Origin: Pseudomonas sp. L5B5
GTDB taxonomy: Bacteria; Pseudomonadota; Gammaproteobacteria; Pseudomonadales; Pseudomonadaceae
Direction of reading: 5' to 3'
DNA: 64,000 nt
NCBI RefSeq assembly: GCF_020520285.1
Contig: NZ_CP084742.1
Span: forward strand, 6,745,501-6,809,500
This document shows, one piece after another, positions 1 to 64,000 of the stretch (within the stretch, counting starts at the first letter, position 1; each line of letters starts with the position of its first letter). The notes under the pieces are model-generated. The model was given only the letters and a program-made list of their open reading frames with translations, was not told where the DNA came from and searched no databases. The position numbers were made by a program, and so were the translations under genes.

Positions 1-211
1 GGCAATTTGCACTTGGATGGAGTATTACGCTCCCCCAGATTCGACGTTCCGGGTCGAGTGCAAGCCAGGGCAATCGGCTCAAGCGATCAAGCGTTGAGAC
101 GCAAAGCCCGACCTGGCGATGCCATTGCCTCCGGAACATCTCGCTCCTCAAGCCCGCTCGCTTTGTTTCGGTCGTGGGTCATGCGGTCTTGAACAGCCCT
201 CACGTCATTGG

Positions 212-742
212 ATGTCTCACTTGCTTTTACTCGTCGCAAAACTCAAGCGCAGGTTATCCCCACGTCAATTCATCCGGTTGCTTGATACCCACGATCTGGG
301 CAAGAAACAGGCAAATCGCTTCATGGCCAAAACGGGCATTCGCACCGAGGGGCGCGTGGTCATTCGCCCACCGTTCTATTTCGAGCGTGGCAACCTGGAG
401 CTGGGTGAAGGGGCCTTCATCAACAGCGGTTGCGTATTCCTGGACGAAGCGCCCATTCGCATTGGTCGCCACGCCATGCTGGGGCCACAGGTGCGGCTGT
501 GCACCACTAGCCACGATGTGCACCCGGATCGGCGCAAGAGCAACGACTACACCGCGCCAATCACCGTCGGGGACAATGCCTGGATAGGGGCGGGCTCCGT
601 GGTCTTGCCAGGTGTCAGCATCGGGCAAAACAGCGTGGTGGCGGCCAACAGCGTGGTGACCCAGGATGTCGCGCCCAATGCGCTTTATGCCGGTTCGCCG
701 GCCAGGTTCAAGAAGTGGCTTGTAACCCCGCCCCCGGTTTGA
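212..742 (+). CDS. Hexapeptide-repeat sugar O-acetyltransferase
   Basis: A 176-residue acyltransferase of the left-handed parallel beta-helix (LacA/NodL/maltose acetyltransferase) family, which moves an acetyl group from acetyl-CoA to a sugar hydroxyl in the cytoplasm. From about residue 45 the chain shows degenerate hexapeptide repeats (IRIGRHAMLGPQV, ITVGDNAWIGAGSVVLPGV). The segment TTSHDVHPDRR sits where the catalytic histidine of the family lies, and the C-terminal AGSPAR turn is typical. The N-terminus (MSHLLLLVAKLKRR) is basic-hydrophobic and unlike the usual maltose-acetyltransferase cap. The start is placed at the ATG just ahead of that segment; an upstream in-frame start would add an unlikely Pro/Cys-rich leader, and no strong ribosome-binding site (RBS) decides it. 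The acceptor is unknown; similar enzymes decorate surface sugars. Confidence 0.85.
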   Translation: MSHLLLLVAKLKRRLSPRQFIRLLDTHDLGKKQANRFMAKTGIRTEGRVVIRPPFYFERGNLELGEGAFINSGCVFLDEAPIRIGRHAMLGPQVRLCTTSHDVHPDRRKSNDYTAPITVGDNAWIGAGSVVLPGVSIGQNSVVAANSVVTQDVAPNALYAGSPARFKKWLVTPPPV

Positions 743-971
743 ACGGGCCATGCCTGCTTCGCGCCGGGGCATGTCTTGTGTGCAAGTACAGGCCTGGCAA
801 AGAACTCGCAAAGCATCTTCCGTGCTCGGTACTGGTCATCGAATCAGCGGCCGCTGAACACGACATACATGGAATCCTTCTGCGAGTGCGCTCTATCGTG
901 TGGTGTGTGAGATACGGCAGCCAATCGGCTGTGTCGCTCTCTTCGGTATGCACGGTACTACCTCGAATCCT

Positions 972-1045
972 ATTCTGTGTATACATACAGTAATCGAGGT
1001 TTCGCAGGCCTGCGATTTGAGGCGACGAGATGTATGGGGTATGGG
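972..1045 (+). repeat. Diverged direct repeat, copy 1
   Basis: The order is TTCTGTGT-(n)-CATACAGTA, a small perfect palindrome, GCGACGA, TGTATG, then a run of G. The same order recurs on the same strand beyond the upstream end of the unknown 142-residue gene, so the gene is bracketed by two related segments. Similarity was judged by eye and is strongest at the SOS-like box and at the GACGA/TGTATG/G-rich end. Confidence 0.35.
975..990. promoter_or_regulatory. LexA (SOS) box-like palindrome
   Basis: CTGTGTATACATACAG keeps the CTG-N10-CAG frame and alternating TA core of the gamma-proteobacterial LexA operator. No protein-coding start lies within the next 200 bases in either direction, so it is either an orphan site, controls a non-coding transcript, or is coincidental. 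Confidence 0.45.
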
Positions 1046-1203
1046 GGGCTAATACTGTTCGAAAGCTTCCTGTCTTTCTGGATGGAGCTCGATGAACTGT
1101 ACTAGACGAAATTTTAGGAGAAGGCCGCTGATTGTACGGCCCTCAGGTTGATTTGAACGCTACTGCTGCATTACTGGAGCTTGTTTTTCAAAGAAGCGCG
1201 AGT

Positions 1204-1632
1204 CTAAGCGTCCGTAGTAACCTGAGTCTGTTCGAGATTCTTTTCAACCTCAGCAAATGCTGGGCCGCCTTTGAAAACGAATTTCCGTTTGCTCACTTTT
1301 CGGCCAGAGGCTCCTATTCCGGCGCTGAAGCCTTCGCCGTCGGCTCTCACCCCGGCGTGACCCTTGCCCGAATAATCGAAATATTCTGTCATTTCCACTT
1401 CATGGGCTGTTTCGATGCGCCGCGCGATAGCCAGCTCTTGGGCTACCCGCGCCTCAGCCTCGGACATGCGCATTTCTAGCTCCCTGCGCTCGGCCTCGAT
1501 GCGCAGCTCCTCGATCTCAACTGGCTCAAGGCGATCACTCACCGATTTTTCGAATGCGTCAATGAGGTATCCGGTGGGACTATTGAAGATCTTGAGTGCC
1601 TCGAGTGCAGCTGCTCCAATTTCGATGGCCAT
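1204..1632 (-). CDS. Unknown coiled-coil protein
   Basis: A 142-residue protein of no family I recognise. The first 20 residues are mildly hydrophobic (IGAAALEALKIF) but do not form a signal peptide. Residues about 30-75 are a charged helix rich in Glu/Arg/Ala (EELRIEAERRELEMRMSEAE), likely a coiled coil. The tail is Gly- and Lys-rich. Translation is well supported: a strong AAGGAGGAA lies 6 bases before the ATG, and a plausible -10 (TATAGT) lies just upstream. The gene is isolated, with lower G+C surroundings and the paired repeats on either side, which suggests accessory DNA. Function is unknown. Confidence 0.6.
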   Translation of the reverse strand: MAIEIGAAALEALKIFNSPTGYLIDAFEKSVSDRLEPVEIEELRIEAERRELEMRMSEAEARVAQELAIARRIETAHEVEMTEYFDYSGKGHAGVRADGEGFSAGIGASGRKVSKRKFVFKGGPAFAEVEKNLEQTQVTTDA

Positions 1633-1740
1633 TTGCTTCCTCCTTGGTGGGAACGCAAAACTATAGCGGACTGATTATTCTGTCCAGCGGGCGCAAGCCA
1701 ATCGCCTGTTACGCATTGATTAAGGGAAAGCGGGGAGATC

Positions 1741-1812
1741 GTTCTGTGTGCATACAGTATTTCGATTGAAAGTTCCGGCTACCGGAAGCGGACGAACTGT
1801 ATGTGGGGAGGG
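1741..1812 (+). repeat. Diverged direct repeat, copy 2
   Basis: This partner of the segment at 972-1045 has TTCTGTGTGCATACAGTA (the same box with two bases missing, so CTG-N8-CAG), the perfect hairpin TTCCGG-CTA-CCGGAA, then GCGGACGA, CTGTATG and a G-rich run. The shortened spacing should weaken LexA binding. It lies upstream of the unknown 142-residue gene but beyond its likely promoter. Confidence 0.35.
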
Positions 1813-1988
1813 AGGCTGCTGGCTCGGCAGAGCGCCGGAGGCGGGCTACAGCAGTATGCGCCATCGGCATATTGCGGTTGCAGTAGATTGAGGCGAAAGC
1901 CTCTTCAAAAGATCAAAATATTCGGACGCGTCCAAAAACGCTTGAGCTTGGTCGATGCCGATAGGTCAGAAGCAAAATATGCCAGACA

Positions 1989-2018
1989 CAAAAAAGCCCT
2001 GAAAAATCAGGGCTTTCT
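1989..2018 (-). terminator. Rho-independent terminator of tRNA-Ser
   Basis: Read on the minus strand, GAAAGCCCTGA-TTTT-TCAGGGCTTTTTT forms a stable stem followed by a T tract, about 10 bases after the tRNA CCA end. Confidence 0.85.
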
Positions 2019-2028
2019 CGTTGAGATT

Positions 2029-2116
2029 TGGCGGAGGCGTAGAGATTCGAACTCTAGGACCTGTTACAGTCGGCGGTTTTCAAGACCGCTGCCTTAAACC
2101 ACTCGGCCACACCTCC
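2029..2116 (-). tRNA. tRNA-Ser (anticodon UGA)
   Basis: An 88-nt class II tRNA with encoded CCA. The acceptor stem pairs GGAGGTG with CGCCTCC. The D-arm is GCCGAGTGGTTTAAGGC. The anticodon arm GCGGT-CTTGAAA-ACCGC gives anticodon TGA, reading UCA-type serine codons. A long variable arm and the T-arm AGAGTTCGAATCTCT follow. It has its own promoter and terminator and is divergent from the Bax-inhibitor-1 gene. No integrase or attachment-site duplication was seen beside it. Confidence 0.97.
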
Positions 2117-2135
2117 AGATCGCGTTGCGGGCGCC

Positions 2136-2163
2136 ATAATACCCGAATGAAACACACTGTCAA
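2136..2163 (-). promoter_or_regulatory. Sigma-70 promoter of tRNA-Ser
   Basis: On the minus strand a perfect TTGACA -35 and TATTAT -10 are separated by 16 bases. They are followed by a G+C-rich GGCGCCC discriminator, typical of stringently controlled stable-RNA promoters. The tRNA 5' end lies about 20 bases after the -10. Confidence 0.85.
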
Positions 2164-2239
2164 ACTCTCTGCGTCGCGAGTTACAGCGCCTCTGTTATCA
2201 TCCTTGCCACTAAATGTTTCCCCCAACAGGAGTGTCGCC

Positions 2240-2911
2240 ATGCGCGAACAGGATTACGCAGTCAACAACGGCGTGCAGGCCGAGCAGCTAGAGGTTAGCC
2301 GCGTCCTGCGCAACACCTACGGCCTGTTGGCCCTGACCCTCGCCTTCAGCGGTGTCATGGCTTATGTGGCACAACAGATGCGTGTCGGCTACCCGAACGT
2401 CTTCGTAGTGCTGATCGGTTTCTACGGTCTGTTCTTCCTCACCAGCAAGCTCCGCGATTCGGTCTGGGGCCTGGTCTCGACGTTCGCCCTGACCGGCTTC
2501 ATGGGTTTCCTGCTGGGCCCGATCCTCAACCGCTACCTGGGCATGCAGGGCGGCGCTGAAGTCGTCAGCTCGGCCTTCGCCATGACGGCGCTGGTGTTCG
2601 GTGGCCTGTCGGCCTACGTGCTGATCACTCGCAAGGACATGAGCTTCCTGGGTGGTTTCATCACCGCCGGTTTCTTCGTCCTGATGGGCGCCGTGCTGGC
2701 CAGCCTGTTCTTCCAGATCAGCGGCCTGCAACTGGCGATCAGCGCCGGCTTCGTGCTGTTCTCCTCGGTGTGCATCCTGTTCCAGACCAGTGCCATCATC
2801 CACGGCGGCGAGCGCAACTACATCATGGCGACCATCAGCCTGTATGTATCGATCTACAACCTGTTCGTCAGCCTGCTGCAGTTGTTCGGCATCATGAGCC
2901 GCGACGATTGA
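2240..2911 (+). CDS. Bax inhibitor-1/YccA family membrane protein
   Basis: A 223-residue inner-membrane protein of the BI-1/TMBIM family (YccA/YbhL-like). After a hydrophilic N-terminus (MREQDYAVNNGVQAEQLEV) there are about seven hydrophobic helices from residue 25 to 215. Family members are proposed to influence FtsH protease activity or leak cations; which applies here is not visible. The chosen ATG is preceded by ACAGGAG; a longer in-frame extension would run through the divergent tRNA gene and is rejected. A strong terminator follows, so the gene is probably monocistronic. Its placement beside tRNA-Ser is, to my recollection, seen in other pseudomonads. Confidence 0.92.
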   Translation: MREQDYAVNNGVQAEQLEVSRVLRNTYGLLALTLAFSGVMAYVAQQMRVGYPNVFVVLIGFYGLFFLTSKLRDSVWGLVSTFALTGFMGFLLGPILNRYLGMQGGAEVVSSAFAMTALVFGGLSAYVLITRKDMSFLGGFITAGFFVLMGAVLASLFFQISGLQLAISAGFVLFSSVCILFQTSAIIHGGERNYIMATISLYVSIYNLFVSLLQLFGIMSRDD

Positions 2912-2932
2912 TCTCCAGGTCCACGACCTTGG

Positions 2933-2959
2933 AAAAACCCGCTTCGGCGGGTTTTTTTA
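2933..2959 (+). terminator. Rho-independent terminator after BI-1 gene
   Basis: AAAACCCGC-TTCG-GCGGGTTTTTTT is a UUCG-capped G+C-rich stem with flanking A and T tracts, about 25 bases after the stop codon. The A tract means it could also act for the convergent Lrp gene. Confidence 0.93.
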
Positions 2960-2994
2960 TGGCTCGGTTCTACTGGCCGGGGCAGGGGCCGTGA

Positions 2995-3432
2995 TCATTC
3001 CATGGGCGGCAGTCGGCGCTTTATCGGCGACTTCTTGACGATCGAGGTATTGGTTTCGGCGTACTGGTTGAGACGGTCCAGCAAGCTGTCCAGTTGTTCC
3101 ATGGAACGCACCTGGAGACGGGCGATAAAGCAGTCGTCGCCGGTGACCTTGTCGCACTCGGTGAATTCGGCAATCGCCAGGATCTGCCGCTCGACTTCCT
3201 GCAGCTTGCCCGGCAATGGCCGGATACGCACGATGGCCTGCAACTGGTAACCCAGGAACCTGGGATCGACTTCCAGGGTATAGGCGCTGATCACCCCGCG
3301 TTCCTCGAGCCTGCGCAGGCGCTCGGCGACACTGGGGGCGGACAACCCGCTGATTTGCCCCAGGGCCTTGAGCGAACGTCGGGAATCCTGCATCAGGGCA
3401 CTGATCAGTGCCTGGTCAATAGCATCCAGCAT
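2995..3432 (-). CDS. Lrp/AsnC family transcriptional regulator
   Basis: A 145-residue feast/famine regulator. The N-terminal winged helix-turn-helix (DQALISALMQDSRRSLKALGQISGLSAPSVAERLRRLEERGVI) recognises DNA. The C-terminal RAM domain (residues about 65-135, including GDDCFIARLQV) binds amino acids and mediates oligomerisation. The gene is divergent from the EamA-type exporter about 130 bases away, a layout in which such regulators often control an amino-acid exporter; that link is inferred. The SD is weak (GAGAT). Confidence 0.93.
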   Translation of the reverse strand: MLDAIDQALISALMQDSRRSLKALGQISGLSAPSVAERLRRLEERGVISAYTLEVDPRFLGYQLQAIVRIRPLPGKLQEVERQILAIAEFTECDKVTGDDCFIARLQVRSMEQLDSLLDRLNQYAETNTSIVKKSPIKRRLPPME

Positions 3433-3561
3433 GGCAATCTCGTTAGGTTGATAGGTGGTTTTGCCTTGATAAAAAAGGTGCCGGCTGAGTCTAGCCTAGG
3501 ATTGGCCATGGTGAGTCTACCGATGGGTTGCGCATAATCTGGTGACTGATAAAGGAGCCTG

Positions 3562-4458
3562 ATGATGGATGCACTGATTCGTCGCGGATCGCTGGAAATG
3601 AGCGCCGCCATGTTGATTTCCGGGACCATTGGCTGGTTCGTCCTGGTCTCCGGGCAGCCGGTGCTGGACGTGGTGTTCTGGCGCTGCCTGTTTGGCGCCG
3701 CCGCCTTGCTGCTGATCTGCGCCGCCCTGGGTTTCCTGCGCAGGGGCATTCTCTCCCGGCAGGCGCTGATCCTGGCTGTGGTCAGCGGTGCGGCCATCGT
3801 CGGCAATTGGGTGCTGCTGTTCAGCTCCTATTCCCGGGCCTCGATCGCCATCGGCACTGCGGTTTACAACGTCCAGCCGTTCATCCTGGTGGGGCTGGGT
3901 GCCCTGTTTCTGGGGGAAAGGATCACGGCGCAGAAACTGTCCTGGCTGGGCCTGTCGTTCGCCGGGATGCTGGCGATCGTCAGTGCCCATGAAGGGCAGG
4001 GGGAAGCCGGCAACGACTACCTGCTGGGTATCGCCCTGGCCCTGGGGGCGGCCTTGCTGTATGCCTTCGCCGCGTTGCTGATCAAGCGCTTGAAGGGTAT
4101 CCCGCCGCACCTGATCGCGCTGGTCCAGGTCTGCACCGGGGTGCTGTTGCTGGCACCCTGGGCCAACCTCGGTACGCCGCCCCAGGAGGCCACTGCATGG
4201 GCCAGCCTGCTGGCCCTGGGCATCATCCATACCGGGGTGATGTACGTGCTGCTCTACGGCGCGATCCAGAAGCTGCCGACCGCGCTGATCGGCGCCCTGT
4301 CGTTCATCTATCCGATTGCGGCGATCTTCGTCGACTGGCTGGCGTTCGGGCATCGCCTGGGCTGGCTGCAGTGGCTCGGTGTGGGGGCCATCCTGCTGGC
4401 CGCCGCGGGCATGCAACAGGGGTGGAGCTTGAGGCCCTGGCGTGCCCTCCAGCAGTGA
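3562..4458 (+). CDS. EamA-type (DMT superfamily) transporter
   Basis: A 298-residue inner-membrane protein with about ten predicted helices forming two EamA repeats (residues about 12-140 and 155-290). Members of this drug/metabolite group usually export amino acids or small metabolites; the substrate here cannot be read from sequence. A very good AAAGGAG precedes two adjacent ATGs. Spacing favours the second, but both give essentially the same protein. The divergent Lrp-type regulator suggests amino-acid-responsive control. Confidence 0.92.
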   Translation: MMDALIRRGSLEMSAAMLISGTIGWFVLVSGQPVLDVVFWRCLFGAAALLLICAALGFLRRGILSRQALILAVVSGAAIVGNWVLLFSSYSRASIAIGTAVYNVQPFILVGLGALFLGERITAQKLSWLGLSFAGMLAIVSAHEGQGEAGNDYLLGIALALGAALLYAFAALLIKRLKGIPPHLIALVQVCTGVLLLAPWANLGTPPQEATAWASLLALGIIHTGVMYVLLYGAIQKLPTALIGALSFIYPIAAIFVDWLAFGHRLGWLQWLGVGAILLAAAGMQQGWSLRPWRALQQ

Positions 4459-4694
4459 GCGAGCCCGGCCGCACCGACCGACGCCCGGCCTTGACAGCCA
4501 GGGGCGCAGGGCTAGATTTCACCATGCGCCGCGACGTTGTGGCGCACGTCCCCCATGATCCAGCCGCCTGGCGAACCGGCCATTGATGCCTGGATCATCG
4601 CCGGGTGCATGGCGCATGCCTGCGCCGCCCCGGTGGTCGATCACCTGTCATTGCCAGCTCGCGCCCCACAGGACCGGTTGGCGCCGGAGCGATC

Positions 4695-6974
4695 ATGAGC
4701 ACTCGACGCAAGGTTCCCGGAGTCCGTAGCTACGATGGTCCCGCCGGTGGCTGGGGTGCGCTCAAGGCAACGGCCACGGCCGTGCGCGAGCAGATGGACA
4801 CCCTCAAGGCGCCCTTGACCCTGATGCGCACCAACCAGCCCGACGGCTTCGACTGCCCGGGTTGTGCCTGGCCGGACAAGGAGCACAAGTCGACCTTCCA
4901 GTTCTGTGAGAATGGCGCCAAGGCGGTGACCTGGGAGGCCACCAACAAACGGGTGACGTCCGAGTTCCTGGCCAGCCATCCGGTGGCCTCGCTGCTGCAG
5001 CGTTCGGACTATCAGCTGGAGGACCTCGGGCGCCTCACCGAGCCGCTGGTCTACGACCGTGCCAGCGACACCTTCAAGCCAGTGCAATGGCAAGCCGCCT
5101 TCGAACGCATTGGCCAGATCTTGCGCGGCCTGGCCCCCGAACAGGTGGAGTTCTACACCTCGGGCCGCGCCTCCAACGAGGCGGCCTACCTGTACCAGCT
5201 GTTCGCCCGGGAGTATGGCTGCAACAACTTCCCGGACTGTTCGAACATGTGCCACGAGCCCACCAGCGTCGGTCTGCCCAGGTCCATAGGCATTGGCAAG
5301 GGCACGGTATCGCTGGAGGATTTCGATACCTGTGAGCTGATCATCTCCATCGGTCACAACCCCGGCACCAACCATCCGCGGATGATGGGCACCCTGCACG
5401 AAGCGTCACGGCGCAAGGTGCCGATCATGGTCTTCAACCCGCTGCGCGAGCGGGCCCTGGAGCGGTTCGCCGATCCGCAGAACATGGTAGAGATGGCCAC
5501 CTATGGCTCCACCCGCATCGCCTCGTCGTACTTCCAGGTCAAGGCCGGCGGCGACGCGGCCGCGATCAAGGGCATCATGAAGGCCCTGCTGGCCCTGGAA
5601 GACAGCCTGGGACAGGTGCTGGACCGCGACTTCATTGCCCAGCACACCCTGGGCTTCGCTGCGCTGGAGGCCGACCTGCACGCCACCCAATGGGCGGATA
5701 TCGAACAGGCCAGCGGCCTGCACCAGGCAGACATGGAACTGGTCGCCGCGGCCTATGCCAAGTCCAATGCCACCATCGTCACCTACGGCATGGGCATCAC
5801 CCAGCACAACGAGGGCACCGCCAATGTCCGGCTGATCTGCGACCTGCTGATGCTGAGGGGCAACCTGGGCAAGCCCGGGGCCGGGATCTGCCCGCTGCGC
5901 GGCCACTCCAACGTGCAGGGCAACCGCACCGTCGGCATCACTGAAAAACCTGCGCAACCGTTTCTCGACAAACTCGAGCAAGTGTTCGGCTTCAAGCCAC
6001 CGGCAGCCCATGGCCATGACGCGGTGCAAGCCATGCAGGCGATGATCGCCGGCAGCGCCAAGGCCCTGCTGTGCCTAGGCGGCAACTTCGCCGTGGCCTT
6101 GCCGGACCCTGGCCAGTGTTTCCCGGCCATGGGCCAGCTCGACTTGAGCGTGCACATCGCCACCAAGCTCAACCGCAGCCACCTGCTGGTGGCCCGGGAA
6201 ACCTTCATTCTTCCGTGCCTGGGCCGCACTGAACTGGATGTGCAGGACGGCCTGCGCCAGGCGATCACCGTCGAGGACTCGATGTCCATGGTCCATGCCT
6301 CGGCCGGCAAGCTGGCCCCGGCCTCGCAAGCCCTGATGTCGGAACCGGCGATCGTCGCCGGCATGGCCAAGGCGACGCTGACCGCGAGCAAGGTGCCGTG
6401 GCTGGAACTGGTGGCCGACTACGACAAGATCCGCGACCTGATCGAACGCACCGTGCCCGGCTTCGACGACTACAACGCCCGCATCCGCGTGCCGGGCGGT
6501 TTCCGCATGCCCCTGGCGGCGGCCGAGCGGCGGTGGCTGACGCCCTCGGGCAAGGCCGAGTTCTTTGTCTTCCCCGGATTGCACGAAGACAAGGAAGTGG
6601 ACGGTGCTGATGTCCTGCGCTTGGTGACCCTGCGCAGCCACGACCAGTACAACACCACCATCTATGCCCTGGACGATCGTTATCGCGGGGTATTCGGCCG
6701 TCGCGACGTGCTGTTCATCAGCCCGACGGACCTGGCGGCCCGGGGCCTGGCCCATGGCGACCTGGTGGACATCGAGACGGTGACCGAGGGCCGGCGTCTG
6801 CGCTACGAGAACATCACCGCCGTCGAGTACAAGATCGCCCCGGGCACCGTCGGTGCCTACTACCCCGAGGCCAACCGCCTGGTGCCGCTGGACTACCTGG
6901 ACGTCGACAGCGGCACGCCGTCCTACAAATCGGTGCCTGTACGCGTCGTGCGTTCAACCGTGCCGCTGCCGTAG
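4695..6974 (+). CDS. FdhF/YdeP family molybdopterin oxidoreductase
   Basis: A 759-residue bis-MGD oxidoreductase of the YdeP branch, related to the catalytic subunit of formate dehydrogenase H but of poorly defined substrate. The N-terminus carries C54-P-G-C57 (GFDCPGCAWP), a reduced relic of the usual Fe-S motif. The body has FPDCSNMCHEPTSVGL, GHNPGTNHPRMMGTL and the cofactor-binding GMGITQHNEGTANVR and GNLGKPGAGICPLRGHSNVQG segments. The C-terminal molydopterin-dinucleotide domain includes LVTLRSHDQYNTTIY. No signal peptide is seen, so it acts in the cytoplasm. The ATG with upstream GGAG is preferred over a longer leader. Downstream are fdhD and cofactor genes that would mature it. Confidence 0.93.
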   Translation: MSTRRKVPGVRSYDGPAGGWGALKATATAVREQMDTLKAPLTLMRTNQPDGFDCPGCAWPDKEHKSTFQFCENGAKAVTWEATNKRVTSEFLASHPVASLLQRSDYQLEDLGRLTEPLVYDRASDTFKPVQWQAAFERIGQILRGLAPEQVEFYTSGRASNEAAYLYQLFAREYGCNNFPDCSNMCHEPTSVGLPRSIGIGKGTVSLEDFDTCELIISIGHNPGTNHPRMMGTLHEASRRKVPIMVFNPLRERALERFADPQNMVEMATYGSTRIASSYFQVKAGGDAAAIKGIMKALLALEDSLGQVLDRDFIAQHTLGFAALEADLHATQWADIEQASGLHQADMELVAAAYAKSNATIVTYGMGITQHNEGTANVRLICDLLMLRGNLGKPGAGICPLRGHSNVQGNRTVGITEKPAQPFLDKLEQVFGFKPPAAHGHDAVQAMQAMIAGSAKALLCLGGNFAVALPDPGQCFPAMGQLDLSVHIATKLNRSHLLVARETFILPCLGRTELDVQDGLRQAITVEDSMSMVHASAGKLAPASQALMSEPAIVAGMAKATLTASKVPWLELVADYDKIRDLIERTVPGFDDYNARIRVPGGFRMPLAAAERRWLTPSGKAEFFVFPGLHEDKEVDGADVLRLVTLRSHDQYNTTIYALDDRYRGVFGRRDVLFISPTDLAARGLAHGDLVDIETVTEGRRLRYENITAVEYKIAPGTVGAYYPEANRLVPLDYLDVDSGTPSYKSVPVRVVRSTVPLP

Positions 6975-7214
6975 GCTGCGCACGGGCGCGCAGCGGCCGC
7001 GAAGATCGTGAAAGCGCCGCGGCTCCAAGCAAGGCCCTGCGGGCCTTTGCGCAGCTTCGCAGGCTCAGCAGCGGCTACAGGGGCGTGCGAGGCCAGTGTC
7101 TCATCATGGATTACCTGAAGACCCGCGCCCCGTTCTGGAAGCAGCGGCGAGCACTGGGTCGAGAGTCGTGCGAACGATCAGCAAGCTGCCAGCCGCAACC
7201 CTGATCACCCTCTA
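6975..7214. other. REP-like spacer before the 174-bp array
   Basis: This stretch holds fragments of REP-type palindromes (GGGCGCGCAGCGGCC, GCAAGGCCCTGCGGGCCTTTGC, CAGCAGCGGCTACA) and no supported gene. The GGCCCTGCGGGCC hairpin could help stop the upstream oxidoreductase transcript, but it lacks a T run. Confidence 0.5.
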
Positions 7215-8020
7215 TTGGCCTGGAACCGGCTGTGGTGGCGAGGGAGCTCGCTCCCGCTCGGCTGCGCAGCGGCCGCAAGACCTGAATCCTCGACATGCCT
7301 GATCGAGCACCTGCGCAGCGGATGGCAAGGCTGCGCCTTGCAACGGGAGCAAGCTCCCTCGCCACGGGGAGCGGGGGCACTGCTGCTATTGGTCTGGAAC
7401 CGGCTGTGGTGGCGAGGGAGCTCGCTCCCGCTCGGCTGCGCAGCGGCCGCAAGACCTGAATCCCCGACATGCCTGATCGAGCACCTGCGCAGCGGATGGC
7501 AAGGCTGCGCCTTGCAACGGGAGCAAGCTCCCTCGCCACGGGGAGTGGGGGCACTGCTGCTATTGGCCTGGAGCCGGCTTTGGTGGCGAGGGAGCGCGCT
7601 CCCGCTCGGCTGCGCAGCGGCCGAAAAACCTGAATCCCCGACATGCCTGATCGAGCACCTGCGCAGCGGATGGCAAGGCTGCGCCTTGCAACGGGAGCAA
7701 GCTCCCTCGCCACGGGGAGTGGGGGCACTGCTGCTATTGGCCTGGAGCCGGCTTTGGTGGCGAGGGAGCTCGCTCCCGCTCGGCTGCGCAGCGGCCGCAA
7801 GACCTGAATCCTCGATCTGCCTGATCGAGCACCTGCGCAGCGGATGGCAAGGCTGCGCCTTGCAACGGGAGCAAGCTCCCTCGCCACGGGGAGTGGGGGC
7901 ACTGCTGCTATTGGCCTGGAACCGGCTGTGGTGGCGAGGGAGCTCGCTCCCGCTCGGCTGCGCAGCGGCCGCAAGACCTGAATCCTCGATCTGCCTGATC
8001 GAGCACCTGGCCAGTGGATG
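7215..8020. repeat. Tandem array of about five 174-bp REPIN units
   Basis: Near-identical units recur at exact 174-base intervals (unit starts at 7221, 7395, 7569, 7743 and 7917; the last is partial). Each unit carries two inverted REP-type arms, GGCGAGGGAGCTCGCTCCCG and CGGGAGCAAGCTCCCTCGCC, joined by a CTGCGCAGCGGCCGCAAGACCTGAATC segment. The arms could pair into a long hairpin. Because 174 is a multiple of three, stop-free frames run through the array on both strands; these are repeat artefacts, not genes. The array lies between the convergent oxidoreductase and fdhD genes and reaches the fdhD stop. Single-base differences between units suggest recent amplification. Confidence 0.95.
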
Positions 8021-8034
8021 GCGAGGCTGTGGGG

Positions 8035-8859
8035 TTACACCGGGCTGTAGATCCTCGGGGGGCTGCGGTGGGGGACGTGGATCAGGTTCAGGTGGTGCTT
8101 GTTGGCCCACTGCACGGTCAGGGCAGTGGGCGCCGAGAGGCTGACCAGGGTGCCCAGGCGTGCCCGCACGGCCTTGTGGATCAGCTCCAGGCTGCAGCGG
8201 CTGGTGACCACGGTAAAGCCCTGGCGAGCATCGATCCCGGCGTGGAGCAGGGCGCCGATCAGCTTGTCCAGGGCGTTGTGGCGGCCGATGTCTTCCTGGC
8301 ACAGGCGTACCTGGCCCTGTTCATCGACGTACAGCGCCGCATGCAAGGCGCCGCTGCTGCGACCCATGAGCTGGGCCTGCTCGATGCGCTCGCGCAGGCC
8401 CAGCAGGTGCTCGGACGGCGGCAGTGCTGCAGCTTCCAGGATCTGTAGCTGCGGCAGGGCCTGCTCCAGGGCCTCGACCCCGCACAAGCCACAGCCGCTG
8501 GTGCCGGCCATTTGCCGGCGATGGTCCTTGAGGGCCCAGAAGGCGCGGCTGGAGATCTGCACATCGGCCTGGCAGGCCTGGGGGAAATGACTCAGGCGGA
8601 TGTCGTAGATCTCGTCCAGGCCGGTGACGATGGCGTTGGTGACGCTGAAGCCACGGATGAAGTCCTCGAGGTTGCCCGGAGAGACCATCATCACCGCCTG
8701 GCTCAGGCCGTTGTAGGTGATGGCCAGGGCAATCTCGGCGGCCAGGGGGGCCTGGGCCGTTTCCTGCGCGCCGTATTCGCGATAGGCCACGCTCTGGGGC
8801 GCCGGGGCCGGTGCGTTGGCCTCGGGTTGTTGATCCGGTTGTTCGATCCGGCAAACCAT
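8035..8859 (-). CDS. fdhD: FdhD sulfurtransferase for formate dehydrogenase maturation
   Basis: A 274-residue FdhD. This family receives sulfur from IscS and passes it to the molybdenum cofactor, which is essential for formate-dehydrogenase-type enzymes. The diagnostic cysteine loop TSGCGLCGVEAL is present at about residue 122. Other conserved parts are PLAAEIALAITYNG, the GFSVTNAI segment and EDIGRHNALDKLIG near the C-terminal half. The first 35 residues are Pro/Ala/Gln-rich and probably disordered. The RBS is GAGGTG, 6 bases before ATG. It follows the LysR gene on the same strand by 47 bases, and the YdeP-type oxidoreductase across the repeat array is the likely client. Confidence 0.95.
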   Translation of the reverse strand: MVCRIEQPDQQPEANAPAPAPQSVAYREYGAQETAQAPLAAEIALAITYNGLSQAVMMVSPGNLEDFIRGFSVTNAIVTGLDEIYDIRLSHFPQACQADVQISSRAFWALKDHRRQMAGTSGCGLCGVEALEQALPQLQILEAAALPPSEHLLGLRERIEQAQLMGRSSGALHAALYVDEQGQVRLCQEDIGRHNALDKLIGALLHAGIDARQGFTVVTSRCSLELIHKAVRARLGTLVSLSAPTALTVQWANKHHLNLIHVPHRSPPRIYSPV

Positions 8860-8906
8860 GCATCCACCTCTTGCTGCTCGGTGCGCCCCAGGGACGCGTT
8901 AAACGG

Positions 8907-9800
8907 TCATTCGCCCTTGATCGCAAACAGCTTGCGGGCTTCGGCGAAACACTTCTCGGCAATCGCCGAGCGCGGTTCGGTCTTGCGCATCACCATGCCC
9001 AGGGGCGCCAGCACGCTGGCATCGGGCAGGCTGATGAAGGCCAGGTTCTCGATGGGTGAGTCCAGCCCGCTCTCCAGCGGCATGATCGAGCAGCAGAAGC
9101 CTTCGTGGATGGCCTGGAACAGCTGGTAGGTCGAATCGCTTTCCAGGATCGGCTGCGGGTTGAGGCCGCGGCTGCGGAAACTCAGGTCGATGGACTTGCG
9201 ATAGTGCATGCCGGTGCTGAGCATGCCCAGCGGCAGTTCGGCGGCGTCTTCCCAGCTCAGCTCGGTGCCCTCGAAATGATAGTGCCGGGTGTCGTACAGC
9301 AGGCCGACCCGGGTCTCGCCGATCTCGAAGAAGTCCAGGTAGTTGGAGTTGACGTGGTCCAGGTAGCAGACCCCCAGGTCCAGCTGGTTGTTGCCGATCT
9401 CCTCGATGATGCGATCGGAGCTTCCGGACGACAGGCTGAACTTGAGTTCGGGAAAACTTGCCGAGAGTTTCTGCACGTAGCTGATGGGGTTGAAGCCGCT
9501 CAGGGGCACCAGGCCCAGGCGCAGGTTACCCACCAGTTGCCCGCGGCAGGCGGCGGCTTCGGCGAACAGTCCGTCATGGGCGGCCAGCAGCGTCTTGGCC
9601 CAGGCCAGCACCCGTTCGCCGGCCTCGGTGAAACCTTCGAAGCGCTGGCCTCGGGTCACCAGGATCAGGTCCAGTTCATCCTCCAGGTTGCGCAGGCGCA
9701 TCGACAGGGTCGGCTGGGTGATGTGGCAGCGCGCGGCAGCCTGACCGAAGTGGCGGGTCTGTTCCAGCGCGATCAGAAACTTCAGTTGCTTGATGTCCAC
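8907..9800 (-). CDS. LysR family transcriptional regulator
   Basis: A 297-residue LysR-type regulator. The N-terminal winged helix (DIKQLKFLIALEQTRHFGQAAARCHITQPTLSMRLRNLEDELD) is followed by a periplasmic-binding-protein-like effector domain (about 90-290). I favour the GTG start immediately before DIKQLKF, because family members begin there; an upstream ATG would add 17 atypical residues. It lies between mobA and fdhD on the same strand, so it probably regulates molybdoenzyme or formate genes nearby. The inducer is unknown. Confidence 0.9.
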   Translation of the reverse strand: MDIKQLKFLIALEQTRHFGQAAARCHITQPTLSMRLRNLEDELDLILVTRGQRFEGFTEAGERVLAWAKTLLAAHDGLFAEAAACRGQLVGNLRLGLVPLSGFNPISYVQKLSASFPELKFSLSSGSSDRIIEEIGNNQLDLGVCYLDHVNSNYLDFFEIGETRVGLLYDTRHYHFEGTELSWEDAAELPLGMLSTGMHYRKSIDLSFRSRGLNPQPILESDSTYQLFQAIHEGFCCSIMPLESGLDSPIENLAFISLPDASVLAPLGMVMRKTEPRSAIAEKCFAEARKLFAIKGE

Positions 9801-9896
9801 AAGGGCACCTGCTGTGGGAGTGTCGTCATCAGTATTAACGCAGAGGTTCAAGCTGTGGGAAGACCCGAAGATCGCCCCGGGCAGTTCCGCCAGCCT

Positions 9897-10511
9897 TCAG
9901 GACGGGGAGCCGGGGGGTGTTTCAGACAGTAGTTCAGGGCTGTTGAAATTGCTCAATCGGGGGTCGTCGGTGGCGCAGTGCAAGGGCGTCAGGCCGTGTA
10001 CGCGCAGGGCCCGCAACAGGCTGCGCTCGCCCTGGTCCCAGGCCTGGCGCAGATCGCCCAGCCGTGCCGTCGGCAACAGGCTGAACATGGGTTGCCATTG
10101 GCCGTCCTGCTGCACCATCACCGTTTGTCCATCATCGGCCCGGGCGTCCAGCAGGGCGTGCAGCAGGGCGTTGTCGATGCGTGGGGCGTCGCAGGCCAGC
10201 ACCAGCAACCAGGGATGTCGCGCCCGAGCCAGGCCGGCCAGGACCCCCGCCAGGGGGCCGGGGAAGTCCTGCTGGGCATCGGCCACCAACTGATCGGCGT
10301 AGGGCCGGTACTGTTCGGCGTTGCGGTTGCAGGAAATGATCAGGTCATCGCTCAAGGGCCGCACCACGTCATGCACATGGGCAATCAGTGGCCGCCCCTG
10401 CCAGGGCACCAGGCCCTTGTCCCGGCCACCCATGCGCAGGCCGCGTCCGCCGGCCAGCAGCAGGATCGAGCAGGGCAGGGAGGTCGCGTGGGCAGGCTGG
10501 GTCGGGGTCAT
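9897..10511 (-). CDS. mobA: Molybdenum cofactor guanylyltransferase MobA
   Basis: A 204-residue MobA, which joins GMP from GTP to Mo-molybdopterin to make the MGD cofactor. The nucleotide-binding signature LLAGGRGLRMGGRDKGLV begins at about residue 15. Acidic metal-binding residues appear in LVLACDAPRID. The bis-MGD oxidoreductase in this window needs this product. The ATG (MTPTQ) is preferred over a GTG four codons upstream; no clear RBS decides. The gene is divergent from moaB-moeA across a 224-base gap with a long dyad. Confidence 0.94.
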   Translation of the reverse strand: MTPTQPAHATSLPCSILLLAGGRGLRMGGRDKGLVPWQGRPLIAHVHDVVRPLSDDLIISCNRNAEQYRPYADQLVADAQQDFPGPLAGVLAGLARARHPWLLVLACDAPRIDNALLHALLDARADDGQTVMVQQDGQWQPMFSLLPTARLGDLRQAWDQGERSLLRALRVHGLTPLHCATDDPRLSNFNSPELLSETPPGSPS

Positions 10512-10586
10512 GGTCACAGGCACGTCGGGTCGATGGCGGGCACGATCTCATTGTCTGCCCGCTGCGTCCAATCGGAACATTCGAAT

Positions 10587-10660
10587 GGCTGATCGACCCG
10601 GCTTATCGAGCCCTGGCCTGGGGCTGATGGCGATAGAGCGGGTCGATAATCCGGTCAGCC
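10587..10660. promoter_or_regulatory. Long dyad in the mobA-moaB divergent promoter region
   Basis: The left arm (GGCTGATCG...TTATCGAGCC) and right arm (GGTCGATAATCCGGTCAGCC) are imperfect inverted copies with about 28 bases between them. They lie midway between the divergent mobA and moaB starts. Such a dyad may bind a dimeric regulator that controls both directions. No RNA-motif match (for example a Moco riboswitch) could be established by eye. Confidence 0.35.
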
Positions 10661-10735
10661 GGAACGATTAGACAGCCGCGCTTTACGGCCTTTAGCCTGG
10701 GCCCATGATTTTCATCTTGGCGGTCGGAGAGTGAC

Positions 10736-11275
10736 ATGAGCGTGAAGGCGGATGCGTTGTTCGTACCTTTGAATATTGCCGTGCTGACGGTCAGCGATAC
10801 CCGGGAATATGCCACCGATACCTCCGGGCAGTTGCTGGTCAGCCGCTTGCTCGAAGCCGGGCATACCTTGAGCGAGCGCAACCTGCTCAAGGACGATCTG
10901 TACAAGATTCGCGCCCAGGTAGCGACCTGGATCGCCGACGAACGCATCCAGGTGGTGCTGATCACCGGCGGCACCGGCTTCACCGGCCGCGACAGCACCC
11001 CCGAAGCCGTGGGCTGCCTGCTGGACAAGCGCATCGATGGTTTCGGCGAGCTGTTTCGTGCGATCTCGATCCTCGATATCGGCACCTCCACCGTGCAGAG
11101 CCGGGCCCTGGCCGGGCTGTCCAACGGCACCCTGGTGTGCTGCCTGCCGGGTTCCACCGGCGCTTGCCGGACCGCTTGGGAAGGCATCCTCGCCGAACAG
11201 TTGGATGCCCGGCATCGGCCGTGCAACTTCGTCCCGCACCTCAAGCCGGTACAGGCTTGCGAGAGCCGGGGATGA
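10736..11275 (+). CDS. moaB: Molybdenum cofactor biosynthesis protein MoaB
   Basis: A 179-residue protein of the MoaB/MogA fold, which adenylylates molybdopterin before metal insertion or acts as a paralogue of that enzyme. The family hallmarks are ITGGTGFTGRDSTPEAV (about residues 80-96) and the C-terminal LPGSTGACRTAWEGI. The RBS is GGAGAG, 5 bases upstream of ATG. The stop overlaps the moeA start in an ATGA arrangement, implying translational coupling. Confidence 0.95.
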   Translation: MSVKADALFVPLNIAVLTVSDTREYATDTSGQLLVSRLLEAGHTLSERNLLKDDLYKIRAQVATWIADERIQVVLITGGTGFTGRDSTPEAVGCLLDKRIDGFGELFRAISILDIGTSTVQSRALAGLSNGTLVCCLPGSTGACRTAWEGILAEQLDARHRPCNFVPHLKPVQACESRG

Positions 11276-12474
11276 ACAACCGCCTGATGCCGCTGGAAGA
11301 GGCACTGGCCAGCCTGCTGGCCATGGCCGATGCCCAGCGTTTGCCCGAGAGCGAAACCCTGGCTTTGGACGAGGCTCGGCAACGGGTGCTGGCGAGCGAC
11401 CTGGTGGCGACCCTGGACCTGCCGCCCTGGCCCAACAGCGCCATGGATGGTTATGCCCTCGATCTGGAACACTGGGATGGCCAGCCGCTGGTGGTGGCGC
11501 AGACGGTGTTTGCCGGTCGGCCCGGCACGCCGCTGCAACCTGGCACCTGCGCCCGGATCTTCACCGGGGCCCCGGTGCCTGCCGGCGCCGACTGCGTCGA
11601 GATGCAGGAAAACGTCGAGCTGCTGGAGGATGGTCGGGTGCGTTTCACCCAGGCGCTCAAGCCGGGGCAGAACATCCGCCCCCAGGGCCAGGAGAACCGC
11701 CTGGGCCAGGTGCTGCTCGAGGCCGGCACGCGCCTTGGGCCCTTCGAGCTGGCAGTGGCCGCCGCCCAGGGTTGTACCCAGTTGCCGGTGGTGCGCAAGC
11801 CCCGGGTGGCGCTGCTGTCCACCGGTGATGAACTGCTGGAGCCGGGCATGCCGGTGCGCGAAGGCTGCATCTACAACAGCAACCGCACCCTGCTCATGCA
11901 CTGGCTCGATGCCCTGGGCTGCGAGGTGATCGACGCCGGGACGCTTCCCGACCAGCCGCAAGAGACCCGGTTGCGGCTCGAGCAATTGCAGCACGGGATC
12001 GACCTGATACTGACCACGGGCGGGGTGTCCGCAGGCGATGCCGATTGCCTGGGCCAGGTGCTGCGCGACAGTGGCCGGCCGCTGTTCTGGAAACTCGCCA
12101 TCAAGCCCGGCAAGCCCCTGACCGTGGGTTACTTCGGCCAGGTGCCGGTGATCGGCCTGCCGGGCAACCCGGCCTCGGCCCTGGTGACCTTCGGCCTGCT
12201 GGCCCGTGCATACCTGCTGCGGATCCAGGGCATGCGCGACATCGAGCCGCTGGGCGTCATGGTTCCCGTGGCCTTCGACTGGACCCGGGCCGGCAGTCGT
12301 CGAGAGTACCTGCGCGCCCGCCTGGAGCAGGGGCGGGCGGTGCTCTATCCGAACCAGAGTTCCGGGGTGTTGCTGGGCGCCTGCTGGGCCGATGGCCTGG
12401 TGGAGATCCTGGAAGGCCACACCCTGCGGGTGGGAGCCCTGGCACGTTTCATTCCCTTCAGCGAACTGTTCTAG
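11272..12474 (+). CDS. moeA: Molybdopterin molybdenumtransferase MoeA
   Basis: A 400-residue MoeA, which inserts molybdate into adenylylated molybdopterin. Visible landmarks are PPWPNSAMDGYAL near residue 45, RIFTGAPVPAGADCVEMQE, LLSTGDELLEPG, ILTTGGVSAGDAD and the C-terminal VIGLPGNPASALVTF. The start overlaps the moaB stop by the usual ATGA. The stop codon lies in a CTAG palindrome that also supplies the stop of the convergent FUSC-type gene, so the two coding regions overlap by 4 bases. Confidence 0.96.
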   Translation: MNNRLMPLEEALASLLAMADAQRLPESETLALDEARQRVLASDLVATLDLPPWPNSAMDGYALDLEHWDGQPLVVAQTVFAGRPGTPLQPGTCARIFTGAPVPAGADCVEMQENVELLEDGRVRFTQALKPGQNIRPQGQENRLGQVLLEAGTRLGPFELAVAAAQGCTQLPVVRKPRVALLSTGDELLEPGMPVREGCIYNSNRTLLMHWLDALGCEVIDAGTLPDQPQETRLRLEQLQHGIDLILTTGGVSAGDADCLGQVLRDSGRPLFWKLAIKPGKPLTVGYFGQVPVIGLPGNPASALVTFGLLARAYLLRIQGMRDIEPLGVMVPVAFDWTRAGSRREYLRARLEQGRAVLYPNQSSGVLLGACWADGLVEILEGHTLRVGALARFIPFSELF

Positions 12475-13529
12475 ATCTTCCAGTGCCGGGCGCTCTTGGC
12501 CAGGCGCTGGCGCATCTCGCCGAGGGTTGCCACCAGTTGCCGGGTCAGCAATTGATAGCCGTCCAGGGCCGAATGCACCGGCGCTTCCAGAGCGTTTTCG
12601 AGAGGACCTTCCAGAGGCTTTTCCAGGCGCTGAGTGATACCAGATTGCAGGGCCCGGGCCATGCCCACCAGGTGCATGCGGATTTGCCGGTGCTCGGCCT
12701 TGAGGCTCAGTTGCATCTGCGCCATGGCCTGGTGATCGCCAGCGTCGGGGCGGGTGTTGCCGAGAATCTCCAGGGTGCTGATGCACATCCGCAAGTTGCG
12801 CTGGATGGCGTCCAGTTCGGTCATGGAAATTCGCACTTCCTTGGACACCGAAGGCATCAGCGAGCGCAGTTGCAGCATGGCGCTGTTGACCCGGCCCAGC
12901 AGCCTGAGGTGCTCGTCATCGGTCACTGACTGGCCCTTGATGATCCGCCCATACAACTGCGCGCAATCGCGCAGGGCGCTGGCCAGGTTGTAGCGCCAGG
13001 AGTAGACGGCATACAGCGGGATGGCAAAGGAAAACGCCAGGGCCAGGACGATCCCGATGAGGATGTCCACCGCTCGCCACAGGCCGTCGCTGACCTGGTT
13101 GTCGCCATGGCCGGCGACGATGAACACGGTGATCGCCGCCAGCAGCGCGGTGTACCCGCCCTTGCCGATGGCGTGGTAGGAGAAGTAGCCACATACCGCC
13201 GACATGCCCAGGTAGGTCAGCCAGGGGTGGCCGAAGTACGCCTGTTGCAGTATCAGCAGCAAGCCGACCCCGGCGCCCACCAGGGTGCCGATCGCCCGCT
13301 CGGCGGCTTTCTTGCCGATGTTGCCGTGGTGTTGCAGGCCGCCGATCACCACCAGCATGGTCACCGATGCCCACTCGCCGTGGGGCAGGTCGAGGCCGGT
13401 GGTCAGCAAGATGGTGGCGACCAGCCCGAGGGCTACCCGCACCGCGTGGATCAGCCGGGCGTGACGGTAGCGCCGGTACGGGTCGAGCACTGGCCGCAGC
13501 AGGTGGCGCAGCCAGGAGGGCAGGGTCAT
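12471..13529 (-). CDS. FUSC family inner-membrane protein
   Basis: A 352-residue protein of the FUSC/aromatic-acid exporter-like family (YccS/AaeB-related, single-module size). Residues about 25-165 hold roughly six transmembrane helices (LGLVATILLTTGLDLPHGEWASVTMLVVIGG is typical of the family). The C-terminal 180 residues are a cytoplasmic helical domain. It may help efflux of aromatic or fusaric-acid-like compounds, but the substrate is unknown. It is convergent with moeA and shares its CTAG stop palindrome. The SD is weak. Confidence 0.88.
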   Translation of the reverse strand: MTLPSWLRHLLRPVLDPYRRYRHARLIHAVRVALGLVATILLTTGLDLPHGEWASVTMLVVIGGLQHHGNIGKKAAERAIGTLVGAGVGLLLILQQAYFGHPWLTYLGMSAVCGYFSYHAIGKGGYTALLAAITVFIVAGHGDNQVSDGLWRAVDILIGIVLALAFSFAIPLYAVYSWRYNLASALRDCAQLYGRIIKGQSVTDDEHLRLLGRVNSAMLQLRSLMPSVSKEVRISMTELDAIQRNLRMCISTLEILGNTRPDAGDHQAMAQMQLSLKAEHRQIRMHLVGMARALQSGITQRLEKPLEGPLENALEAPVHSALDGYQLLTRQLVATLGEMRQRLAKSARHWKI

Positions 13530-13626
13530 GCCCCGCAGGTGGTTGAACGGGCCCAGACCGGTTTCTCCTGTGGTGGGTGAAAGGCAGCGAATGGAAGGGA
13601 GCCTGCCAGGCAGGCCCCCGGTCGTG

Positions 13627-15252
13627 CTAGAAAATGTAGTCGGTGGTCAGGAAGCTGGAGTCACGGTTGCGGATGATGTCACTGATCAGCTCCTTGTTGC
13701 GCGCCTGGAACTTGGTCGCCACCAGGGTGCGGATCGAGAACGTGCGCAACGCGTCATGTACCGACAGCGTGCCCTCGGCGGAGTTCTTGCGGCCGTTGAA
13801 GGGGAAGGTGTCCGGCCCGCGCTGGCACTGGGCGTTGATGTTGATCCGACCCACCTGGTTGGCGAAGGCGTCCACCAGCCGGCCGATCTGCGCCGGGTCG
13901 CTGCCGAACAGGCTCAGTTGCTGGCCGAAGTCCGACTCCAGCACGTAGTCGATCACGGTCTCCAGGTCGCGGTAGGGCACGATGGGCACCACCGGGCCGA
14001 ACTGCTCCTCGTGGTACACACGCATCTGCGGGTTCACCGGGTACAGCACCGCCGGGTAGAAGAACGAAGCCCGGGAGGCGCCGCCATCGGGGTTCACCAC
14101 TTGCGCGCCATGGGCCTGGGCATCGGCCACCAGGGCGTGCAGGTAGTCGACCTTGGTGTTCTCCGGCAGCGGCGTCAGGGCCACCCCCGGCTCCCAGGGC
14201 ATGCCCGGCTTGAGGCTTTGCAGCTTGGTGTTGAACTGCTCGATGAAGCGCTCCACCACGGCTTCATGGACGAACAGGATCTTCAGCGCGGTGCAGCGCT
14301 GGCCGTTGAACGACAGGGCGCCGGTCAGGGCTTCGCTGACCGCATTGTCCAGGTCGGCATCGGGCAGCACGATCCCCGGGTTCTTCGCGTCCAGGCCCAG
14401 GGCCGCGCGCAGGCGGTGGGGCTTGGGGTGGAGTTTCTTCAGGTCGCTGGCGGCCTTGTTGGTGCCGATGAAGGCGAAGATGTCGATCTTGCCGCTGGCC
14501 ATCAGCGCACTGACGGTCTCGCGGCCGCTGCCGTAGATGACGTTGATCACCCCGGCCGGGAAGCTGTCGCGGAACGCCTCCAGCAATGGGCGGATCAGCA
14601 GCACGCCGAGCTTGGCCGGCTTGAACACCACGGTGTTGCCCATGATCAGCGCCGGGATCAGGGTGGTGAAGGTCTCGTTCAGCGGGTAGTTGTAGGGCCC
14701 CATGCACAGGGCCACGCCCAGGGGCACGCGGCGGATCTGGCCGAGGGTGTCCTGCTCCAGCTCGAAGCGGCTGGAGCGCCGGTCCAGTTCCTTCAGTGCA
14801 CCGATGGTGTCGACGATGTAGTCGCAGGTGCGGTCGAACTCTTTTTCCGAGTCCTTGAGGTTCTTGCCGATCTCCCACATCAGCAGCTTGACCACTGCGG
14901 TGCGCTGCTCGCGCATGCGCGCCAGGAAGGCTTCCACGTGCTGGATGCGCTCGGCCACGCGCATCGTTGGCCAGGCGCCCTGGCCCCGGTCGTAGGCGCG
15001 CACGGCGGCGTCCAGGGCGGTGAGGGCGGTGTCGGCATCCAGCAGCGGGGTGCTGCCGAGAACCACCTGGCGGTCGCCGTCGGCATCGCTCAGGTAGATC
15101 GGGCTGCGGACCTGGGCCAGCGGGCCGTTCCAGGTGCGCAGCTCACCGTCCACCAGGTAGTCGCGCTGCTCCACCGGGTCGGGCAGGCGAAAGGCTTCGG
15201 GGATATCGGCGGCGGCAGGAAACAGATTGCTCAAGAGATTGGCTGTGGTCAT
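13627..15252 (-). CDS. gapN: NADP-dependent glyceraldehyde-3-phosphate dehydrogenase
   Basis: A 541-residue aldehyde dehydrogenase of the GapN-like branch, which oxidises glyceraldehyde-3-phosphate directly to 3-phosphoglycerate while making NADPH. Rossmann-type cofactor landmarks are MGPYNYPLNETF, VVFKPAKLGVL and IYGSGRETVS. The catalytic cysteine sits in FNGQRCTAL. Where most relatives have ELGGK with the general-base glutamate, this protein reads LGLDAKNPGIV, so that residue appears to be Gly; I recall the same reading in related pseudomonad proteins. The start is the ATG before TTANLLSNLF. The AraC/GGDEF pair lies upstream on the same strand, beyond a 170-base gap. Confidence 0.88.
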   Translation of the reverse strand: MTTANLLSNLFPAAADIPEAFRLPDPVEQRDYLVDGELRTWNGPLAQVRSPIYLSDADGDRQVVLGSTPLLDADTALTALDAAVRAYDRGQGAWPTMRVAERIQHVEAFLARMREQRTAVVKLLMWEIGKNLKDSEKEFDRTCDYIVDTIGALKELDRRSSRFELEQDTLGQIRRVPLGVALCMGPYNYPLNETFTTLIPALIMGNTVVFKPAKLGVLLIRPLLEAFRDSFPAGVINVIYGSGRETVSALMASGKIDIFAFIGTNKAASDLKKLHPKPHRLRAALGLDAKNPGIVLPDADLDNAVSEALTGALSFNGQRCTALKILFVHEAVVERFIEQFNTKLQSLKPGMPWEPGVALTPLPENTKVDYLHALVADAQAHGAQVVNPDGGASRASFFYPAVLYPVNPQMRVYHEEQFGPVVPIVPYRDLETVIDYVLESDFGQQLSLFGSDPAQIGRLVDAFANQVGRININAQCQRGPDTFPFNGRKNSAEGTLSVHDALRTFSIRTLVATKFQARNKELISDIIRNRDSSFLTTDYIF

Positions 15253-15424
15253 GACTCTACCCCGTGTAGGAAATGGCTCCGGCGCGGTGACAGCGGCGGC
15301 ATCGCTCCATGGTTTATACGCCTTAATGGCCCGGTGCTTTAGCGGTTTCTGTGCCGGGCGCGCGAGCGCGACGGCCCCTGGCACAAGCCTGTGGGCCAGC
15401 GGTCGCGGTTCGAGATTAAACGTT

Positions 15425-16462
15425 TCAGCTGCTGCCCAGCAACTGCCGGATCAGGGTCGGGGTGCTACCGGTCCAGCGCTTGAACGAACGGCGGAAGTTG
15501 GCCGGATCCTTGAAGTTCAAGTAGTCGGCCACCGCCTCGTTGCTCCAGCCCTTGATCTGGTACAGGTACAGGGCCACGTGCTTGTGCACCCGGTCCACCT
15601 GCTGCTGGTAGCCGCTGTGGTGCTTGCTCAGCTTGCGCTTGAGAGTTGCCGGGCTCATGGCGAAATCCTGGGCCGCCTGTTCCAGGCTCGGAGTGCTGCG
15701 CACCTGGGTTTTCAGGTAGCGGTACAGGGTGTCGAGGAAGCTGCTGGCAAACCCCAGCTGGCGCAGGTGCTCGCCGGCCTCCAGGCGCGCCACCTGGCCG
15801 GCGGTGGCCGAGGCGCCCGGCCAGGGCCGAGTCAGGTATTCCCGGGGGATGCGCATCAGGTCCAGGGGCCGCTGGAACTGGGTCTGCTCCCCCAGGTGTA
15901 CCCAGTACTGCTCGACGTAGCGCGGTTCGCTGTGGCTGAAGCTGCATTCCCAGGGCAGGCGCTGGCCGGCCAGCCACTGACTCATGGCCACCAGCGAGGT
16001 CATGCTGGCTTCCAGCAGGAATCGCCAGTGCTCGCCGGCGCCGCAGCTGTCCAGCCAGTAGCAGTAGGCATGCTGGTCATCGAGCACCAGGCGCGGGCTG
16101 GCCAGGGGACTGAGCAGGGCCTGCTGCTGCACCAGGGCATCCAGGGCCTGGTGCAGGTTCTGCGCATGACGCAGGACATGGCTGGCGGCGCCGTAGTGCC
16201 CGGGCAGCAGGCGCTGGCCAAACAGGAAGCTGCTGTCATCGGCTTCCAGCAGGCGCCGGCCGTTGCCGATCAGCGCCAGGAACTGCCGGGGGCTGAGGCG
16301 GGTGTGACCGGCCAGGATGTCCTCGTGGAACAGCCCGGTGCCGCGCAGCAGGCGGTGGCTGTCGATGTCCCGGGACAGCGCCAGGTCGATCAGCGCCGCC
16401 GGCTGATAGTGCCCGGGAATGAACCGCGTATCGGCTTCGTACCAACTGGTTTTCACGGTCAT
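15425..16462 (-). CDS. AraC family transcriptional regulator
   Basis: A 345-residue AraC-type regulator with an N-terminal arabinose-binding-like effector region of the OruR/ArgR-type group (about 20-200) and a C-terminal double helix-turn-helix (about 240-340: LEQAAQDFAMSPATLKRKLSKHHSGY and the terminal FKDPANFRRSFKRWTGSTP). It begins 9 bases after the GGDEF gene on the same strand, with GAGG as SD overlapping the upstream stop, so the two are one operon. GAPDH downstream is a possible target. Effector unknown. Confidence 0.92.
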   Translation of the reverse strand: MTVKTSWYEADTRFIPGHYQPAALIDLALSRDIDSHRLLRGTGLFHEDILAGHTRLSPRQFLALIGNGRRLLEADDSSFLFGQRLLPGHYGAASHVLRHAQNLHQALDALVQQQALLSPLASPRLVLDDQHAYCYWLDSCGAGEHWRFLLEASMTSLVAMSQWLAGQRLPWECSFSHSEPRYVEQYWVHLGEQTQFQRPLDLMRIPREYLTRPWPGASATAGQVARLEAGEHLRQLGFASSFLDTLYRYLKTQVRSTPSLEQAAQDFAMSPATLKRKLSKHHSGYQQQVDRVHKHVALYLYQIKGWSNEAVADYLNFKDPANFRRSFKRWTGSTPTLIRQLLGSS

Positions 16463-16471
16463 GACGGTGCC

Positions 16472-17386
16472 TCAGGCGGTTTTCGCCAGGGGCTGCTTGG
16501 CCCGGGCCAGGGCCAGGTTGAGGCGCTTGAGCAGCCCCTCCGGGGTTTCCTCCAGGGCCATCACCACCGCGGTGCTGGCCGCCAGGTGCAGGCGCTCGCC
16601 GTGTTGCCGGGTCTTGTGCGCCAGGCCCTGCACCGCCTGTTGCAGTTCCAGGGCCAGCAGCCGCGCCTGGCTTTCCCCGGTATTGGGCAGCAGCACCACG
16701 AAGCGGTCGCCGGCCAGCCGGCACAGCAGGTCCTGGCGCCGCAGGTTGAGCAGCAGTACATGGCTCAGGGCCTGCAACACCGCATCACCCTCGGCATGGC
16801 CGTAGTCCTGGTTGATCGCGGCGAAGTGGTCCAGGTCAAGAGCCAGCAACGACAGGGGCTGCTGCTGCCGGCGGCTGTCGGCCAGGCTGCTGGCCAGCTC
16901 GCGCTTGAGGTAGTCGGCGCCAGCCAGGGGCGTGAGCTTGTCGAACTGGCGGTGTTCGCGAAACAGCCGCTCCTTCTTTTCCATCTGCGCGCTGATGGCC
17001 AGCTGTTCGCGGTGCCAGTGGTAGATGCCGATGGTCAGCAGGATCATGCCGATGGGCATCGGACCGGACTCCAGCCAGTGGTCCCAGGTGATGCTGTCAG
17101 GCAGGCGGATGAACTCGTCGAGGCTGTCGATCCACCAGGAAAAGAAAATGCAGCTCAGGCCCATGGCCAGGTAGTTGGTGACCCGCCCGGCGGGGCGGCT
17201 CTTGAGCACCAGCCCCAGCCAGACCAAGGCCAGCAGCGCCGAGCCGCCTTCGCCGATGATGTCCAGCCACTGCCACTCGTCGACCGATTTCAGGCTGCCG
17301 CAGGCCAGGTGCAGCAGCAGCCCGGCATTGGCCGCCAGCAACAGTACGGCGAGTTTCCAGCGGTGGGGTTTGAGCACGGAGAACAT
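16472..17386 (-). CDS. Membrane GGDEF-domain protein, degenerate active site
   Basis: A 304-residue protein. Residues 1-125 contain four or so transmembrane helices (LAVLLLAANAGLLL, LLALVWLGLVL, LAMGLSCIFFSW, IGMILLTIGIY). A GGDEF fold follows (about 145-300), preserving the LDLDHFAAINQDYGHAEGD segment. The signature loop reads CRLAGDRFVVL, i.e. AGDRF instead of GGDEF: the first Gly and the Glu are replaced, so cyclase activity is doubtful and a regulatory or c-di-GMP/GTP-binding role is more likely. The start follows AAAAGGA. It is transcribed just ahead of the AraC gene. Confidence 0.88.
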   Translation of the reverse strand: MFSVLKPHRWKLAVLLLAANAGLLLHLACGSLKSVDEWQWLDIIGEGGSALLALVWLGLVLKSRPAGRVTNYLAMGLSCIFFSWWIDSLDEFIRLPDSITWDHWLESGPMPIGMILLTIGIYHWHREQLAISAQMEKKERLFREHRQFDKLTPLAGADYLKRELASSLADSRRQQQPLSLLALDLDHFAAINQDYGHAEGDAVLQALSHVLLLNLRRQDLLCRLAGDRFVVLLPNTGESQARLLALELQQAVQGLAHKTRQHGERLHLAASTAVVMALEETPEGLLKRLNLALARAKQPLAKTA

Positions 17387-17535
17387 GGCCGTGGTCCTTT
17401 TTGCCAGGAGTGAGAGGGCGCCAGCACAGCAGATGTTTGTGACAGTGGGGTGACGCCGGGAAAAACCTGCGGGAGGTCGAATCAGCTCACCGCGTCGACG
17501 TCTTTTTTTACCTGCGCCCCCTGCCGAACCCGCTT

Positions 17536-17580
17536 TGTGTGGCGAGGGAGCTTGTTCCCGCTGGCGTGCGTAGCGCGCCC
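17536..17580. repeat. Single REP element
   Basis: TGTGGCGAGGGAGCTTGTTCCCGCTGG matches one arm of the 174-bp repeat family described above. It stands alone in the 400-base gap between the divergent GGDEF and receptor genes. The rest of that gap holds a T-rich tract (CTTTTTTTACC) and the Pho box annotated separately, and no gene. Confidence 0.8.
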
Positions 17581-17696
17581 AAAGCAGGAGCCGTGAGGCA
17601 GGCACCTGCCCGGGGATGACGTGCGGGGGTCATTTCAGCTCATTGTGCCGGCCGAACCCCGGGCAAAAGGGCGTTTGCGCCGTTCGCCGCCCTGGC

Positions 17697-17714
17697 CTGT
17701 CACAGAACCGTCAT
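17697..17714 (+). promoter_or_regulatory. Pho box (PhoB-type site) of receptor-phytase operon
   Basis: CTGTCAC-AGAA-CCGTCAT gives two 7-base direct repeats at the 11-base period of the PhoB consensus CTGTCAT-N4-CTGTCAT; each half-site has one mismatch. A possible -10 (TAGCGT) follows about 10 bases later, the spacing expected when a Pho box replaces the -35. It lies 76 bases before the receptor ATG. This points to induction by phosphate starvation, fitting the phytase downstream. Confidence 0.75.
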
Positions 17715-17789
17715 TCGCCGACCCTAGCGTGCCCTCCCAGTTGCCGGGCCCCTTGCCCGGCGTCAGCGGACTCTTGGGGGAGGACCATC

Positions 17790-20312
17790 ATGTACAAGCG
17801 CAGCAGTCCCGGGCTTGTCAGCTTTACCTTGACCGCGCTGGCCATGGCCATCGCCAGTGAACGCTTGAGCGCCGCGCAAACGGCCGCCACCGAGCATGTG
17901 CAAGTGGTGGGCCAGGCGGCCAGCGTCGACCAGGCGCTCAAGGAGCAACGTCGCTCGGACAGCATCGAAAGCGTGGTGCACGCCGACGGCGTGGCCCAGT
18001 TGCCGGACCAGAACGTTGCCGAGGCGGTACAGCGCCTGCCGGGCATCAGCATCGAGCGCGACCAGGGCGAGGGGCGTTTCGTCAGCGTTCGCGGCCTGGG
18101 CCCGGACCTCAACAGCGTGACCATCAACGGCACCCTGGTGCCTTCGCCGGAAAGCGCGCGCCGGGCCGTGGCCCTGGATGTACTGCCCTCGGAGCTGGTG
18201 CAGTCGCTGTCGGTGATCAAGACCCTGACCCCGGACATGGACGCCAACTCCCTGGGCGGCACCGTGGACGTGAAAAGCCTCTCGGCCTTCGACCACAAGG
18301 GCCTGTTCTACACCGGCAGCAGCGAGGCCAGCTACGACCAGAACACACGCCAGACCAGCCCGAAATTCTCCGGCGCGGCGAGCAACCGCTTCAGCCTCGG
18401 CGACGGCGTCGACAACTTCGGCGTGGCTGCGGCCTTGAGCTGGCAGAAGCGCGATTTCGGTTCCGACAACGTCGAGACCGGCGGCGCCTGGGACTTCAGC
18501 CAGGGCGCCAAGCTGCAGGAGTTCGAGCAGCGCGACTACGCCATCAGCCGCGAGCGCGCCGGTGGCGGCCTGAACTTCGACTACAAGCCCGACGACAGCA
18601 GCAGCTATTACCTGCGCACCCTCTACAGCCGCTACAAGGACAGCGAGACCCGCAACTCCACTAGCATCGAGTTCGCCGACCCCCAGGCGGCCGGCGAGCG
18701 CGGCGACGCCGAAGCCTCGCGCAAGCTCAAGCAGCGCGAGGAAACCCAGCAGATCCAGTCCTACGTGTTCGGTGGCGAGCGCCAGCTGGGGCTGTGGACC
18801 CTCAGCGGGCAGACCGGCTACAGCCGTTCCAGCGAAGACAGCCCGGCGCATATCGCCGGGGCCACCTTCAAGGGCAACAGCGATTTTTCCGACAGCGGTT
18901 TCTCCGGCAACGGCAAGCCACGGCCGGTGATCGGCGCCGGCTTCTATGACGCGGCCAACTTCACCCTGGACAAGGTCGACTGGGAAAAGCAGAACACCAC
19001 CGACACCGAGAAGAACCTGCGCCTGGACCTGGCCCGGGACTACGATCTCAGTGGCTATGCGGCGCAGTTCAAGTTCGGCGGCAAGCTCAGCCGGCGCAAC
19101 AAGGACAACGACCTGGAGGCCTGGGTCTACAAGGACTTCGACAGCCTGGGCTTCACTGACCAGCAGCTCAACCTCGGGCAGTTCCAGAAGGGCAGCGTGG
19201 ACTATTCCCTCGGCCGCTTCGGCCCGGGCATCAGTGGCAGCGCCATCAAGGGGCTGATCGGCGGCCTGAATCCGGCGGCCTTCTACGACGCGGAAGAATC
19301 CCGGGCCAACGACTTCAAGATCCGCGAAGACATCAACGCCGGCTACTTCATGAACACCCTGGACATCGACGACTGGCGCTTTATCGCCGGCCTGCGCTAC
19401 GAGGGCACCGAATTCGAGGCCAAGGGCACCGGGGTCACCGACGGCGCCTTCACCGCCACCGACACCCGGCGCCGCTACCAGCACTGGCTGCCGGGGCTGC
19501 ATGCGCGCTACCAGCTGGACAAGAACACCCAGCTGCGCGCGGCCTGGACCAAGAGCGTGGTGCGCCCGACCTTCGGCCAACTGGCCCCGGGCTTTGTCAT
19601 CGACGGCGACGAGGCGACCTTCGGCAACCCCGGCCTCAAGCCCCTGGAGTCGAGCAACCTGGACCTGGGCATCGAGCACTACATGGGCCATGCCGGCACC
19701 GTCTCGGCCTTCGTGTTCTACAAGGACATCCAGAACTTCGTCTACAACACCGACCTGGCCGGCACTGGCGCCTGGAGCGGGTTCTCCGAGGCCCACACCT
19801 TCGCCAATGGCGATAGTGCCAAGCTGTACGGCCTGGAACTGGCCTACTCGCAGAAGTTCGACTGGCTGCCGGCGCCGTGGAGCGGCCTGCTGGTGGGCGC
19901 CAACAGCACCTTCAGCCGCTCCAGCGCAAGCATCGAGGGTTTCGACCAGAAGGCCGGGGTCAACCGCAAGCGCGACATCGACCTGCCCAACCAGTCGGAC
20001 ACCGTGGGCAACCTGATGCTCGGCTGGGAGGACGACAAGCTCAGCCTGCGCCTGTCAGCCAACTACAAGTCGGCCTATCTGTTCGAACTGGCGTCCATCA
20101 GCGACAAGGCCCACGACCTGCACGTGGATGCCCAGACCTTCGTCGACTTCAGCGCCAAGTATTCCCTGACCAAGAACCTGCAACTGAGCTTCGAGGCGCA
20201 GAACCTCACCGACCAGCCGTACTTCGTCTACACCGGTCACCGCTCCTACAACGCCCAGTACGAGGAATACGGCCCGACCTACAAGCTCGGCCTGACCTTC
20301 ACCCATTTCTAA
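17790..20312 (+). CDS. TonB-dependent outer-membrane receptor (phytase operon)
   Basis: An 840-residue TonB-dependent transducer/receptor. A signal peptide (about 1-30, MYKRSSPGLVSF...ERLSAAQ) precedes a TonB-box-like TEHVQVVG. The plug (about 50-160) includes LPDQNVAEAVQRLPGISIERD and GRFVSVRGLGPDLNSVTINGT. A 22-strand-type barrel then ends in aromatic ...LGLTFTHF. The strong GGGGGAGGA places the start. The phytase gene begins about 40 bases after the stop, so the receptor may import a phytate-derived or phosphate-bearing ligand; that substrate is inferred from context only. A Pho box precedes the gene. Confidence 0.93.
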   Translation: MYKRSSPGLVSFTLTALAMAIASERLSAAQTAATEHVQVVGQAASVDQALKEQRRSDSIESVVHADGVAQLPDQNVAEAVQRLPGISIERDQGEGRFVSVRGLGPDLNSVTINGTLVPSPESARRAVALDVLPSELVQSLSVIKTLTPDMDANSLGGTVDVKSLSAFDHKGLFYTGSSEASYDQNTRQTSPKFSGAASNRFSLGDGVDNFGVAAALSWQKRDFGSDNVETGGAWDFSQGAKLQEFEQRDYAISRERAGGGLNFDYKPDDSSSYYLRTLYSRYKDSETRNSTSIEFADPQAAGERGDAEASRKLKQREETQQIQSYVFGGERQLGLWTLSGQTGYSRSSEDSPAHIAGATFKGNSDFSDSGFSGNGKPRPVIGAGFYDAANFTLDKVDWEKQNTTDTEKNLRLDLARDYDLSGYAAQFKFGGKLSRRNKDNDLEAWVYKDFDSLGFTDQQLNLGQFQKGSVDYSLGRFGPGISGSAIKGLIGGLNPAAFYDAEESRANDFKIREDINAGYFMNTLDIDDWRFIAGLRYEGTEFEAKGTGVTDGAFTATDTRRRYQHWLPGLHARYQLDKNTQLRAAWTKSVVRPTFGQLAPGFVIDGDEATFGNPGLKPLESSNLDLGIEHYMGHAGTVSAFVFYKDIQNFVYNTDLAGTGAWSGFSEAHTFANGDSAKLYGLELAYSQKFDWLPAPWSGLLVGANSTFSRSSASIEGFDQKAGVNRKRDIDLPNQSDTVGNLMLGWEDDKLSLRLSANYKSAYLFELASISDKAHDLHVDAQTFVDFSAKYSLTKNLQLSFEAQNLTDQPYFVYTGHRSYNAQYEEYGPTYKLGLTFTHF

Positions 20313-20351
20313 GTAGCGGGCCCTTGCCCGATTGCACACCCAAGGATTGTG

Positions 20352-22274
20352 ATGAGCACTGTATCTACCGCGAAAAACGGCCTGCTGGCCCTGTGCATTG
20401 GCCTGGCCAGCACTGCCGCCCTGGCCGCGCCCAGCGTGCCTGGCCTGAACCTCAAGCCCTGGGCCGAGCAGACCCCGGGCGTCACCGGCCTGGGTTTTGT
20501 GCCCGCAGGCACAGGCGCCGACCGGCTGCTGGCCAGCGAGCGCGAAGGCCTGTTGCTGTTGGATGAGCAGGGCCGGCAACTGAGCCGCTTCAAGGGCTCG
20601 TTCAACGGCCTGGACAGCCGCGCCACCGGCGGGCAACTGCTGGTGGCCAGCCTGGACAACGAACGCCAGCAGGCGCTGCTGGTGAGCCTCGACCCGGCCA
20701 GCCGCACCTGGGGCCAGCCGCTGTACCTGCCACCCCGGGACTACCCGGTCAACGGCCTGTGCCTGTACCGCGACGAGGCCAGCAACCTGTTCCTGTTCCT
20801 GGTGGGCGAGGAGGGCAAGGGCGAGCAGTGGCTGGTGGGCAACGGCGCGCAGTTGAGCGCCGAAGCGCAGCGGGTGCGTGGTCTGCCACTGCCGCCGGAG
20901 GCCAAGTTCTGCCAGGTGGACGATGGCGCCCAGCAATTGCTGGTCAATGAACAGAATGTTGGCTGGTGGGCCTACCCGGCCCATGCCGAGGCCGACACCG
21001 CGCGCCAGCCGGTGGCCCTGCGCGCGCCCTTTGGCGAAATCAGCAAAAGCGCCGGGGCCATGGCCCTGGTGCCCGGCGGGGTGTTGGGGCTGGACCCGAA
21101 AGCCGCGCAACTGCACCTCTACCAGCAGCAGGAAAAAGGCTGGGTGGCCCAGGCCACGCTGCCCCTGGCCGGCCTCGAGGAGCCGGAAAACCTTGCCCTG
21201 CGGGTCAGCGGCAAAGGCCTGCAAGTGCTGCTGCGCGATGACCAGGACGGGCGCCTGTACCAGGGCCAGTTGAATTGGCAGGCCACTCCGGTGGCGCTGC
21301 CGCCGGTATTGCCTACCGTGCAGGCGGCGGTGCAGAGCGAACCGGTGGGGCGCCAGGGCGATGCCGCCGATGACCCGGCGATCTGGGTCCACCCGCAACA
21401 ACCGTCCCTGAGCCGGGTCCTGGGCACCAACAAGAAGCAGGGCCTGCTGGCCTACGACCTGCAGGGCAAGCTGTTGCAGGAGCTGGCGGTGGGGCGCCTG
21501 AACAACGTCGACGTGCGGCCCAACTTCCAGCTCGGCGAGCGCCGTGTGGACCTGGCGGTAGCCAGCAACCGCGACCGCAACAGCCTCAGCCTGTTCGCCA
21601 TCGACCGGGCCAACGGCGAACTGAGCGAGGCCGGGGAGGTGCCCACGCCGCTCAAGGAAATCTACGGCATCTGCCTGTTCCAGCCGGCCAGCGGCGAGAT
21701 CTACGCCATTGCCAACGACAAGGATGGCACCTTCGTCCAGTACCGCCTGAGCGCCCCTGGCGGCACCGCCCAGGGCGAGCTGGTGCGCCAGTTCAAGGTG
21801 GCCAGCCAGCCCGAGGGCTGCGTCGCCGACGACCAGCGCCAGCGCCTGTTCCTCGGTGAAGAGGACGTCGGGGTCTGGGCGGTGGATGCCCGGCCCGAGC
21901 AGCCGGCGATCCTGCACAGCGTGATCAAGGTCGGCGGCCTGTTGCAGGCCGATGTCGAGGGCCTGGCCCTGTACCAGAGCAACGCCCGCGACTACCTGGT
22001 GATATCCAGCCAGGGCAACGACAGCTACCTGGTGCTGGATGCCGAGCCGCCGTTCGCCTCCCACGGCGCCTTCCGGGTCAGCCTGAATGCCGAGGCGGGG
22101 ATCGACGGCGCCTCGGAAACCGACGGCCTGGAAGTCACCTCGGCCAACCTCGGCGGGCCCTGGAGCCAGGGCTTGCTGGTGGTCCAGGATGGACGCAAGC
22201 GCATGCCCGAGCAGACCCAGAACTTCAAGTTCGTACCCTGGGCCGAGGTCACCCAGGCCCTGAAGCTGCCCTGA
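20352..22274 (+). CDS. Beta-propeller phytase, dual-domain
   Basis: A 640-residue secreted phytase. The Sec signal peptide is about 1-27 (AALAAPS cleavage region). The C-terminal half (about 325-640) is a complete BPP domain with DDPAIWVHP, LAVGRLNNVDVR, EIYGICLF, CVADDQRQRLFLGEEDVGVW and the terminal GLLVVQDGRKRMPEQTQNFKFVPW. These supply the calcium-binding acidic residues for hydrolysing phytate to lower inositol phosphates. The first ~300 residues resemble a second, incomplete propeller that lacks the DDPAIW motif; dual-domain BPPs of this kind are known. Location is periplasm or outside. The ATG after the GTG is chosen as start. It is cotranscribed with the upstream receptor. Confidence 0.92.
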   Translation: MSTVSTAKNGLLALCIGLASTAALAAPSVPGLNLKPWAEQTPGVTGLGFVPAGTGADRLLASEREGLLLLDEQGRQLSRFKGSFNGLDSRATGGQLLVASLDNERQQALLVSLDPASRTWGQPLYLPPRDYPVNGLCLYRDEASNLFLFLVGEEGKGEQWLVGNGAQLSAEAQRVRGLPLPPEAKFCQVDDGAQQLLVNEQNVGWWAYPAHAEADTARQPVALRAPFGEISKSAGAMALVPGGVLGLDPKAAQLHLYQQQEKGWVAQATLPLAGLEEPENLALRVSGKGLQVLLRDDQDGRLYQGQLNWQATPVALPPVLPTVQAAVQSEPVGRQGDAADDPAIWVHPQQPSLSRVLGTNKKQGLLAYDLQGKLLQELAVGRLNNVDVRPNFQLGERRVDLAVASNRDRNSLSLFAIDRANGELSEAGEVPTPLKEIYGICLFQPASGEIYAIANDKDGTFVQYRLSAPGGTAQGELVRQFKVASQPEGCVADDQRQRLFLGEEDVGVWAVDARPEQPAILHSVIKVGGLLQADVEGLALYQSNARDYLVISSQGNDSYLVLDAEPPFASHGAFRVSLNAEAGIDGASETDGLEVTSANLGGPWSQGLLVVQDGRKRMPEQTQNFKFVPWAEVTQALKLP

Positions 22275-22279
22275 GCCGG

Positions 22280-22308
22280 CGGTCATCACCTGGTCATTTG
22301 AATGTCAT
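22280..22308 (+). promoter_or_regulatory. Three-repeat Pho-box-like site before the TonB motor genes
   Basis: CGGTCAT-CACC-TGGTCAT-TTGA-ATGTCAT is three 7-base repeats at an exact 11-base period, each close to CTGTCAT. It sits in the 80-base gap between the phytase stop and the ExbB/TolQ-like start. This would let PhoB boost the motor genes independently of the upstream operon promoter. Confidence 0.65.
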
Positions 22309-22355
22309 CGAATAGCCCCGCCAGCCCAGGCGGGCACCCGAGAAGGAGTTCCACC

Positions 22356-23066
22356 ATGCAGGCCACACTCGAACACATGAGCATCTGGGGGCTGATCAGC
22401 GATGCCAGCCTGTTGGTCAAGGCGGTGATGCTGACCTTGCTCCTGGCGTCCTTGCTCAGCTGGTACCTGATCATCCAGCGTGGCGCCGTGCTGCGCGGTC
22501 GTGAGCAGCGCTTCAAGGATTTCATCCAGCGCTTTCGCGTCGCCCCCGAGTTGTTGCCGCTGTACCGCGAAGTGGCCAAGAGCAGCGATGCCGAAGGCGG
22601 CGTGGAGCCGATCTTTGCCGCCGGCTACCAGGAATTCGACCACCTGCGCGGCCAGCCAGGCAGTGCCGGCGAAGGTGTGCTGGAAGGTGTGGAGCGGGCC
22701 TTGTACGTGGCCATCAGCGAGCAGGAAACCCGCCTGGAAAAGGGCCTGCAGTTTCTGGCCACCGTGGGTTCGGTGAGCCCCTATATCGGCCTGTTCGGTA
22801 CTGTGTGGGGAATCATGAATTCCTTCCTCGGCCTGTCCCAGGTGCAGCAGGCGACCCTGTCCACCGTGGCCCCGGGCATTGCCGAGGCGCTGATCGCCAC
22901 CGCCATCGGGTTGTTCGCGGCGATTCCCGCGGTGATCGCCTACAACCGCTTCTCCGCCCGCAGCCAGACCCTGCTGACCCGCTACTACGCCTTCGGCAAT
23001 GAACTGCAAGTACGCCTGCATCGCACCTTGCAGGGCACCCCGAGCCACCTGGCCGTGGCCGCCTGA
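22356..23066 (+). CDS. exbB: ExbB/TolQ-family proton-channel subunit
   Basis: A 236-residue MotA/TolQ/ExbB-family inner-membrane protein, part of the motor that energises TonB or TolA with the proton gradient. The N-terminus (MSIWGLISDASLLVKAVMLTLLLASLLSWYLIIQR) is closer to TolQ than to classical ExbB. Helices 2 and 3 lie at about 135-155 and 170-195 (SPYIGLFGTVWGIMNSF, IAEALIATAIGLFAAIPAVIAYN). The RBS AGAAGGAG is strong. It follows the phytase gene and precedes TolR/ExbD-like and TonB genes, so it probably serves the phytase-linked receptor rather than cell-envelope Tol function. Confidence 0.9.
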   Translation: MQATLEHMSIWGLISDASLLVKAVMLTLLLASLLSWYLIIQRGAVLRGREQRFKDFIQRFRVAPELLPLYREVAKSSDAEGGVEPIFAAGYQEFDHLRGQPGSAGEGVLEGVERALYVAISEQETRLEKGLQFLATVGSVSPYIGLFGTVWGIMNSFLGLSQVQQATLSTVAPGIAEALIATAIGLFAAIPAVIAYNRFSARSQTLLTRYYAFGNELQVRLHRTLQGTPSHLAVAA

Positions 23067-23082
23067 GAGAAGGAGCAAGCCG

Positions 23083-23529
23083 ATGTTGACCCGGCCGCAA
23101 CGCAAGCACGGACCCAAGGCGGAAATGAACGTGGTGCCCTACATCGACGTAATGCTGGTGCTGCTGGTGATCTTCATGGTCACCGCACCGATGCTCACCC
23201 AGGGAGTGAAGATCCAATTGCCCAAGGTCGCCAGTGAGGCCCTGGCCACCGACAGCCGCCAGCAGATCCTCACCCTGTCGGTGCAGGCCGGCGGCGGCTA
23301 CTACTGGAACCTGGGCAGCGAACTGGACACCCGGAACCAGACCGACAGCGCCGTGGACCTTGGGCAGATGCGCGCCAAGGTGGCCCAGGTGATTGCCCGT
23401 CGCGGCGACACCCAGGTGTATATCCGCGCCGACCAGGACGCGGCCTACGCCAGCGTGGTGGCGGCCATGGCGGCGTTGCAGCAGGGCGGGGTGCACAACC
23501 TGGGGCTGGTGACCGAGGCCCCGCAATGA
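23083..23529 (+). CDS. exbD: ExbD/TolR-family motor subunit
   Basis: A 148-residue single-pass protein with TolR/ExbD architecture. The membrane helix carries the essential aspartate in MNVVPYIDVMLVLLVIFMV. It is followed by TAPMLTQGVKIQLPKV and a periplasmic domain ending in VAAMAALQQGGVHNLGLVTEAP. The sequence around the helix is TolR-like. The RBS is AGAAGGAGC. Its stop overlaps the next ATG (ATGA), coupling it to the TonB gene; it partners the preceding TolQ-like subunit. Confidence 0.92.
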   Translation: MLTRPQRKHGPKAEMNVVPYIDVMLVLLVIFMVTAPMLTQGVKIQLPKVASEALATDSRQQILTLSVQAGGGYYWNLGSELDTRNQTDSAVDLGQMRAKVAQVIARRGDTQVYIRADQDAAYASVVAAMAALQQGGVHNLGLVTEAPQ

Positions 23530-24329
23530 CGGCGATGATCATGCACACTCCTACCGCGATGTCCCTGCGGCCCGAGGCGCCGGGCTTCTGGCGCAACAGC
23601 CTGGCGGCGAGCCTGGCCCTGGCCCTGCACGCCGGAGTATTGGTGGCGCTGATGCTGGGCTGGTCGGTGGACAAGCCCAAGGTCGAGGCGCCACCGGTAC
23701 TGACCACCCAGCTGGTGATGCTGGCGCCGCCTGCCGCCCCCGCAGAACCGCTGCCGGCAGTGGCCGAGGTGGCGCCACCACCCGCGCCCGCAGCTCCACT
23801 GGAACCCCCAAGACCTCGGGTGGACCCTCAGGTTCAGGCGCAGAAGCTGGAGCAGGCGGCCCTGGCGCGCAAGCGTGTGCAAGACAAGAAACATGAGCAG
23901 GTGCAGGAGCAGCAACGCCAGCAGCGCGAGCGCCTGGACGCCGAGCAGCGCCAGCGCGATACCGAGCAACGCCTGGCCCAGGAACAGGCTCGGCGCGCCG
24001 AACAGTCGCGGCTGGCGGCAGAGCGCGGGCGCCAGCAGGCGGCCCAGGCAGCGGCCGATAGCCGCCAGTACCAGCCCCTGAGCAAGGAGGCTCCGGACTA
24101 CCCGCAACGGGCCCTGGACAAGAACCTGGAAGGCGACTGCACCGTGGAATACAGCGTCAACTCCCAGGGGCGGGTGGAGAACCCCAAGGTCATCGACGGT
24201 TGCCATCCGCTGTTCATGCGCCCGTCCCTGGCGGCGGTGGCGACGTTCCGTTACCAGCCGCGGCTGATCGATGGCCAGGCCGTGACGGTGCCGGCGGTAC
24301 GCAACACCTTTCACTACCGGATCAAATGA
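23526..24329 (+). CDS. tonB: TonB energy transducer with TolA-like coiled coil
   Basis: A 267-residue energy transducer. A short cytoplasmic tail and one membrane helix (about 20-45, NSLAASLALALHAGVLVALMLGW) lead to a Pro/Ala-rich stretch. A long, highly charged Gln/Arg/Glu helix follows (about 100-180), resembling TolA domain II more than the Pro-Glu/Pro-Lys spacer of ordinary TonB. The C-terminal TonB domain (about 180-267) has DYPQRALDKNLEGDCTVEYSVNSQG and RYQPRLIDGQAV, with two cysteines (DCTVEY, DGCHPL) that may form a disulfide. It should deliver energy to the receptor encoded upstream. Confidence 0.9.
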   Translation: MTAMIMHTPTAMSLRPEAPGFWRNSLAASLALALHAGVLVALMLGWSVDKPKVEAPPVLTTQLVMLAPPAAPAEPLPAVAEVAPPPAPAAPLEPPRPRVDPQVQAQKLEQAALARKRVQDKKHEQVQEQQRQQRERLDAEQRQRDTEQRLAQEQARRAEQSRLAAERGRQQAAQAAADSRQYQPLSKEAPDYPQRALDKNLEGDCTVEYSVNSQGRVENPKVIDGCHPLFMRPSLAAVATFRYQPRLIDGQAVTVPAVRNTFHYRIK

Positions 24330-24526
24330 GTCGGGGGCAGGCCTGCCTTCGTTGCCGTCCAGGCGGTCTCCTGGCTGATTGCACGCACCCTGGCTGGCCG
24401 AGCCTGTCCCCTTGGCTGGCCGCCAATGCCCTCAACCCCGGGGCGCGGGTGTCTTAGTGTGACCGGGTGTGGTCCGCCCCTGTCGTCGGGGCGGTTCCCT
24501 TGCCCTGGCTGCACTGAGGACCGTTG

Positions 24527-24934
24527 ATGCCCATCGTCACTCCCGTTTGCCCGCGCCCGTCGCGGCGTCACAGTTTCCTGATTGCTCGCAGCGCCCTGAC
24601 GCTGGCCCTGGGCCTGTTGCTGAGTGCCTGCGGCGAGGCTGAACCGCCTGCCATCGGGCGCCTCGACACGGCCCGCCAGAGCCCGGCCGATCCGCACCTG
24701 GCGCGGATCTACGACAGCAGCTGCAAGCTGTGCCACGCCAATCCAGCTTCCGGAGCGCCGCTGGCCGGCGATGCCAAGGCCTGGGCGCCGCGCGTGGCCC
24801 AGGGCGCCGACACCCTGCTGGACCACAGCATCAACGGTTACCAGGGCATGCCGCCCATGGGCCAGTGCATGCAGTGCTCCGAAGAGCAGTTCCTGGCGCT
24901 GATCCGCTTCATGTCCGGCCATTCACTTCAATAA
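24527..24934 (+). CDS. sphD: SphD-like c-type cytochrome lipoprotein
   Basis: A 135-residue exported class I cytochrome c. Residues 1-35 are a lipoprotein signal (LLLSACGE lipobox). The haem site is SSCKLCHA at about residue 65, and the distal methionine is probably in GYQGMPPMGQCMQC. It probably accepts electrons from the flavoenzyme encoded next. The gene order cytochrome-FAD oxidoreductase-PLP protein, with a sphA-like porin and AraC regulator nearby, matches the sphBCD/sphA/sphR sphingosine locus of P. aeruginosa as I recall it (PA5324-PA5328). The start is the ATG after CTGAGGA. A 7-bp hairpin (CCGCCCC...GGGGCGG) lies about 35 bases upstream. Confidence 0.82.
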   Translation: MPIVTPVCPRPSRRHSFLIARSALTLALGLLLSACGEAEPPAIGRLDTARQSPADPHLARIYDSSCKLCHANPASGAPLAGDAKAWAPRVAQGADTLLDHSINGYQGMPPMGQCMQCSEEQFLALIRFMSGHSLQ

Positions 24935-24953
24935 AAATACAAGGTCACCTTCC

Positions 24954-26348
24954 ATGGTCATGCACCTCTCTCGTCGCCGACTGCTGCAAGGGGCCGGCGC
25001 CCTCGGCGCATTCACCGCGCTGTGCAGCAACCCGCTGATGGCCGAACTGGTTCGCGCGCCGCGGCTGATTCCCTGGCGCAACTGGTCCGGCGCGCAAAGC
25101 TGCCTGCCCGAGGCACGCCTGGCCCCCAAGGACCTGGACGAGCTGGTCCAGGTGATCCGCAATGCCCCGGGCAAGATCCGTCCGGTGGGCTCGGGGCATT
25201 CCTTCAGCGCCCTGGTACCCACCGACGGCACCTTGCTGTCCCTGGCCTATTTCAACGGCCTGCTGGAACACGATCCCAAGACCCTGCAGGCGGAATTCGC
25301 CGGCGGTACGCCGATGGCGCTGATGGGGCCGGCGCTCAAGGAGGTGGGGCAGGCCCTGTGGAACATGGCCGACATCGACTACCAGACCCTGGCCGGCGCC
25401 ATTGCCACCTCGACCCATGGCACCGGGGTCGGCTTCGGTTCCTATTCGACCCAGGTCTGCGGCCTGCAACTGGTGACTGCCGATGGCCAGGTGCTGGACT
25501 GCGATCGCCAGCGCAACGCCGAGGTGTTCCAGGCCGCGCGGGTGTCCCTGGGGGCGCTGGGGGTGACGACCCGGATTCGCTTGCAGAACCGGACGGCCTA
25601 CCGCCTGCGGGAAAAGCAATGGATCGCCAGGACCGATGAGCTGCTGGAGGACATGGATCACCTGACCCGCGACAACCAGCACTGGGAAATGCTCGTGGTC
25701 ACCCATTCCGACTACGCACTGGCGGTGGCGCTGAACGAGACCACCGACCCGGCAACCCCGCCCACGGACCCGGCCGAGGAGGGCGGCAACGAGTTCGTCA
25801 GCCTGATCGAGAACCTCGACAAGTACGTCAGCGACTTCCCCGACACCCGCCGTCATCTGCTCAATAGCCTGCGCTGGCTGGCCCGTTTCGACGAGCGGGT
25901 GGGCGACTCCTTCCAGGTCTACGCCAACGTGCGCAGCGTGCGCTTCAACGAGATGGAGTACTCGGTGCCGGCGCACCTGGGGCCGGCGTGCCTGCGCGAG
26001 ATCCTTGCGCTGATCCACGACAAGGACCTGCGCACCTGGTTTCCCATCGAGTACCGCTACGTCAAGGCCGACGACATTCCCTTGAGCATGTTCGAGGGCC
26101 GCGACAGCTGTTCGATCTCGGTGCACCAGCACTACAGCATGGATCACCACAACTTCTTCGCTGCGGTGGAGCCCATTTTCTGGAAGTACCAGGGGCGTCC
26201 GCACTGGGGCAAGCACCACAGCCTCAACGCCCGCACCCTGCAGGGGCTGTACCCGCAGTGGCAGGCTTTCGCCAGGGTGCGCCAGGAACTGGACCCCAAG
26301 GGCACTTTCATCAACGCCCACCTGGCCAGCGTGCTGGGGGTGGCATGA
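24954..26348 (+). CDS. sphC: SphC-like FAD-dependent oxidoreductase
   Basis: A 464-residue flavoprotein of the VAO/aldonolactone-oxidase (D-arabinono-lactone oxidase) family. A twin-arginine signal is visible (SRRRLLQGAGALGAFTAL), so it folds with FAD before export to the periplasm. The PCMH FAD domain (about 40-215) has RPVGSGHSFSALVPTDGTLLS and TLAGAIATSTHGTGVGFGS. The C-terminal part has the family ending HWGKHH...FINAHLASVLG. It probably oxidises sphingosine or a derivative, passing electrons to the adjacent cytochrome; the role comes from synteny with sphBCD. The first ATG has AAGG at suitable spacing. Confidence 0.87.
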   Translation: MVMHLSRRRLLQGAGALGAFTALCSNPLMAELVRAPRLIPWRNWSGAQSCLPEARLAPKDLDELVQVIRNAPGKIRPVGSGHSFSALVPTDGTLLSLAYFNGLLEHDPKTLQAEFAGGTPMALMGPALKEVGQALWNMADIDYQTLAGAIATSTHGTGVGFGSYSTQVCGLQLVTADGQVLDCDRQRNAEVFQAARVSLGALGVTTRIRLQNRTAYRLREKQWIARTDELLEDMDHLTRDNQHWEMLVVTHSDYALAVALNETTDPATPPTDPAEEGGNEFVSLIENLDKYVSDFPDTRRHLLNSLRWLARFDERVGDSFQVYANVRSVRFNEMEYSVPAHLGPACLREILALIHDKDLRTWFPIEYRYVKADDIPLSMFEGRDSCSISVHQHYSMDHHNFFAAVEPIFWKYQGRPHWGKHHSLNARTLQGLYPQWQAFARVRQELDPKGTFINAHLASVLGVA

Positions 26349-26364
26349 ACCGGAGATCAGACTC

Positions 26365-27642
26365 ATGAACCGTCGTCGTTTCATGGCCGGCACCCTGGGT
26401 GCCGGCGTATTGCTGGCGGGTGTCGGCGCCTGGCTGCGACCGGGTGACCGGGGCGCGCCCTACAGCCCGTACTTCGCCGAACTCAATCGCGAACTCAAGG
26501 CCAAGGGGCCGATGCAGCCGGTGATGCTGATCGACCTCGATCGCCTGGATCACAACATCGATGTGGTCATGCAGTCGGTGCAGCGCGGTGGCAAGCAACT
26601 GCGCCTGGTGGAGAAGTCACTGCCATCGCCCGGGCTGCTGGCCTATATCGCCCGGCGTGCCGGCACCCAGCGCTTGATGTCGTTCCACCAGCCGTTTCTC
26701 AACCACGATGCCCAGGTCTTCGCCGACGCCGACATTCTCCTGGGCAAACCGCTGCCGGTACGCGCTGCCGAGTTGTTCTACCAGCAGCACCAGGGGCCGT
26801 TCGATCCGTCCCGGCAGTTGCAGTGGCTGCTGGACTCTCCCGAACGCTTGCAGCAGTACCTGGCGCTGGCCCAGGGCCTGGGCACCAGGATGCGCATCAA
26901 TATCGAGCTGGACGTGGGCCTGCACCGTGGTGGGGTGGCGGACAACGCCGTGCTCGGGCAGATGCTGGCGCTGATCGCCGCCCACCCGCAGCACCTGGAG
27001 TTTGCCGGGTTCATGGGGTACGACCCCTTCGTCGACATGGGCGTACCGGGGATTCTCGGCTCGCCGCAAAGCCTGTTCGCCAAGGTCATGGTCATCTACA
27101 ACGGCTTCGTCGACTTCACCCGCCAGCAATACCCGGCGCTGTGGCGCCCGGGCCTGACCTTGAACACCGCCGGCAGTCCCAGCTATCGCCGGCACGAGCA
27201 GGAGTCCCTGAGCACCGAGGTCTCGGTGGGCACGGCGATGCTCAAGCCCAGCCACTACGACCTGCCTTCCCTGGAACAACATGTGCCGGCGGTGTTCATC
27301 GCCACTCCGGTGCTCAAGAGCACCGGCCCGGTGCGGATTCCGGCGCTGGACGACAAGTCGCGGCTGTTGTCCTGGTGGGACAGCAACCAGCGCCAGACCT
27401 TTTTCATCTACGGCGGGTACTGGCTGGCGGACTTCGAGTCGCCGGCGGGGTTGCAGAGCAATGGCCTGTTCGGCCGCAGCTCCAACCAGGAGATGGTCAA
27501 CGGTTCCAGTGCCGTGGGCCTGTCAGTGGACGACCAGATCTTCCTGCGCCCCCACCAGAGCGAGGCCGTGCTGCTGCAGTTCGGCGACCTGCTGGCCCTG
27601 CGCGGTGGGCGCATCGTCGAACGCTGGCCGGTCTACGCCTGA
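26365..27642 (+). CDS. sphB: SphB-like DSD1-family PLP enzyme
   Basis: A 425-residue protein of the alanine-racemase-fold III/DSD1 (D-serine dehydratase/D-threonine aldolase-like) family. It starts with a Tat-like signal (MNRRRFMAGTLGAGVLLAGVG), unusual for a PLP enzyme and implying a periplasmic reaction. The PLP-binding lysine is in LVEKSLPSPG (about residue 85). RINIELDVGLHRGG and the FAGFMGYD segment are typical barrel parts. In the sph locus it could cleave or modify the amino-alcohol head of sphingosine; this is inferred. It follows the flavoenzyme by 16 bases with GGAGA as SD. Confidence 0.85.
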   Translation: MNRRRFMAGTLGAGVLLAGVGAWLRPGDRGAPYSPYFAELNRELKAKGPMQPVMLIDLDRLDHNIDVVMQSVQRGGKQLRLVEKSLPSPGLLAYIARRAGTQRLMSFHQPFLNHDAQVFADADILLGKPLPVRAAELFYQQHQGPFDPSRQLQWLLDSPERLQQYLALAQGLGTRMRINIELDVGLHRGGVADNAVLGQMLALIAAHPQHLEFAGFMGYDPFVDMGVPGILGSPQSLFAKVMVIYNGFVDFTRQQYPALWRPGLTLNTAGSPSYRRHEQESLSTEVSVGTAMLKPSHYDLPSLEQHVPAVFIATPVLKSTGPVRIPALDDKSRLLSWWDSNQRQTFFIYGGYWLADFESPAGLQSNGLFGRSSNQEMVNGSSAVGLSVDDQIFLRPHQSEAVLLQFGDLLALRGGRIVERWPVYA

Positions 27643-27644
27643 CC

Positions 27645-27800
27645 CCCGAGGCAGCGGCGACACGAAGCCTGTAGCCGCTGTCGAGCCACGGCGAGGCTGC
27701 GCCAAGGTCCGCAGGACCTTCAACGATCCTGCAACCCCGTGGCCCTGCCGGCCATGCGCAGCCTGCGGCAGCGGCGACACGAAACCGGTCGCCGCCGCGG
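27645..27800. repeat. REPIN between sphB and sphA
   Basis: One unit of the second repeat family in this window: TGTAGCCGCTGTCGAGCC, then GGCGAGGCTGCGCC, AAGGTCCGCAGGACCTT, and GCGCAGCCTGCGGCAGCGGC as the inverted far arm. It fills the gap between convergent sphB and sphA and could fold as a transcription-ending hairpin. Confidence 0.88.
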
Positions 27801-27802
27801 AT

Positions 27803-28750
27803 TCACAGGGCGAAGGGAATGCTCAACTTGGCCCACAACATGTCGCCCTCGGGGCGGTTCTCCACGTCGAACTCCTTGGCCCAGCGGATCTCGGCACTGG
27901 CGTACTTGAGAAAACGCAGGTGCAGCGCCGGGCCTATGGCGAACACCTGCCCGCGAACACCATCGCTGACGTCCTCGCCCATGAAGGTCACGGTCTTGCC
28001 GAACTGCTTGTCGTCGGTGGTCTGCTTCAGGTAGTAGCCGTTGAGCCCCAGGCTCAGGTCGTCGGTCACCCGGTAGCTGGCCGAGTAGTCGAAGTGGAAG
28101 ATCTGCCCGGAACGGTAGTGGGTGGCATGGTTCTCCTTGTTGAAGCTGTAGGTGCTCTTGAGCGACACCTCGGTACGCTCGGTGGGCAGCCAGGTCATGG
28201 AGAACAGCGGCTTGTAGGTGGTGAAGTTGTTGCTGGTGTTGGCCATCCGTTCCTTGTCGTATTCGCCGGTGGGCAAGGTCACTTCCAGGGCCGCGGCCAG
28301 GGTCAGGTCGGGGCCCATGTCCCAGAGGATGATCGGCGCCAGGGTGGTGTCGCCCATGCTTTCGCGGCGGTCGCTCTGGCCGAACATCGACACCTGCTGG
28401 CGCAGGTACGGCTGGGCCACGTAGCCGCCCAGGCGACCGCCGAGGATGCGCACCGGGCTGAGGTAGTCCAGGCGCGGGATGATGGCGTCGGAGGTGATCT
28501 TGACCCCCGGGACCTTGCCGCCGAAGGAGCTGATGTCGAGCTTCTTCGCCTGGTAGTGGTTGTAGTAGAGGTTGAAGGAGAACATGTGGTCCGGGAGCTG
28601 GTCGGACCCCAGGGGCAGGACGTAGAAACCGTCGGTGCCGGGGCCGATGTTGTCGACCCCGGACTCGCTGGCCTGGGCGCTCATGCAGCAGGCAGCCAGG
28701 GCCATGGCAAGGCCTGGACGCAGGGGAAAGCTGGGACGGGTCGGGTGCAT
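27803..28750 (-). CDS. sphA: SphA-like outer-membrane protein (phenol MetA family)
   Basis: A 315-residue predicted outer-membrane barrel of the MetA-pathway-of-phenol-degradation (transporter) family. After a signal peptide (about 1-28, ...AMALAACCMSAQAS) it consists of alternating amphipathic strands (MFSFNLYYNHYQAKKLDIS, LTLAAALEVTLPTGEYDKE) and ends in ...WAKLSIPFAL. Such proteins let hydrophobic compounds cross the outer membrane. Its homologue SphA in P. aeruginosa is induced by sphingosine through SphR. It is divergent from the AraC gene here, matching that arrangement. An ATG four codons earlier is possible; neither start has a strong SD. Confidence 0.85.
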   Translation of the reverse strand: MHPTRPSFPLRPGLAMALAACCMSAQASESGVDNIGPGTDGFYVLPLGSDQLPDHMFSFNLYYNHYQAKKLDISSFGGKVPGVKITSDAIIPRLDYLSPVRILGGRLGGYVAQPYLRQQVSMFGQSDRRESMGDTTLAPIILWDMGPDLTLAAALEVTLPTGEYDKERMANTSNNFTTYKPLFSMTWLPTERTEVSLKSTYSFNKENHATHYRSGQIFHFDYSASYRVTDDLSLGLNGYYLKQTTDDKQFGKTVTFMGEDVSDGVRGQVFAIGPALHLRFLKYASAEIRWAKEFDVENRPEGDMLWAKLSIPFAL

Positions 28751-28866
28751 GGTTGGGCTCATTCTTATTGTTAGTAGGGAGGATGCGGCGACCGCACCGG
28801 CCGCCCCATAGGAATAAGCCCTGGCCGGCCAGTGGGGCAGGGTATTGGCGGCCACTCAGGGGGACT

Positions 28867-28971
28867 TTGTCGGACAGCTTGCAATGCCTTGTTACATTCC
28901 GCCGTCAATGCCCGTGCTACGAGATATGCTTGGCTGGCCGGTGAGCCCTTGGCACCGCTGCCGTCCGACAA
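28867..28971. promoter_or_regulatory. Inverted repeat in the sphA-sphR divergent promoter
   Basis: TTGTCGGAC at the left and GTCCGACAA at the right are perfect inverted 9-mers about 87 bases apart. They lie in the 258-base gap between the divergent sphA and sphR starts. They may be half-sites for the AraC-type activator SphR; assignment is by position only. Confidence 0.4.
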
Positions 28972-29008
28972 TAAGAACAGCCGCTCAAGCGGCCCGGAAA
29001 CCACCTCC

Positions 29009-30043
29009 ATGAACAAAGCCGTCGATTCCCATGACCAGTTGGCGCTGGTGTCGCCCTTCCTGTTGCAGACCCTGGCCGATGTCGCCAGCGACAAGGGCGT
29101 CAGTGCCGAGCGCCTGTGCCGGGGCCTGGGGTTTACCCTGGACGACCTGCAAGACCCGACCTTGCGCATTTCCTATCGCCAGGCGGTCGCGATGATCGAG
29201 CGCGCCCTGGCGGCGCTGCCCCAGCAAGGGCTGGGGCTGTGGGTCGGCAGCCGCAACGTGCTGGGCACCCTGGGACTGCTGGGGCATGCCCTGTCCCTGT
29301 GCCGGACCCTGGGCGATGCCTTCGAGCTGGGCATCCGCCACCAGCACACCTCGGGCACCATCGTCAGGGCCGATGTCGACTGCCAGGGCGACGAATTTTT
29401 TGTCGAGCTGCAATGCCGATTGCCCTATGGCGAGGTGCAGATCTTCGCCGCGGAGGAGTTCTTCGCCAGCTTGCTGATCTATGGCCGGGCACTGTTGAAC
29501 GCCGACTTCCAGGCGCTACGGGTGGAATTCATGCACGCCGCGCCGGCCTATGCCGGGCTCTACCCCCAACTGCTGGGACCGAACGTGCACTTTGGTTGCC
29601 TGCACGCGCGCATGGTGATCGAGGCCCGCTGGTTGCAGGCGCGCTTGCCCAATCATCACCCGGTGGCCCTGCGCCAGGCCCTCAAGCTGCTGGAACTGGA
29701 AAGCGCCCAGGTGCACCAGAAGATGGACCTGATCCAGGCGGTGGAGCGGGCCCTGTCCCGGGACCTGCGCTGCGGCAGTCATATCGAGCAGGTGGCGCGG
29801 GACCTGAACATGAGCGGACGTACCCTTCGTCGGCGCCTGACCGAGCACGGCCTGACCTTCGAAACCCTGCTGGAGCGAGTGCGACAGGCCCGGACCCTGA
29901 ACCTGCTGGGCAACCCCGAGCTGTCCATCGAACGCATCACCGAGGAAGTAGGCTACAGCGACGTGCGCAGCTTCCGCCGAGCCTTCAAGCGCTGGACCGG
30001 CCTGAGCCCCAGCGCCTTTCGCGAAGAAGCGGCGTTGCATTGA
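29009..30043 (+). CDS. sphR: SphR-like AraC family regulator
   Basis: A 344-residue AraC-type activator. The N-terminal arabinose-binding-like domain (about 15-210) includes RISYRQAVAMIERAL and LGTLGLLGHALSLCRTL. The C-terminal helix-turn-helix pair (about 240-340) is seen in DLNMSGRTLRRRLTEHGLTF and SDVRSFRRAFKRWTGLSP. In P. aeruginosa SphR senses sphingosine and switches on sphA and sphBCD; position beside the same genes supports this identity. The start is the ATG of MNKAVDS with GGAA as a weak SD; longer starts would reach into the promoter region. Confidence 0.87.
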   Translation: MNKAVDSHDQLALVSPFLLQTLADVASDKGVSAERLCRGLGFTLDDLQDPTLRISYRQAVAMIERALAALPQQGLGLWVGSRNVLGTLGLLGHALSLCRTLGDAFELGIRHQHTSGTIVRADVDCQGDEFFVELQCRLPYGEVQIFAAEEFFASLLIYGRALLNADFQALRVEFMHAAPAYAGLYPQLLGPNVHFGCLHARMVIEARWLQARLPNHHPVALRQALKLLELESAQVHQKMDLIQAVERALSRDLRCGSHIEQVARDLNMSGRTLRRRLTEHGLTFETLLERVRQARTLNLLGNPELSIERITEEVGYSDVRSFRRAFKRWTGLSPSAFREEAALH

Positions 30044-30059
30044 ATCTTGCTCGCCCCGG

Positions 30060-30250
30060 GGCAGCGGCGACACGAGGCCTGTAGCCGCTGTCGAGCCATG
30101 GCGAGGCTGCGTCAAGGTCCGCAGGACCTTCAGCGATCCTGCACCCCCCGTGGCCCTGCGGGCCATGCGCAGCCTGCGGCAGCGGCTACACGAAGCATCT
30201 CCCGTTCCTTCGCTGGCGCGCCCTACGGCAGCGGCTACACGCTGGCGGCC
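30060..30250. repeat. REPIN cluster downstream of sphR
   Basis: Here lie a full unit (TGTAGCCGCTGTCGAGCC, CAAGGTCCGCAGGACCTT, CGCAGCCTGCGGCAGCGGCTACACGA) and a truncated tail with another GCAGCGGCTACACG. It is the same family as the element between sphB and sphA, lies between sphR and the peroxidase gene, and contains no ORF of interest. Confidence 0.88.
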
Positions 30251-30288
30251 CATGGCGGTAAACTGCCGGGCTTTATTCAGGAGCTCCC

Positions 30289-31173
30289 ATGAATCATTAC
30301 CAGCCCGGCATCCTCGCTGCCCCCGTTCCGTCACAGGCCCGCCATCTGTTTTTCGCCCTCGAGTCCATCGAGGCGTTGCCCCGGGCGCTCGATCAATTAT
30401 TGGCCCGGGTAGACGGTGCCTCGGCGGTAGCCGGGTTCGGTGCCTCGCTGGTCAAGGCCCTGGGCGCTCGTGTAGCCGGCCTGAAGGCGTTCCCGGGGCT
30501 GACCGGGGTCGGCGTCGACAACCCTTCGACCCAGCACGCCCTGTGGGTCTGGTTGCATGGCGAGGAGCGTGGTGAGCTGATGCACCGCAGCAACGAACTG
30601 GAGGCCGCGCTGGCCCCGGCCTTTCGCCTGGTGCAGATGAACGAGGCCTTCCGCCACAAGACCGGCCACGACTTGACCGGCTACGAAGACGGCACCGAGA
30701 ACCCCCAGGACGAAGCCGCGGCCACGGCGGCCCTGGCCGACGGTGAAGCCGGCTTGCGCGGCGGCAGTTTTGCCGCGATCCAGCAGTGGCAGCACGACTT
30801 CAAGGGCTTTGCCGCGATGCAGCCCGAGGAACGCGACAACATCATGGGCCGGCGCCTGAGCGACAACGAAGAGCTGGACGACGCACCGGTCTCGGCCCAC
30901 GTCAAGCGCACGGCCCAGGAAAGCTTCGCCCCGGAAGCCTTCCTCGTGCGCCGTTCGATGCCGTGGATCGAAGGCGACAAGGGCGGCCTGATGTTCCTGG
31001 CCTTCGGTCATTCCTTCAGCGCCTTCGAAGCCCAGTTGCGGCGCATGAGCGGCCTGGAAGACGGCATCACCGACGGCCTGTACCGCATGAGCCGGCCGAT
31101 CACCGGTGGCTACTACTGGTGCCCACCGCTTTTGGACGGCCAGCTCGACCTGCGCGCCTTGCAAGCGGCCTGA
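30289..31173 (+). CDS. Dyp-type peroxidase
   Basis: A 294-residue haem peroxidase of the dye-decolourising family (YfeX-like subgroup, no Tat signal, so cytoplasmic). The diagnostic GxxDG loop is GYEDGTENPQDE (catalytic Asp about residue 134). The proximal haem histidine is likely in VSAHVKR (about residue 204), and a distal arginine is in FLVRRSMPW. Two ferredoxin-like halves are evident. It uses hydrogen peroxide to oxidise dyes or aromatic substrates, or acts on porphyrins. The RBS GGAG sits 6 bases before ATG. No encapsulin gene is adjacent. Confidence 0.94.
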   Translation: MNHYQPGILAAPVPSQARHLFFALESIEALPRALDQLLARVDGASAVAGFGASLVKALGARVAGLKAFPGLTGVGVDNPSTQHALWVWLHGEERGELMHRSNELEAALAPAFRLVQMNEAFRHKTGHDLTGYEDGTENPQDEAAATAALADGEAGLRGGSFAAIQQWQHDFKGFAAMQPEERDNIMGRRLSDNEELDDAPVSAHVKRTAQESFAPEAFLVRRSMPWIEGDKGGLMFLAFGHSFSAFEAQLRRMSGLEDGITDGLYRMSRPITGGYYWCPPLLDGQLDLRALQAA

Positions 31174-31240
31174 CCGAGCGCATGGCCGCCTCCCGCCCGG
31201 GTGGCGGTCCGGCCTCGATAGCACCAGGTGGGCGCAAGCC

Positions 31241-32428
31241 TCACTTGGGCGGCTGTTGGCGGGCCAGCGGCAGGATGGCCAGGAACGAAAGCGCGCAGAT
31301 CGCTGCAGAGGCCAGCAGCAACACGCGAAAGTCCAGGGTGTCGCCCAGCAGCCAGGCGGCGAGGGACGGTCCCACGGCCAGGCCGCCACAGATGGCGAGA
31401 TTGGCCAGTACCACCAGCTTGCCGCCCTGGCGGTCGTAGTCGCTGATCGCCGACAGCAAGAAGGGCAGTGCGAAGGTCCAGGCGAACTTGAAGGCGCAGG
31501 CCGCCAGCAGGTAGCGCCAGGAGGAGACCTCGCCAAGCAGGCCGAACAGGCCGGCGGTCATGGCCAGGTAACCCAGGGCCAGCAACCAGGCACGCTGGCC
31601 CCGGGCGCCGATCCAGCTGGTCATGGCCGCACCGGCCACTCCCATCAACGAAGCGGTTGCCAGGGCACTGGCGCTGTCGTCAACGGCAATGCCTTGCAGG
31701 CGTGCCAATTCACCGGCGAACGTCCAGATGCCGCTGAGGCTCAGGTAGAAAAGAAAGATCGCCAGCATGCCCCGGCCGACCTTGAGGAAAACCCCACGTG
31801 CCTGGTGTGGCGGCAGGGGCTGGGTATCGTCTTGACTCCCGGCTGGCAAGGACAGCACCAGGGGCAGGATCAAGGCAGTGAACACGGCGATCAGCAGGAA
31901 GAAGCTGGAGAGGCCCCAGTGGCTGAACAGCCACGGCATCAACTGCAGGCATAGCGCTGCCAGTACTAGCTGGCCGGTGACCCAGAGCCCGAACGCACGG
32001 GTGGCGTTGGACAAGGTTCCGGCGGTGCCCAGGCAGACCAGCACCAGTGCGGCTTCCGCGAAGGCGGTACTGAAGCGCAGCGCGGTCAGGGGGATGAAGC
32101 CGGGCGCCGGGCTGTTCATCAGCAAGGCGGTGAGCAGGTTGCCCAGCAGGAACAGGGCGGCGGCCAGGCCGGCAATCCAGCGCCAGTCGTAGCGGCGCAT
32201 CCACAGGTAGGTCGGGAGGGTGGAGAGGGCCATGGCGCCCAGCTCCAGGCTGAACAGCCAGCCGACCTGCCGGTTGTCCATGCCCAGTTCGACGATGTAA
32301 CGGCTGACCAGCGCCGGTGCGGTCAGCAGCACCAGCGGGCCGATGGAGGAGAACAGGATCACCGCCAGCAGGCGCAGGCTGGGCCGGCTTCGCACGATGG
32401 ACAGGGCAGAGGCGGTCAGGGTGCTCAT
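31241..32428 (-). CDS. MFS transporter
   Basis: A 395-residue major-facilitator protein with about twelve hydrophobic helices split by a central hydrophilic loop (PAGSQDDTQPLPPHQARG, about 190-210). The typical loop-2/3 basic motif appears as TLPTYLWMRRYDWRW. Substrate unknown. The start at the second of two nearby ATGs overlaps the deacetylase stop (ATGA) and has GGAG at proper spacing. Coupling to the amidohydrolase gene suggests the pair handle the same amine or acetylated compound. Confidence 0.9.
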   Translation of the reverse strand: MSTLTASALSIVRSRPSLRLLAVILFSSIGPLVLLTAPALVSRYIVELGMDNRQVGWLFSLELGAMALSTLPTYLWMRRYDWRWIAGLAAALFLLGNLLTALLMNSPAPGFIPLTALRFSTAFAEAALVLVCLGTAGTLSNATRAFGLWVTGQLVLAALCLQLMPWLFSHWGLSSFFLLIAVFTALILPLVLSLPAGSQDDTQPLPPHQARGVFLKVGRGMLAIFLFYLSLSGIWTFAGELARLQGIAVDDSASALATASLMGVAGAAMTSWIGARGQRAWLLALGYLAMTAGLFGLLGEVSSWRYLLAACAFKFAWTFALPFLLSAISDYDRQGGKLVVLANLAICGGLAVGPSLAAWLLGDTLDFRVLLLASAAICALSFLAILPLARQQPPK

Positions 32429-33549
32429 GGGCATGACTCCGGTTCGCCCAGCAGTGGCGAATGCAGGCTGGCCTTGAGTTGGGCGATCCATTGCCGCTGG
32501 TGCTCGGCCAGCGCCTGGCCCGGCAGCGCGCGCATGGCGCTCAGGTGAGGATCGACGATGCCGCTGTGCAGGCCGCTGAGGGTTTCGATGACCGCCAGGC
32601 CGAAGTAGGGCACCGAGTTGGCCTCGTAGCCGCCCTCATGGCACAGCACCAGGCGACCGCCGCAGAGTTGTTCGGCGGCGCGCATCAGGCGGGCTGTCAG
32701 TTTCCGATAGGCCTCGCTGTGCAACAGCATGCGTCCCAGCGGGTCGTGGGCCCCGGCGTCGAAGCCACAGGGCACCAGGATCAGTTCGGGACGGTGAGCG
32801 GCCAGGGCAGGCAGCACGATTTCGTCGAAGGCATGCAGGTAGGCGCCTTCACCTGCGCCCGGGGGCAGGGGGATATTGATATTGAAGCCCAGGCCGGCGC
32901 CTGCGCCTTGCTCCTCCACCGTGCCCGAGTCCTGGGGATAGTTGCCGTCCTGGTGCAGGGAGATGGTCAGCACCCGAGGGTCGCTCCAGAAAATGCTCTG
33001 GGTGCCGTTGCCGTGGTGCACGTCCCAATCCACCACCGCGATCCGTTGCAGCTCATGGACCGCCAGTGCCTCATGGGCCGCGAGCGCCGCATTGGCCAAC
33101 AGGCAGAAACCGCGTCCACGGTCGGCTTCGGCGTGGTGTCCAGGGGGACGCACCAGCGCGTAGGCATTGCGTGCATCGCCACGCAGCACCCGTTCGACGG
33201 CATCGATCACGCCACCGGCCGAGAGCCTGGCGATCTCGAAGCTGCCGCTGCCGAACGGCGTGTTGTCGCCGGCGTCGCCACCTTGCTGGTCGCTGAGCCT
33301 TTGTAGTGCTTGCAGGTAGTCGGCACCATGCACGCGAAGCAGTTGTTCGTCAGTGGCGGCCTTGGGCTTGACCAGCAGCAGTTGCTCGGTGATGCCGCTG
33401 ATGTCCAGCAGGTTCTTCAGCCGTCGCTTGCTCTCGGGGTTCTCGAAATGCAGGCCAGGCTGGATCTGCAGGCCGGGAGCGAACAGGCCTGCATGGTTGC
33501 CGGTGGAATGCCACATGTAGAGTTCGTGCCAGACAAGTGCGGTGTGCAT
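32425..33549 (-). CDS. Class II histone-deacetylase-like amidohydrolase
   Basis: A 374-residue zinc amidohydrolase close to the bacterial HDAH (class IIb-like) group, which deacetylates small amines or acyl-amide compounds. The active-site landmarks are all present: RPPGHHAEADRGRGFCLL (paired catalytic histidines), VVDWDVHHGNGTQ (zinc-binding Asp and His), SLHQDGNYP, and CGFDAGAHDPLG (second zinc Asp). No signal peptide, so cytoplasmic. It is translationally coupled to an MFS transporter and lies downstream of a LuxR-type regulator on the same strand. Acetylpolyamines are a possible substrate, as in other pseudomonad members, but this is inferred. Confidence 0.92.
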   Translation of the reverse strand: MHTALVWHELYMWHSTGNHAGLFAPGLQIQPGLHFENPESKRRLKNLLDISGITEQLLLVKPKAATDEQLLRVHGADYLQALQRLSDQQGGDAGDNTPFGSGSFEIARLSAGGVIDAVERVLRGDARNAYALVRPPGHHAEADRGRGFCLLANAALAAHEALAVHELQRIAVVDWDVHHGNGTQSIFWSDPRVLTISLHQDGNYPQDSGTVEEQGAGAGLGFNINIPLPPGAGEGAYLHAFDEIVLPALAAHRPELILVPCGFDAGAHDPLGRMLLHSEAYRKLTARLMRAAEQLCGGRLVLCHEGGYEANSVPYFGLAVIETLSGLHSGIVDPHLSAMRALPGQALAEHQRQWIAQLKASLHSPLLGEPESCP

Positions 33550-33739
33550 GGGGTCTTTGCCTCGCTGGCGCACGGGGCGGTGCGCAGGTTCTCGGAAGGG
33601 TGCCGGGGAGGCACGCACCGAGGTTAGAAAGGCCGTGGCAATCGATAAATACACCCGTGGAGGTAGTGCTGGCTGGCGCTCTTGTCCAGATCTGGCGGGG
33701 GAGTGTTTCCTTCGGAAACAGTGTTGGCCAGGGAGGGGG

Positions 33740-34543
33740 TCATGGTGGTGCGAGGGGCCGGGAAGCCTGCTTGAGGAACAGGTCGCAGAGTTGCATTTGC
33801 GAGGACACCGAGAGGCGCGCGTAGATATTGCGCCGATGCACCTTGACCGTGCCGTGGCTGATGCCCAGGTGGCGGGCGATGAGCTTGCCCGGGTTGCCTT
33901 GCAGCATCAGTCGCACGACCTGGCGTTCCCGCGGGGTCAGCAGGTCCTCGGCGAAAGTCGCCAGCGCCGCTTCCAGCGGGCTGATCGCCGGGCCCGCCTG
34001 CCCGGGATGCTGCTCGCTGAAGCTGCGCAGCAGGTGCTGGAGGATCGGATAGACGTTGTGCAGCGCTTGCAGTTCCCGGGTGCTGGCCGGGCGGCGTGAA
34101 CGCCTGCCGATGGACATGACCAGGGTGGTCCGGGCATCGGCAGGTACCAGCACGTCGATCTCGTCGGCCAGGTCCAGCTCCTGGTAGTAATGGCGGTAGT
34201 AGTCGGTGCCGTGCAGCTGGCAGGTGCGCGGGTTGATGCGCAGGATGCCGCTGGTGCGGCCATCGACGATGGAGCAGGACACCGGGTCCAGGCGATAGAT
34301 GTCGTCCAGGTAGCGGGCGATGTAGCGCTCGTGATGCTGCGCGGGGTAGTCCTCGTAGAGGATCTGCGGGCGACAGCCCGGGCGATAGGATTTGATGACC
34401 ACATTGTCGTGGGCCAGCAAGGATTGCAGCGAGTGCGACAGCAGGTCCGGGAACCCCGGGTGGGTGCTGTTCTCCAGCAACCTGGCGAGCATCTGGTGCC
34501 AATCGGCGACCTCCCACTTTGCCAGCAGCCTGGTCAGTTGCAT
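33740..34543 (-). CDS. LuxR-type (HTH) transcriptional regulator
   Basis: A 267-residue regulator with a C-terminal LuxR/GerE helix-turn-helix (about 205-260: LTPRERQVVRLMLQGNPGKLIARHLGISHGTVKVHRRNIYARL). The N-terminal ~190-residue sensory region is neither a receiver (no phospho-Asp motif) nor a clear acyl-homoserine-lactone domain. A 190-base gap separates it from the deacetylase-transporter pair on the same strand, which it may regulate; it is divergent from lexA2. The ATG is preceded by GAGGGG. Confidence 0.9.
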   Translation of the reverse strand: MQLTRLLAKWEVADWHQMLARLLENSTHPGFPDLLSHSLQSLLAHDNVVIKSYRPGCRPQILYEDYPAQHHERYIARYLDDIYRLDPVSCSIVDGRTSGILRINPRTCQLHGTDYYRHYYQELDLADEIDVLVPADARTTLVMSIGRRSRRPASTRELQALHNVYPILQHLLRSFSEQHPGQAGPAISPLEAALATFAEDLLTPRERQVVRLMLQGNPGKLIARHLGISHGTVKVHRRNIYARLSVSSQMQLCDLFLKQASRPLAPP

Positions 34544-34727
34544 GCGCGTCCCCTCGTTCGAGTGTCGGGTGCTTGTGTCAGCATTGGGCAGCAAATGCGG
34601 TGCCACCTTGGGGTTGGCCAGGGTGTTCGTGTGGTCGTGCTTGCCGAGCTTGCAGCGGCTGACAGCCTGCGATCGGACAGATGGCAATCAGATATTTCGT
34701 ACGTTTCTTGTAAGAAAATTCCGAGAA

Positions 34728-34743
34728 GAGTACAAATGTACTC
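34728..34743. promoter_or_regulatory. LexA2-type operator over the lexA2 start codon
   Basis: GAGTAC-AAAT-GTACTC is a perfect 6+6 palindrome. It contains the GTAC-N4-GTAC/GTGC-type core described for the second LexA of Pseudomonas putida. It covers the ATG of lexA2 and starts at the end of the SD, so repressor bound here would block transcription elongation or initiation. It supports autoregulation of the whole lexA2-imuA-imuB-dnaE2 cassette. Confidence 0.8.
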
Positions 34744-35353
34744 CATGACGAATTTATCTCCCCGGCGCAGTGCCATCCTGACCTTTATCCGCGAACGCAT
34801 CGCCGATCACGGCCAGCCCCCAAGCCTCGCTGAAATCAGCCAGGCCTTCGGTTTCGCCTCGCGCAGCGTGGCGCGCAAGCACGTGCTGGCCCTGACCGAG
34901 GCCGGGTTCATCGAGGTCAACCCGCATCAGGCCCGGGGCATTCGCCTGCTCAACCAGCCGCGGCGTCCCGAGTTGCTGGAGATCCCGGTGCTGGGGCGGG
35001 TGGCTGCCGGTGCGCCGATCGGTGTCGATGCCGAGGTACACGGCCAGTTGCTGCTGGACCCGGGGATGTTCAGCCGTACCCCGGACTACCTGTTGCGGGT
35101 CCAGGGCGATTCGATGATCGACGACGGCATCCTCGACGGTGACCTGGTGGCGGTACGCCGCAGCAGCGATGTGCGCAATGGCCAGACCGTGATCGCCCGG
35201 CTGGACGGCGAGGTGACCATCAAGCGTTTCGAGCGCAAGGGCCAGGGCATCCGCCTGCTGCCGCGCAACCCGGCCTACCAGCCGATCGAGGTCACGGCCG
35301 ATCACGAACTGTTCATCGAAGGCGTGTTCTGCGGCCTGGTGAGGCAAGGCTGA
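34736..35353 (+). CDS. lexA2: LexA2 repressor of the mutagenesis cassette
   Basis: A 205-residue LexA paralogue. The winged helix (about 10-70: RRSAILTFIRERIADHGQPPSLAEISQAFGF...ARKHVLALTEAGFIE) differs from canonical LexA in its recognition helix. The cleavage site AAG (VAAGAPIG), the catalytic serine (QGDSMIDDG) and lysine (EVTIKRFE) of the self-cleaving peptidase are intact, so it should respond to RecA filaments. GAGAAGAG at 5 bases favours the first ATG; a second lies three codons on. Its stop overlaps imuA (TGATG), making a four-gene operon. Confidence 0.94.
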   Translation: MYSMTNLSPRRSAILTFIRERIADHGQPPSLAEISQAFGFASRSVARKHVLALTEAGFIEVNPHQARGIRLLNQPRRPELLEIPVLGRVAAGAPIGVDAEVHGQLLLDPGMFSRTPDYLLRVQGDSMIDDGILDGDLVAVRRSSDVRNGQTVIARLDGEVTIKRFERKGQGIRLLPRNPAYQPIEVTADHELFIEGVFCGLVRQG

Positions 35354-35970
35354 TGGGCGCCGTGGTTGCACTGGACTCGCTGTTCAATGCCGGCCGGGTG
35401 TGGAAGGGCCGCCCGGCTGCCGTGCCTGTCAGTACGCATGCCACCGGCCATGGGGCCCTGGATGCAGTGCTGCCCAGCGGCGGCTGGCCGCAGGCGGCGT
35501 TGACCGAAATTCTCGTGGCGGCCCAGGGCCTGGGCGAGTTGCAGTTGCTCTGGCCCAGCCTGGCAAGGCTGGCGGCGGCGGGCGAGCGCATCGTCCTGGT
35601 GGCGCCGCCGTTCGTGCCTTTTCCCCTGGCCTGGCAGAACGCCGGGGTGGATGTGCGCCAGTTGTCGATCATCCAGGCCGGGGAGCGCGATGCGCTGTGG
35701 GCTGCCGAGCAGTGCCTGCGCTCGGGCAGTTGCGGTGCGGTGCTGTGCTGGCCACAACAGGCTGACGACCGGGCCCTGCGGCGCTTGCAGGTGGCGGCGG
35801 AGAGCGGCCAGACCCTGGCCTTTGCCTACCGTCCCCTGGAGGCTGCGCACAACCCGTCGCCGGCAGCCCTGCGCTTGACCCTGCAAGGCCATCCTCCGCA
35901 ACTGCGGGTACTCAAGTGCCGGGGTGGCCTGGCCCACCCGCTGCCGATTGCCCTGCAAGCCGGGCACTGA
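35353..35970 (+). CDS. imuA: ImuA, SulA/RecA-like mutasome protein
   Basis: A 205-residue ImuA (ImuA1/SulA-like), a RecA-fold accessory protein of the ImuA-ImuB-DnaE2 translesion complex. Visible family segments are HGALDAVLPSGGWPQAALTEIL near residue 40 and RIVLVAPPFVPFPLAW. The full Walker A of RecA is absent. The gene overlaps the lexA2 stop and precedes imuB by 7 bases. In cassette-bearing bacteria its loss abolishes damage-induced mutagenesis. Confidence 0.93.
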   Translation: MGAVVALDSLFNAGRVWKGRPAAVPVSTHATGHGALDAVLPSGGWPQAALTEILVAAQGLGELQLLWPSLARLAAAGERIVLVAPPFVPFPLAWQNAGVDVRQLSIIQAGERDALWAAEQCLRSGSCGAVLCWPQQADDRALRRLQVAAESGQTLAFAYRPLEAAHNPSPAALRLTLQGHPPQLRVLKCRGGLAHPLPIALQAGH

Positions 35971-35977
35971 GGTCGAT

Positions 35978-37393
35978 ATGCGCTGGGTGTGCATCCTGTT
36001 CCCGCAATTGGCGCTGGACGCGGTACTGCGTCAGCGTACTGAACCCCAGGCGCCGCTGGCACTGCTCAGCGGCAGCCCGCAGCGGCGGGTGATCCAGGCG
36101 GTGAACGAGGCTGCCCGCGAACTGGGCCTGCGCCCCGGGCAGTCGCTGACTGCCGCCCAGGCCCTGAGCAAGGCCTTTGCCTGTGCCGAGTACGATGCGC
36201 AGCAGATCGACCACTGGCAGCAATTTCTCGCGGCTTGGGCCTATGGCTTCAGTTCCCAGGTCAGCGTGGCCTACCCACGCACCCTGGTGCTGGAGATCGA
36301 GTCGAGCCTGGGCCTGTTCGGCCCCTGGCCACAGTTGCAGGCTCGCTTGCGCCGGGAGCTGCAGGCATTGGGCTTTCGCCATCGGATCGTCGTTGCGCCG
36401 AACCCGGCGGCGGCGCGGGTCCTGGCCAATGCCTACGACGGCCTGGCGGTGGCCGACTCGCAAGCCCTGCACCAGGCCCTGGGGCCGATGCCCATCGAAC
36501 GCCTGGGGCTGGCGCCGGAGCAGGCCACGGCCTTGTCGCGCATGGGCGTGCGCAGTTTCGCGCAACTCCATGGTTTGCCGCGCCAGAGCCTGGCCCGGCG
36601 TTTCGATGGCGGTTTGCTCAAGCACCTCGATACCTTGCTGGGCGGGCGCGCATCAGGGCTGGCGTTCTATCAGCCCCCGGATCGCTTCGACGGGCGCATC
36701 GAACTGAACTTCGATGTGCAGTCCCACCAGGCGCTGCTGTTTCCCTTGCGCCGGCTGACCGCCGACCTGGCGGCCTTTCTCTGTGGTCGCGACAGTGGCG
36801 TGCAGCGCTTCGTCCTGCACCTGGAGCACGTCGAGGGCGCCGACACCCTGGTCGCGGTAGGCCTGCTCAGTGCTGAACGCGATCCGGCGATGCTCTTCGA
36901 ACTGGCCCGCGGGCGCCTGGAGCAGGTCCAGGTGCCCGCGCCAGTGCGCAACCTGCGCCTGGTGGCCGAGGACCTGCCGCTGTTCGTGCCCCGGCATGCG
37001 CAGCTGTTCGAGGAGCGGCCACAGCAGAACCTGCCGTGGGAGCAACTGCGCGAGCGCCTGCGTGCACGCCTGGGGGATGAGGCGGTGCAGGGCCTGGGCC
37101 ACCGTGCCGATCATCGTCCGGAACTCAGTTGGCAACCCCGCACCGATGCTCGCCCGTGCCCGGCCAGCCCCGGCCTGCGCCGTCCGGGCTGGTTGCTGGC
37201 CGAACCCCAGCCGTTGGGCGAGGGCACGGTGCAGATCGTCATGGGGCCGGAGCGCATCGAGTCCGGCTGGTGGGACGGTGCCGATGTGCGCCGTGACTAT
37301 TACCTGGTCCAGACCCACGCCGGCCAGCAGGGCTGGGCCTACCGCCAGGTCGGCGAGCCCGGGCCGCTGCTGTTGCAGGGCTGGTTCGCATGA
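35978..37393 (+). CDS. imuB: ImuB, inactive Y-family polymerase hub
   Basis: A 471-residue Y-family polymerase homologue. The N-terminal [19 protein letters not shown] replaces the catalytic DxD region of true Y polymerases, and the later catalytic SxDE motif is also missing ([13 protein letters not shown]), as in known ImuB proteins. It acts as a scaffold linking the beta clamp, ImuA and DnaE2. The little-finger region spans about 240-345, with a C-terminal tail beyond. The start follows a GAGG SD; the stop overlaps dnaE2 (ATGA). Confidence 0.94.
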
Positions 37394-40300
37394 GCCTTTA
37401 TGCCGAGTTGCATTGCCTGTCCAACTTCAGCTTCCAGCGTGGCGCCTCCAGTGCCCGTGAGCTGTTCGAGCGTGGCCAGGCCCTGGGTTACCAGGCGCTG
37501 GCCATCACCGACGAATGCACCCTGGCCGGCATCGTGCGGGCCTGGCAGGCATCGCGCGACACCGGCCTGAAGCTGATCGTCGGCAGTGAAATGCAGGTCG
37601 AGGAGGGGCCGCGGCTGGTGCTGCTGGTGGAAGAACTGGCGGGTTACCAGGCCCTGTGCCGGTTGATCACCCGCGCCCGGCGCCGTGCCGAGAAAGGTTG
37701 CTATCGCCTGCTGCGGGAGGATTTCGCCGAACCCTTGCCGGGGCTGCTGGCACTGTGGCTGGCCGATGAAACTGGCGATCCCGGGCCAGGCCTCTGGTTG
37801 CAGCAGGTGTTCCCCGGGCGGCTGTGGCTGGCGGTGGAGCTGCACTGCGGCCAGGACGATGCCCGGCAGTTGCAACAGCGGCTGGCCCTGGCCCGGCAGC
37901 TGGATCTGCCAACGGTCGCTTGCGGCGATGTGCACATGCATGTGCGTGGGCGCCGGGCCTTGCAGGACACCATGACCGCGATCCGCCATCACCTGCCGGT
38001 GGCCGAGGCCGGGCAGCGTCTGTTCGCCAATGGCGAACGCCACCTGCGGCCGCTGGAGGTGTTGCAGGGCCTGTATCCCCAGGCGTTGCTCGAGGAGTCG
38101 CTGGTCATCGCCGGGCGCTGTTGTTTCGACCTGGGCCAGTTGCGTTACCAGTACCCCCGGGAGCTGGTGCCCGAGGGACATGACGCCGGCTCGTGGTTGC
38201 GGGTCCTGGTCCAGCGCGGCATCGCCCGGCGCTGGCCGGCCGGGGCCCGGGCCAAGGTGCTGGGGCAGATCGACAAAGAACTGGAGATGATCGGCGAGCT
38301 TGGCTACGAGAGTTACTTTCTCACCGTGCATGACATCGTCGCGTTCGCCCGCGAGCAGTACATTCTCTGCCAGGGGCGCGGCTCGGCAGCCAACTCGGTG
38401 GTGTGTTTCGTCTTGGGCATCACCGAGATCGACCCGGACCGCTCGGTGATGCTGTTCGAGCGGTTTCTCTCCAGGGAGCGCAACGAGCCGCCGGACATCG
38501 ACGTCGACTTCGAGCACGAGCGCCGCGAAGAGGTACTGCAGTACGTGTTCCGCCGTTATGGCCGGCACCGTGCGGCGCTGACCGCAGTGGTCAGTACCTA
38601 TCACGGTGCCGGGGCGGTGCGCGATGTGGCCAAGGCCCTGGGCCTGCCACCGGACCAGATCAACGCCCTGGCCGACTGCTGTGGCCGCTGGAGCGATACG
38701 CCACCGAGCGTCGAGCGCCTGCGCGAAGCCGGTTTCGACCCCGAGAGCCCGGTGCTGCGCCGGGTCCTGAGCCTGACCGGGCAACTGATCGGTTTCCCCC
38801 GGCACCTGTCCCAGCACCCCGGCGGCTTCGTGATTTCCGAGCAGCCACTGGACAGCCTGGTGCCGGTGGAGAACGCCAGCATGGCCGAGCGCACGGTGAT
38901 CCAGTGGGACAAGGACGACCTGGACATGGTCGGCCTGCTCAAGGTGGATATCCTGGCCCTGGGCATGCTCAGCGCCATCCGCCGCTGTTTCGACCTGATC
39001 CACGGTTATCGTGGCGAGCGCTACAGCCTCGCCAGCATTCCCGGCGAAGACCCCGCGACCTACGCGATGATCGGCCGGGCCGACACCATCGGCGTGTTCC
39101 AGATCGAGTCGCGGGCGCAGATGTCGATGCTGCCCCGGCTCAAGCCGAAGAAGTTCTACGACCTGGTGATCGAGGTGGCCATCGTGCGGCCCGGGCCGAT
39201 CCAGGGCGGCATGGTTCATCCCTATCTGCGTCGGCGCGATGGCAAGGAGCCGGTGACCTATCCCTCGCCTGAGCTTGAAGAGGTGCTGGTGCGCACCCTG
39301 GGGGTGCCGCTGTTCCAGGAGCAGGTGATGCAGATCGCGGTGGTTGCGGCCAAGTACACCCCGGGTGAAGCCGACCAGTTGCGCCGCTCCATGGCGGCCT
39401 GGAAACGGCACGGTGGCCTGGAGCCGCATCGCGAGCGATTGCGCCTGGGCATGAAGAGCAAAGGCTACAGCGAGGAATTCGCGGCGCAGATCTTCGAGCA
39501 GATCAAGGGTTTTGGCAGCTATGGTTTTCCCGAGTCCCATGCCGCCAGTTTCGCCCTGCTGACCTACACCAGCTGCTGGCTCAAGTGCCACGAACCGGCG
39601 GCCTTTGCCTGCGCCCTGATCAACAGCTGGCCCATGGGTTTCTACAGCCCGGACCAGATCCTCCAGGATGCCCGCCGCCATGGCTTGCAGATCCTCCCCG
39701 TGGACGTGGGTGCCAGCGCCTGGGATTGCAGCCTGGAGCCGATCGTTGGTCGGCCCGGCCCTGATGAACCGGTCGCGCGTGCAGGGCTGTCGAATGCTGT
39801 CGTTTGCACCGCCTCCGGGCAGCCGGCCCTGCGCCTGGGATTGCGGATGATCAAGGGGTTTCGCCAGGAGGATGCCCTGCGCATCGAGCAGGTCCGGCGC
39901 CAGCAGGTCTTTGTCGATGTCGCCGACCTGGGGGAGCGGGCCCGGCTCGATCTGCGGGCCCTGGAGCTTCTGGCCGATGCCGGGGCCTTGCGCGGCCTGG
40001 CCCGGGATCGGTTCCAGGCCCGCTGGGATGTGGCGGGCGTGGAGAAGCAACTGGGGTTGTTCGCCGACCTGCCTGCCCGGGAAGATGCCCCGGTGGAGCT
40101 GCCTCGGCCCAGTGTCGGCGAAGACCTGCATGCCGACTACCTCAGCCTGGGCACCACCCTGGGCCCGCATCCCCTGGCCTTGCTCAGGCCGCAGCTCGCG
40201 GCCCTACGCTGCCGCAGCTCCCGCGACCTGCAGGCGCTGGAGCACGGACGGCCGGTGAGCGTGGCCGGGCTGGTGACCGGACGCCAGCGTCCGGGGACCG

Positions 40301-40530
40301 CCAGCGGGGTGACCTTCGTCACCCTGGAAGACGAATTCGGCAACCTCAATGTGGTGGTCTGGCGCGACCTGGCTGAGCGCCAACGCAGGGTGCTGGTGGG
40401 GTCGCAGTTGCTCAAGGTCGACGGCATCCTGGAAAGCGAGGGTGGGGTACGCCACCTGGTGGCCGGGCGACTGAGCGACCTGACCCTGCTGCTGGACGGC
40501 ATCAATGTGCGCAGCCGGGACTTTCGCTGA
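37390..40530 (+). CDS. dnaE2: Error-prone DNA polymerase DnaE2
   Basis: A 1,046-residue C-family polymerase, shorter than replicative DnaE (about 1,160), as expected for DnaE2. The PHP domain opens at residue 3 ([11 protein letters not shown]...[14 protein letters not shown]). The palm contains [17 protein letters not shown] and the catalytic aspartates in [43 protein letters not shown] is the typical thumb/fingers segment. An OB fold lies near the C-terminus ([27 protein letters not shown]). It performs SOS-induced lesion bypass with ImuA and ImuB. Last gene of the cassette; REPINs follow. Confidence 0.97.
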
Positions 40531-40544
40531 CGGATCTGGCCTGG

Positions 40545-41010
40545 AGCCCTGTCCTCACCCAAGATCGCCGCGCCCCTGCGGGCCATGCGCAGCCTGCGGC
40601 AGCGGCTCCACGAAGCCAATACCGGTGTAGCCGCTGTCGAGCCTGCGAGGCTGCGCCAAGGTCCGCAGGACCTTCAACCCATTCGAGATCGCCGCGCCCC
40701 TGCGGGTCGTACGCAGCCTGCGGCAGCGGCTCCACGAAGCGAATACTGATGTAGCCGCTGTCGAGCCCAGGCGAGGCTGCGCCAAGGTCCGCAGGACCTT
40801 CAGCCCATTCAAGATCGCCGCGCCCCTGCGGGTCGTACGCAGCCTGCGGCAGCGGCTACACGAAGCCAATACCGATGTAGCCGCTGTCGAGCCCAGGCGA
40901 GGCTGCGAAAAGGCCCGCAGGGCCTTGCTTGGCCATCTCCCGCCGGACCGTCGGCACTCTGAAGATCAGCACGTTGCTGGGCGGCTTGCGGCAGCGGCCA
41001 CAGCCAAGCA
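40545..41010. repeat. REPIN array after dnaE2
   Basis: Three to four tandem units of about 125 bases (TGTAGCCGCTGTCGAGCC at 40626, 40750 and 40876), each with GAGGCTGCGCCAAGGTCCGCAG and the inverted far arm GCAGCCTGCGGCAGCGGCT. The last copy is altered (GAAAAGGCCCGCAGGGCCTTGC). The array occupies most of the 657-base gap after dnaE2. Beyond it lies an A+T-rich stretch with a possible -10 (CATAAT near 41051) for the lipoprotein operon. No gene is seen in the gap. Confidence 0.92.
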
Positions 41011-41187
41011 TTAATGATTTTTATTCCTTTTCGACGTGATATCGCTTTGGCATAATCGCCGCCGATGATGCCTTCGCATCCCGTTTCAGAGCATCCTGCC
41101 TGCCACTTCGCAGCCCGCACAGTCCGGCTTCGATGCAGTGTGGCGGGGTGAAAACGCGTTCAATGGATACTCAAGAAGGAACATAGA

Positions 41188-41868
41188 GTGAGAGTGATCT
41201 CGAAGTTGCTGTTGTCAGGCACTGCAGTGGCGGTGCTGGCAGGTATGAGCGGTTGTGCCACGGAAAGCTCCCGGGCCTTGCCGGTGGAAAAAGTCCAGAG
41301 CGCCAGCCAGGTCTGGAGCGGCGTCCGGGTTCCGATGGCGGTGGGCAAGTTCGACAACCGTTCCAGCTACATGCGCGGGATTTTCTCCGATGGCGTCGAC
41401 CGTCTCGGCGGCCAGGCCAAGACCATCCTCATCACTCATCTGCAGCAGACCAACCGTTTCAGCGTGCTGGACCGCGACAACATGGGCGAGATCCAGCAGG
41501 AAGCGGTGATCAAGGGCCAGGCGCAAAAACTCAAGGGCGCGGATTTCGTGGTGACTGGCGACGTCACCGAGTTCGGTCGCAAGGAAACCGGCGACCACCA
41601 GCTGTTCGGCATCCTCGGCCGTGGCAAGACCCAGGTGGCCTACGCCAAGGTGGCCTTGAACATCGTCAACATCAGCACCTCCGAAGTGGTCTATTCGACC
41701 CAGGGCGCCGGCGAGTACGCGCTGTCCAACCGCGAAGTGATCGGCTTCGGCGGCACGGCCTCCTACGACTCGACCCTCAACGGCAAGGTCCTGGACCTGG
41801 CCATGCGCGAGGCCGTCAACCGCATGGTCGAGGCCATCGACGCCGGAGCCTGGAAACCGGGCCGCTGA
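41188..41868 (+). CDS. CsgG/HfaB-family lipoprotein
   Basis: A 226-residue lipoprotein (signal to residue 22, lipobox LAGMSGC) with a CsgG-like fold: VPMAVGKFDNRSSYMRGIF, KTILITHLQQTNRFSVLDRDNM and the KGADFVVTGDVTEFGRKE segment. CsgG itself forms the curli export pore, but no curli genes are near. With the next two genes it matches the Neisseria GNA1164-1163-1162 lipoprotein cluster. The start is GTG with AGAAGGA 7 bases upstream. First gene of a three-gene operon. Confidence 0.9.
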   Translation: MRVISKLLLSGTAVAVLAGMSGCATESSRALPVEKVQSASQVWSGVRVPMAVGKFDNRSSYMRGIFSDGVDRLGGQAKTILITHLQQTNRFSVLDRDNMGEIQQEAVIKGQAQKLKGADFVVTGDVTEFGRKETGDHQLFGILGRGKTQVAYAKVALNIVNISTSEVVYSTQGAGEYALSNREVIGFGGTASYDSTLNGKVLDLAMREAVNRMVEAIDAGAWKPGR

Positions 41869-41897
41869 TCACCACTGCCAACAGGGAAAGTGCACAC

Positions 41898-42269
41898 ATG
41901 TTCAAGACGATGATGGCCCGGCCAGTGATGGCCGCTGCCGTGCTGGGCTGCGTATTGCTGGCCGGCTGCAGCGCGCCGAAGACGCTGTACCAGTGGGAAA
42001 GCTACCAGACCCAGACCTACGAGTATTTCAAGGGCGAAGGCGCCCGCGAGGCCCAGATCGAGGCGCTGGAGCGCGACCTGCAGAAGATCAAGTCCACCGG
42101 CAAGGCAGTGCCACCGGGATACCACGCACACCTGGGCATGCTCTACGCCGGCCTGGGCAAGGATGACCAGATGGTGCAGCAGTTCAATACCGAGAAGGCG
42201 CTGTTCCCGGAATCGGCGAAGTACATGGACATGCTGCTCAAGAGCGCCAAGCAGGGGGCTGCCCAATGA
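41898..42269 (+). CDS. DUF4810 lipoprotein
   Basis: A 123-residue lipoprotein (lipobox VLLAGCS at about residue 24) of the DUF4810 family. The body (YQWESYQTQTYEYFKGEG, VPPGYHAHLGMLYAGLGKDDQMVQQFNTEKALFPES) is helical and TPR-like. Role unknown; it is almost always found between CsgG-like and DUF799 genes, as here. Its stop overlaps the next ATG (ATGA). Confidence 0.9.
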   Translation: MFKTMMARPVMAAAVLGCVLLAGCSAPKTLYQWESYQTQTYEYFKGEGAREAQIEALERDLQKIKSTGKAVPPGYHAHLGMLYAGLGKDDQMVQQFNTEKALFPESAKYMDMLLKSAKQGAAQ

Positions 42270-42922
42270 ACCTGCCGACCTTGCGCAACCTCCTGGGCCT
42301 GTTGGCCGTCAGCCTGCTGGTGGGCTGCGCAGCCCCCAAGACGGTGGACTACGCGGCCTACAAGCAGGCCCGGCCGAAGTCGATCCTGGTGCTGCCACCG
42401 CTCAATGAATCGCCGGACATCAAGGCCACCTACAGCATGCTGTCCCAGGTGACCTTGCCCCTGGCCGAGGCCGGTTACTACGTGATGCCCATTGCGGTGG
42501 TGGATGAAACCTTCCGCCACAACGGCCTGACCAACCCGGCGGACATCCATGGCCTGCCGCCTGCCAAGCTCAACGAAATCTTCGGCGCCGATGCCGGCCT
42601 GTACATCACCGTCAAGGAGTACGGCACCAGCTACATGCTGATCAGCAGCGAGACCGCGGTCACCGCCAGCGCGACCCTGGTCGACCTCAAGACCGGCACC
42701 ACGCTGTGGACCGGCACGGCCCGGGCCTCCAGCGAGGAAGGCAACAACAATAGCGGTGGCCTGGTGGGCATGCTGATTACCGCTGCGGTGAAGCAGATCA
42801 TCAACACCTCCACCGATGCCGGCCATCCGATCGCCGGCATCACCAGCCAGCGCTTGCTGTCGGCCGGGCAACACAACGGCCTGCTGTACGGTCCGCATTC
42901 ACCGAAATACGGCACCGACTGA
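42266..42922 (+). CDS. DUF799 (GNA1162-like) lipoprotein
   Basis: A 218-residue lipoprotein (lipobox SLLVGCA) of the DUF799 family, whose Neisseria member GNA1162 is a surface-associated vaccine-candidate antigen with a fold related to TolB/CsgG-type N-terminal domains. Conserved parts include RPKSILVLPPLNESPDIKA, GYYVMPIAVVDETFR and LNEIFGADAGLYITVKEYG. Probably forms an envelope complex with the two preceding lipoproteins. Ends just ahead of two strong hairpins. Confidence 0.9.
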   Translation: MNLPTLRNLLGLLAVSLLVGCAAPKTVDYAAYKQARPKSILVLPPLNESPDIKATYSMLSQVTLPLAEAGYYVMPIAVVDETFRHNGLTNPADIHGLPPAKLNEIFGADAGLYITVKEYGTSYMLISSETAVTASATLVDLKTGTTLWTGTARASSEEGNNNSGGLVGMLITAAVKQIINTSTDAGHPIAGITSQRLLSAGQHNGLLYGPHSPKYGTD

Positions 42923-42927
42923 TCCGG

Positions 42928-42977
42928 GAGCGGGCAACCCGCTCTCTGCCGGGCGGCGGCCGCGAGCCGCCGCCCGG
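42928..42977 (+). terminator. Tandem hairpins after the lipoprotein operon
   Basis: GAGCGGG-CAA-CCCGCTC (7-bp stem) is followed 4 bases later by a perfect 12-bp stem, CCGGGCGGCGGC-CGCGA-GCCGCCGCCCGG. There is no T tract, so it is not a classical intrinsic terminator. It may protect the 3' end or assist Rho-dependent termination. Confidence 0.55.
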
Positions 42978-43127
42978 ACTGGTCGCCATCGCCTATCCTG
43001 TTTATTCAGCCTTGCCTGGCTCAGTTTGCCTGGGGGGCAGGTCTTGCGGCGAAAACCCTGAAACCATTGGCCCGGGCCATGCTCCAAGACTTCGGAGAGT
43101 GCGTGCGGTCCTTTGCCCACTCAAGTC

Positions 43128-45266
43128 ATGCCACGTTTTTCGCAGAGTCCGTTCATGCCGTTCTTATCCGATCATCACGGGTGCCAGGGCTGGAAAGGCG
43201 AGATGGCCGGGCGCATCCGCGCCTTCGACTGGTCCCAGACCAGCCTCGGCTCGCTGCAGCACTGGAGCCACAGCCTGTGCAGCACGGTGCAACTGATGCT
43301 GGGTTCGCCAGTGCCGATGGTGATGCTCTGGGGCCCCCTGGGGTACATGATCTACAACGACGCCTATGCGGTATTCGCGGGCGGACGTCATCCTTACCTG
43401 CTCGGGTGCGCGGTGGAGCGCGGCTGGCCGGAGGTGGCCGAATTCAATCGTGCAGTGATGAACACCTGCCTGAACGGCGGCACCCTGACCTATCACAACA
43501 AGGAACTGGTGCTGCTGCGCAATGGCGACCCGGAAAGTGTCTGGCTGGACCTCTACTACAGCCCCGTGGCAGGTGACGACCAGGCACCGGCCGGGGTCAT
43601 CGCCATCGTTGTGGAAACCACCGCCCACGTGATTTCCGAACAGCGCCGGCAGGCCGCCGAGGCGGCTTACCGGGCAGAGAACGAACGGGTCCAGCTGGCC
43701 TTGAACGCCGGTGCCTTGCTGGGCTCTTTCGTGTGGGACATCAAGCACCAGGTGTTCTCCAGCGATGAGCGTTTTGCCCGGACCTTTTCCTACCCGGCAG
43801 GGCAGTCCCTGGAGGACCTGCCGATTGCCATCGCCGAAAGCCGTATCCATCCCGACGACCTGCCACGCATCCGTGAGCTGGTGGACTACAGCCTGACCCA
43901 TGGCGGCCCTTACAGCGCCGAATACCGGGTGCGGCGTGCCGACGGCAGCTACAACTGGGTGCTGGCCTGTGGTCGCTGCGAGCTCGACGACCAGGGCCAG
44001 GCCCTGCGCTTTCCCGGGGTGCTGATCGATATCCAGGAGCGCAAGATCGCCGAAGAATCTCTGCGCCAGTTGACTCGTGACCTGGAACAGCGGGTGGTGG
44101 AGGAAGTCGACGCGCGCTTGAGTGCCGAGGAGCAGTTGCGCCAGGCGCAGAAGCTCGAAGCCATTGGCGGCCTCACTGGCGGCGTGGCCCATGACTTCAA
44201 CAACCTGCTGCAGGTGATCTCCGGCAACCTGCACCTGCTGGCCCGTCACGAACCGGACAACGCCAATGTGCAGCGGCGCACCGGTGCCGCGCTGGCAGCG
44301 GTGGAGCGGGGGGCCAAGCTGTCGGCCCAGCTGCTGGCCTTCGCCCGGCGCCAGCCGCTGTCTCCGGCGGTCTACGATCCGCGCCACCTGTATGAAGACC
44401 TGGGTGAACTGTTGCAACGCGCCCTGGGGGAAACCATCCGCATCGAGGTGCAACTGCCCGAGGCGCCCTGGTGCATCCATGTCGATCGCAACCAGCTGGA
44501 AAACGCGGTACTCAACCTGATGCTCAACGCCCGGGATGCCATGGGCGGCGAGGGCACCATCCAGATTCGCGTCGAGAACCGGATGCTGGGGCACGACGAC
44601 TGCGTCGGCAAGGACATCGAGCCCGGCCAGTACCTGTGCCTGAGCGTGGCCGACAGCGGTGGCGGCATGTCGGCCGCGGTGCTCGAACAGGCCTTCGAGC
44701 CCTTCTTCACCACCAAGACCGAAGGCCAGGGCACCGGCCTGGGGTTGAGCATGGTGTTCGGGTTCGTCAAGCAGAGTGGCGGCCATGTAGAGATCTTCAG
44801 CAGCCCCGAGCGGGGGACCCGGGTGCAGATGTACTTCGCCCGCTGCGTCGGCCGGGAAGCCGTCGGGCTCCACCGGCCAGGCCGCCAGGTGCCCTCCGGC
44901 CAGGAACGCATCCTGGTGGTGGAGGACAACGCCGAGGTGCGCACTGCTGCCGTGGACATGCTCCAGCTCGACGGTTATCGGGTACGCACGGCGGCCAGCG
45001 GTGATGCCGCCATGCAGCTGTTGATGGATGGGCTCGAGGTCGACCTGATCTTCACTGACGTGGTGATGCCCGGCCTGATCAAGAGCACCGACCTTGCCAC
45101 CTGGGCCAAGGCCCAGGTCCCGCCGATCGCGGTGCTGTTCACCTCCGGCCATACCCGCGACCTGATCGCGCGCGACCACCTGCTCAGCCCGGACACGCAC
45201 CTGCTGGGCAAGCCCTACGGACCCGATGACCTGAACGCCATGGTGCGTTCGTTGCTGGGGAGCTGA
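43128..45266 (+). CDS. Hybrid sensor histidine kinase/response regulator
   Basis: A 712-residue soluble hybrid kinase. The N-terminal ~170 residues (RAFDWSQTSLGSLQHWSHSL...) are a PAS/GAF-like sensor. A PAS domain (about 185-310, SRIHPDDLPRIRELV, YNWVLACGRC) and coiled coil follow. The H-box is GGVAHDFNNLLQVISGNL (His about 354), the N-box NAVLNLMLNARDAM, and the G-boxes ADSGGGMS and GTGLGLSMVFG. A C-terminal receiver (about 590-710) has RILVVEDNAEV, the phospho-Asp in IFTDVVMPG and Lys in LGKPYGPDDL. No membrane helices, so it senses a cytoplasmic cue. The start is uncertain: an ATG nine codons later is also possible. Confidence 0.92.
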   Translation: MPRFSQSPFMPFLSDHHGCQGWKGEMAGRIRAFDWSQTSLGSLQHWSHSLCSTVQLMLGSPVPMVMLWGPLGYMIYNDAYAVFAGGRHPYLLGCAVERGWPEVAEFNRAVMNTCLNGGTLTYHNKELVLLRNGDPESVWLDLYYSPVAGDDQAPAGVIAIVVETTAHVISEQRRQAAEAAYRAENERVQLALNAGALLGSFVWDIKHQVFSSDERFARTFSYPAGQSLEDLPIAIAESRIHPDDLPRIRELVDYSLTHGGPYSAEYRVRRADGSYNWVLACGRCELDDQGQALRFPGVLIDIQERKIAEESLRQLTRDLEQRVVEEVDARLSAEEQLRQAQKLEAIGGLTGGVAHDFNNLLQVISGNLHLLARHEPDNANVQRRTGAALAAVERGAKLSAQLLAFARRQPLSPAVYDPRHLYEDLGELLQRALGETIRIEVQLPEAPWCIHVDRNQLENAVLNLMLNARDAMGGEGTIQIRVENRMLGHDDCVGKDIEPGQYLCLSVADSGGGMSAAVLEQAFEPFFTTKTEGQGTGLGLSMVFGFVKQSGGHVEIFSSPERGTRVQMYFARCVGREAVGLHRPGRQVPSGQERILVVEDNAEVRTAAVDMLQLDGYRVRTAASGDAAMQLLMDGLEVDLIFTDVVMPGLIKSTDLATWAKAQVPPIAVLFTSGHTRDLIARDHLLSPDTHLLGKPYGPDDLNAMVRSLLGS

Positions 45267-45465
45267 TGGCGTCGATGTGACGGAGCGCATAAAAAAGCCA
45301 TGGGTCCGGCGACAAACTGGCGGCAAGCTTCTACGCTGTACCAAATTGAATGAACTTGTACTGTTTTGCCGGTGACCAAGGACAGGGGCGCTGACCGCCT
45401 GATCCCACCATAATGATGCTTGTCTTGCGCGGTTTTTTCCTTCAACCCTTTTTGGATCCTCTGCC

Positions 45466-45732
45466 GTGATCTCAGCCCTCGAACTGCGCAGAATCATCGA
45501 AACCAGTTTCCTGCCCTTGCATTGCCAATGCACCATCGGTCACGACGGTGCCATGACCGTGCGTATCTGCGATCCGGCCAGCGGTCGTGTCGACCTGTTC
45601 GTGACCGGCATCGCCACGCGCTCGCTGACCAGTGCGCGGGCCATCTGCGAGCTGGTCGCCGAGCTGCGCTACGACCTTCGGCATGCCGGGCTGGTTGCGG
45701 AGCAAGGTGGCCAGCGCCCGGCGGGACGCTGA
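45466..45732 (+). CDS. DUF1652 domain protein
   Basis: An 88-residue protein of the Pseudomonas-specific DUF1652 family (ISALELRRIIETSFLPLHCQC at the start, RSLTSARAICELVAELRYDL near the end). Function is unknown. GTG start with GGAT as a weak SD. It sits alone between the hybrid kinase and the UvrA paralogue; a CATAAT element about 55 bases upstream may be its -10. Confidence 0.88.
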   Translation: MISALELRRIIETSFLPLHCQCTIGHDGAMTVRICDPASGRVDLFVTGIATRSLTSARAICELVAELRYDLRHAGLVAEQGGQRPAGR

Positions 45733-45833
45733 AGATCCGTCGGCGCGCAGGCTTGCCCCGGGCCCTGGGGAGTGTGTGATGATCGGCGGTCGGCGCTCCT
45801 CACACTTCGCGGTTTCCCAGACAAGGCAGGCCC

Positions 45834-48548
45834 ATGACTTCTCCGTCCGATAGCCCTTCCGATCGCTCCTCAGATGGGCTCTCAAATAGCTCCTCAGATA
45901 GCTCCTCAAATTCCCAGGCCGGCGCGGCACCGGTCCACCATTCCGGCTTCGTCCGGGTGCGTGGTGCCCGCGAGCACAACCTGCGCAATGTCGACGTGGA
46001 CATTCCCCGGGATGCGCTGGTGGTGTTCAGTGGCGTGTCCGGGTCGGGCAAGTCGTCCCTGGCATTCTCGACCCTGTACGCCGAGGCCCAGCGCCGTTAC
46101 TTCGAGTCGGTGGCGCCCTACGCCCGGCGCCTGATCGACCAGGTCGGGGTGCCGGACGTTGACAGCATCGATGGCTTGCCGCCAGCGGTGGCCCTGCAGC
46201 AACAGCGCGGCAGCCCCAGCACGCGCTCATCGGTGGGCAGTGTGACCACCTTGTCCAGCCTGGTGCGCATGCTCTATTCCCGGGCCGGCAGCTACCCACC
46301 GGGGCAGCCGATGCTGTATGCCGAGGATTTCTCGCCGAACACGCCCCAGGGTGCCTGCCCGCAGTGCCATGGCCTGGGCCGGGTGTACGAGGTCGACGAA
46401 GCGAGCATGGTCCCCGACCCTTCACTGACCATCCGCCAGCGCGCCATTGCCTCCTGGCCCCTGGCCTGGCAGGGACAGAACCTGCGGGACATCCTGGTGA
46501 CCCTGGGCTACGACGTCGACATCCCCTGGCGCGAACTGCCGAAGAAACAGCGCGACTGGATTCTTTTCACCGAACAGACCCCCACGGCGCCGGTTTACGC
46601 CGGGCTGACCCCGGAGCAGACCCGCGAAGCCCTTGCACGCAAACAGGAGCCCAGCTATATGGGCACCTTCAGCGGCGCCCGGCGCTACGTGCTGCACACC
46701 TTCACCCATACCCAGAGCGCGCTGATGAAAAAGCGCGTGTCGCAGTTCATGCGCGGCAGCCCATGCCCGCTGTGCGAGGGCAAGCGCCTCAAGCGCGAGG
46801 CCCTGGGGGTAACCTTCGCCGGGCTGGATATCGGCGAGCTGGCGCGCCTGCCACTGCTGCAGCTGGCCGAGGTGTTGCGGCCGGTGGCGGCGGCGGATTA
46901 CCTGGAGCAGGCGGCGGCCGATGATCAGGTGCTGAGCCCTGCGCAGACCCGCGCCGCGCGCCAGCAACGGCATGCCCAGGGGGCTCCTGAACATCGCGGG
47001 GCGCCGGATGTGCGGCATACGCCGAACCTGTCCCCGGAAAAACGCCTGGCCGCCCAGCGCATCGCCCAGGACCTGCTGGAGCGAGTCAGCACCCTGACCG
47101 ACCTCGGCCTGGGTTACCTGGCCCTGGAGCGCAGCACGCCGAGCCTGTCCTCCGGCGAGTTGCAGCGCCTGCGCCTGGCGACCCAGCTGGGTTCGCAACT
47201 GTTCGGGGTGATCTATGTGCTGGACGAGCCGTCGGCGGGCCTGCACCCGGCCGATGCCGAGGCGCTGTTCACGGCCTTGCAGCGGCTCAAGGCCGCCGGC
47301 AACTCGCTGTTCGTGGTGGAGCACGATGTGCAGACCATGCGCCGCGCCGACTGGCTGGTGGATGTCGGCCCGGCGGCGGGAGAGCGGGGCGGCCAGGTGC
47401 TGTACAGCGGGCCGCCGGCAGGCTTGGTCGATGTGGCGCAATCCCAGACCCGGGCCTACCTGTTCGCCGAACAGGCGCCGCCCCGGCGGACTCCGCGTTC
47501 GCCCCAGGGTTGGCTGCGCCTTGCCGGCATCACTCGCAATAACCTCAAGGCGCTGGACGCCGAGTTTCCCCTGGGCTGTTTCACGGCGGTGACCGGGGTT
47601 TCCGGTTCCGGCAAGTCGAGCCTGGTGAGCCAGGCCCTGCTGGAGTTGGTGGGTGCGCACCTGGGCAAGGCATCGGTCGGCGACGAAGCCCCGGCGCTGG
47701 ACCTGGAGGACGACGCGCCGGTCAGCAGCGGCGGCCGGGTGGTGGCCGGCATGGAGCAGATCAAGCGCCTGGTGCAGGTGGACCAGAAACCCATCGGCCG
47801 CACCCCGCGCTCCAATCTCGCGACCTACACCGGGCTGTTCGATCATGTGCGCAAGCTGTTCGCCGCGACCCCCGAGGCCCGGGAACGGGGGTTTGATGCC
47901 GGGCAGTTTTCCTTCAACGTGGCCAAGGGGCGTTGCCCGGCCTGTGAGGGCGAGGGTTTTGTCAGCGTCGAATTGCTGTTCATGCCCAGCGTCTTCGCCC
48001 CGTGCCCGACCTGCCATGGCGCGCGCTACAACCCCCAGACCCTGGCCGTGACCTGGCAGGGCTTGAACATCGCCCAGGTGCTGCAGTTGAGTGTCGAGCA
48101 GGCCTTGCCAGTCTTCGCCGAGCAACCGGGCATCCGCCGCGCCCTGGAAGTGCTGCGCGATATCGGCCTGGATTACCTGCGCCTGGGCCAGCCGGCGACT
48201 GAGCTGTCCGGCGGCGAGGCGCAGCGCATCAAGCTGGCCACCGAGCTGCAACGCAATGCCCGGGGCGCGACCCTGTATGTGCTGGACGAACCCACCACCG
48301 GCCTGCACCCTCGGGATGTGGATCGCCTGCTGGAGCAGTTGGACAAGCTGGTGGCGGCAGGGCACAGCCTGGTGGTGGTCGAGCACGAAATGCGCGTGGT
48401 GGCCCAGGCTGACTGGGTCATCGACATCGGTCCCGGAGCAGGGGATGAGGGAGGCCGCCTGGTGGCTTGTGGCACGCCCGAGCAGCTGGCCCGGCAGGGT
48501 GACAGCCGCACCGCGCCCTTCCTGGCCGCAGCCCTGGCTGGGGATTGA
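45834..48548 (+). CDS. UvrA-like ABC ATPase (UvrA paralogue)
   Basis: A 904-residue UvrA homologue, shorter than housekeeping UvrA (about 940), so probably the accessory UvrA2-type protein. Two ABC modules are visible: Walker [10 protein letters not shown] near residues 65 and 590, signature sequences [12 protein letters not shown] and [15 protein letters not shown], Walker [13 protein letters not shown] and [12 protein letters not shown]. Zinc-binding cysteines appear as [24 protein letters not shown] and [10 protein letters not shown]. The first ~32 residues are a Ser/Asp-rich, probably disordered leader written by an imperfect short tandem DNA repeat. It may recognise drug-damaged DNA; UvrB partnership is uncertain. 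Confidence 0.9.
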
Positions 48549-48684
48549 TCCAGGACAGCCGATGGCGACGAACGGTTACCGCTGGTCTGATTGACGGTCG
48601 ACAGACCCGGGGGGCCAAGGCCATGCTGATGACTGGCAGGGGCGTCACGGCGCCCCTGCTACCGATCAACCACGGAGGTGTTCC

Positions 48685-48918
48685 ATGCCGGTGACCCACG
48701 ATCTTTACCAGGACCTGAGCTGCAGCAAAGAAGACATTCAACAGCGTCGTGCCGAGGATCCCCACCTCAATGCCCTGTTCGACAAATACAACAGTATCGA
48801 CGACCAGGTGCTCAAGGCCGAAGCTGCGGCTGCCGCAGACGACGAAGTAAGGAAACTCAAGGAACGACGCCTGCTGATCAAGGACGAGATCTCCCAGAAA
48901 CTCACCGCCCGCTCCTGA
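48685..48918 (+). CDS. YdcH family (DUF465) small protein
   Basis: A 77-residue acidic/basic helical protein matching YdcH/DUF465: DPHLNALFDKYNSIDDQVLKAE, then a coiled coil with EVRKLKERRLLIKDEISQKL. Function unknown; relatives are small abundant cytoplasmic proteins. A strong GGAGGTG lies 7 bases before ATG. Monocistronic by position. Confidence 0.9.
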   Translation: MPVTHDLYQDLSCSKEDIQQRRAEDPHLNALFDKYNSIDDQVLKAEAAAAADDEVRKLKERRLLIKDEISQKLTARS

Positions 48919-49044
48919 CCTCCCGTCCATCGCGCCTGTGGCCAGGCCACAGGCCGCCTTCAACTCAACCAAGCTACCGCGTCTGCGACCGGTCGTGCAG
49001 CGGCCGCAGGTCAGCGTTTGGGCTGATTCATCTGGTGCCCGCTG

Positions 49045-49170
49045 CGCGGTCATGCGCAGCCTTGGGCAGCGGCTACACGAAGCTGTTGTAGCCGCTGCCG
49101 AGCCTGCGAGGCTGCGCCAAGGTCCGCAGGACCTTCAACCCACCCGAGTTCGCCGCACGCCCCTGCGGGC
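49045..49170. repeat. REPIN unit
   Basis: GCGCAGCCTTGGGCAGCGGCTACACGA, then TGTAGCCGCTGCCGAGCC, GAGGCTGCGCCAAGGTCCGCAGG and CCCCTGCGGGCC. Same family as the arrays near 27.7, 40.6 and 55.6 kb. It lies between the convergent YdcH and SMP-30 genes. Confidence 0.88.
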
Positions 49171-49177
49171 CGGGCGT

Positions 49178-50287
49178 TCAACGTTCGCCAGCCAGGGCCT
49201 CCTGCAACGGCAGGCGCGCCATGTGCCGGGCACTCAGGGAACCCAGGTACAACGCGTCCCCGTATTCGCGCACCGTGGTGATCGGCGAGTAGTTGCCGCT
49301 GCTGCCGTCCTGCAGGTTGGCGATCACCCGGCCCTGGGTGTCCAGCCCCAGCACGAAGCCGCGTTTCTCCACCGGCTTGGGCAGGACCAGCATCGCCCGC
49401 ACCAGCATCTTGCGCACGAACGGATAGGGCGCGGTGCCGTCCAGCAGCGAATTGCGCGGCGCATACAAGGCTACCCAGAACCGGTCGCGACCATTGAAGC
49501 TGAGGTTGTCCGGCAGGCCTGGCAGGTTGTCGATGAACAGGTCGTGCTGGCCGGCCTTGTCTCCCTTGAGCCAGTAGCGGCTGATGCGATAGGCCCCGGT
49601 TTCATTGACCAGGACAAAGGCTTCGTCCGGCCCCAGGGCGATGCCATTGGCGAACTCCAGCCCGTCCAGCAGGACTTCGGTGCGACCGCTCTGGAAATCG
49701 TAGCGCAACAGTCGGCCGTCGCCGCCGTGCTCGATCACCGCTTCGCCGTCGTGGCCGTAACCCCAGCGGCTGCTGGCATCGCTGAAGTACGCATAGCGTC
49801 CGGCAGCATCCACCGCGACATCGTCAGTGAAACCGAACTTCAGGCCATTGGCCTCGCTGCTCAGGGGATGCACCTGGCCCTGGTCGTCCAGGGCCAGCAG
49901 GCCCTTGATGGCATCGGCGACGATCAAGCGGCCATCCGGATGCCGGGCCAGGCCCAAGGGCCGGCCACCGGTATTGGCCAGCACCTTGAGTGCCGTGCCG
50001 TCGAGGCTGGTCTGGATCACTCGGCCGTCGTGCAGGCCGGCGATCAACTGGTCATGTTCCAGCAACAGGGCTTCGGGGCCGGCGATGTCCCTGGCTCCAA
50101 CGGCCTGTACCGCCTTGAGCTTGTGGTTCTCGGCGAACGGGCCCTGGCTCAGCGAGGGGGCCGGTGCGGGGTTCCAGGCCACCGGCTGGACCTGGGTCGG
50201 CGCCAGCAGCAGGAAGGCCAGGATGGCGACGACCAGCAGCAGGATGATCCGGCCGGCACCGAAGCGGCGAGGGGCGATCTGGTTCAT
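49178..50287 (-). CDS. SMP-30/strictosidine-synthase-like beta-propeller protein
   Basis: A 369-residue protein with an N-terminal membrane anchor or uncleaved signal (RIILLLVVAILAFLLLAP) and a six-bladed propeller of the SMP-30/gluconolactonase/strictosidine synthase superfamily. Telling segments are GGRPLGLARHPDGRLIVADAIKGLLAL, GFTDDVAVDAAGRYAYFSDAS, LEFANGIALGPDEAFVLVNET and GLPDNLSFNGRDRFWVAL. It is probably a periplasmic lactonase or esterase. AGGAG 7 bases upstream fixes the ATG. It follows the hydroxylase-fusion gene by 25 bases, so the two act together. Confidence 0.9.
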   Translation of the reverse strand: MNQIAPRRFGAGRIILLLVVAILAFLLLAPTQVQPVAWNPAPAPSLSQGPFAENHKLKAVQAVGARDIAGPEALLLEHDQLIAGLHDGRVIQTSLDGTALKVLANTGGRPLGLARHPDGRLIVADAIKGLLALDDQGQVHPLSSEANGLKFGFTDDVAVDAAGRYAYFSDASSRWGYGHDGEAVIEHGGDGRLLRYDFQSGRTEVLLDGLEFANGIALGPDEAFVLVNETGAYRISRYWLKGDKAGQHDLFIDNLPGLPDNLSFNGRDRFWVALYAPRNSLLDGTAPYPFVRKMLVRAMLVLPKPVEKRGFVLGLDTQGRVIANLQDGSSGNYSPITTVREYGDALYLGSLSARHMARLPLQEALAGER

Positions 50288-50312
50288 GCAGTGACTCCTG
50301 TCTGTGTCCGGT

Positions 50313-51488
50313 TCAGGACGGGCTGCCTGCCGGGACGGCGGGCTTCTGGGCAATGGCTTGCTGGGCCATTTTGCACAATGCCTGCATCGAGGCGGCGGAC
50401 TCCTGTTCTATCCGTCGCTTGAATAACAGCCGACTACCCAGGCGCATCAGCAGGCTGTCGAAGCGGTACTCCAGGGTCCGCACGAAACGGCTGTGGCCGT
50501 TTGCCAGGGGCTGGCATTCGTAGGTGACCTGCAACCATAGACCATGATCGCCCCGGGCTGTAGCGCGCCAGCGCTGGCCCGGCAGGTACTCCTCGACCCG
50601 CCAGCTCAGGTGGCCGCTGCGTCCGCCGGCGTGGATGTCTTCCTCGAAACCCTGGCCTGCCGCCAGGGGGCCATCAGCGCCCTGGACCTTGAGCGACGAG
50701 GGGTGCCATTGCGGCCAGCACCGTGGGCTGGCGGCATAGGCCAGGGTATCGGCGCTGCTGCGGGGAATGTCGACCTGGTGCTGCATGCGAGTCATGGGCG
50801 TGGACCTGGTGAGGGAGTGGGACGGCACCGGAGTGTCTTGCGCTTGCCAGTACAGGGTGCCGAACAGCCAGTCCATCAGCGGCAGCACGATATTGAAGTT
50901 GCGTTCCTGCATCAGGTCGCGGCGGTGATGCAGTTCGTGCAGGTGCCGCATCTGGCGAATCCAGGGCAGGCGTGCCAGAGGGTGACTGGCCGGCAGGTGT
51001 TCGCAGGCATGGAAGATCTCGTAGGCCAGGTAGCCGATCACCGTGCAACTGGCGAACAGCGCCGCGACGTTGGCGTTCCACAAGCCCAGCATGCCCCACA
51101 GCGGCAGGGCGAACAGCAGGCTGTGGAGCACGATCAGCCACGCCGGAAACAGGATCACCCGCCAGTCCCGGCGGCCTTCGTAGGTCATCAGCCCAGGGGT
51201 GAAGAAACTGTGGTGATCACCGGTATGCCGGGCGTAGAACATCCGGGCAAAACGCTGCTTGTGATGCCCCAGCCAGCGGTGCACCACGTAGATGCACAGG
51301 TTGAAGAACAGCAGGGCCAGCGGTACCGCCAGCCATTCCAGCGGCTGCACCCGGTCCAGGGTGCTCCACAGCAGGGCGATGCACAGCAGGCCATAGGCCA
51401 GGACAAAACCGCCGTGAAGCCAGGGGTTGTAGCGCGGACTGACCGCAGCCCGGTATTGCTGGCGAAAATGCTGGGTGGTATCGCGCAC
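50313..51488 (-). CDS. Fatty acid hydroxylase/sterol desaturase-SRPBCC fusion
   Basis: A 391-residue fusion. Residues 1-215 are an integral-membrane di-iron hydroxylase of the sterol desaturase family with histidine clusters HRWLGHH, HTGDHH, HACEH and HELHH and about four helices. Residues about 230-375 are a soluble SRPBCC (START-like) lipid-binding domain (QHQVDIPRSSADTLAYAASPRCWPQWHP...). The junction contains two internal Mets (TPMTRMQHQVD). A hydroxylase joined to its own hydrophobic-ligand domain suggests substrate hand-over. First gene of an operon with the SMP-30-like protein; a LysR-type palindrome lies about 55 bases upstream. The substrate is unknown. Confidence 0.85.
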   Translation of the reverse strand: MRDTTQHFRQQYRAAVSPRYNPWLHGGFVLAYGLLCIALLWSTLDRVQPLEWLAVPLALLFFNLCIYVVHRWLGHHKQRFARMFYARHTGDHHSFFTPGLMTYEGRRDWRVILFPAWLIVLHSLLFALPLWGMLGLWNANVAALFASCTVIGYLAYEIFHACEHLPASHPLARLPWIRQMRHLHELHHRRDLMQERNFNIVLPLMDWLFGTLYWQAQDTPVPSHSLTRSTPMTRMQHQVDIPRSSADTLAYAASPRCWPQWHPSSLKVQGADGPLAAGQGFEEDIHAGGRSGHLSWRVEEYLPGQRWRATARGDHGLWLQVTYECQPLANGHSRFVRTLEYRFDSLLMRLGSRLLFKRRIEQESAASMQALCKMAQQAIAQKPAVPAGSPS

Positions 51489-51540
51489 GGTGTCGCTCCC
51501 GTTGCTGTTCTTGTTGGGCAGCAGCGTAGCCGGCGGTTAA

Positions 51541-51588
51541 TTATCCAGCCAATGGATAGTGGGAATGAGCAATATTCATCAAGCTGAA
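51541..51588 (-). promoter_or_regulatory. LysR-type operator copy plus relic of LysR 5' end
   Basis: TTATCCA-N5-TGGATAG is followed, with identical spacing, by ATTCATCAAGCTGAA. The same layout (TTATCCA-N5-TGGATAA ... ATTCATGAAGCTGAA) forms the promoter and first codons of the LysR gene 1,142 bases away. Here the ATG has become ATC. The palindrome is positioned to control the hydroxylase-fusion operon on the minus strand. Confidence 0.7.
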
Positions 51589-51751
51589 GACTGTCGGCTC
51601 GGCAGCTGAGGCCGGATGCAGTGCGCTCCAGGGCATTTGCGGGGTTCGGCGGAGGGGCTTGGCTTGGGGGCAGGATGGGCCAGGACGCTTGCCGCGTCTG
51701 CTGCGCGTGTTGGAGAATCCTGCCCTTCAGGTTCGTTTGGAGCGGTATCCA

Positions 51752-52120
51752 GTGAAGGATGTTTCATTGCTTGTGCAGGCCCTTGGCAGGGACGAGGCCA
51801 CTCGGCTGATCTGTACGCTGGCAATCGGTTCGCTGTGCGCATTGCGCGCCGGGGCCATTGCTCTGGAAGAGGCCGAGAGGATGGTGTTCACGCCAGGGAC
51901 TGCAAGCATCTTGCGGGCCAAGGGCCTGCCCGACGAACTGAGCGAGCTGGTGCTTCAGGGCTGCGAGCTGGAGGATGTCCAGAGCCTGATACCCGAGCGG
52001 CTGGATGCCCATGTGCAGCGCCTGATCGAGTGCTTCACCGCGGTACTCCGGGCGGATGCAGGTTATGCACAAAGGGCCGACGAGAGAGTCGGACGGGAGC
52101 GTCTTTTTGTCATTGCCTGA
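51752..52120 (+). CDS. Small protein, probable DUF3969 family
   Basis: A protein of about 122 residues resembling DUF3969: LICTLAIGSLCALRAGAIALEEAERMVFTP, then GLPDELSELVLQGCELEDVQSLIPERLDAHVQRLIE. All-helical, no signal peptide. Function is unknown; family members are often found in accessory or effector-rich regions. I place the start at a GTG with GGAG 8 bases upstream; a TTG further up would add a Trp/Gly/Pro leader of low plausibility. It is the first of two small genes in the block separating the LysR gene from its apparent target operon. Confidence 0.6.
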   Translation: MKDVSLLVQALGRDEATRLICTLAIGSLCALRAGAIALEEAERMVFTPGTASILRAKGLPDELSELVLQGCELEDVQSLIPERLDAHVQRLIECFTAVLRADAGYAQRADERVGRERLFVIA

Positions 52121-52667
52121 CGCTGTGCCTCACAAACCCGAGACGCAAGCCTTGGATGGAATCGGTTACCCGCGACGCCGGGTGTTTCTGGGGTTCTTTT
52201 TCTGCCCCCTGGTGGCCGGCCTGGTCGCTGGTCTCTACCAGTTCGTCGCGCTCCTGGCGCACCTGGCCAGCAACCCACGCTTGATCGGTGAAGTGAGAGG
52301 GGGCGAGTTGATGCTGGTGCCGATCCTGGCGCCACTGATGGCCCAGTTGCTGTTCCTCTTGCCGGCCCTGGGGTTGGCCCTGATGGTGATGTTGCTCAAG
52401 GTTCGTCGCAGCCCACGCGCCTGTGGCGTACTGGCGCTGGTCGGTGGCAGTCTCGCGGCCTTGTGGGTGTTGCCGCTCATTGCGCTTGTGGTCAGGGAGT
52501 CCGGGAAAGTGGGCTTCAGCGACTATCAGCCTGAACTGCTGGTGCTCTTTGGCCTCGGTGCCCTGACGTGCGGCTTGGCGGCGCGTTGCTTCCTGCCAAA
52601 ACGGCACCTTGGCAGCCCGGTGCCCGAGAACGTTGCCGGGGAGCGGACGGCGATCATTGACACGTGA
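52056..52667 (+). CDS. Unknown four-helix membrane protein
   Basis: A protein of up to 203 residues with about four transmembrane helices (VFLGFFFCPLVAGLVAGLYQFVALLAHLA, LMLVPILAPLMAQLLFLLPALGLALMVMLL, ACGVLALVGGSLAALWVLPLIALVV, LLVLFGLGALTCGLAARCFL). No family recognised. The start is uncertain: the upstream ATGs overlap the preceding gene by about 65 bases and lack a good SD, while a TTG or GTG nearer the first helix is possible. The hydrophobic core is convincing as coding sequence. Confidence 0.6.
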   Translation: MQVMHKGPTRESDGSVFLSLPDAVPHKPETQALDGIGYPRRRVFLGFFFCPLVAGLVAGLYQFVALLAHLASNPRLIGEVRGGELMLVPILAPLMAQLLFLLPALGLALMVMLLKVRRSPRACGVLALVGGSLAALWVLPLIALVVRESGKVGFSDYQPELLVLFGLGALTCGLAARCFLPKRHLGSPVPENVAGERTAIIDT

Positions 52668-52682
52668 AGCACGGGCTGCAGA

Positions 52683-52701
52683 TTATCCAGGTCATGGATA
52701 A
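52683..52701 (+). promoter_or_regulatory. LysR-type operator before the LysR gene
   Basis: TTATCCA-GGTCA-TGGATAA is a 7+7 perfect palindrome containing the T-N11-A core of LysR sites, 19 bases before the LysR start codon. An almost identical site precedes the hydroxylase-fusion operon. This suggests autoregulation and a shared regulator. Confidence 0.7.
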
Positions 52702-52719
52702 CCGGAGTAGGCCCTATTC

Positions 52720-53652
52720 ATGAAGCTGAATCTGCAGCGCCTGGACCTCAACCTGTTGCGGGTGTTCGACGCCTTGATGCAGGAACAGAACCTGTCTCGG
52801 GCAGCGGTGCGCCTGAACCTCAGCCAACCTGCGGTGAGCAATGCCCTGGCGCGCCTGCGCCGGCACCTGGACGAGCCGCTGTTCATCCGTACCGCCCGTG
52901 GCATGCAGCCCACTTCCCGGGCCCAGAGCCTGCACATTGCGGTGCGCCAGGCCCTGCATCTGCTGCAACAGGGCCTGGACCCCTCCGCCGAGTTCGACCC
53001 GGCGGCGGCCGACCAGCTGTTCACCCTGTCGATGAACGACTACGCCCAGGCTCGCTTGTTGCCGGCGTTGTCCCAGCGCTTGCAGCACGTGGCGCCGCGG
53101 ATTCGCCTGGCCGTACGCAGCGACAGCGCCGACTCGCTGGCCGCCTGGCTGAGCGCAGGGATGCTCGACCTGGCGGTGGACTACCTGTATTTCGACAACC
53201 CGGACCTGTGCTACCAGCCCTTGCTGGAAGAACATCTGGTGGTGATCGGTCGTGCCGGGCATCCGGCCTTCGAACCGCGACTGGACCTGGCGGCCTACCA
53301 GGGGTGCCGGCATGTGGCGATTCCCGATCGTGGCGGACGTGGCTCGCCGCTGGAAATCGTCCTGGGCTCGGCGCGCGTCCAGCGCCAGGTACAGCTGTTC
53401 GTGCCCAACTACCTGAGCATTCCGCTGATCGTCGCCCAGTCCGATCTCCTGGGCACGGTACCGCGTCACCTGGCAGAGCATTTCGCCGCGCTGCTGCCGA
53501 TTCGCATCGCCAGCTTGCCCCTGCTGGCATCGCCGGTGCAGGTCAGCCTGATCTGGCATCGCCAACAGCAACAGGCACCTGGGCTGCAATGGCTACGGGG
53601 CGAAATTGCTGCTTTGTCGGGCACGGCGGCGAGCCAGATGCCTGTCGGTTAG
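52720..53652 (+). CDS. LysR family transcriptional regulator
   Basis: A 310-residue LysR-type protein of the NodD/LeuO-like branch. The N-terminal helix-turn-helix is LDLNLLRVFDALMQEQNLSRAAVRLNLSQPAVSNALARLRRHL, with PLFIRTARGMQPTSRA following, and the effector domain spans about 95-295. The ATG follows GGAG at about 12 bases. Matching operators at its own promoter and before the hydroxylase/SMP-30 operon make that operon its likely target despite the intervening 1.1 kb. Confidence 0.92.
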   Translation: MKLNLQRLDLNLLRVFDALMQEQNLSRAAVRLNLSQPAVSNALARLRRHLDEPLFIRTARGMQPTSRAQSLHIAVRQALHLLQQGLDPSAEFDPAAADQLFTLSMNDYAQARLLPALSQRLQHVAPRIRLAVRSDSADSLAAWLSAGMLDLAVDYLYFDNPDLCYQPLLEEHLVVIGRAGHPAFEPRLDLAAYQGCRHVAIPDRGGRGSPLEIVLGSARVQRQVQLFVPNYLSIPLIVAQSDLLGTVPRHLAEHFAALLPIRIASLPLLASPVQVSLIWHRQQQQAPGLQWLRGEIAALSGTAASQMPVG

Positions 53653-53791
53653 CAGCCAGGCTTTCACGGGACTGGAGCCTTTGCGGGTACTGGCCTGCCC
53701 CGAGATTTTTCCTACCTCTATTCAAGAAGTGTCTTGAGTCCAGCCGGGTGGTGGTTTGGCTAGCATGGATTTTTGCCCGGAGCCGCTGGCC

Positions 53792-55042
53792 ATGCAGACC
53801 CTGAACGTATTGCTGTTGTGTTCGAGCACCTTCAGGGTCCGGCGTTTCTCACGGCTGCTGGGAAGCGCGGCATTCGTCCAGCTCCAGGTGATTTGCAGCG
53901 ACCGCGACTGGGCCTGTTTTCCTCCCTGTGCGCAATCCCCGGACCTGGTGATCTGCGACTCCTTGCCGTCTTCTGCGGCGATCCATTACCTGCGCCGGCT
54001 CTGCGAGCACTACGGGGTTTTCTCGATGATCGAGAGCGAAGCACTGGAGGCCTCGGTCCGCTGGGGGCTGGCCAACTTCCGTGGGCACTCGGGCAAGCAC
54101 TGCCTGGGCAGTTTCGATGAGCTGGATGCGCCACGGTTCGGCGAAATGCTGCTCAAGGCCCTGGCCTTCAAATCCAGAATGGCCGGCCAGAACCGCCAGC
54201 CACGGCTGCCGGACCGGCAGGTCTCGCAGGCGGATGCCCTCCAGGCGCTTGAGCAGCGCCAGATCGTGCCTTTTTTCCAGCCCCAGGTGTGTCTCAAGAC
54301 CCGGCGCATCACCGGGGCCGAAGCCCTGGTTCGCTGGTTGCACCCGAGCCGGGGCGTGCTGGGGCCTGCGGCCTTTCTGGGCCTGTTCGACCACCCTGAC
54401 CACCATCGACAGCTGTTCCACAGCCTGCTGCAACAGGGCCTGGAACTGCAGCGCCAGTTGCAGGCCCGCAAGGGGCCGGATCTGGTGTTTTCCTACAACG
54501 TCGAGGCCAGCCAACTGTGCGACCCCGAGTTCGCCCGGCAGGTGCTGCAGCGGATCGAAGCCGCCGCAGTACCGGCCGGCCAGGTCACCCTGGAGATTAC
54601 CGAGCGCGAGGCCCTGGCCCTGGACATGCCGAGCATCGAGAACATCAGCGTCCTGGTGAACAGTGGAGTGCGCCTGTCCCTCGATGACTTCGGCAGCGGG
54701 CATTCGTCGATCACCCGCCTGGCGGACATGCCCTTCAGCCAGGTCAAGCTCGATGCAGGATTGATCGGCAACGCCCTGGGAACCAAGCAAAGCCGGATCA
54801 TCGAGGCGGTGGCGCAACTGGCCCGCTCCCTTGAGCTGGAACTGGTGGCCGAAGGCGTCGAGACCCCGGTGCAGCGGGCGCACCTGCAACGGTTGGGTGT
54901 GGTCGCTGCCCAGGGTTACCTGTTCTACAAGCCGATGGAGGGCGCCAGCCTGCTCCGCTTGCTGGCCACCCAGGACCCGGCACCGCGAACCATTCGCCAG
55001 GAACCGGGAGTGCGCGGCAGCCGCAGGCTCAAGGCGCCTTGA
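53792..55042 (+). CDS. EAL-domain c-di-GMP phosphodiesterase
   Basis: A 416-residue protein. Residues 1-120 form a receiver-like region lacking a clear phospho-Asp pocket (LNVLLLCSSTFRVRRFSRLL, DLVICDSLPSS). The EAL domain spans about 150-395 and keeps the catalytic set: TGAEALVRW, the Asn of SYNVEASQL, LEITERE, LSLDDFGSGHSS, QVKLDAG, VAEGVET and AQGYLFYKPM. It is therefore predicted active in degrading c-di-GMP to pGpG. GGAG 9 bases upstream favours this ATG; one nine codons earlier is possible. The 3' end overlaps the convergent lipoprotein gene by 14 bases. Confidence 0.9.
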   Translation: MQTLNVLLLCSSTFRVRRFSRLLGSAAFVQLQVICSDRDWACFPPCAQSPDLVICDSLPSSAAIHYLRRLCEHYGVFSMIESEALEASVRWGLANFRGHSGKHCLGSFDELDAPRFGEMLLKALAFKSRMAGQNRQPRLPDRQVSQADALQALEQRQIVPFFQPQVCLKTRRITGAEALVRWLHPSRGVLGPAAFLGLFDHPDHHRQLFHSLLQQGLELQRQLQARKGPDLVFSYNVEASQLCDPEFARQVLQRIEAAAVPAGQVTLEITEREALALDMPSIENISVLVNSGVRLSLDDFGSGHSSITRLADMPFSQVKLDAGLIGNALGTKQSRIIEAVAQLARSLELELVAEGVETPVQRAHLQRLGVVAAQGYLFYKPMEGASLLRLLATQDPAPRTIRQEPGVRGSRRLKAP

Positions 55043-55496
55043 GCATCACATAGGCTTCGCCGCCACGCCGATCGTGCATCAGCAGGTATGCCTGGCCATC
55101 GATGGTAAGCCGGGCGGGGAGGGTCTGCCCCAGCGCCGTACTGGAGAACTTGCCGGCAACGCCGAGAAACTGCCGGGTCAGGGAGCTGTCGTTCTGGCTC
55201 GGGGTCGTGACGGCGCATTCCTTGTTGGCCTGTACCTGGACTCCCAGGGTCTGGTCCTGGTTCATGCCCATCCTGGCGAATCCGGCATCGGTCAGGACAC
55301 CGATGCCATGTTCGCGGGCAGCGGTTTCAGCTCCGTTGAAGGAAGGGGCAGACTTCAGGCATATATCGCGAAAGGCCAGGATGCCGGCGGAGGTGACGGT
55401 GGGTTCGGACTCGATTTCGCGGGTCACGCTGGTACAGGCGCCGAGCAGGCCGGCAATCAGCGTAATGAACAGGGCGGTGCGGGATAGGGGGCTCAT
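55029..55496 (-). CDS. Hypothetical lipoprotein
   Basis: A 155-residue predicted lipoprotein with lipobox LLGACTS at about residue 20. The rest is a small mixed domain (AGILAFRDICLKSAPSFNGAETAAREHGIG, then LTIDGQAYLLMHDRRGGEAYVML) of a type common in pseudomonads but without assigned function. Three cysteines besides the lipidated one could pair. The ATG has GGAT weakly placed upstream. Convergent overlap with the EAL gene. Confidence 0.75.
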   Translation of the reverse strand: MSPLSRTALFITLIAGLLGACTSVTREIESEPTVTSAGILAFRDICLKSAPSFNGAETAAREHGIGVLTDAGFARMGMNQDQTLGVQVQANKECAVTTPSQNDSSLTRQFLGVAGKFSSTALGQTLPARLTIDGQAYLLMHDRRGGEAYVMLKAP

Positions 55497-55569
55497 GGGC
55501 GATCCTTGGACGCTGCGGCGGGACGGTATAGCAGGGTAGGCATGGCTGGCGCACAGATCAACATTGGCC

Positions 55570-56055
55570 GACGTTCAACCCTCTGTAGCCGCTGTCGAGC
55601 TGGCGAGGCTGCGCCCGGGCGCGCAGCGGCCGTAAGGTGCGCGGTGCATCAGGCCGTTCGCTGGCGGCTCATGCCGAGCCGTGCGCAGCCTGCGGCAGCG
55701 GCTACACGAAACCGGATGTAGCCGCTGTCGAGCCATGGCGAGGCTGCGCCCGGGCGCGCAGCGGCCGTGAAGGTGCGCGGTGCATCAGGCCGTTCGCTGG
55801 CGGCTCATGCCGAGCCTTGCGCAGCCTGCGGCAGCGGCTACACGAAACCGAATGTAGCCGCTGTCGAGCCATGGCGAGGCTGCGCACGGGCGCGCAGCGG
55901 CCGTAAGGTACGCGGTGCATCAGGCCGTTCGCTGGCGGCTCGTGCCGAGCCGTGCGCAGCCTGCGGCAGCGGCTACACGAAACCGGTGTAGCCGCTGTCG
56001 AGCCATGGCGAGGCTGCGCCCGGGCGCGCAGCGGCCGTAAGGTGCTCGGTGCATC
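55570..56055. repeat. REPIN array, four units
   Basis: Four tandem units with starts TGTAGCCGCTGTCGAGC at 55584, 55717, 55853 and 55987 (periods 133, 136 and 134 bases), the last partial. Each contains GCGAGGCTGCGC, GGGCGCGCAGCGGCCGT, GGTGCATCAGGCCGTTCGCTGG and the inverted arm GCAGCCTGCGGCAGCGGCTACACGA. The array fills the 587-base gap between two minus-strand genes. It is not a CRISPR: units are near-identical throughout with no variable spacers. Confidence 0.95.
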
Positions 56056-56083
56056 AGGCAGAGGGCTGTCAGCCCGGGCCCGT

Positions 56084-56365
56084 TCAGTCGAAACCGATGC
56101 TGGAACTCTGGCGAGTCTCGCGGTCGTGCAACTGATCGATATTGGTCTCGTAGGTGCATTGCCCACTGCACGTGTGGTCGTAGCTGATGGCCGGCTTGAA
56201 CTGCAGCTTGAGCCTGGGGGTGGCCGGCTCCTGCGCCTGGGATCTGGCACTGGGGGCCGCCAGTGCCGGTTCCGGGTAGCTCAGGTCGAGCCCTTCGGAC
56301 TGGGCGGGAAGTGCCAGCGCGGCCAGCAGCAGCCCCGGGAAAAACGCCTTGCAACTGAACATCAT
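56084..56365 (-). CDS. Small secreted protein, unknown
   Basis: A 93-residue protein with a clear Sec signal peptide (MMFSCKAFFPGLLLAALALPAQSEG). The mature part is Ala/Pro/Gln-rich, then LKLQFKPAISYDHTCSGQCTYETNIDQLHDRET with a CSGQC pair that could form a disulfide or bind metal. No family is recognised. It is divergent from the glycosidase gene. The real length is uncertain because small genes are hard to verify. Confidence 0.6.
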   Translation of the reverse strand: MMFSCKAFFPGLLLAALALPAQSEGLDLSYPEPALAAPSARSQAQEPATPRLKLQFKPAISYDHTCSGQCTYETNIDQLHDRETRQSSSIGFD

Positions 56366-56525
56366 GAATTTCGCACTGCCAGAAAAGGGGTTGCCGATTA
56401 TAACGAATCAGGCGCGGTGGAATTAACCGCATGCCGTGTGGCTCGAACATGAAGTCTTTGTCATCGGCCCCGCACGCACCTGCTTCTACACTGCCACTGG
56501 TTCCCGTGGCCAAGGAGATTCCCCC

Positions 56526-59153
56526 ATGCCGGCAAGATCCCCCACCAGCATTCTCGAAACCCTTGAAGGCCAGCGCCTGCAAGGGCCGCACGCCGCACAG
56601 TGGCGGCAGTGGGGGCCCTACCTGAGCGAACGGCAGTGGGGCACGGTGCGCGAGGACTACAGCGCCGATGGCGAGGCCTGGAAGTATTTTCCCCATGACC
56701 ACGCCCGCAGCCGAGCTTATCGCTGGGGCGAGGATGGCCTGGCCGGGTTCTCCGACAAGGACCAGCACTGGTGCCTGGGGCTGGGGCTGTGGAACGAGCG
56801 CGACGGCATTCTCAAGGAGCGCCTGTTCGGCCTGGACAACGCCGAAGGCAATCATGGCGAGGACGTCAAGGAGCTGTACTTCTACCTCGATGGGGTGCCC
56901 AGCCATGCCTACATGCGCATGCTCTACAAGTACCCCCAGGGCGCCTTTCCCTATGCCGACCTGGTGGCGGAAAACGCCCGCCGAGGCCTGGAGGACGCCG
57001 AGTACGAAATCCTCGATACCGGGATCTTCGAGGACGACCGCTACTTCGACGTGACGGTGGAGTATGCCAAGCACACTGCCGACGACCTGTTGATGCGCGT
57101 CACGGTGCACAACCGCTACCACCAGCCGGCGCGCCTGCGGGTGCTGCCCCAGGTCTGGGCGCGCAATACCTGGAGCTGGGGCGGCGGCGAGCCACGGCCG
57201 AGCCTGAATCTGGACGGCGACCGGCTGACGGCGCGGCACCCCAGGCTGCCCGAACGCCAAGTCAGCGCCTGGGGCGCCGAACCCTGCCAGTGGCTGTTCT
57301 GCCACAACCAGAGCAACTTCCAGCGGCTCGATGGCCTGGCCTCACCGGGGCCGTTCAAGGACGGGATCAACGATTACCTGGTCCATGGCCAGGCTGGGGC
57401 GGTGACCTTCGATTCCGGCACCAAGGCCGCCGCGCATTTTGTCCTGGAGCTGGCCGGTGGCCAGAGCCAGAGCCTGTACCTGCGCTTCGCCCCTGCCGGC
57501 AGCGAACCGGTGGATGCGCGTCGCCTGTTCGAGCAGCGCCGGCACGAGGCCGATGAATTCTATGGCGCACTGCAGCACGGGATGGCCGATCCGGATGCAC
57601 GCAATGTGCAGCGCCAGGCCCTAGCCGGGCTGCTGTGGTCCAAGCAGCTGTACTACTTCGACGTCAATCAGTGGCTCGATGGCGATCCCGGGCAACCGCC
57701 GCCGCCCGGCCAGCGCCTGCACCGGCGCAACAGCCATTGGCGGCACTTGTCCAACTGCGACATCGTCAGCATGCCCGATACCTGGGAGTACCCCTGGTAC
57801 GCCTCCTGGGACCTGGGCTTCCAGGCCGTGGCGTTCGCCCTGATCGACCCGGAGTTCGCCAAGCAACAGTTGCTGCTGTTGGTCAAGGATCGCTTCATGC
57901 ACCCCAACGGCCAGCTACCGGCCTATGAATGGCGCTTCGACGACGCCAACCCGCCGGTGCATGCCTGGGCCTGCTGGCGGGTCTACCAGCAGGAAAAGTC
58001 CCTCACCGGCGAAGGTGACATGGATTTTCTCGAGCGGGTCCTGCACAAGCTGCTGCTGAATTTCTCCTGGTGGGTCAACCGCAAGGACGCTGAAGGCCGC
58101 AACCTGTTCCAGGGCGGTTTTCTGGGCCTGGACAACATCGCGCTGTTCGACCGCTCCGCGCCCTTGCCCGAAGGTTTCAGCCTGGACCAGGCCGATGGCA
58201 CCGCCTGGGTCGCGGCCTATGCCCTGGACCTGATGCGCATTGCCCTGGAACTGGCCCGGCGCAACCCCGTGTACGTGGATATCGCGGTGAAGTTCTTCGA
58301 GCATTTCCTGTACATCGCCGGGGCCATCAACCGCGTGGACGACAGCGCCGAGGGCCTGTGGGACGAACAGGACCAGTTCTTCTACGACGTGCTGCAACGT
58401 CCCGACGGGCGCAGCGAGCCGCTGCGCCTGCGTTCCATCGTCGGCCTGCTGCCGTTGTTCGCGGTGCAGGTGCTGGAGCAGCACGAGCACGAGTGCCTGC
58501 CGGGGCTGGCCCAGCGCCTGCTGGGCTTTTTGCACCATCGGCCGGACCTCGCCAGCCTGGTGTCGCGCTGGTACGAGCCGGGCAAGGGCAATCGCCTGCT
58601 GCTGGCGCTGCTGCGCGGTGAGCGCACCAAGGATTTGCTCAAGCGCATGCTCGACGAGGCGGAGTTCCTCTCGGCGTTCGGTATCCGCTCGCTGTCCAAG
58701 GTCTTCCAGCAACCGTTCGTCCTGCAGGTCGATGGCAAGCAGTTGTGCGCCCGCTATGAACCGGCCGAGTCCGACTCGCGCCTGTACGGCGGCAACTCCA
58801 ACTGGCGCGGGCCGCTGTGGATGCCGATCAACTACCTGCTGATCGAATCCCTGCGTGAATTCCATCGCTACTACGACGTCAACTTCTCGGTGGAATATCC
58901 CCGGGGTTCCGGCTACCTGGCGTCCCTGCAAGAGGTGGCCGACAGCCTGAGCCAGCGCCTGACCCGGCTGTTTCTCCTGGATGAAGACGGGCGGCGCCCC
59001 TCGATGAGCGGCTACCCGCAGTTGCAGGCCGATGCCCGGGACCGCGAACTGGTGCTGTTCCATGAATACTTTCACGCCGAGAACGGACGCGGGCTGGGGG
59101 CCAGCCACCAGACCGGCTGGACCGCATTGGTGGCGTTGTTGTTTCAGCGTTGA
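56526..59153 (+). CDS. GH63-like glucosidase (MGH1-type)
   Basis: An 875-residue cytoplasmic glycoside hydrolase with the MGH1/GH63 (alpha/alpha)6-barrel, related to yeast and bacterial GH63 glucosidases and mannosylglycerate hydrolase. The N-terminal beta-rich half (QWGTVREDYSADGEAWKYFPHDHARSRAYRWGEDG) is followed by the catalytic barrel with MPDTWEYPWYASWDLGFQAVA (candidate acid Asp in WDLGF), LPAYEWRFDDANPPVHAWA and GGNSNWRGPLWMPINYL. It probably cleaves an alpha-glucoside or compatible-solute glucoside. AAGGAG precedes ATG by 8 bases. Its last 10 bases overlap the convergent NTPase gene. Confidence 0.92.
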   Translation: MPARSPTSILETLEGQRLQGPHAAQWRQWGPYLSERQWGTVREDYSADGEAWKYFPHDHARSRAYRWGEDGLAGFSDKDQHWCLGLGLWNERDGILKERLFGLDNAEGNHGEDVKELYFYLDGVPSHAYMRMLYKYPQGAFPYADLVAENARRGLEDAEYEILDTGIFEDDRYFDVTVEYAKHTADDLLMRVTVHNRYHQPARLRVLPQVWARNTWSWGGGEPRPSLNLDGDRLTARHPRLPERQVSAWGAEPCQWLFCHNQSNFQRLDGLASPGPFKDGINDYLVHGQAGAVTFDSGTKAAAHFVLELAGGQSQSLYLRFAPAGSEPVDARRLFEQRRHEADEFYGALQHGMADPDARNVQRQALAGLLWSKQLYYFDVNQWLDGDPGQPPPPGQRLHRRNSHWRHLSNCDIVSMPDTWEYPWYASWDLGFQAVAFALIDPEFAKQQLLLLVKDRFMHPNGQLPAYEWRFDDANPPVHAWACWRVYQQEKSLTGEGDMDFLERVLHKLLLNFSWWVNRKDAEGRNLFQGGFLGLDNIALFDRSAPLPEGFSLDQADGTAWVAAYALDLMRIALELARRNPVYVDIAVKFFEHFLYIAGAINRVDDSAEGLWDEQDQFFYDVLQRPDGRSEPLRLRSIVGLLPLFAVQVLEQHEHECLPGLAQRLLGFLHHRPDLASLVSRWYEPGKGNRLLLALLRGERTKDLLKRMLDEAEFLSAFGIRSLSKVFQQPFVLQVDGKQLCARYEPAESDSRLYGGNSNWRGPLWMPINYLLIESLREFHRYYDVNFSVEYPRGSGYLASLQEVADSLSQRLTRLFLLDEDGRRPSMSGYPQLQADARDRELVLFHEYFHAENGRGLGASHQTGWTALVALLFQR

Positions 59154-62100
59154 TTTTTACGCTGTAGGGCCGTGCGTCGAATGTTCTGAGTTACGTGATC
59201 GTTACAGCCGCGCACACAAGCCAGATCCAATATGCGTAGGGCCTCATCAGGATCGTTGAGCTTTTCCATTTGGTAGGTTGCTTCTTCAGCGTAGAGCACT
59301 GGGTCGCGAGTGCCTGCTTCTATTCTGGCCAGGCGTGATTTGGAGGCCTCTGCGCCACGACCCAGTTTCTCGAGCACTGTGCCTCGGATGGAGAAACTGT
59401 AATCGTTGAAGCACTGGCGTTTGCTGGCAAGGTCCAAAAGACGCAATGCTTCATTGGCATCATTACATTGCAGCAATTGGTATCTTGCTTCGTCGTTGTA
59501 GAACGCTGAGCTCTTAGTGCCGTCATTAATAGCTTGACGACGTTGAACGGAAGCCTCTGGGCCACGGTTCAGGTTTTCGAGCACTTTGTTCCGGATGGCT
59601 AAGCTGTGATCGTTGGAACACTGGCGTTTTATAGCAAGATCCAAAATGCGCAGAGCCTCGTTGGCATCCTTGGATTGTTCCAACTGGTATTTGGCTTCTT
59701 CGGTGTAGAACGCAGAGTTATTACTGCCGTCTTCTATGGCTTGACGGCGCTGAAGCATGGCCTCATTCGGATCTCCTACAAGTTTTTGGCAACGGTTCTG
59801 GATGGACTGGACATGGTTGTTGATGGCTTCAGGGTAGGCTTTCTGGTGCTCCTCAAGCCGTGCCAGAAACTCTTCCGCTCCAATCGGACCTCGCCCCAGA
59901 AGCAGCTTGCCGAGATTAGCCAGGTAGGGTGGAAACTGCGGGCTGAGCTCCAGGGCTTTTTCAAAGGCCTGCAAGGCCTCATCGCAAGTATCTCCTTGGG
60001 TCTTCTGCAGGCATTCGCCAAGGAAGCGCTGGGCCTTGTGCTCGCGAGGATGAATATTGGTCAGCAGTCGTAGGACTTCCTGTTGTCGTTCAATCGACTC
60101 CCCGGCATCGCGGCGACGGTGGTAAATGGCCCAAAGGGCCTCATTGCTCCAGCCGATTTCCTTTCCGGTCAAATGATCGATCCACCTCTCGATGTTCCCC
60201 AACTCATCGCAACACAGCAGGTGATAGAAACTTTCGTTGGCGCGCTGGAGGTTGATCTGCTCCTTCTGTCGGCCAATCTGCTGCTGCCAGCAATGGGCGA
60301 TCACCAGATGCATTTCCGCTACTTGCGCTGGAATTTCGCCTGCATAGTCGGGAGTGAGTTCGGCATCCTTGAGTGCCAGCTTTTTCTGTCGTGTCCAACT
60401 CGCGATGAAACCATGCAGGTAGTGATCCTTGTTGCTGTCCAGAGGAAGCAGTCCGCGCCTTCTGAGGTTCTGCCAGGCATCCTTGATACCAAGACGGTCC
60501 TCCAGGGAGTCGGCATGATCCTGTGGAATCGCATTGCGGTACAGCGCCAGAGCCTTGAGCAGTGTCTGTTCGGCATTGCCCAGTATTTCGTCGTGAATAA
60601 TACCGAGCAGTTTTTCGTCCAGGCGTTCGATGACCTCATGGCGAAGGTTCTGATAGACCGCCAGAGGAGAGCTTTTCCTTTCTAGCGCAATGGTGGCAAG
60701 CAACTCGATTGCTAGGGTATGGGCAGTGCCTCCCTGTCCTCCACCCAGCCACTGGTAGAGTGCTCTCAAGTTATTGCCGGTATAAGTCCACTCGGCTTTC
60801 TGCTCTTGAGGAGCCCTGGCTGCCAGTAGGGAAGCCAGGCCTGCCCGGTCCAGACCGGGTATTTCCAGGATCGTGCAGTCACGGCCAAAGCTGCCTTCTT
60901 CCGGTTTTTCGCTCAGTTCATAGACCCACTTCCAGCGGGGGAAGGCACGAGCCAGAGCTGCCAGCAGCGTACGAATCTCAGGGTTGCGCCATTGCGATTT
61001 CTTGAACAGTAGGTGCGCGCCGTCGACCCAGATGAACGCGTTCTGGGCATGGGGATAAAGCTGTTTGAGCTCTTGTGTCTGTTCTTCGATGCTTCCGCTG
61101 GGTGGCAGTGGATCTTCTCGACGGCTATTGAGCACATCCAGCAGTCGGCGGAAAAATTCACCGCAGGTCATCTGGCGACTTGAGTGAATATCGACAAAGA
61201 CCATTCCCTGGAAGGATACCTGTCTGTGCAGTGCCTTGATCAGTGTAGTCTTGCCATTGCCACTTAGGCCATGTAACGCAATGGAGGGTGTTTCCTCGAG
61301 CAGGGTACAGAGGCTGGCGATCAGTTTGTCCCGACCGAATAGCTCTGCCGGTGCCGGGGTTTGGTGGTGCGATGGATGGTCATGCACTGCCAACGGTGGG
61401 ATTTCCACTATGTCTAGGACTGCTACAGCCGACGCCAGGGCAGCCCGGACTGAATGCTTGAAGGACCAGAGTCCGTCGGGCGCCATATCAGCAACAGTCT
61501 GTACTTTCCAACCATTCTTGTATTCGAACAGATGAGCCACCCCGTCACCTTGTTGCAGGTCGAGGCTGACGAGGTTGAAACCGAACTGGTCATCGGTGTC
61601 GGCACCAATGGCGCCTGCTTCGAGCTTGATCAGGCGTTGCCCGGGATCGAGCCAGGGGTTGTGACTATGCCCATGCAACCAGAACTGGAAATCGTGAGCC
61701 TTGCGTTTTTTGATGAGCTCCATTTCGGCTTGATTGAACCAGTCCCGGGGATGGTGGATCAGGCCAATCTTCAGGTCAGTCCCTTCCAAGGCACTGCTCA
61801 TGTGGTTGAACTGCCACTGTGCTCCAAGCCACATCTGCCCCTTATCGTCGTTGTCGTAGCAACTCCATGCAGAGTTGAATCCGGCGATGCCAACCTTGAT
61901 ACCGTTCAGGTTGATCCGGTGAGCATAAAGGTGTCGTACTGAGTCATGCAGATGTGGCAGGTACTCTGCGGTGAATACACCATAGTCTTCCATCCGCTGC
62001 ATGTCAGCCTTGAACTCTGGGGGCAGGCTGTCAAAGCGGGAGCTGATTTCGAGCTGGTGTTGCATGGAGTCTTTGGCCATGGTCCGTAAGTGATGTTGCT

Positions 62101-62428
62101 GGCCGGCGAGGACTTTCTTGCGATTCACATCATGATTGCCCGGTACGACGAACAGCCGCTCCCGCTCCAGGCCACAACAGGCAAGCAGCTGATTGAAGAA
62201 GTCTTTGGCCGGCTTGTACTGCTCAAGCATTGGACAGTCCGGTGTCTGACCAAAAGCAATGTCGCCCGTGCAGAAGATCAACTGTGGTTTGGGCAGTGTG
62301 CCGTTCTGGAACTTTTGGTTCAGGAACTCCAGTAACTGGCGACGTGCATGGCTATCCGACCAGGCAGTTTTTTGATGAAAGTGGATATCCGAGAGGTGGA
62401 GCCAATTTAGCGAGTGGTGATTGGGCAT
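59144..62428 (-). CDS. Metallophosphoesterase-STAND-like NTPase-repeat protein, candidate defence gene
   Basis: A 1,094-residue multidomain protein. Residues 8-260 are a complete calcineurin-type phosphoesterase: D14-I-H16, GD56, GNH99-D100, H225-H226 and GH254-S-H256. Residues about 360-600 are a P-loop NTPase with Walker A GLSGNGKTT (387-395), Walker B FIWVD469, and the ILEIPGLDRAGLASLLAARA segment seen in STAND/NB-ARC proteins. A winged-helix-like region follows (about 620-700, ...LRRRGLLPLD...YLHGFI). TPR-type helical repeats fill about 780-1094 and end in three 69-residue copies. This effector-switch-sensor order suggests ligand-triggered nuclease or phosphoesterase activity, as in anti-phage STAND proteins; function is unproven. 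Base composition looks lower in G+C than its neighbours. The start is an ATG without a clear SD. Confidence 0.88.
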   Translation of the reverse strand: MPNHHSLNWLHLSDIHFHQKTAWSDSHARRQLLEFLNQKFQNGTLPKPQLIFCTGDIAFGQTPDCPMLEQYKPAKDFFNQLLACCGLERERLFVVPGNHDVNRKKVLAGQQHHLRTMAKDSMQHQLEISSRFDSLPPEFKADMQRMEDYGVFTAEYLPHLHDSVRHLYAHRINLNGIKVGIAGFNSAWSCYDNDDKGQMWLGAQWQFNHMSSALEGTDLKIGLIHHPRDWFNQAEMELIKKRKAHDFQFWLHGHSHNPWLDPGQRLIKLEAGAIGADTDDQFGFNLVSLDLQQGDGVAHLFEYKNGWKVQTVADMAPDGLWSFKHSVRAALASAVAVLDIVEIPPLAVHDHPSHHQTPAPAELFGRDKLIASLCTLLEETPSIALHGLSGNGKTTLIKALHRQVSFQGMVFVDIHSSRQMTCGEFFRRLLDVLNSRREDPLPPSGSIEEQTQELKQLYPHAQNAFIWVDGAHLLFKKSQWRNPEIRTLLAALARAFPRWKWVYELSEKPEEGSFGRDCTILEIPGLDRAGLASLLAARAPQEQKAEWTYTGNNLRALYQWLGGGQGGTAHTLAIELLATIALERKSSPLAVYQNLRHEVIERLDEKLLGIIHDEILGNAEQTLLKALALYRNAIPQDHADSLEDRLGIKDAWQNLRRRGLLPLDSNKDHYLHGFIASWTRQKKLALKDAELTPDYAGEIPAQVAEMHLVIAHCWQQQIGRQKEQINLQRANESFYHLLCCDELGNIERWIDHLTGKEIGWSNEALWAIYHRRRDAGESIERQQEVLRLLTNIHPREHKAQRFLGECLQKTQGDTCDEALQAFEKALELSPQFPPYLANLGKLLLGRGPIGAEEFLARLEEHQKAYPEAINNHVQSIQNRCQKLVGDPNEAMLQRRQAIEDGSNNSAFYTEEAKYQLEQSKDANEALRILDLAIKRQCSNDHSLAIRNKVLENLNRGPEASVQRRQAINDGTKSSAFYNDEARYQLLQCNDANEALRLLDLASKRQCFNDYSFSIRGTVLEKLGRGAEASKSRLARIEAGTRDPVLYAEEATYQMEKLNDPDEALRILDLACVRGCNDHVTQNIRRTALQRKNQR
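59147..59749 (-). repeat. Three in-frame 207-bp repeats at the 3' end of the NTPase gene
   Basis: The final 201 residues consist of three copies of a 69-residue helical unit (the last cut at 63). Each reads (R/L)...A-I-x-D-G, then Y-x-E-E-A-x-Y-Q-L, D-A-N-E-A-L-R-I-L-D-L-A and C-x-N-D-H. Copies 1 and 2 are the most alike. Tandem duplication at this end points to recent growth of the probable ligand-recognition surface. Confidence 0.9.
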
Positions 62429-62572
62429 GGTATTGAGCAATCATGAAAAAGGCAGTGGGGCGCTAGCATAGCCCTGCAAATGGATGGGATCCAATGTCCC
62501 CGGCCTGCACTGCGAAGTCTTTGTGACAGCGTGGTGCAGGCTGGCAATCAAGCCCGAGGGGAGTGTGCCCGC

Positions 62573-64000
62573 TCAGGTACTCAAGGTATCCGGCTGCGGC
62601 ACTGCCCAGTCCTCGATCAAGCGCTGCGGCGTGCAGCAGGTCTTGCGCTTGTACACGAAGTTGCAGCACTTCTCGGCGAAGCCCTTGCGGTTCTGCACCA
62701 TGTCCATGTGCATTTCTTCCAGCTCGGCGTTGCGGCAGTGCTGCATCAGTTGCGGGTCGGCGTCGAGCTTGCGCTGGCGCAGGTGCTGGTAGCGCGGGTC
62801 GCTGGGCACGCCATTGGCCCGCTGCAGCAGCCACAGGCCGAACTCCTCGGGGTCGCGCGGGCCGATTTCCTGGACCATGCCCATCTGCAGGGCCTGGAGC
62901 GCACTGATGGGCAGGCAGGCTTCGGTCAACTGCCGGGCCAGTGGCTGGCCTACCGCCCGAGGCAGGCTGTAGGTCCAGTATTCGGAGCCGAACAGGCCCA
63001 TGCTCTTGTAATGGGGGTTGTACACGGTATCGGCTCGGGCCAGGACCACGTCGGCGGCCAGGGCCAGCATCAGGCCGCCGGCGCCGGCATTGCCGGTCAG
63101 GCCGCTGACCACCAGCTGGCGGGCGGTGAGCAGCTCGCGGCAGACATCGTCGATGGCCTGGATGTTGGCCCAGGCCTCCAGGCCCGGCTCCGGGGCGGCC
63201 TGGATCACGTTCAGGTGCACACCGTTGCAGAACGCACCGCGCCCGCCGCGCACCAGCAGTACCTGGGTATCCCGGGCTTTGGCCCATTGCAGGGCGGTGA
63301 CCAGGCGCTGGCATTGTTCGGTGCTCATGGCGCCGTTGTAGAACTCGAAGGTCAACTCCCCGACCTTGCCCGATTCACGATAGCGGATGGGCTGGTAGGC
63401 CTCGGTGCTGAACGGCGTGCTGGAAACCGACCAGTCCAGTACCGGCACCTGGGCCAGGCGCTCGCCGAGTACATGCCGCGCGGGTTGCTTGAAGGTTTCC
63501 TCGCCGGGCTGGGGCTTGATCCGCAGGGAGCCGATCCACAGGCTGCTGTCGCCGCAGGCCACCAGCACCGCATCGTCGTGCACTGCCAGCAGTTCGCCGG
63601 GGGTGCCGGTGCGTGCATCCAGGTGGGCGTCGTACACGTAGTACTGACCGCCCGCGAGGCTGGCCAGGACCCCGGGCTGGCCGTCGGCGGCGTCGATGCT
63701 GCGCTTGATGAACCGGGCGCAGTCATGCCAGCTGAAGGTGCGGTCGCACTGTTTCATGTTCGGTTGCAGGCGGCCGAGCACCGAAGGCTTGTCGTAGTCC
63801 AGGGGTTCGGGGGTGAAGCCGCTGCGGAATTTTTCCACGACGTCGCGAATGCAGTGGATCGCCGCGTCGCTGACCAGGCCGTTGTACAGCTCGGATTTGC
63901 GCATGCCGGCGGGCAGGTTGAATTCGTGAGTGGACCAGATCGGCCCGGCGTCCATTTCTTCCACTGCCTGCAAGGCAGTGACGCCCCAGCGCTTGAGCTC
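62573..64000 (-). CDS. hypX: HypX-like hydrogenase maturation/formyltransferase protein (5' end missing)
   Basis: The 476 C-terminal residues of a gene whose start lies outside the window. The visible N-terminal part (VTALQAVEEMDAGPIWSTHEFNLP) is the end of a formyl-transferase domain, followed by its C-terminal OB-like part (LARFIKRSIDAADGQPGVLASL-type). Residues beyond about 210 form an enoyl-CoA hydratase/crotonase domain (GGRGAFCNGVHLNVIQ, LTGNAGAGGLMLALAADVVLARADTVYNPHYKSMGLFGSEYWTYSLPRAVG). This fusion is HypX, which makes CO for NiFe-hydrogenase under aerobic conditions. No hydrogenase genes are in the window, so the client is unclear. The NTPase gene follows by 145 bases on the same strand. 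Confidence 0.88.
   Translation of the reverse strand, partial: ELKRWGVTALQAVEEMDAGPIWSTHEFNLPAGMRKSELYNGLVSDAAIHCIRDVVEKFRSGFTPEPLDYDKPSVLGRLQPNMKQCDRTFSWHDCARFIKRSIDAADGQPGVLASLAGGQYYVYDAHLDARTGTPGELLAVHDDAVLVACGDSSLWIGSLRIKPQPGEETFKQPARHVLGERLAQVPVLDWSVSSTPFSTEAYQPIRYRESGKVGELTFEFYNGAMSTEQCQRLVTALQWAKARDTQVLLVRGGRGAFCNGVHLNVIQAAPEPGLEAWANIQAIDDVCRELLTARQLVVSGLTGNAGAGGLMLALAADVVLARADTVYNPHYKSMGLFGSEYWTYSLPRAVGQPLARQLTEACLPISALQALQMGMVQEIGPRDPEEFGLWLLQRANGVPSDPRYQHLRQRKLDADPQLMQHCRNAELEEMHMDMVQNRKGFAEKCCNFVYKRKTCCTPQRLIEDWAVPQPDTLST

What the first reader, a model, noticed from the sequence alone, without database searches (positions are those of the whole stretch)
59144..62428. Candidate single-gene immune system: calcineurin-type phosphoesterase fused to STAND-like NTPase and helical repeats
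All metal-binding motifs of a calcineurin-like phosphoesterase (DxH, GD, GNHD, H, GHxH) are intact at the N-terminus. A P-loop NTPase with Walker A/B and an NB-ARC-like segment, a winged-helix-like stretch and TPR-type repeats follow. This effector-switch-sensor order is the logic of prokaryotic STAND defence proteins (Avs, bNACHT and relatives). The usual effectors there are nucleases, proteases or TIR domains; a phosphoesterase effector is much less characterised. The gene stands alone and looks less G+C-rich than its neighbours (bases 59641-59700 contain 29 G+C out of 60 by hand count). It lies between unrelated metabolic genes.
Basis: partly seen in the sequence, partly recalled or inferred. 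Interest (0 to 1): 0.82.

Follow-up and report, generated by a model that had tools for sequence, protein, structure and literature searches.

The report
Phosphoesterase-armed bacterial STAND immune-type protein
A bacterium carries a single large gene built like an immune sensor: a metal-dependent phosphoesterase "weapon", an ATP-driven switch and a fast-changing repeat sensor; the weapon is related to that of a recently proven anti-phage protein, but the switch belongs to a different family for which I found no experiment.

Summary
ORF 59144-62428 (-) encodes 1094 aa: calcineurin-type phosphoesterase (MPE), STAND NTPase (Pfam nSTAND6, 195 bits), helical region, TPR-type repeats. Metal-ligand motifs and Walker A residues are invariant in 97 aligned homologues. 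Gene G+C is 54% in 65.7% surroundings.

Immune-type logic is well supported. (1) The same nSTAND6 chassis carries MPE, SIR2, TIR or PNP effectors; a tree needs at least 9 effector changes. (2) The same MPE sits on NACHT, nSTAND5 or ABC-type ATPases. (3) The MPE scores 116 bits with anti-phage DS-8; seven other MPE segments of this genome, 15 or none. (4) The gene is patchy: 12 of 12 relatives resolved at the GH63-hypX site lack it, one holding a PADLOC defence candidate instead; P. chlororaphis has it. (5) C-terminal 69-aa repeats vary in number between close orthologues.

It is not unprecedented: DS-8 (Science 2026) is a proven MPE-NACHT defence protein. This is a variant on another STAND chassis, not a DS-8 member (111 bits against a cut-off of 790). 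A small test found no defence-gene enrichment around homologues. Substrate, trigger and anti-phage activity are untested.

The parts
59144..62428 (-). whole gene, 1094 aa: phosphoesterase - nSTAND6 NTPase - helical/WH-like - TPR-type repeats (in-frame TTG at 62440 is a possible longer start)
   Evidence: start shared with homologues
61439..62428 (-). residues 1-330: calcineurin-type metallophosphoesterase effector
61349..61438 (-). residues 331-360: linker, low confidence in the model and the least conserved stretch (37% identical to P. chlororaphis)
60839..61348 (-). residues 361-530: nSTAND6 NTPase (Walker A 387-394, Walker-B-like 465-469)
   Evidence: PF25201 195 bits, invariant G387/G390/G392/K393, Foldseek of residues 358-765 to Roq1, Apaf-1, Sr35, CED-4, Avs4, Avs3 and to Cdc6/ORC
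60329..60838 (-). residues 531-700: helical / winged-helix-like segment of the switch, the most conserved part against P. chlororaphis (89% identical)
   Evidence: the winged-helix assignment rests on the fold matches only
59771..60328 (-). residues 701-886: first part of the TPR-type superhelix
59144..59770 (-). residues 887-1094 and stop: three 69-aa repeats, the putative variable sensor
   Evidence: copy number 2, 3 or 4 among close orthologues; 71% identical to P. chlororaphis, highest dN/dS of the folded parts
59149..62603 (.). stretch absent from empty sites of close relatives (GH63-hypX junction)
   Evidence: alignment of both flanks to L139, L105 and L108 stops here; 89-93 bp between the aligned gene ends there

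Best explanation
A single-gene STAND-type immune protein. Shown from sequence: an intact-motif phosphoesterase at the N-terminus, a P-loop STAND NTPase with a helical/winged-helix-like region in the middle, and a C-terminal TPR-type superhelix. Inferred: in the resting cell the NTPase is held closed; the C-terminal repeats bind an invader-made protein (most likely a phage protein); nucleotide exchange lets the protein assemble and releases or brings together the phosphoesterase domains; these cleave a phosphodiester or nucleotide substrate and stop growth or phage replication. Because most other effectors recognised on this same chassis (SIR2, TIR, PNP) belong to families that act on NAD+ or nucleotides (family knowledge), a soluble nucleotide is a more likely substrate than DNA or RNA (my estimate about 55 to 30, remainder other).
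For: Domain order and intact motifs. Effector exchange on one chassis: of 172 nSTAND6 proteins stored from three capped searches, 137 carry the MPE and 35 do not; of these 35, by precomputed Pfam labels, 10 carry TIR, 10 PNP, 3 SIR2, 1 PF13271, 1 PF00211 and 10 nothing recognised; 7 of the 35 were re-scanned and agree. At least 9 changes on a tree of 169 rows, 159 labelled; P0134 (PNP) and P0127 (TIR) are 89% identical in the tree region. Reverse exchange: the MPE with NACHT+LRR, nSTAND5, ABC-type ATPase, and C-terminal in a SIR2-NACHT protein. The MPE scores 115.9 bits with DS-8; seven other MPE segments of this genome score 15.1 or are not listed for DS-8. DS-8 needs both its MPE and its NTPase for defence. 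Patchy at a variable site. Repeat array variable.
Against: I found no anti-phage experiment on any nSTAND6 protein (no held paper has the word). PADLOC hits among 115 neighbours of 12 homologue loci were no more frequent than among 115 random proteins. No relative found in IMG/VR contigs or GenBank phages, and no plasmid hit covering 80% of the query, so mobility is seen only as presence/absence. P. chlororaphis has it at the same site, so it may be inherited stably. The NTPase fold matches include Cdc6/ORC and AAA+ proteins. dN/dS of the repeat region is 0.17, no sign of positive selection in this pair.
Confidence: 0.8

Rival explanations
1. Same STAND architecture, but the phosphoesterase is a nuclease (SbcD/Mre11-like) that cuts phage and host DNA or RNA after activation.
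For: A sequence profile of the MPE set matches an Mre11 chain best (40.1 bits) and Rv0805 at 33.8; a PADLOC model described as 'Endonuclease' effector matches residues 12-330 at 1.1e-25; Avs1-4 use nuclease effectors (PMC12931631, passages).
Against: Structural neighbours of the domain listed are SMPDL3A, Rv0805, GpdQ and purple acid phosphatases (a family not listed is not excluded); recognised effectors that swap on this chassis are mainly NAD+/nucleotide families; SbcD model only 14.4 bits.
Confidence: 0.3
2. The phosphoesterase destroys a signalling nucleotide (as SMPDL3A cleaves cGAMP), so the protein regulates or counters a signalling pathway rather than killing the cell.
For: DS-8's authors draw this parallel; SMPDL3A is among the closest solved folds, tied with others.
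Against: The swapped TIR, SIR2 and PNP effectors deplete or convert metabolites, by family knowledge. The neighbouring genes were not scanned for signal-making enzymes.
Confidence: 0.2
3. A MalT/AfsR-like STAND regulator of metabolism that happens to carry an MPE domain.
Against: Pfam shows no DNA-binding output domain; patchy at the site; effector exchange with TIR/SIR2/PNP.
Confidence: 0.08
4. Self/non-self or plasmid-exclusion function (abortive response to conjugation or transformation) rather than phage defence.
For: STAND proteins with variable C-terminal repeats serve such roles in fungi (stated in PMC10907252, passage).
Against: DS-8, with a homologous effector, acts against phage.
Confidence: 0.1

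Closest known systems
DS-8 (E. coli, NCBIfam NF053861; DefensePredictor, PMC13092281)
   Same: Single protein; homologous N-terminal phosphoesterase (115.9 bits over residues 11-305); P-loop NTPase; defence lost on mutating either domain.
   Different: DS-8's NTPase is NACHT; here nSTAND6. Whole-protein score 111 bits against a cut-off of 790, and the match ends with the phosphoesterase.
DS-9A (NF053862)
   Same: Related phosphoesterase (57 bits).
   Different: Two-gene system with a HAD phosphatase; score far below its cut-off of 420.
PADLOC PDC-S60
   Same: Its first 290 or so positions match our phosphoesterase (8.4e-33); L041 of another Pseudomonas matches positions 2-858 of 1027.
   Different: Our protein matches only positions 3-292 of 1027: different switch and sensor.
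Avs5 (AVAST type 5)
   Same: Effector-STAND-repeat order; TPR/Sel1/PPR sensor (PMC12931631). nSTAND6 proteins with SIR2 effectors exist.
   Different: Avs5 uses nSTAND3; ours scores 15.3 bits with nSTAND3, below its cut-off of 27.2.
Conflict systems with calcineurin effectors (PMC7159879; PMC8195603)
   Same: Calcineurin-superfamily phosphodiesterase predicted there as an exchangeable nucleotide-acting effector, beside TIR and PNPase (passages).
   Different: The passages seen name vWA-MoxR, GTPase, NACHT, MNS and nSTAND1/2 systems; the word nSTAND6 occurs in no paper of the held library.
SMPDL3A and Rv0805 phosphodiesterases
   Different: No STAND module; 12-22% identity; Z tied with purple acid phosphatases and GpdQ, so no substrate can be read from them.

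Membership tests
STAND NTPases (nSTAND6, PF25201) | curated profile match above cut-off | tested here: met
   195 bits against 27.7 over the whole 148-position model
STAND NTPases (nSTAND6, PF25201) | Walker A intact and conserved | tested here: met
   G387, G390, G392, K393 invariant in 97 sequences
STAND NTPases (nSTAND6, PF25201) | winged-helix / helical domain after the NTPase | tested here: inconclusive
   Foldseek ranks NLR, Apaf-1, Cdc6/ORC and CED-4 first, at low TM-scores (0.28-0.43); VIA-align tests mainly residues 1-239 of that model and ties AAA+ chains
STAND NTPases (nSTAND6, PF25201) | swappable N-terminal effector, C-terminal repeat sensor | tested here: met
   effector exchange; repeats; that they sense is inferred
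STAND NTPases (nSTAND6, PF25201) | nucleotide-driven oligomerisation on trigger | not testable with these tools
   needs protein
Calcineurin-like phosphoesterases (PF00149) | profile match and full metal-ligand set | tested here: met
   40.1 bits against 21.5; D14 H16 D56 N98 H99 H226 H254 H256 invariant
Calcineurin-like phosphoesterases (PF00149) | phosphodiesterase activity | not testable with these tools
   needs enzyme assay
DS-8 anti-phage protein (NF053861) | whole-protein score at or above 790 bits | tested here: not met
   111 bits, model positions 1-283 of 994 only
DS-8 anti-phage protein (NF053861) | homologous phosphoesterase effector | tested here: met
   115.9 bits for the domain alone; seven other MPE segments of this genome at 15.1 bits or not listed (those segments were shorter, 123-254 aa)
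DS-8 anti-phage protein (NF053861) | NACHT NTPase | tested here: not met
   NACHT 22.9 bits, below its cut-off of 26.7; nSTAND6 195 bits
DS-8 anti-phage protein (NF053861) | protects against phage | not testable with these tools
   needs plaque assays
Avs (AVAST) proteins | match to Avs model / nSTAND3 of Avs5 | tested here: not met
   Avs4 model 10.2 bits against 1500; nSTAND3 15.3 against 27.2; no PADLOC Avs model listed at E<=1
PDC-S60 | match over the full model | tested here: not met
   positions 3-292 of 1027
Defence-island gene | excess of known defence genes nearby | tested here: inconclusive
   115 neighbours of 12 loci against 115 random proteins, no excess; one clear case in Desulfobulbus; only 5 of the 12 loci hold nSTAND6 members, the other 7 hold MPE relatives on other switches

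The most novel reading that the evidence does not exclude
nSTAND6 proteins are a distinct, still untested branch of bacterial NLR-like immunity: one conserved switch on which nucleotide-acting effectors (MPE, TIR, SIR2, PNP) are exchanged, with a sensor that diversifies by gain, loss and homogenisation of a 69-aa repeat, in parallel with fungal HET and animal/plant NLR repeat arrays; the MPE is a new kind of nucleotide-depleting death effector, and the GH63-hypX junction is a small defence-gene exchange site of Pseudomonas.
Probability: 0.35. Interest if true: 0.68.

Novelty: new variant of a known kind. Interest (0 to 1): 0.52.

Why it matters
DS-8 shows that a phosphoesterase-NACHT protein stops phage, but its substrate is unknown. 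This family gives a second chassis for a homologous effector, with natural effector swaps and a repeat array of variable length. Swap partners narrow the likely substrate class, and orthologues with 2, 3 or 4 repeats are ready-made material to test whether the repeats set phage specificity.

Tried and rejected
NB-ARC label: below cut-off; replaced by nSTAND6. Housekeeping phosphoesterase (SbcD, CpdA, ApaH, LpxH, nucleotidase): rejected. DS-8 or Avs membership: rejected by scores. Phage- or plasmid-borne copies: no relative in viral contigs (the tool scanned two peptide patterns), none in GenBank phages, plasmids only MPE-level matches, 31 records, none covering 80% of the query. Defence-gene enrichment: not shown; the control regions come from other genomes at arbitrary places, a weak control. 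PF25201 across 369 genomes of the class: 171 match at E<=0.001 and 30 pass the cut-off, but only the own gene (199 bits) and one other (G650, 154) exceed 100 bits, the next being 43; I treat the weak ones as other AAA-type ATPases without testing them. Genus survey: 30 of 298 genomes have some match, but only the own gene is full length; the tool scored two candidates per genome and drew from a larger group. Sequence search of solved structures with the whole protein gave TPR proteins and two chance-level hits. YydB/YydD papers: three listed, none opened. Promoter/terminator scan: no more sites than shuffles. dS of the gene against P. chlororaphis (0.87) exceeds that of GH63 (0.56), so simple vertical descent is not proven; codon bias may explain it. 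The hypX dN/dS line against P. chlororaphis was misframed and is not used. A papers search for 'phage defence candidate' with PADLOC listed four papers, none opened; that PDC means phage-defence candidate is recalled.

Papers: passages only of PMC13092281, PMC7159879, PMC8195603, PMC12931631, PMC10907252; search listings for all others. That no held paper has the word nSTAND6 rests; my other searches for phosphoesterase-STAND proteins in print were (open-licence library only; most subscription papers are missing). Recalled, from no call: the names of PF13271 (DUF4062) and PF00211 (adenylate/guanylate cyclase), the activities of SIR2, TIR and PNP domains, and the genus name Pseudomonas for the window's genome, which is inferred from its synteny with P. 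chlororaphis and its nearest homologues.
Full report
Observation. The ORF is real and the coordinates are right: 59144-62428 on the minus strand, 1094 aa from ATG 62428. Pfam finds Metallophos (14-262 in the numbering from TTG 62440, 40.1 bits against 21.5) and nSTAND6 (367-513, 195 bits against 27.7); the TPR models and NB-ARC are below their cut-offs. In a 97-sequence family alignment the metal-ligand motif residues (D14, H16, D56, N98, H99, D100, H225, H226, H254, H256) and Walker A residues G387, G390, G392 and K393 are invariant. Gene G+C is 54.3% against 65.7% for the rest of the window and lower than all 243 overlapping windows of its length; the hand count of 29 is right.

Effector exchange on one chassis. 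Searching with residues 355-765 gave 36 proteins: by precomputed Pfam, 29 carry the MPE, 3 SIR2_2, 2 TIR_2, 1 PNP_UDP_1 and 1 nothing before the NTPase; hmmscan of those 7 non-MPE proteins agrees. A second search from a TIR member gave 158, of which the best 120 are listed; by hand count of the printed labels 79 MPE alone, 10 TIR, 10 PNP, 1 MPE plus TIR, 1 PF13271, 1 PF00211 and 18 with no recognised effector. With an MPE profile of my own on the 183 stored proteins (the lists were capped at 120), 172 have nSTAND6 above 60 bits, 137 of them with the MPE in front and 35 without; 8 of the 18 unlabelled ones have the MPE by this profile. These are not frequencies, since the first search used an MPE-bearing query. 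On a FastTree tree of 169 of the 172 (344 columns), 159 labelled with six effector states, at least 9 changes are needed; 62 of 166 inner branches are weakly supported and long branches meet, so 9 is approximate, but starred branches alone force 5 gains or losses for TIR and 4 for PNP (unlabelled rows counted as a further state). The closest case is P0134 (PNP) and P0127 (TIR), 89% identical in this region. The three SIR2 proteins lie in a 20-row set (support 100) with the window's protein.

Exchange in the other direction. One genome scan gave 68 loci encoding MPE relatives. My profiles find nSTAND6 clearly in 6 (L034-L039) and the MPE in ORFs of 67 of 68 (not in L070, whose ORF my caller did not give), mostly near the N-terminus of larger proteins, C-terminal in three (L055, L081, L086). 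Eight were scanned with Pfam: NACHT+LRR (L050), nSTAND5 (L069), AAA_15/AAA_21 (L046), SIR2-NACHT-MPE (L055); below cut-off only: nSTAND4 (L041), TPR (L052), AAA_16 (L060); no second domain (L071).

Not a typical housekeeping phosphoesterase. Seven other Metallophos segments of this genome match SbcD, CpdA, ApaH, LpxH and nucleotidase models; three (L001 SbcD, L003 ApaH, L008 LpxH) pass a family cut-off, four do not. For DS-8 one of the seven scores 15.1 bits and six are not listed; the best DS-9A score is 26.8. The window's domain scores 115.9 with DS-8, 60.9 with DS-9A and 14.4 with SbcD. The comparison is uneven: the seven were given as Pfam-matched segments of 123-254 aa, ours as 329 aa. 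One search listed nine matches including this one; one of the other eight had no locus and was not scanned. DS-8 is a single protein with a metallophosphatase and a NACHT domain whose anti-phage effect is lost on mutation of either (PMC13092281, passages). The DS-8 model aligns to our protein only in the MPE (111 bits against 790), as in 7 of 9 other MPE-bearing proteins scanned; in L041 the match runs to residue 465, and L073 has none.

The site. Of 398 genomes of the genus sampled, 89 (the own one included) have the GH63 gene. GH63 loci of 33 relatives were fetched (29, 4). hypX lies within the 1.5-kb flank in 9 of 33; for 5 of the other 24 I took more DNA and found it in 3; 19 were not followed up. 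So 12 relatives have both genes resolved, and 0 of 12 carry this gene: 7 have short gaps (89, 92, 93, 142, 145, 174 and about 409-436 bp between aligned gene ends), 2 (G071, G390) have an ORF of 312-313 aa, tested in G071 as an APH-type phosphotransferase, 2 (G272, G073) have about 1.96 kb with two ORFs, and 1 (G374) has a KAP NTPase of 604 aa that matches PADLOC PDC-S49 over nearly its whole length (2.6e-187). G293 is closer to the window's genome (GH63 dS 0.35) than P. chlororaphis PCL1601 (0.56), yet is empty, while P. chlororaphis carries the gene (82% aa identity, 55.7% G+C in 66.7% flanks) at the same place. Loss, or exchange through the flanks, would explain this. In the genus sample only the own gene is full length among 298 genomes.

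The sensor. Between this protein and P. chlororaphis the last 208 residues are 71% identical, against 88% for the MPE, 80% for the NTPase, 89% for the helical part and 88% for the first TPR part; dN/dS there is 0.17, the highest of the folded parts but far below 1. Against 7 further homologues the same stretch is the lowest of the folded parts in 6 (in P0008 only by 0.52 to 0.53); in P0003 the NTPase is lower (0.83 against 0.84). The stretch consists of 69-aa units: 3 in P0002, P0003 and P0007, 4 in P0004, 2 in P0005 and P0006; over 102 of 104 family proteins with hits the counts are 1 (7), 2 (51), 3 (33), 4 (6), 5 (4) and 12 (1). In P. chlororaphis units 1 and 2 are 81% identical to each other but 71% to their counterparts here, as expected from repeat homogenisation or recent duplication; in the window's protein units 1 and 2 are only 65% alike.

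Neighbourhood. PADLOC scan at 1e-10: among 115 neighbours (150 aa or more) of 12 loci, 16 models are hit, each by one member (the tool does not say how many different proteins; 6 of the 16 are LmuB models hit by one L035 protein); among 115 proteins from 12 arbitrary regions of other genomes 7 models are hit, 8 matches. So no enrichment. One neighbour, L040:53-7939, was left out for its length. The clear positive is L035 (Desulfobulbus, nSTAND6 member): LmuB at 6050-7885, with LmuA and LmuC models also hit in the set (not assigned to a locus by the tool) and two ORFs between LmuB and the nSTAND6 gene. L034 has one partial CARF-type match.

Mechanism. Shown: domain content, conserved motifs, exchange of effectors, patchiness, repeat variation. 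Inferred: trigger binding by the repeats, NTPase-driven assembly, MPE activation, growth arrest. By family knowledge SIR2 and TIR domains consume NAD+ and PNP-type domains act on nucleosides or nucleotides; since these replace the MPE on the same switch, I favour a soluble nucleotide as substrate, with a nuclease as the main rival. Calcineurin-superfamily domains were already predicted as nucleotide-acting effectors in related conflict systems (passages).

Verdict. A sound first-stage call. The protein is a new variant of a known kind: a phosphoesterase-armed STAND protein on the nSTAND6 chassis. The core idea (MPE effector with a STAND-type switch in defence) was proven for DS-8 in 2026, which lowers surprise; the two-way effector exchange, the alternation with a defence candidate at one chromosomal site and the repeat-number variation are the parts worth following.

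Noticed in passing
L136:9733-11547 (+), GH63-hypX junction of G374: A 604-aa KAP NTPase matching PADLOC PDC-S49 over nearly its whole length stands where this gene stands in the window's genome.
   Followed up: partly
L133:776-1717 (-) and L134:803-1741 (-); L132 and L135: An APH-type phosphotransferase (tested in G071 only), alone or with a second ORF (no Pfam match in G272), occupies the same junction in other relatives; it may be the older content of the site.
   Followed up: partly
L055:2125-8073 (+), Myxococcales: One 1982-aa protein carries SIR2 near the N-terminus, NACHT in the middle and this MPE type at 1636-1911, i.e. two effector types on one switch.
   Followed up: no
P0046: Precomputed Pfam list shows both TIR_2 and Metallophos with nSTAND6 in one 1244-aa protein.
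   Followed up: no
L035:636-7885 (Desulfobulbus): nSTAND6 homologue followed on the same strand by a LmuB gene with two ORFs between, probably a Lamassu system.
   Followed up: partly
P0111-P0113 and L046:906-3215: The same MPE (about 47-51% identical) fused to an ABC/AAA_15-type ATPase; together with the strong fold match to 9a6c_B (YydD-YydB model) this suggests the effector is shared with ABC-ATPase systems.
   Followed up: partly
model m432a787211ba: Foldseek aligns about 850 columns to human SAMD9 (E about 1e-8, TM-score low at 0.13); a SAMD9 likeness is reported for Avs5.
   Followed up: no
window 1-4000: The next-lowest G+C stretch of the window (about 57% in 3285-base windows starting at 1-751), with a tRNA-Ser at 2029-2116; not examined.
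   Followed up: no
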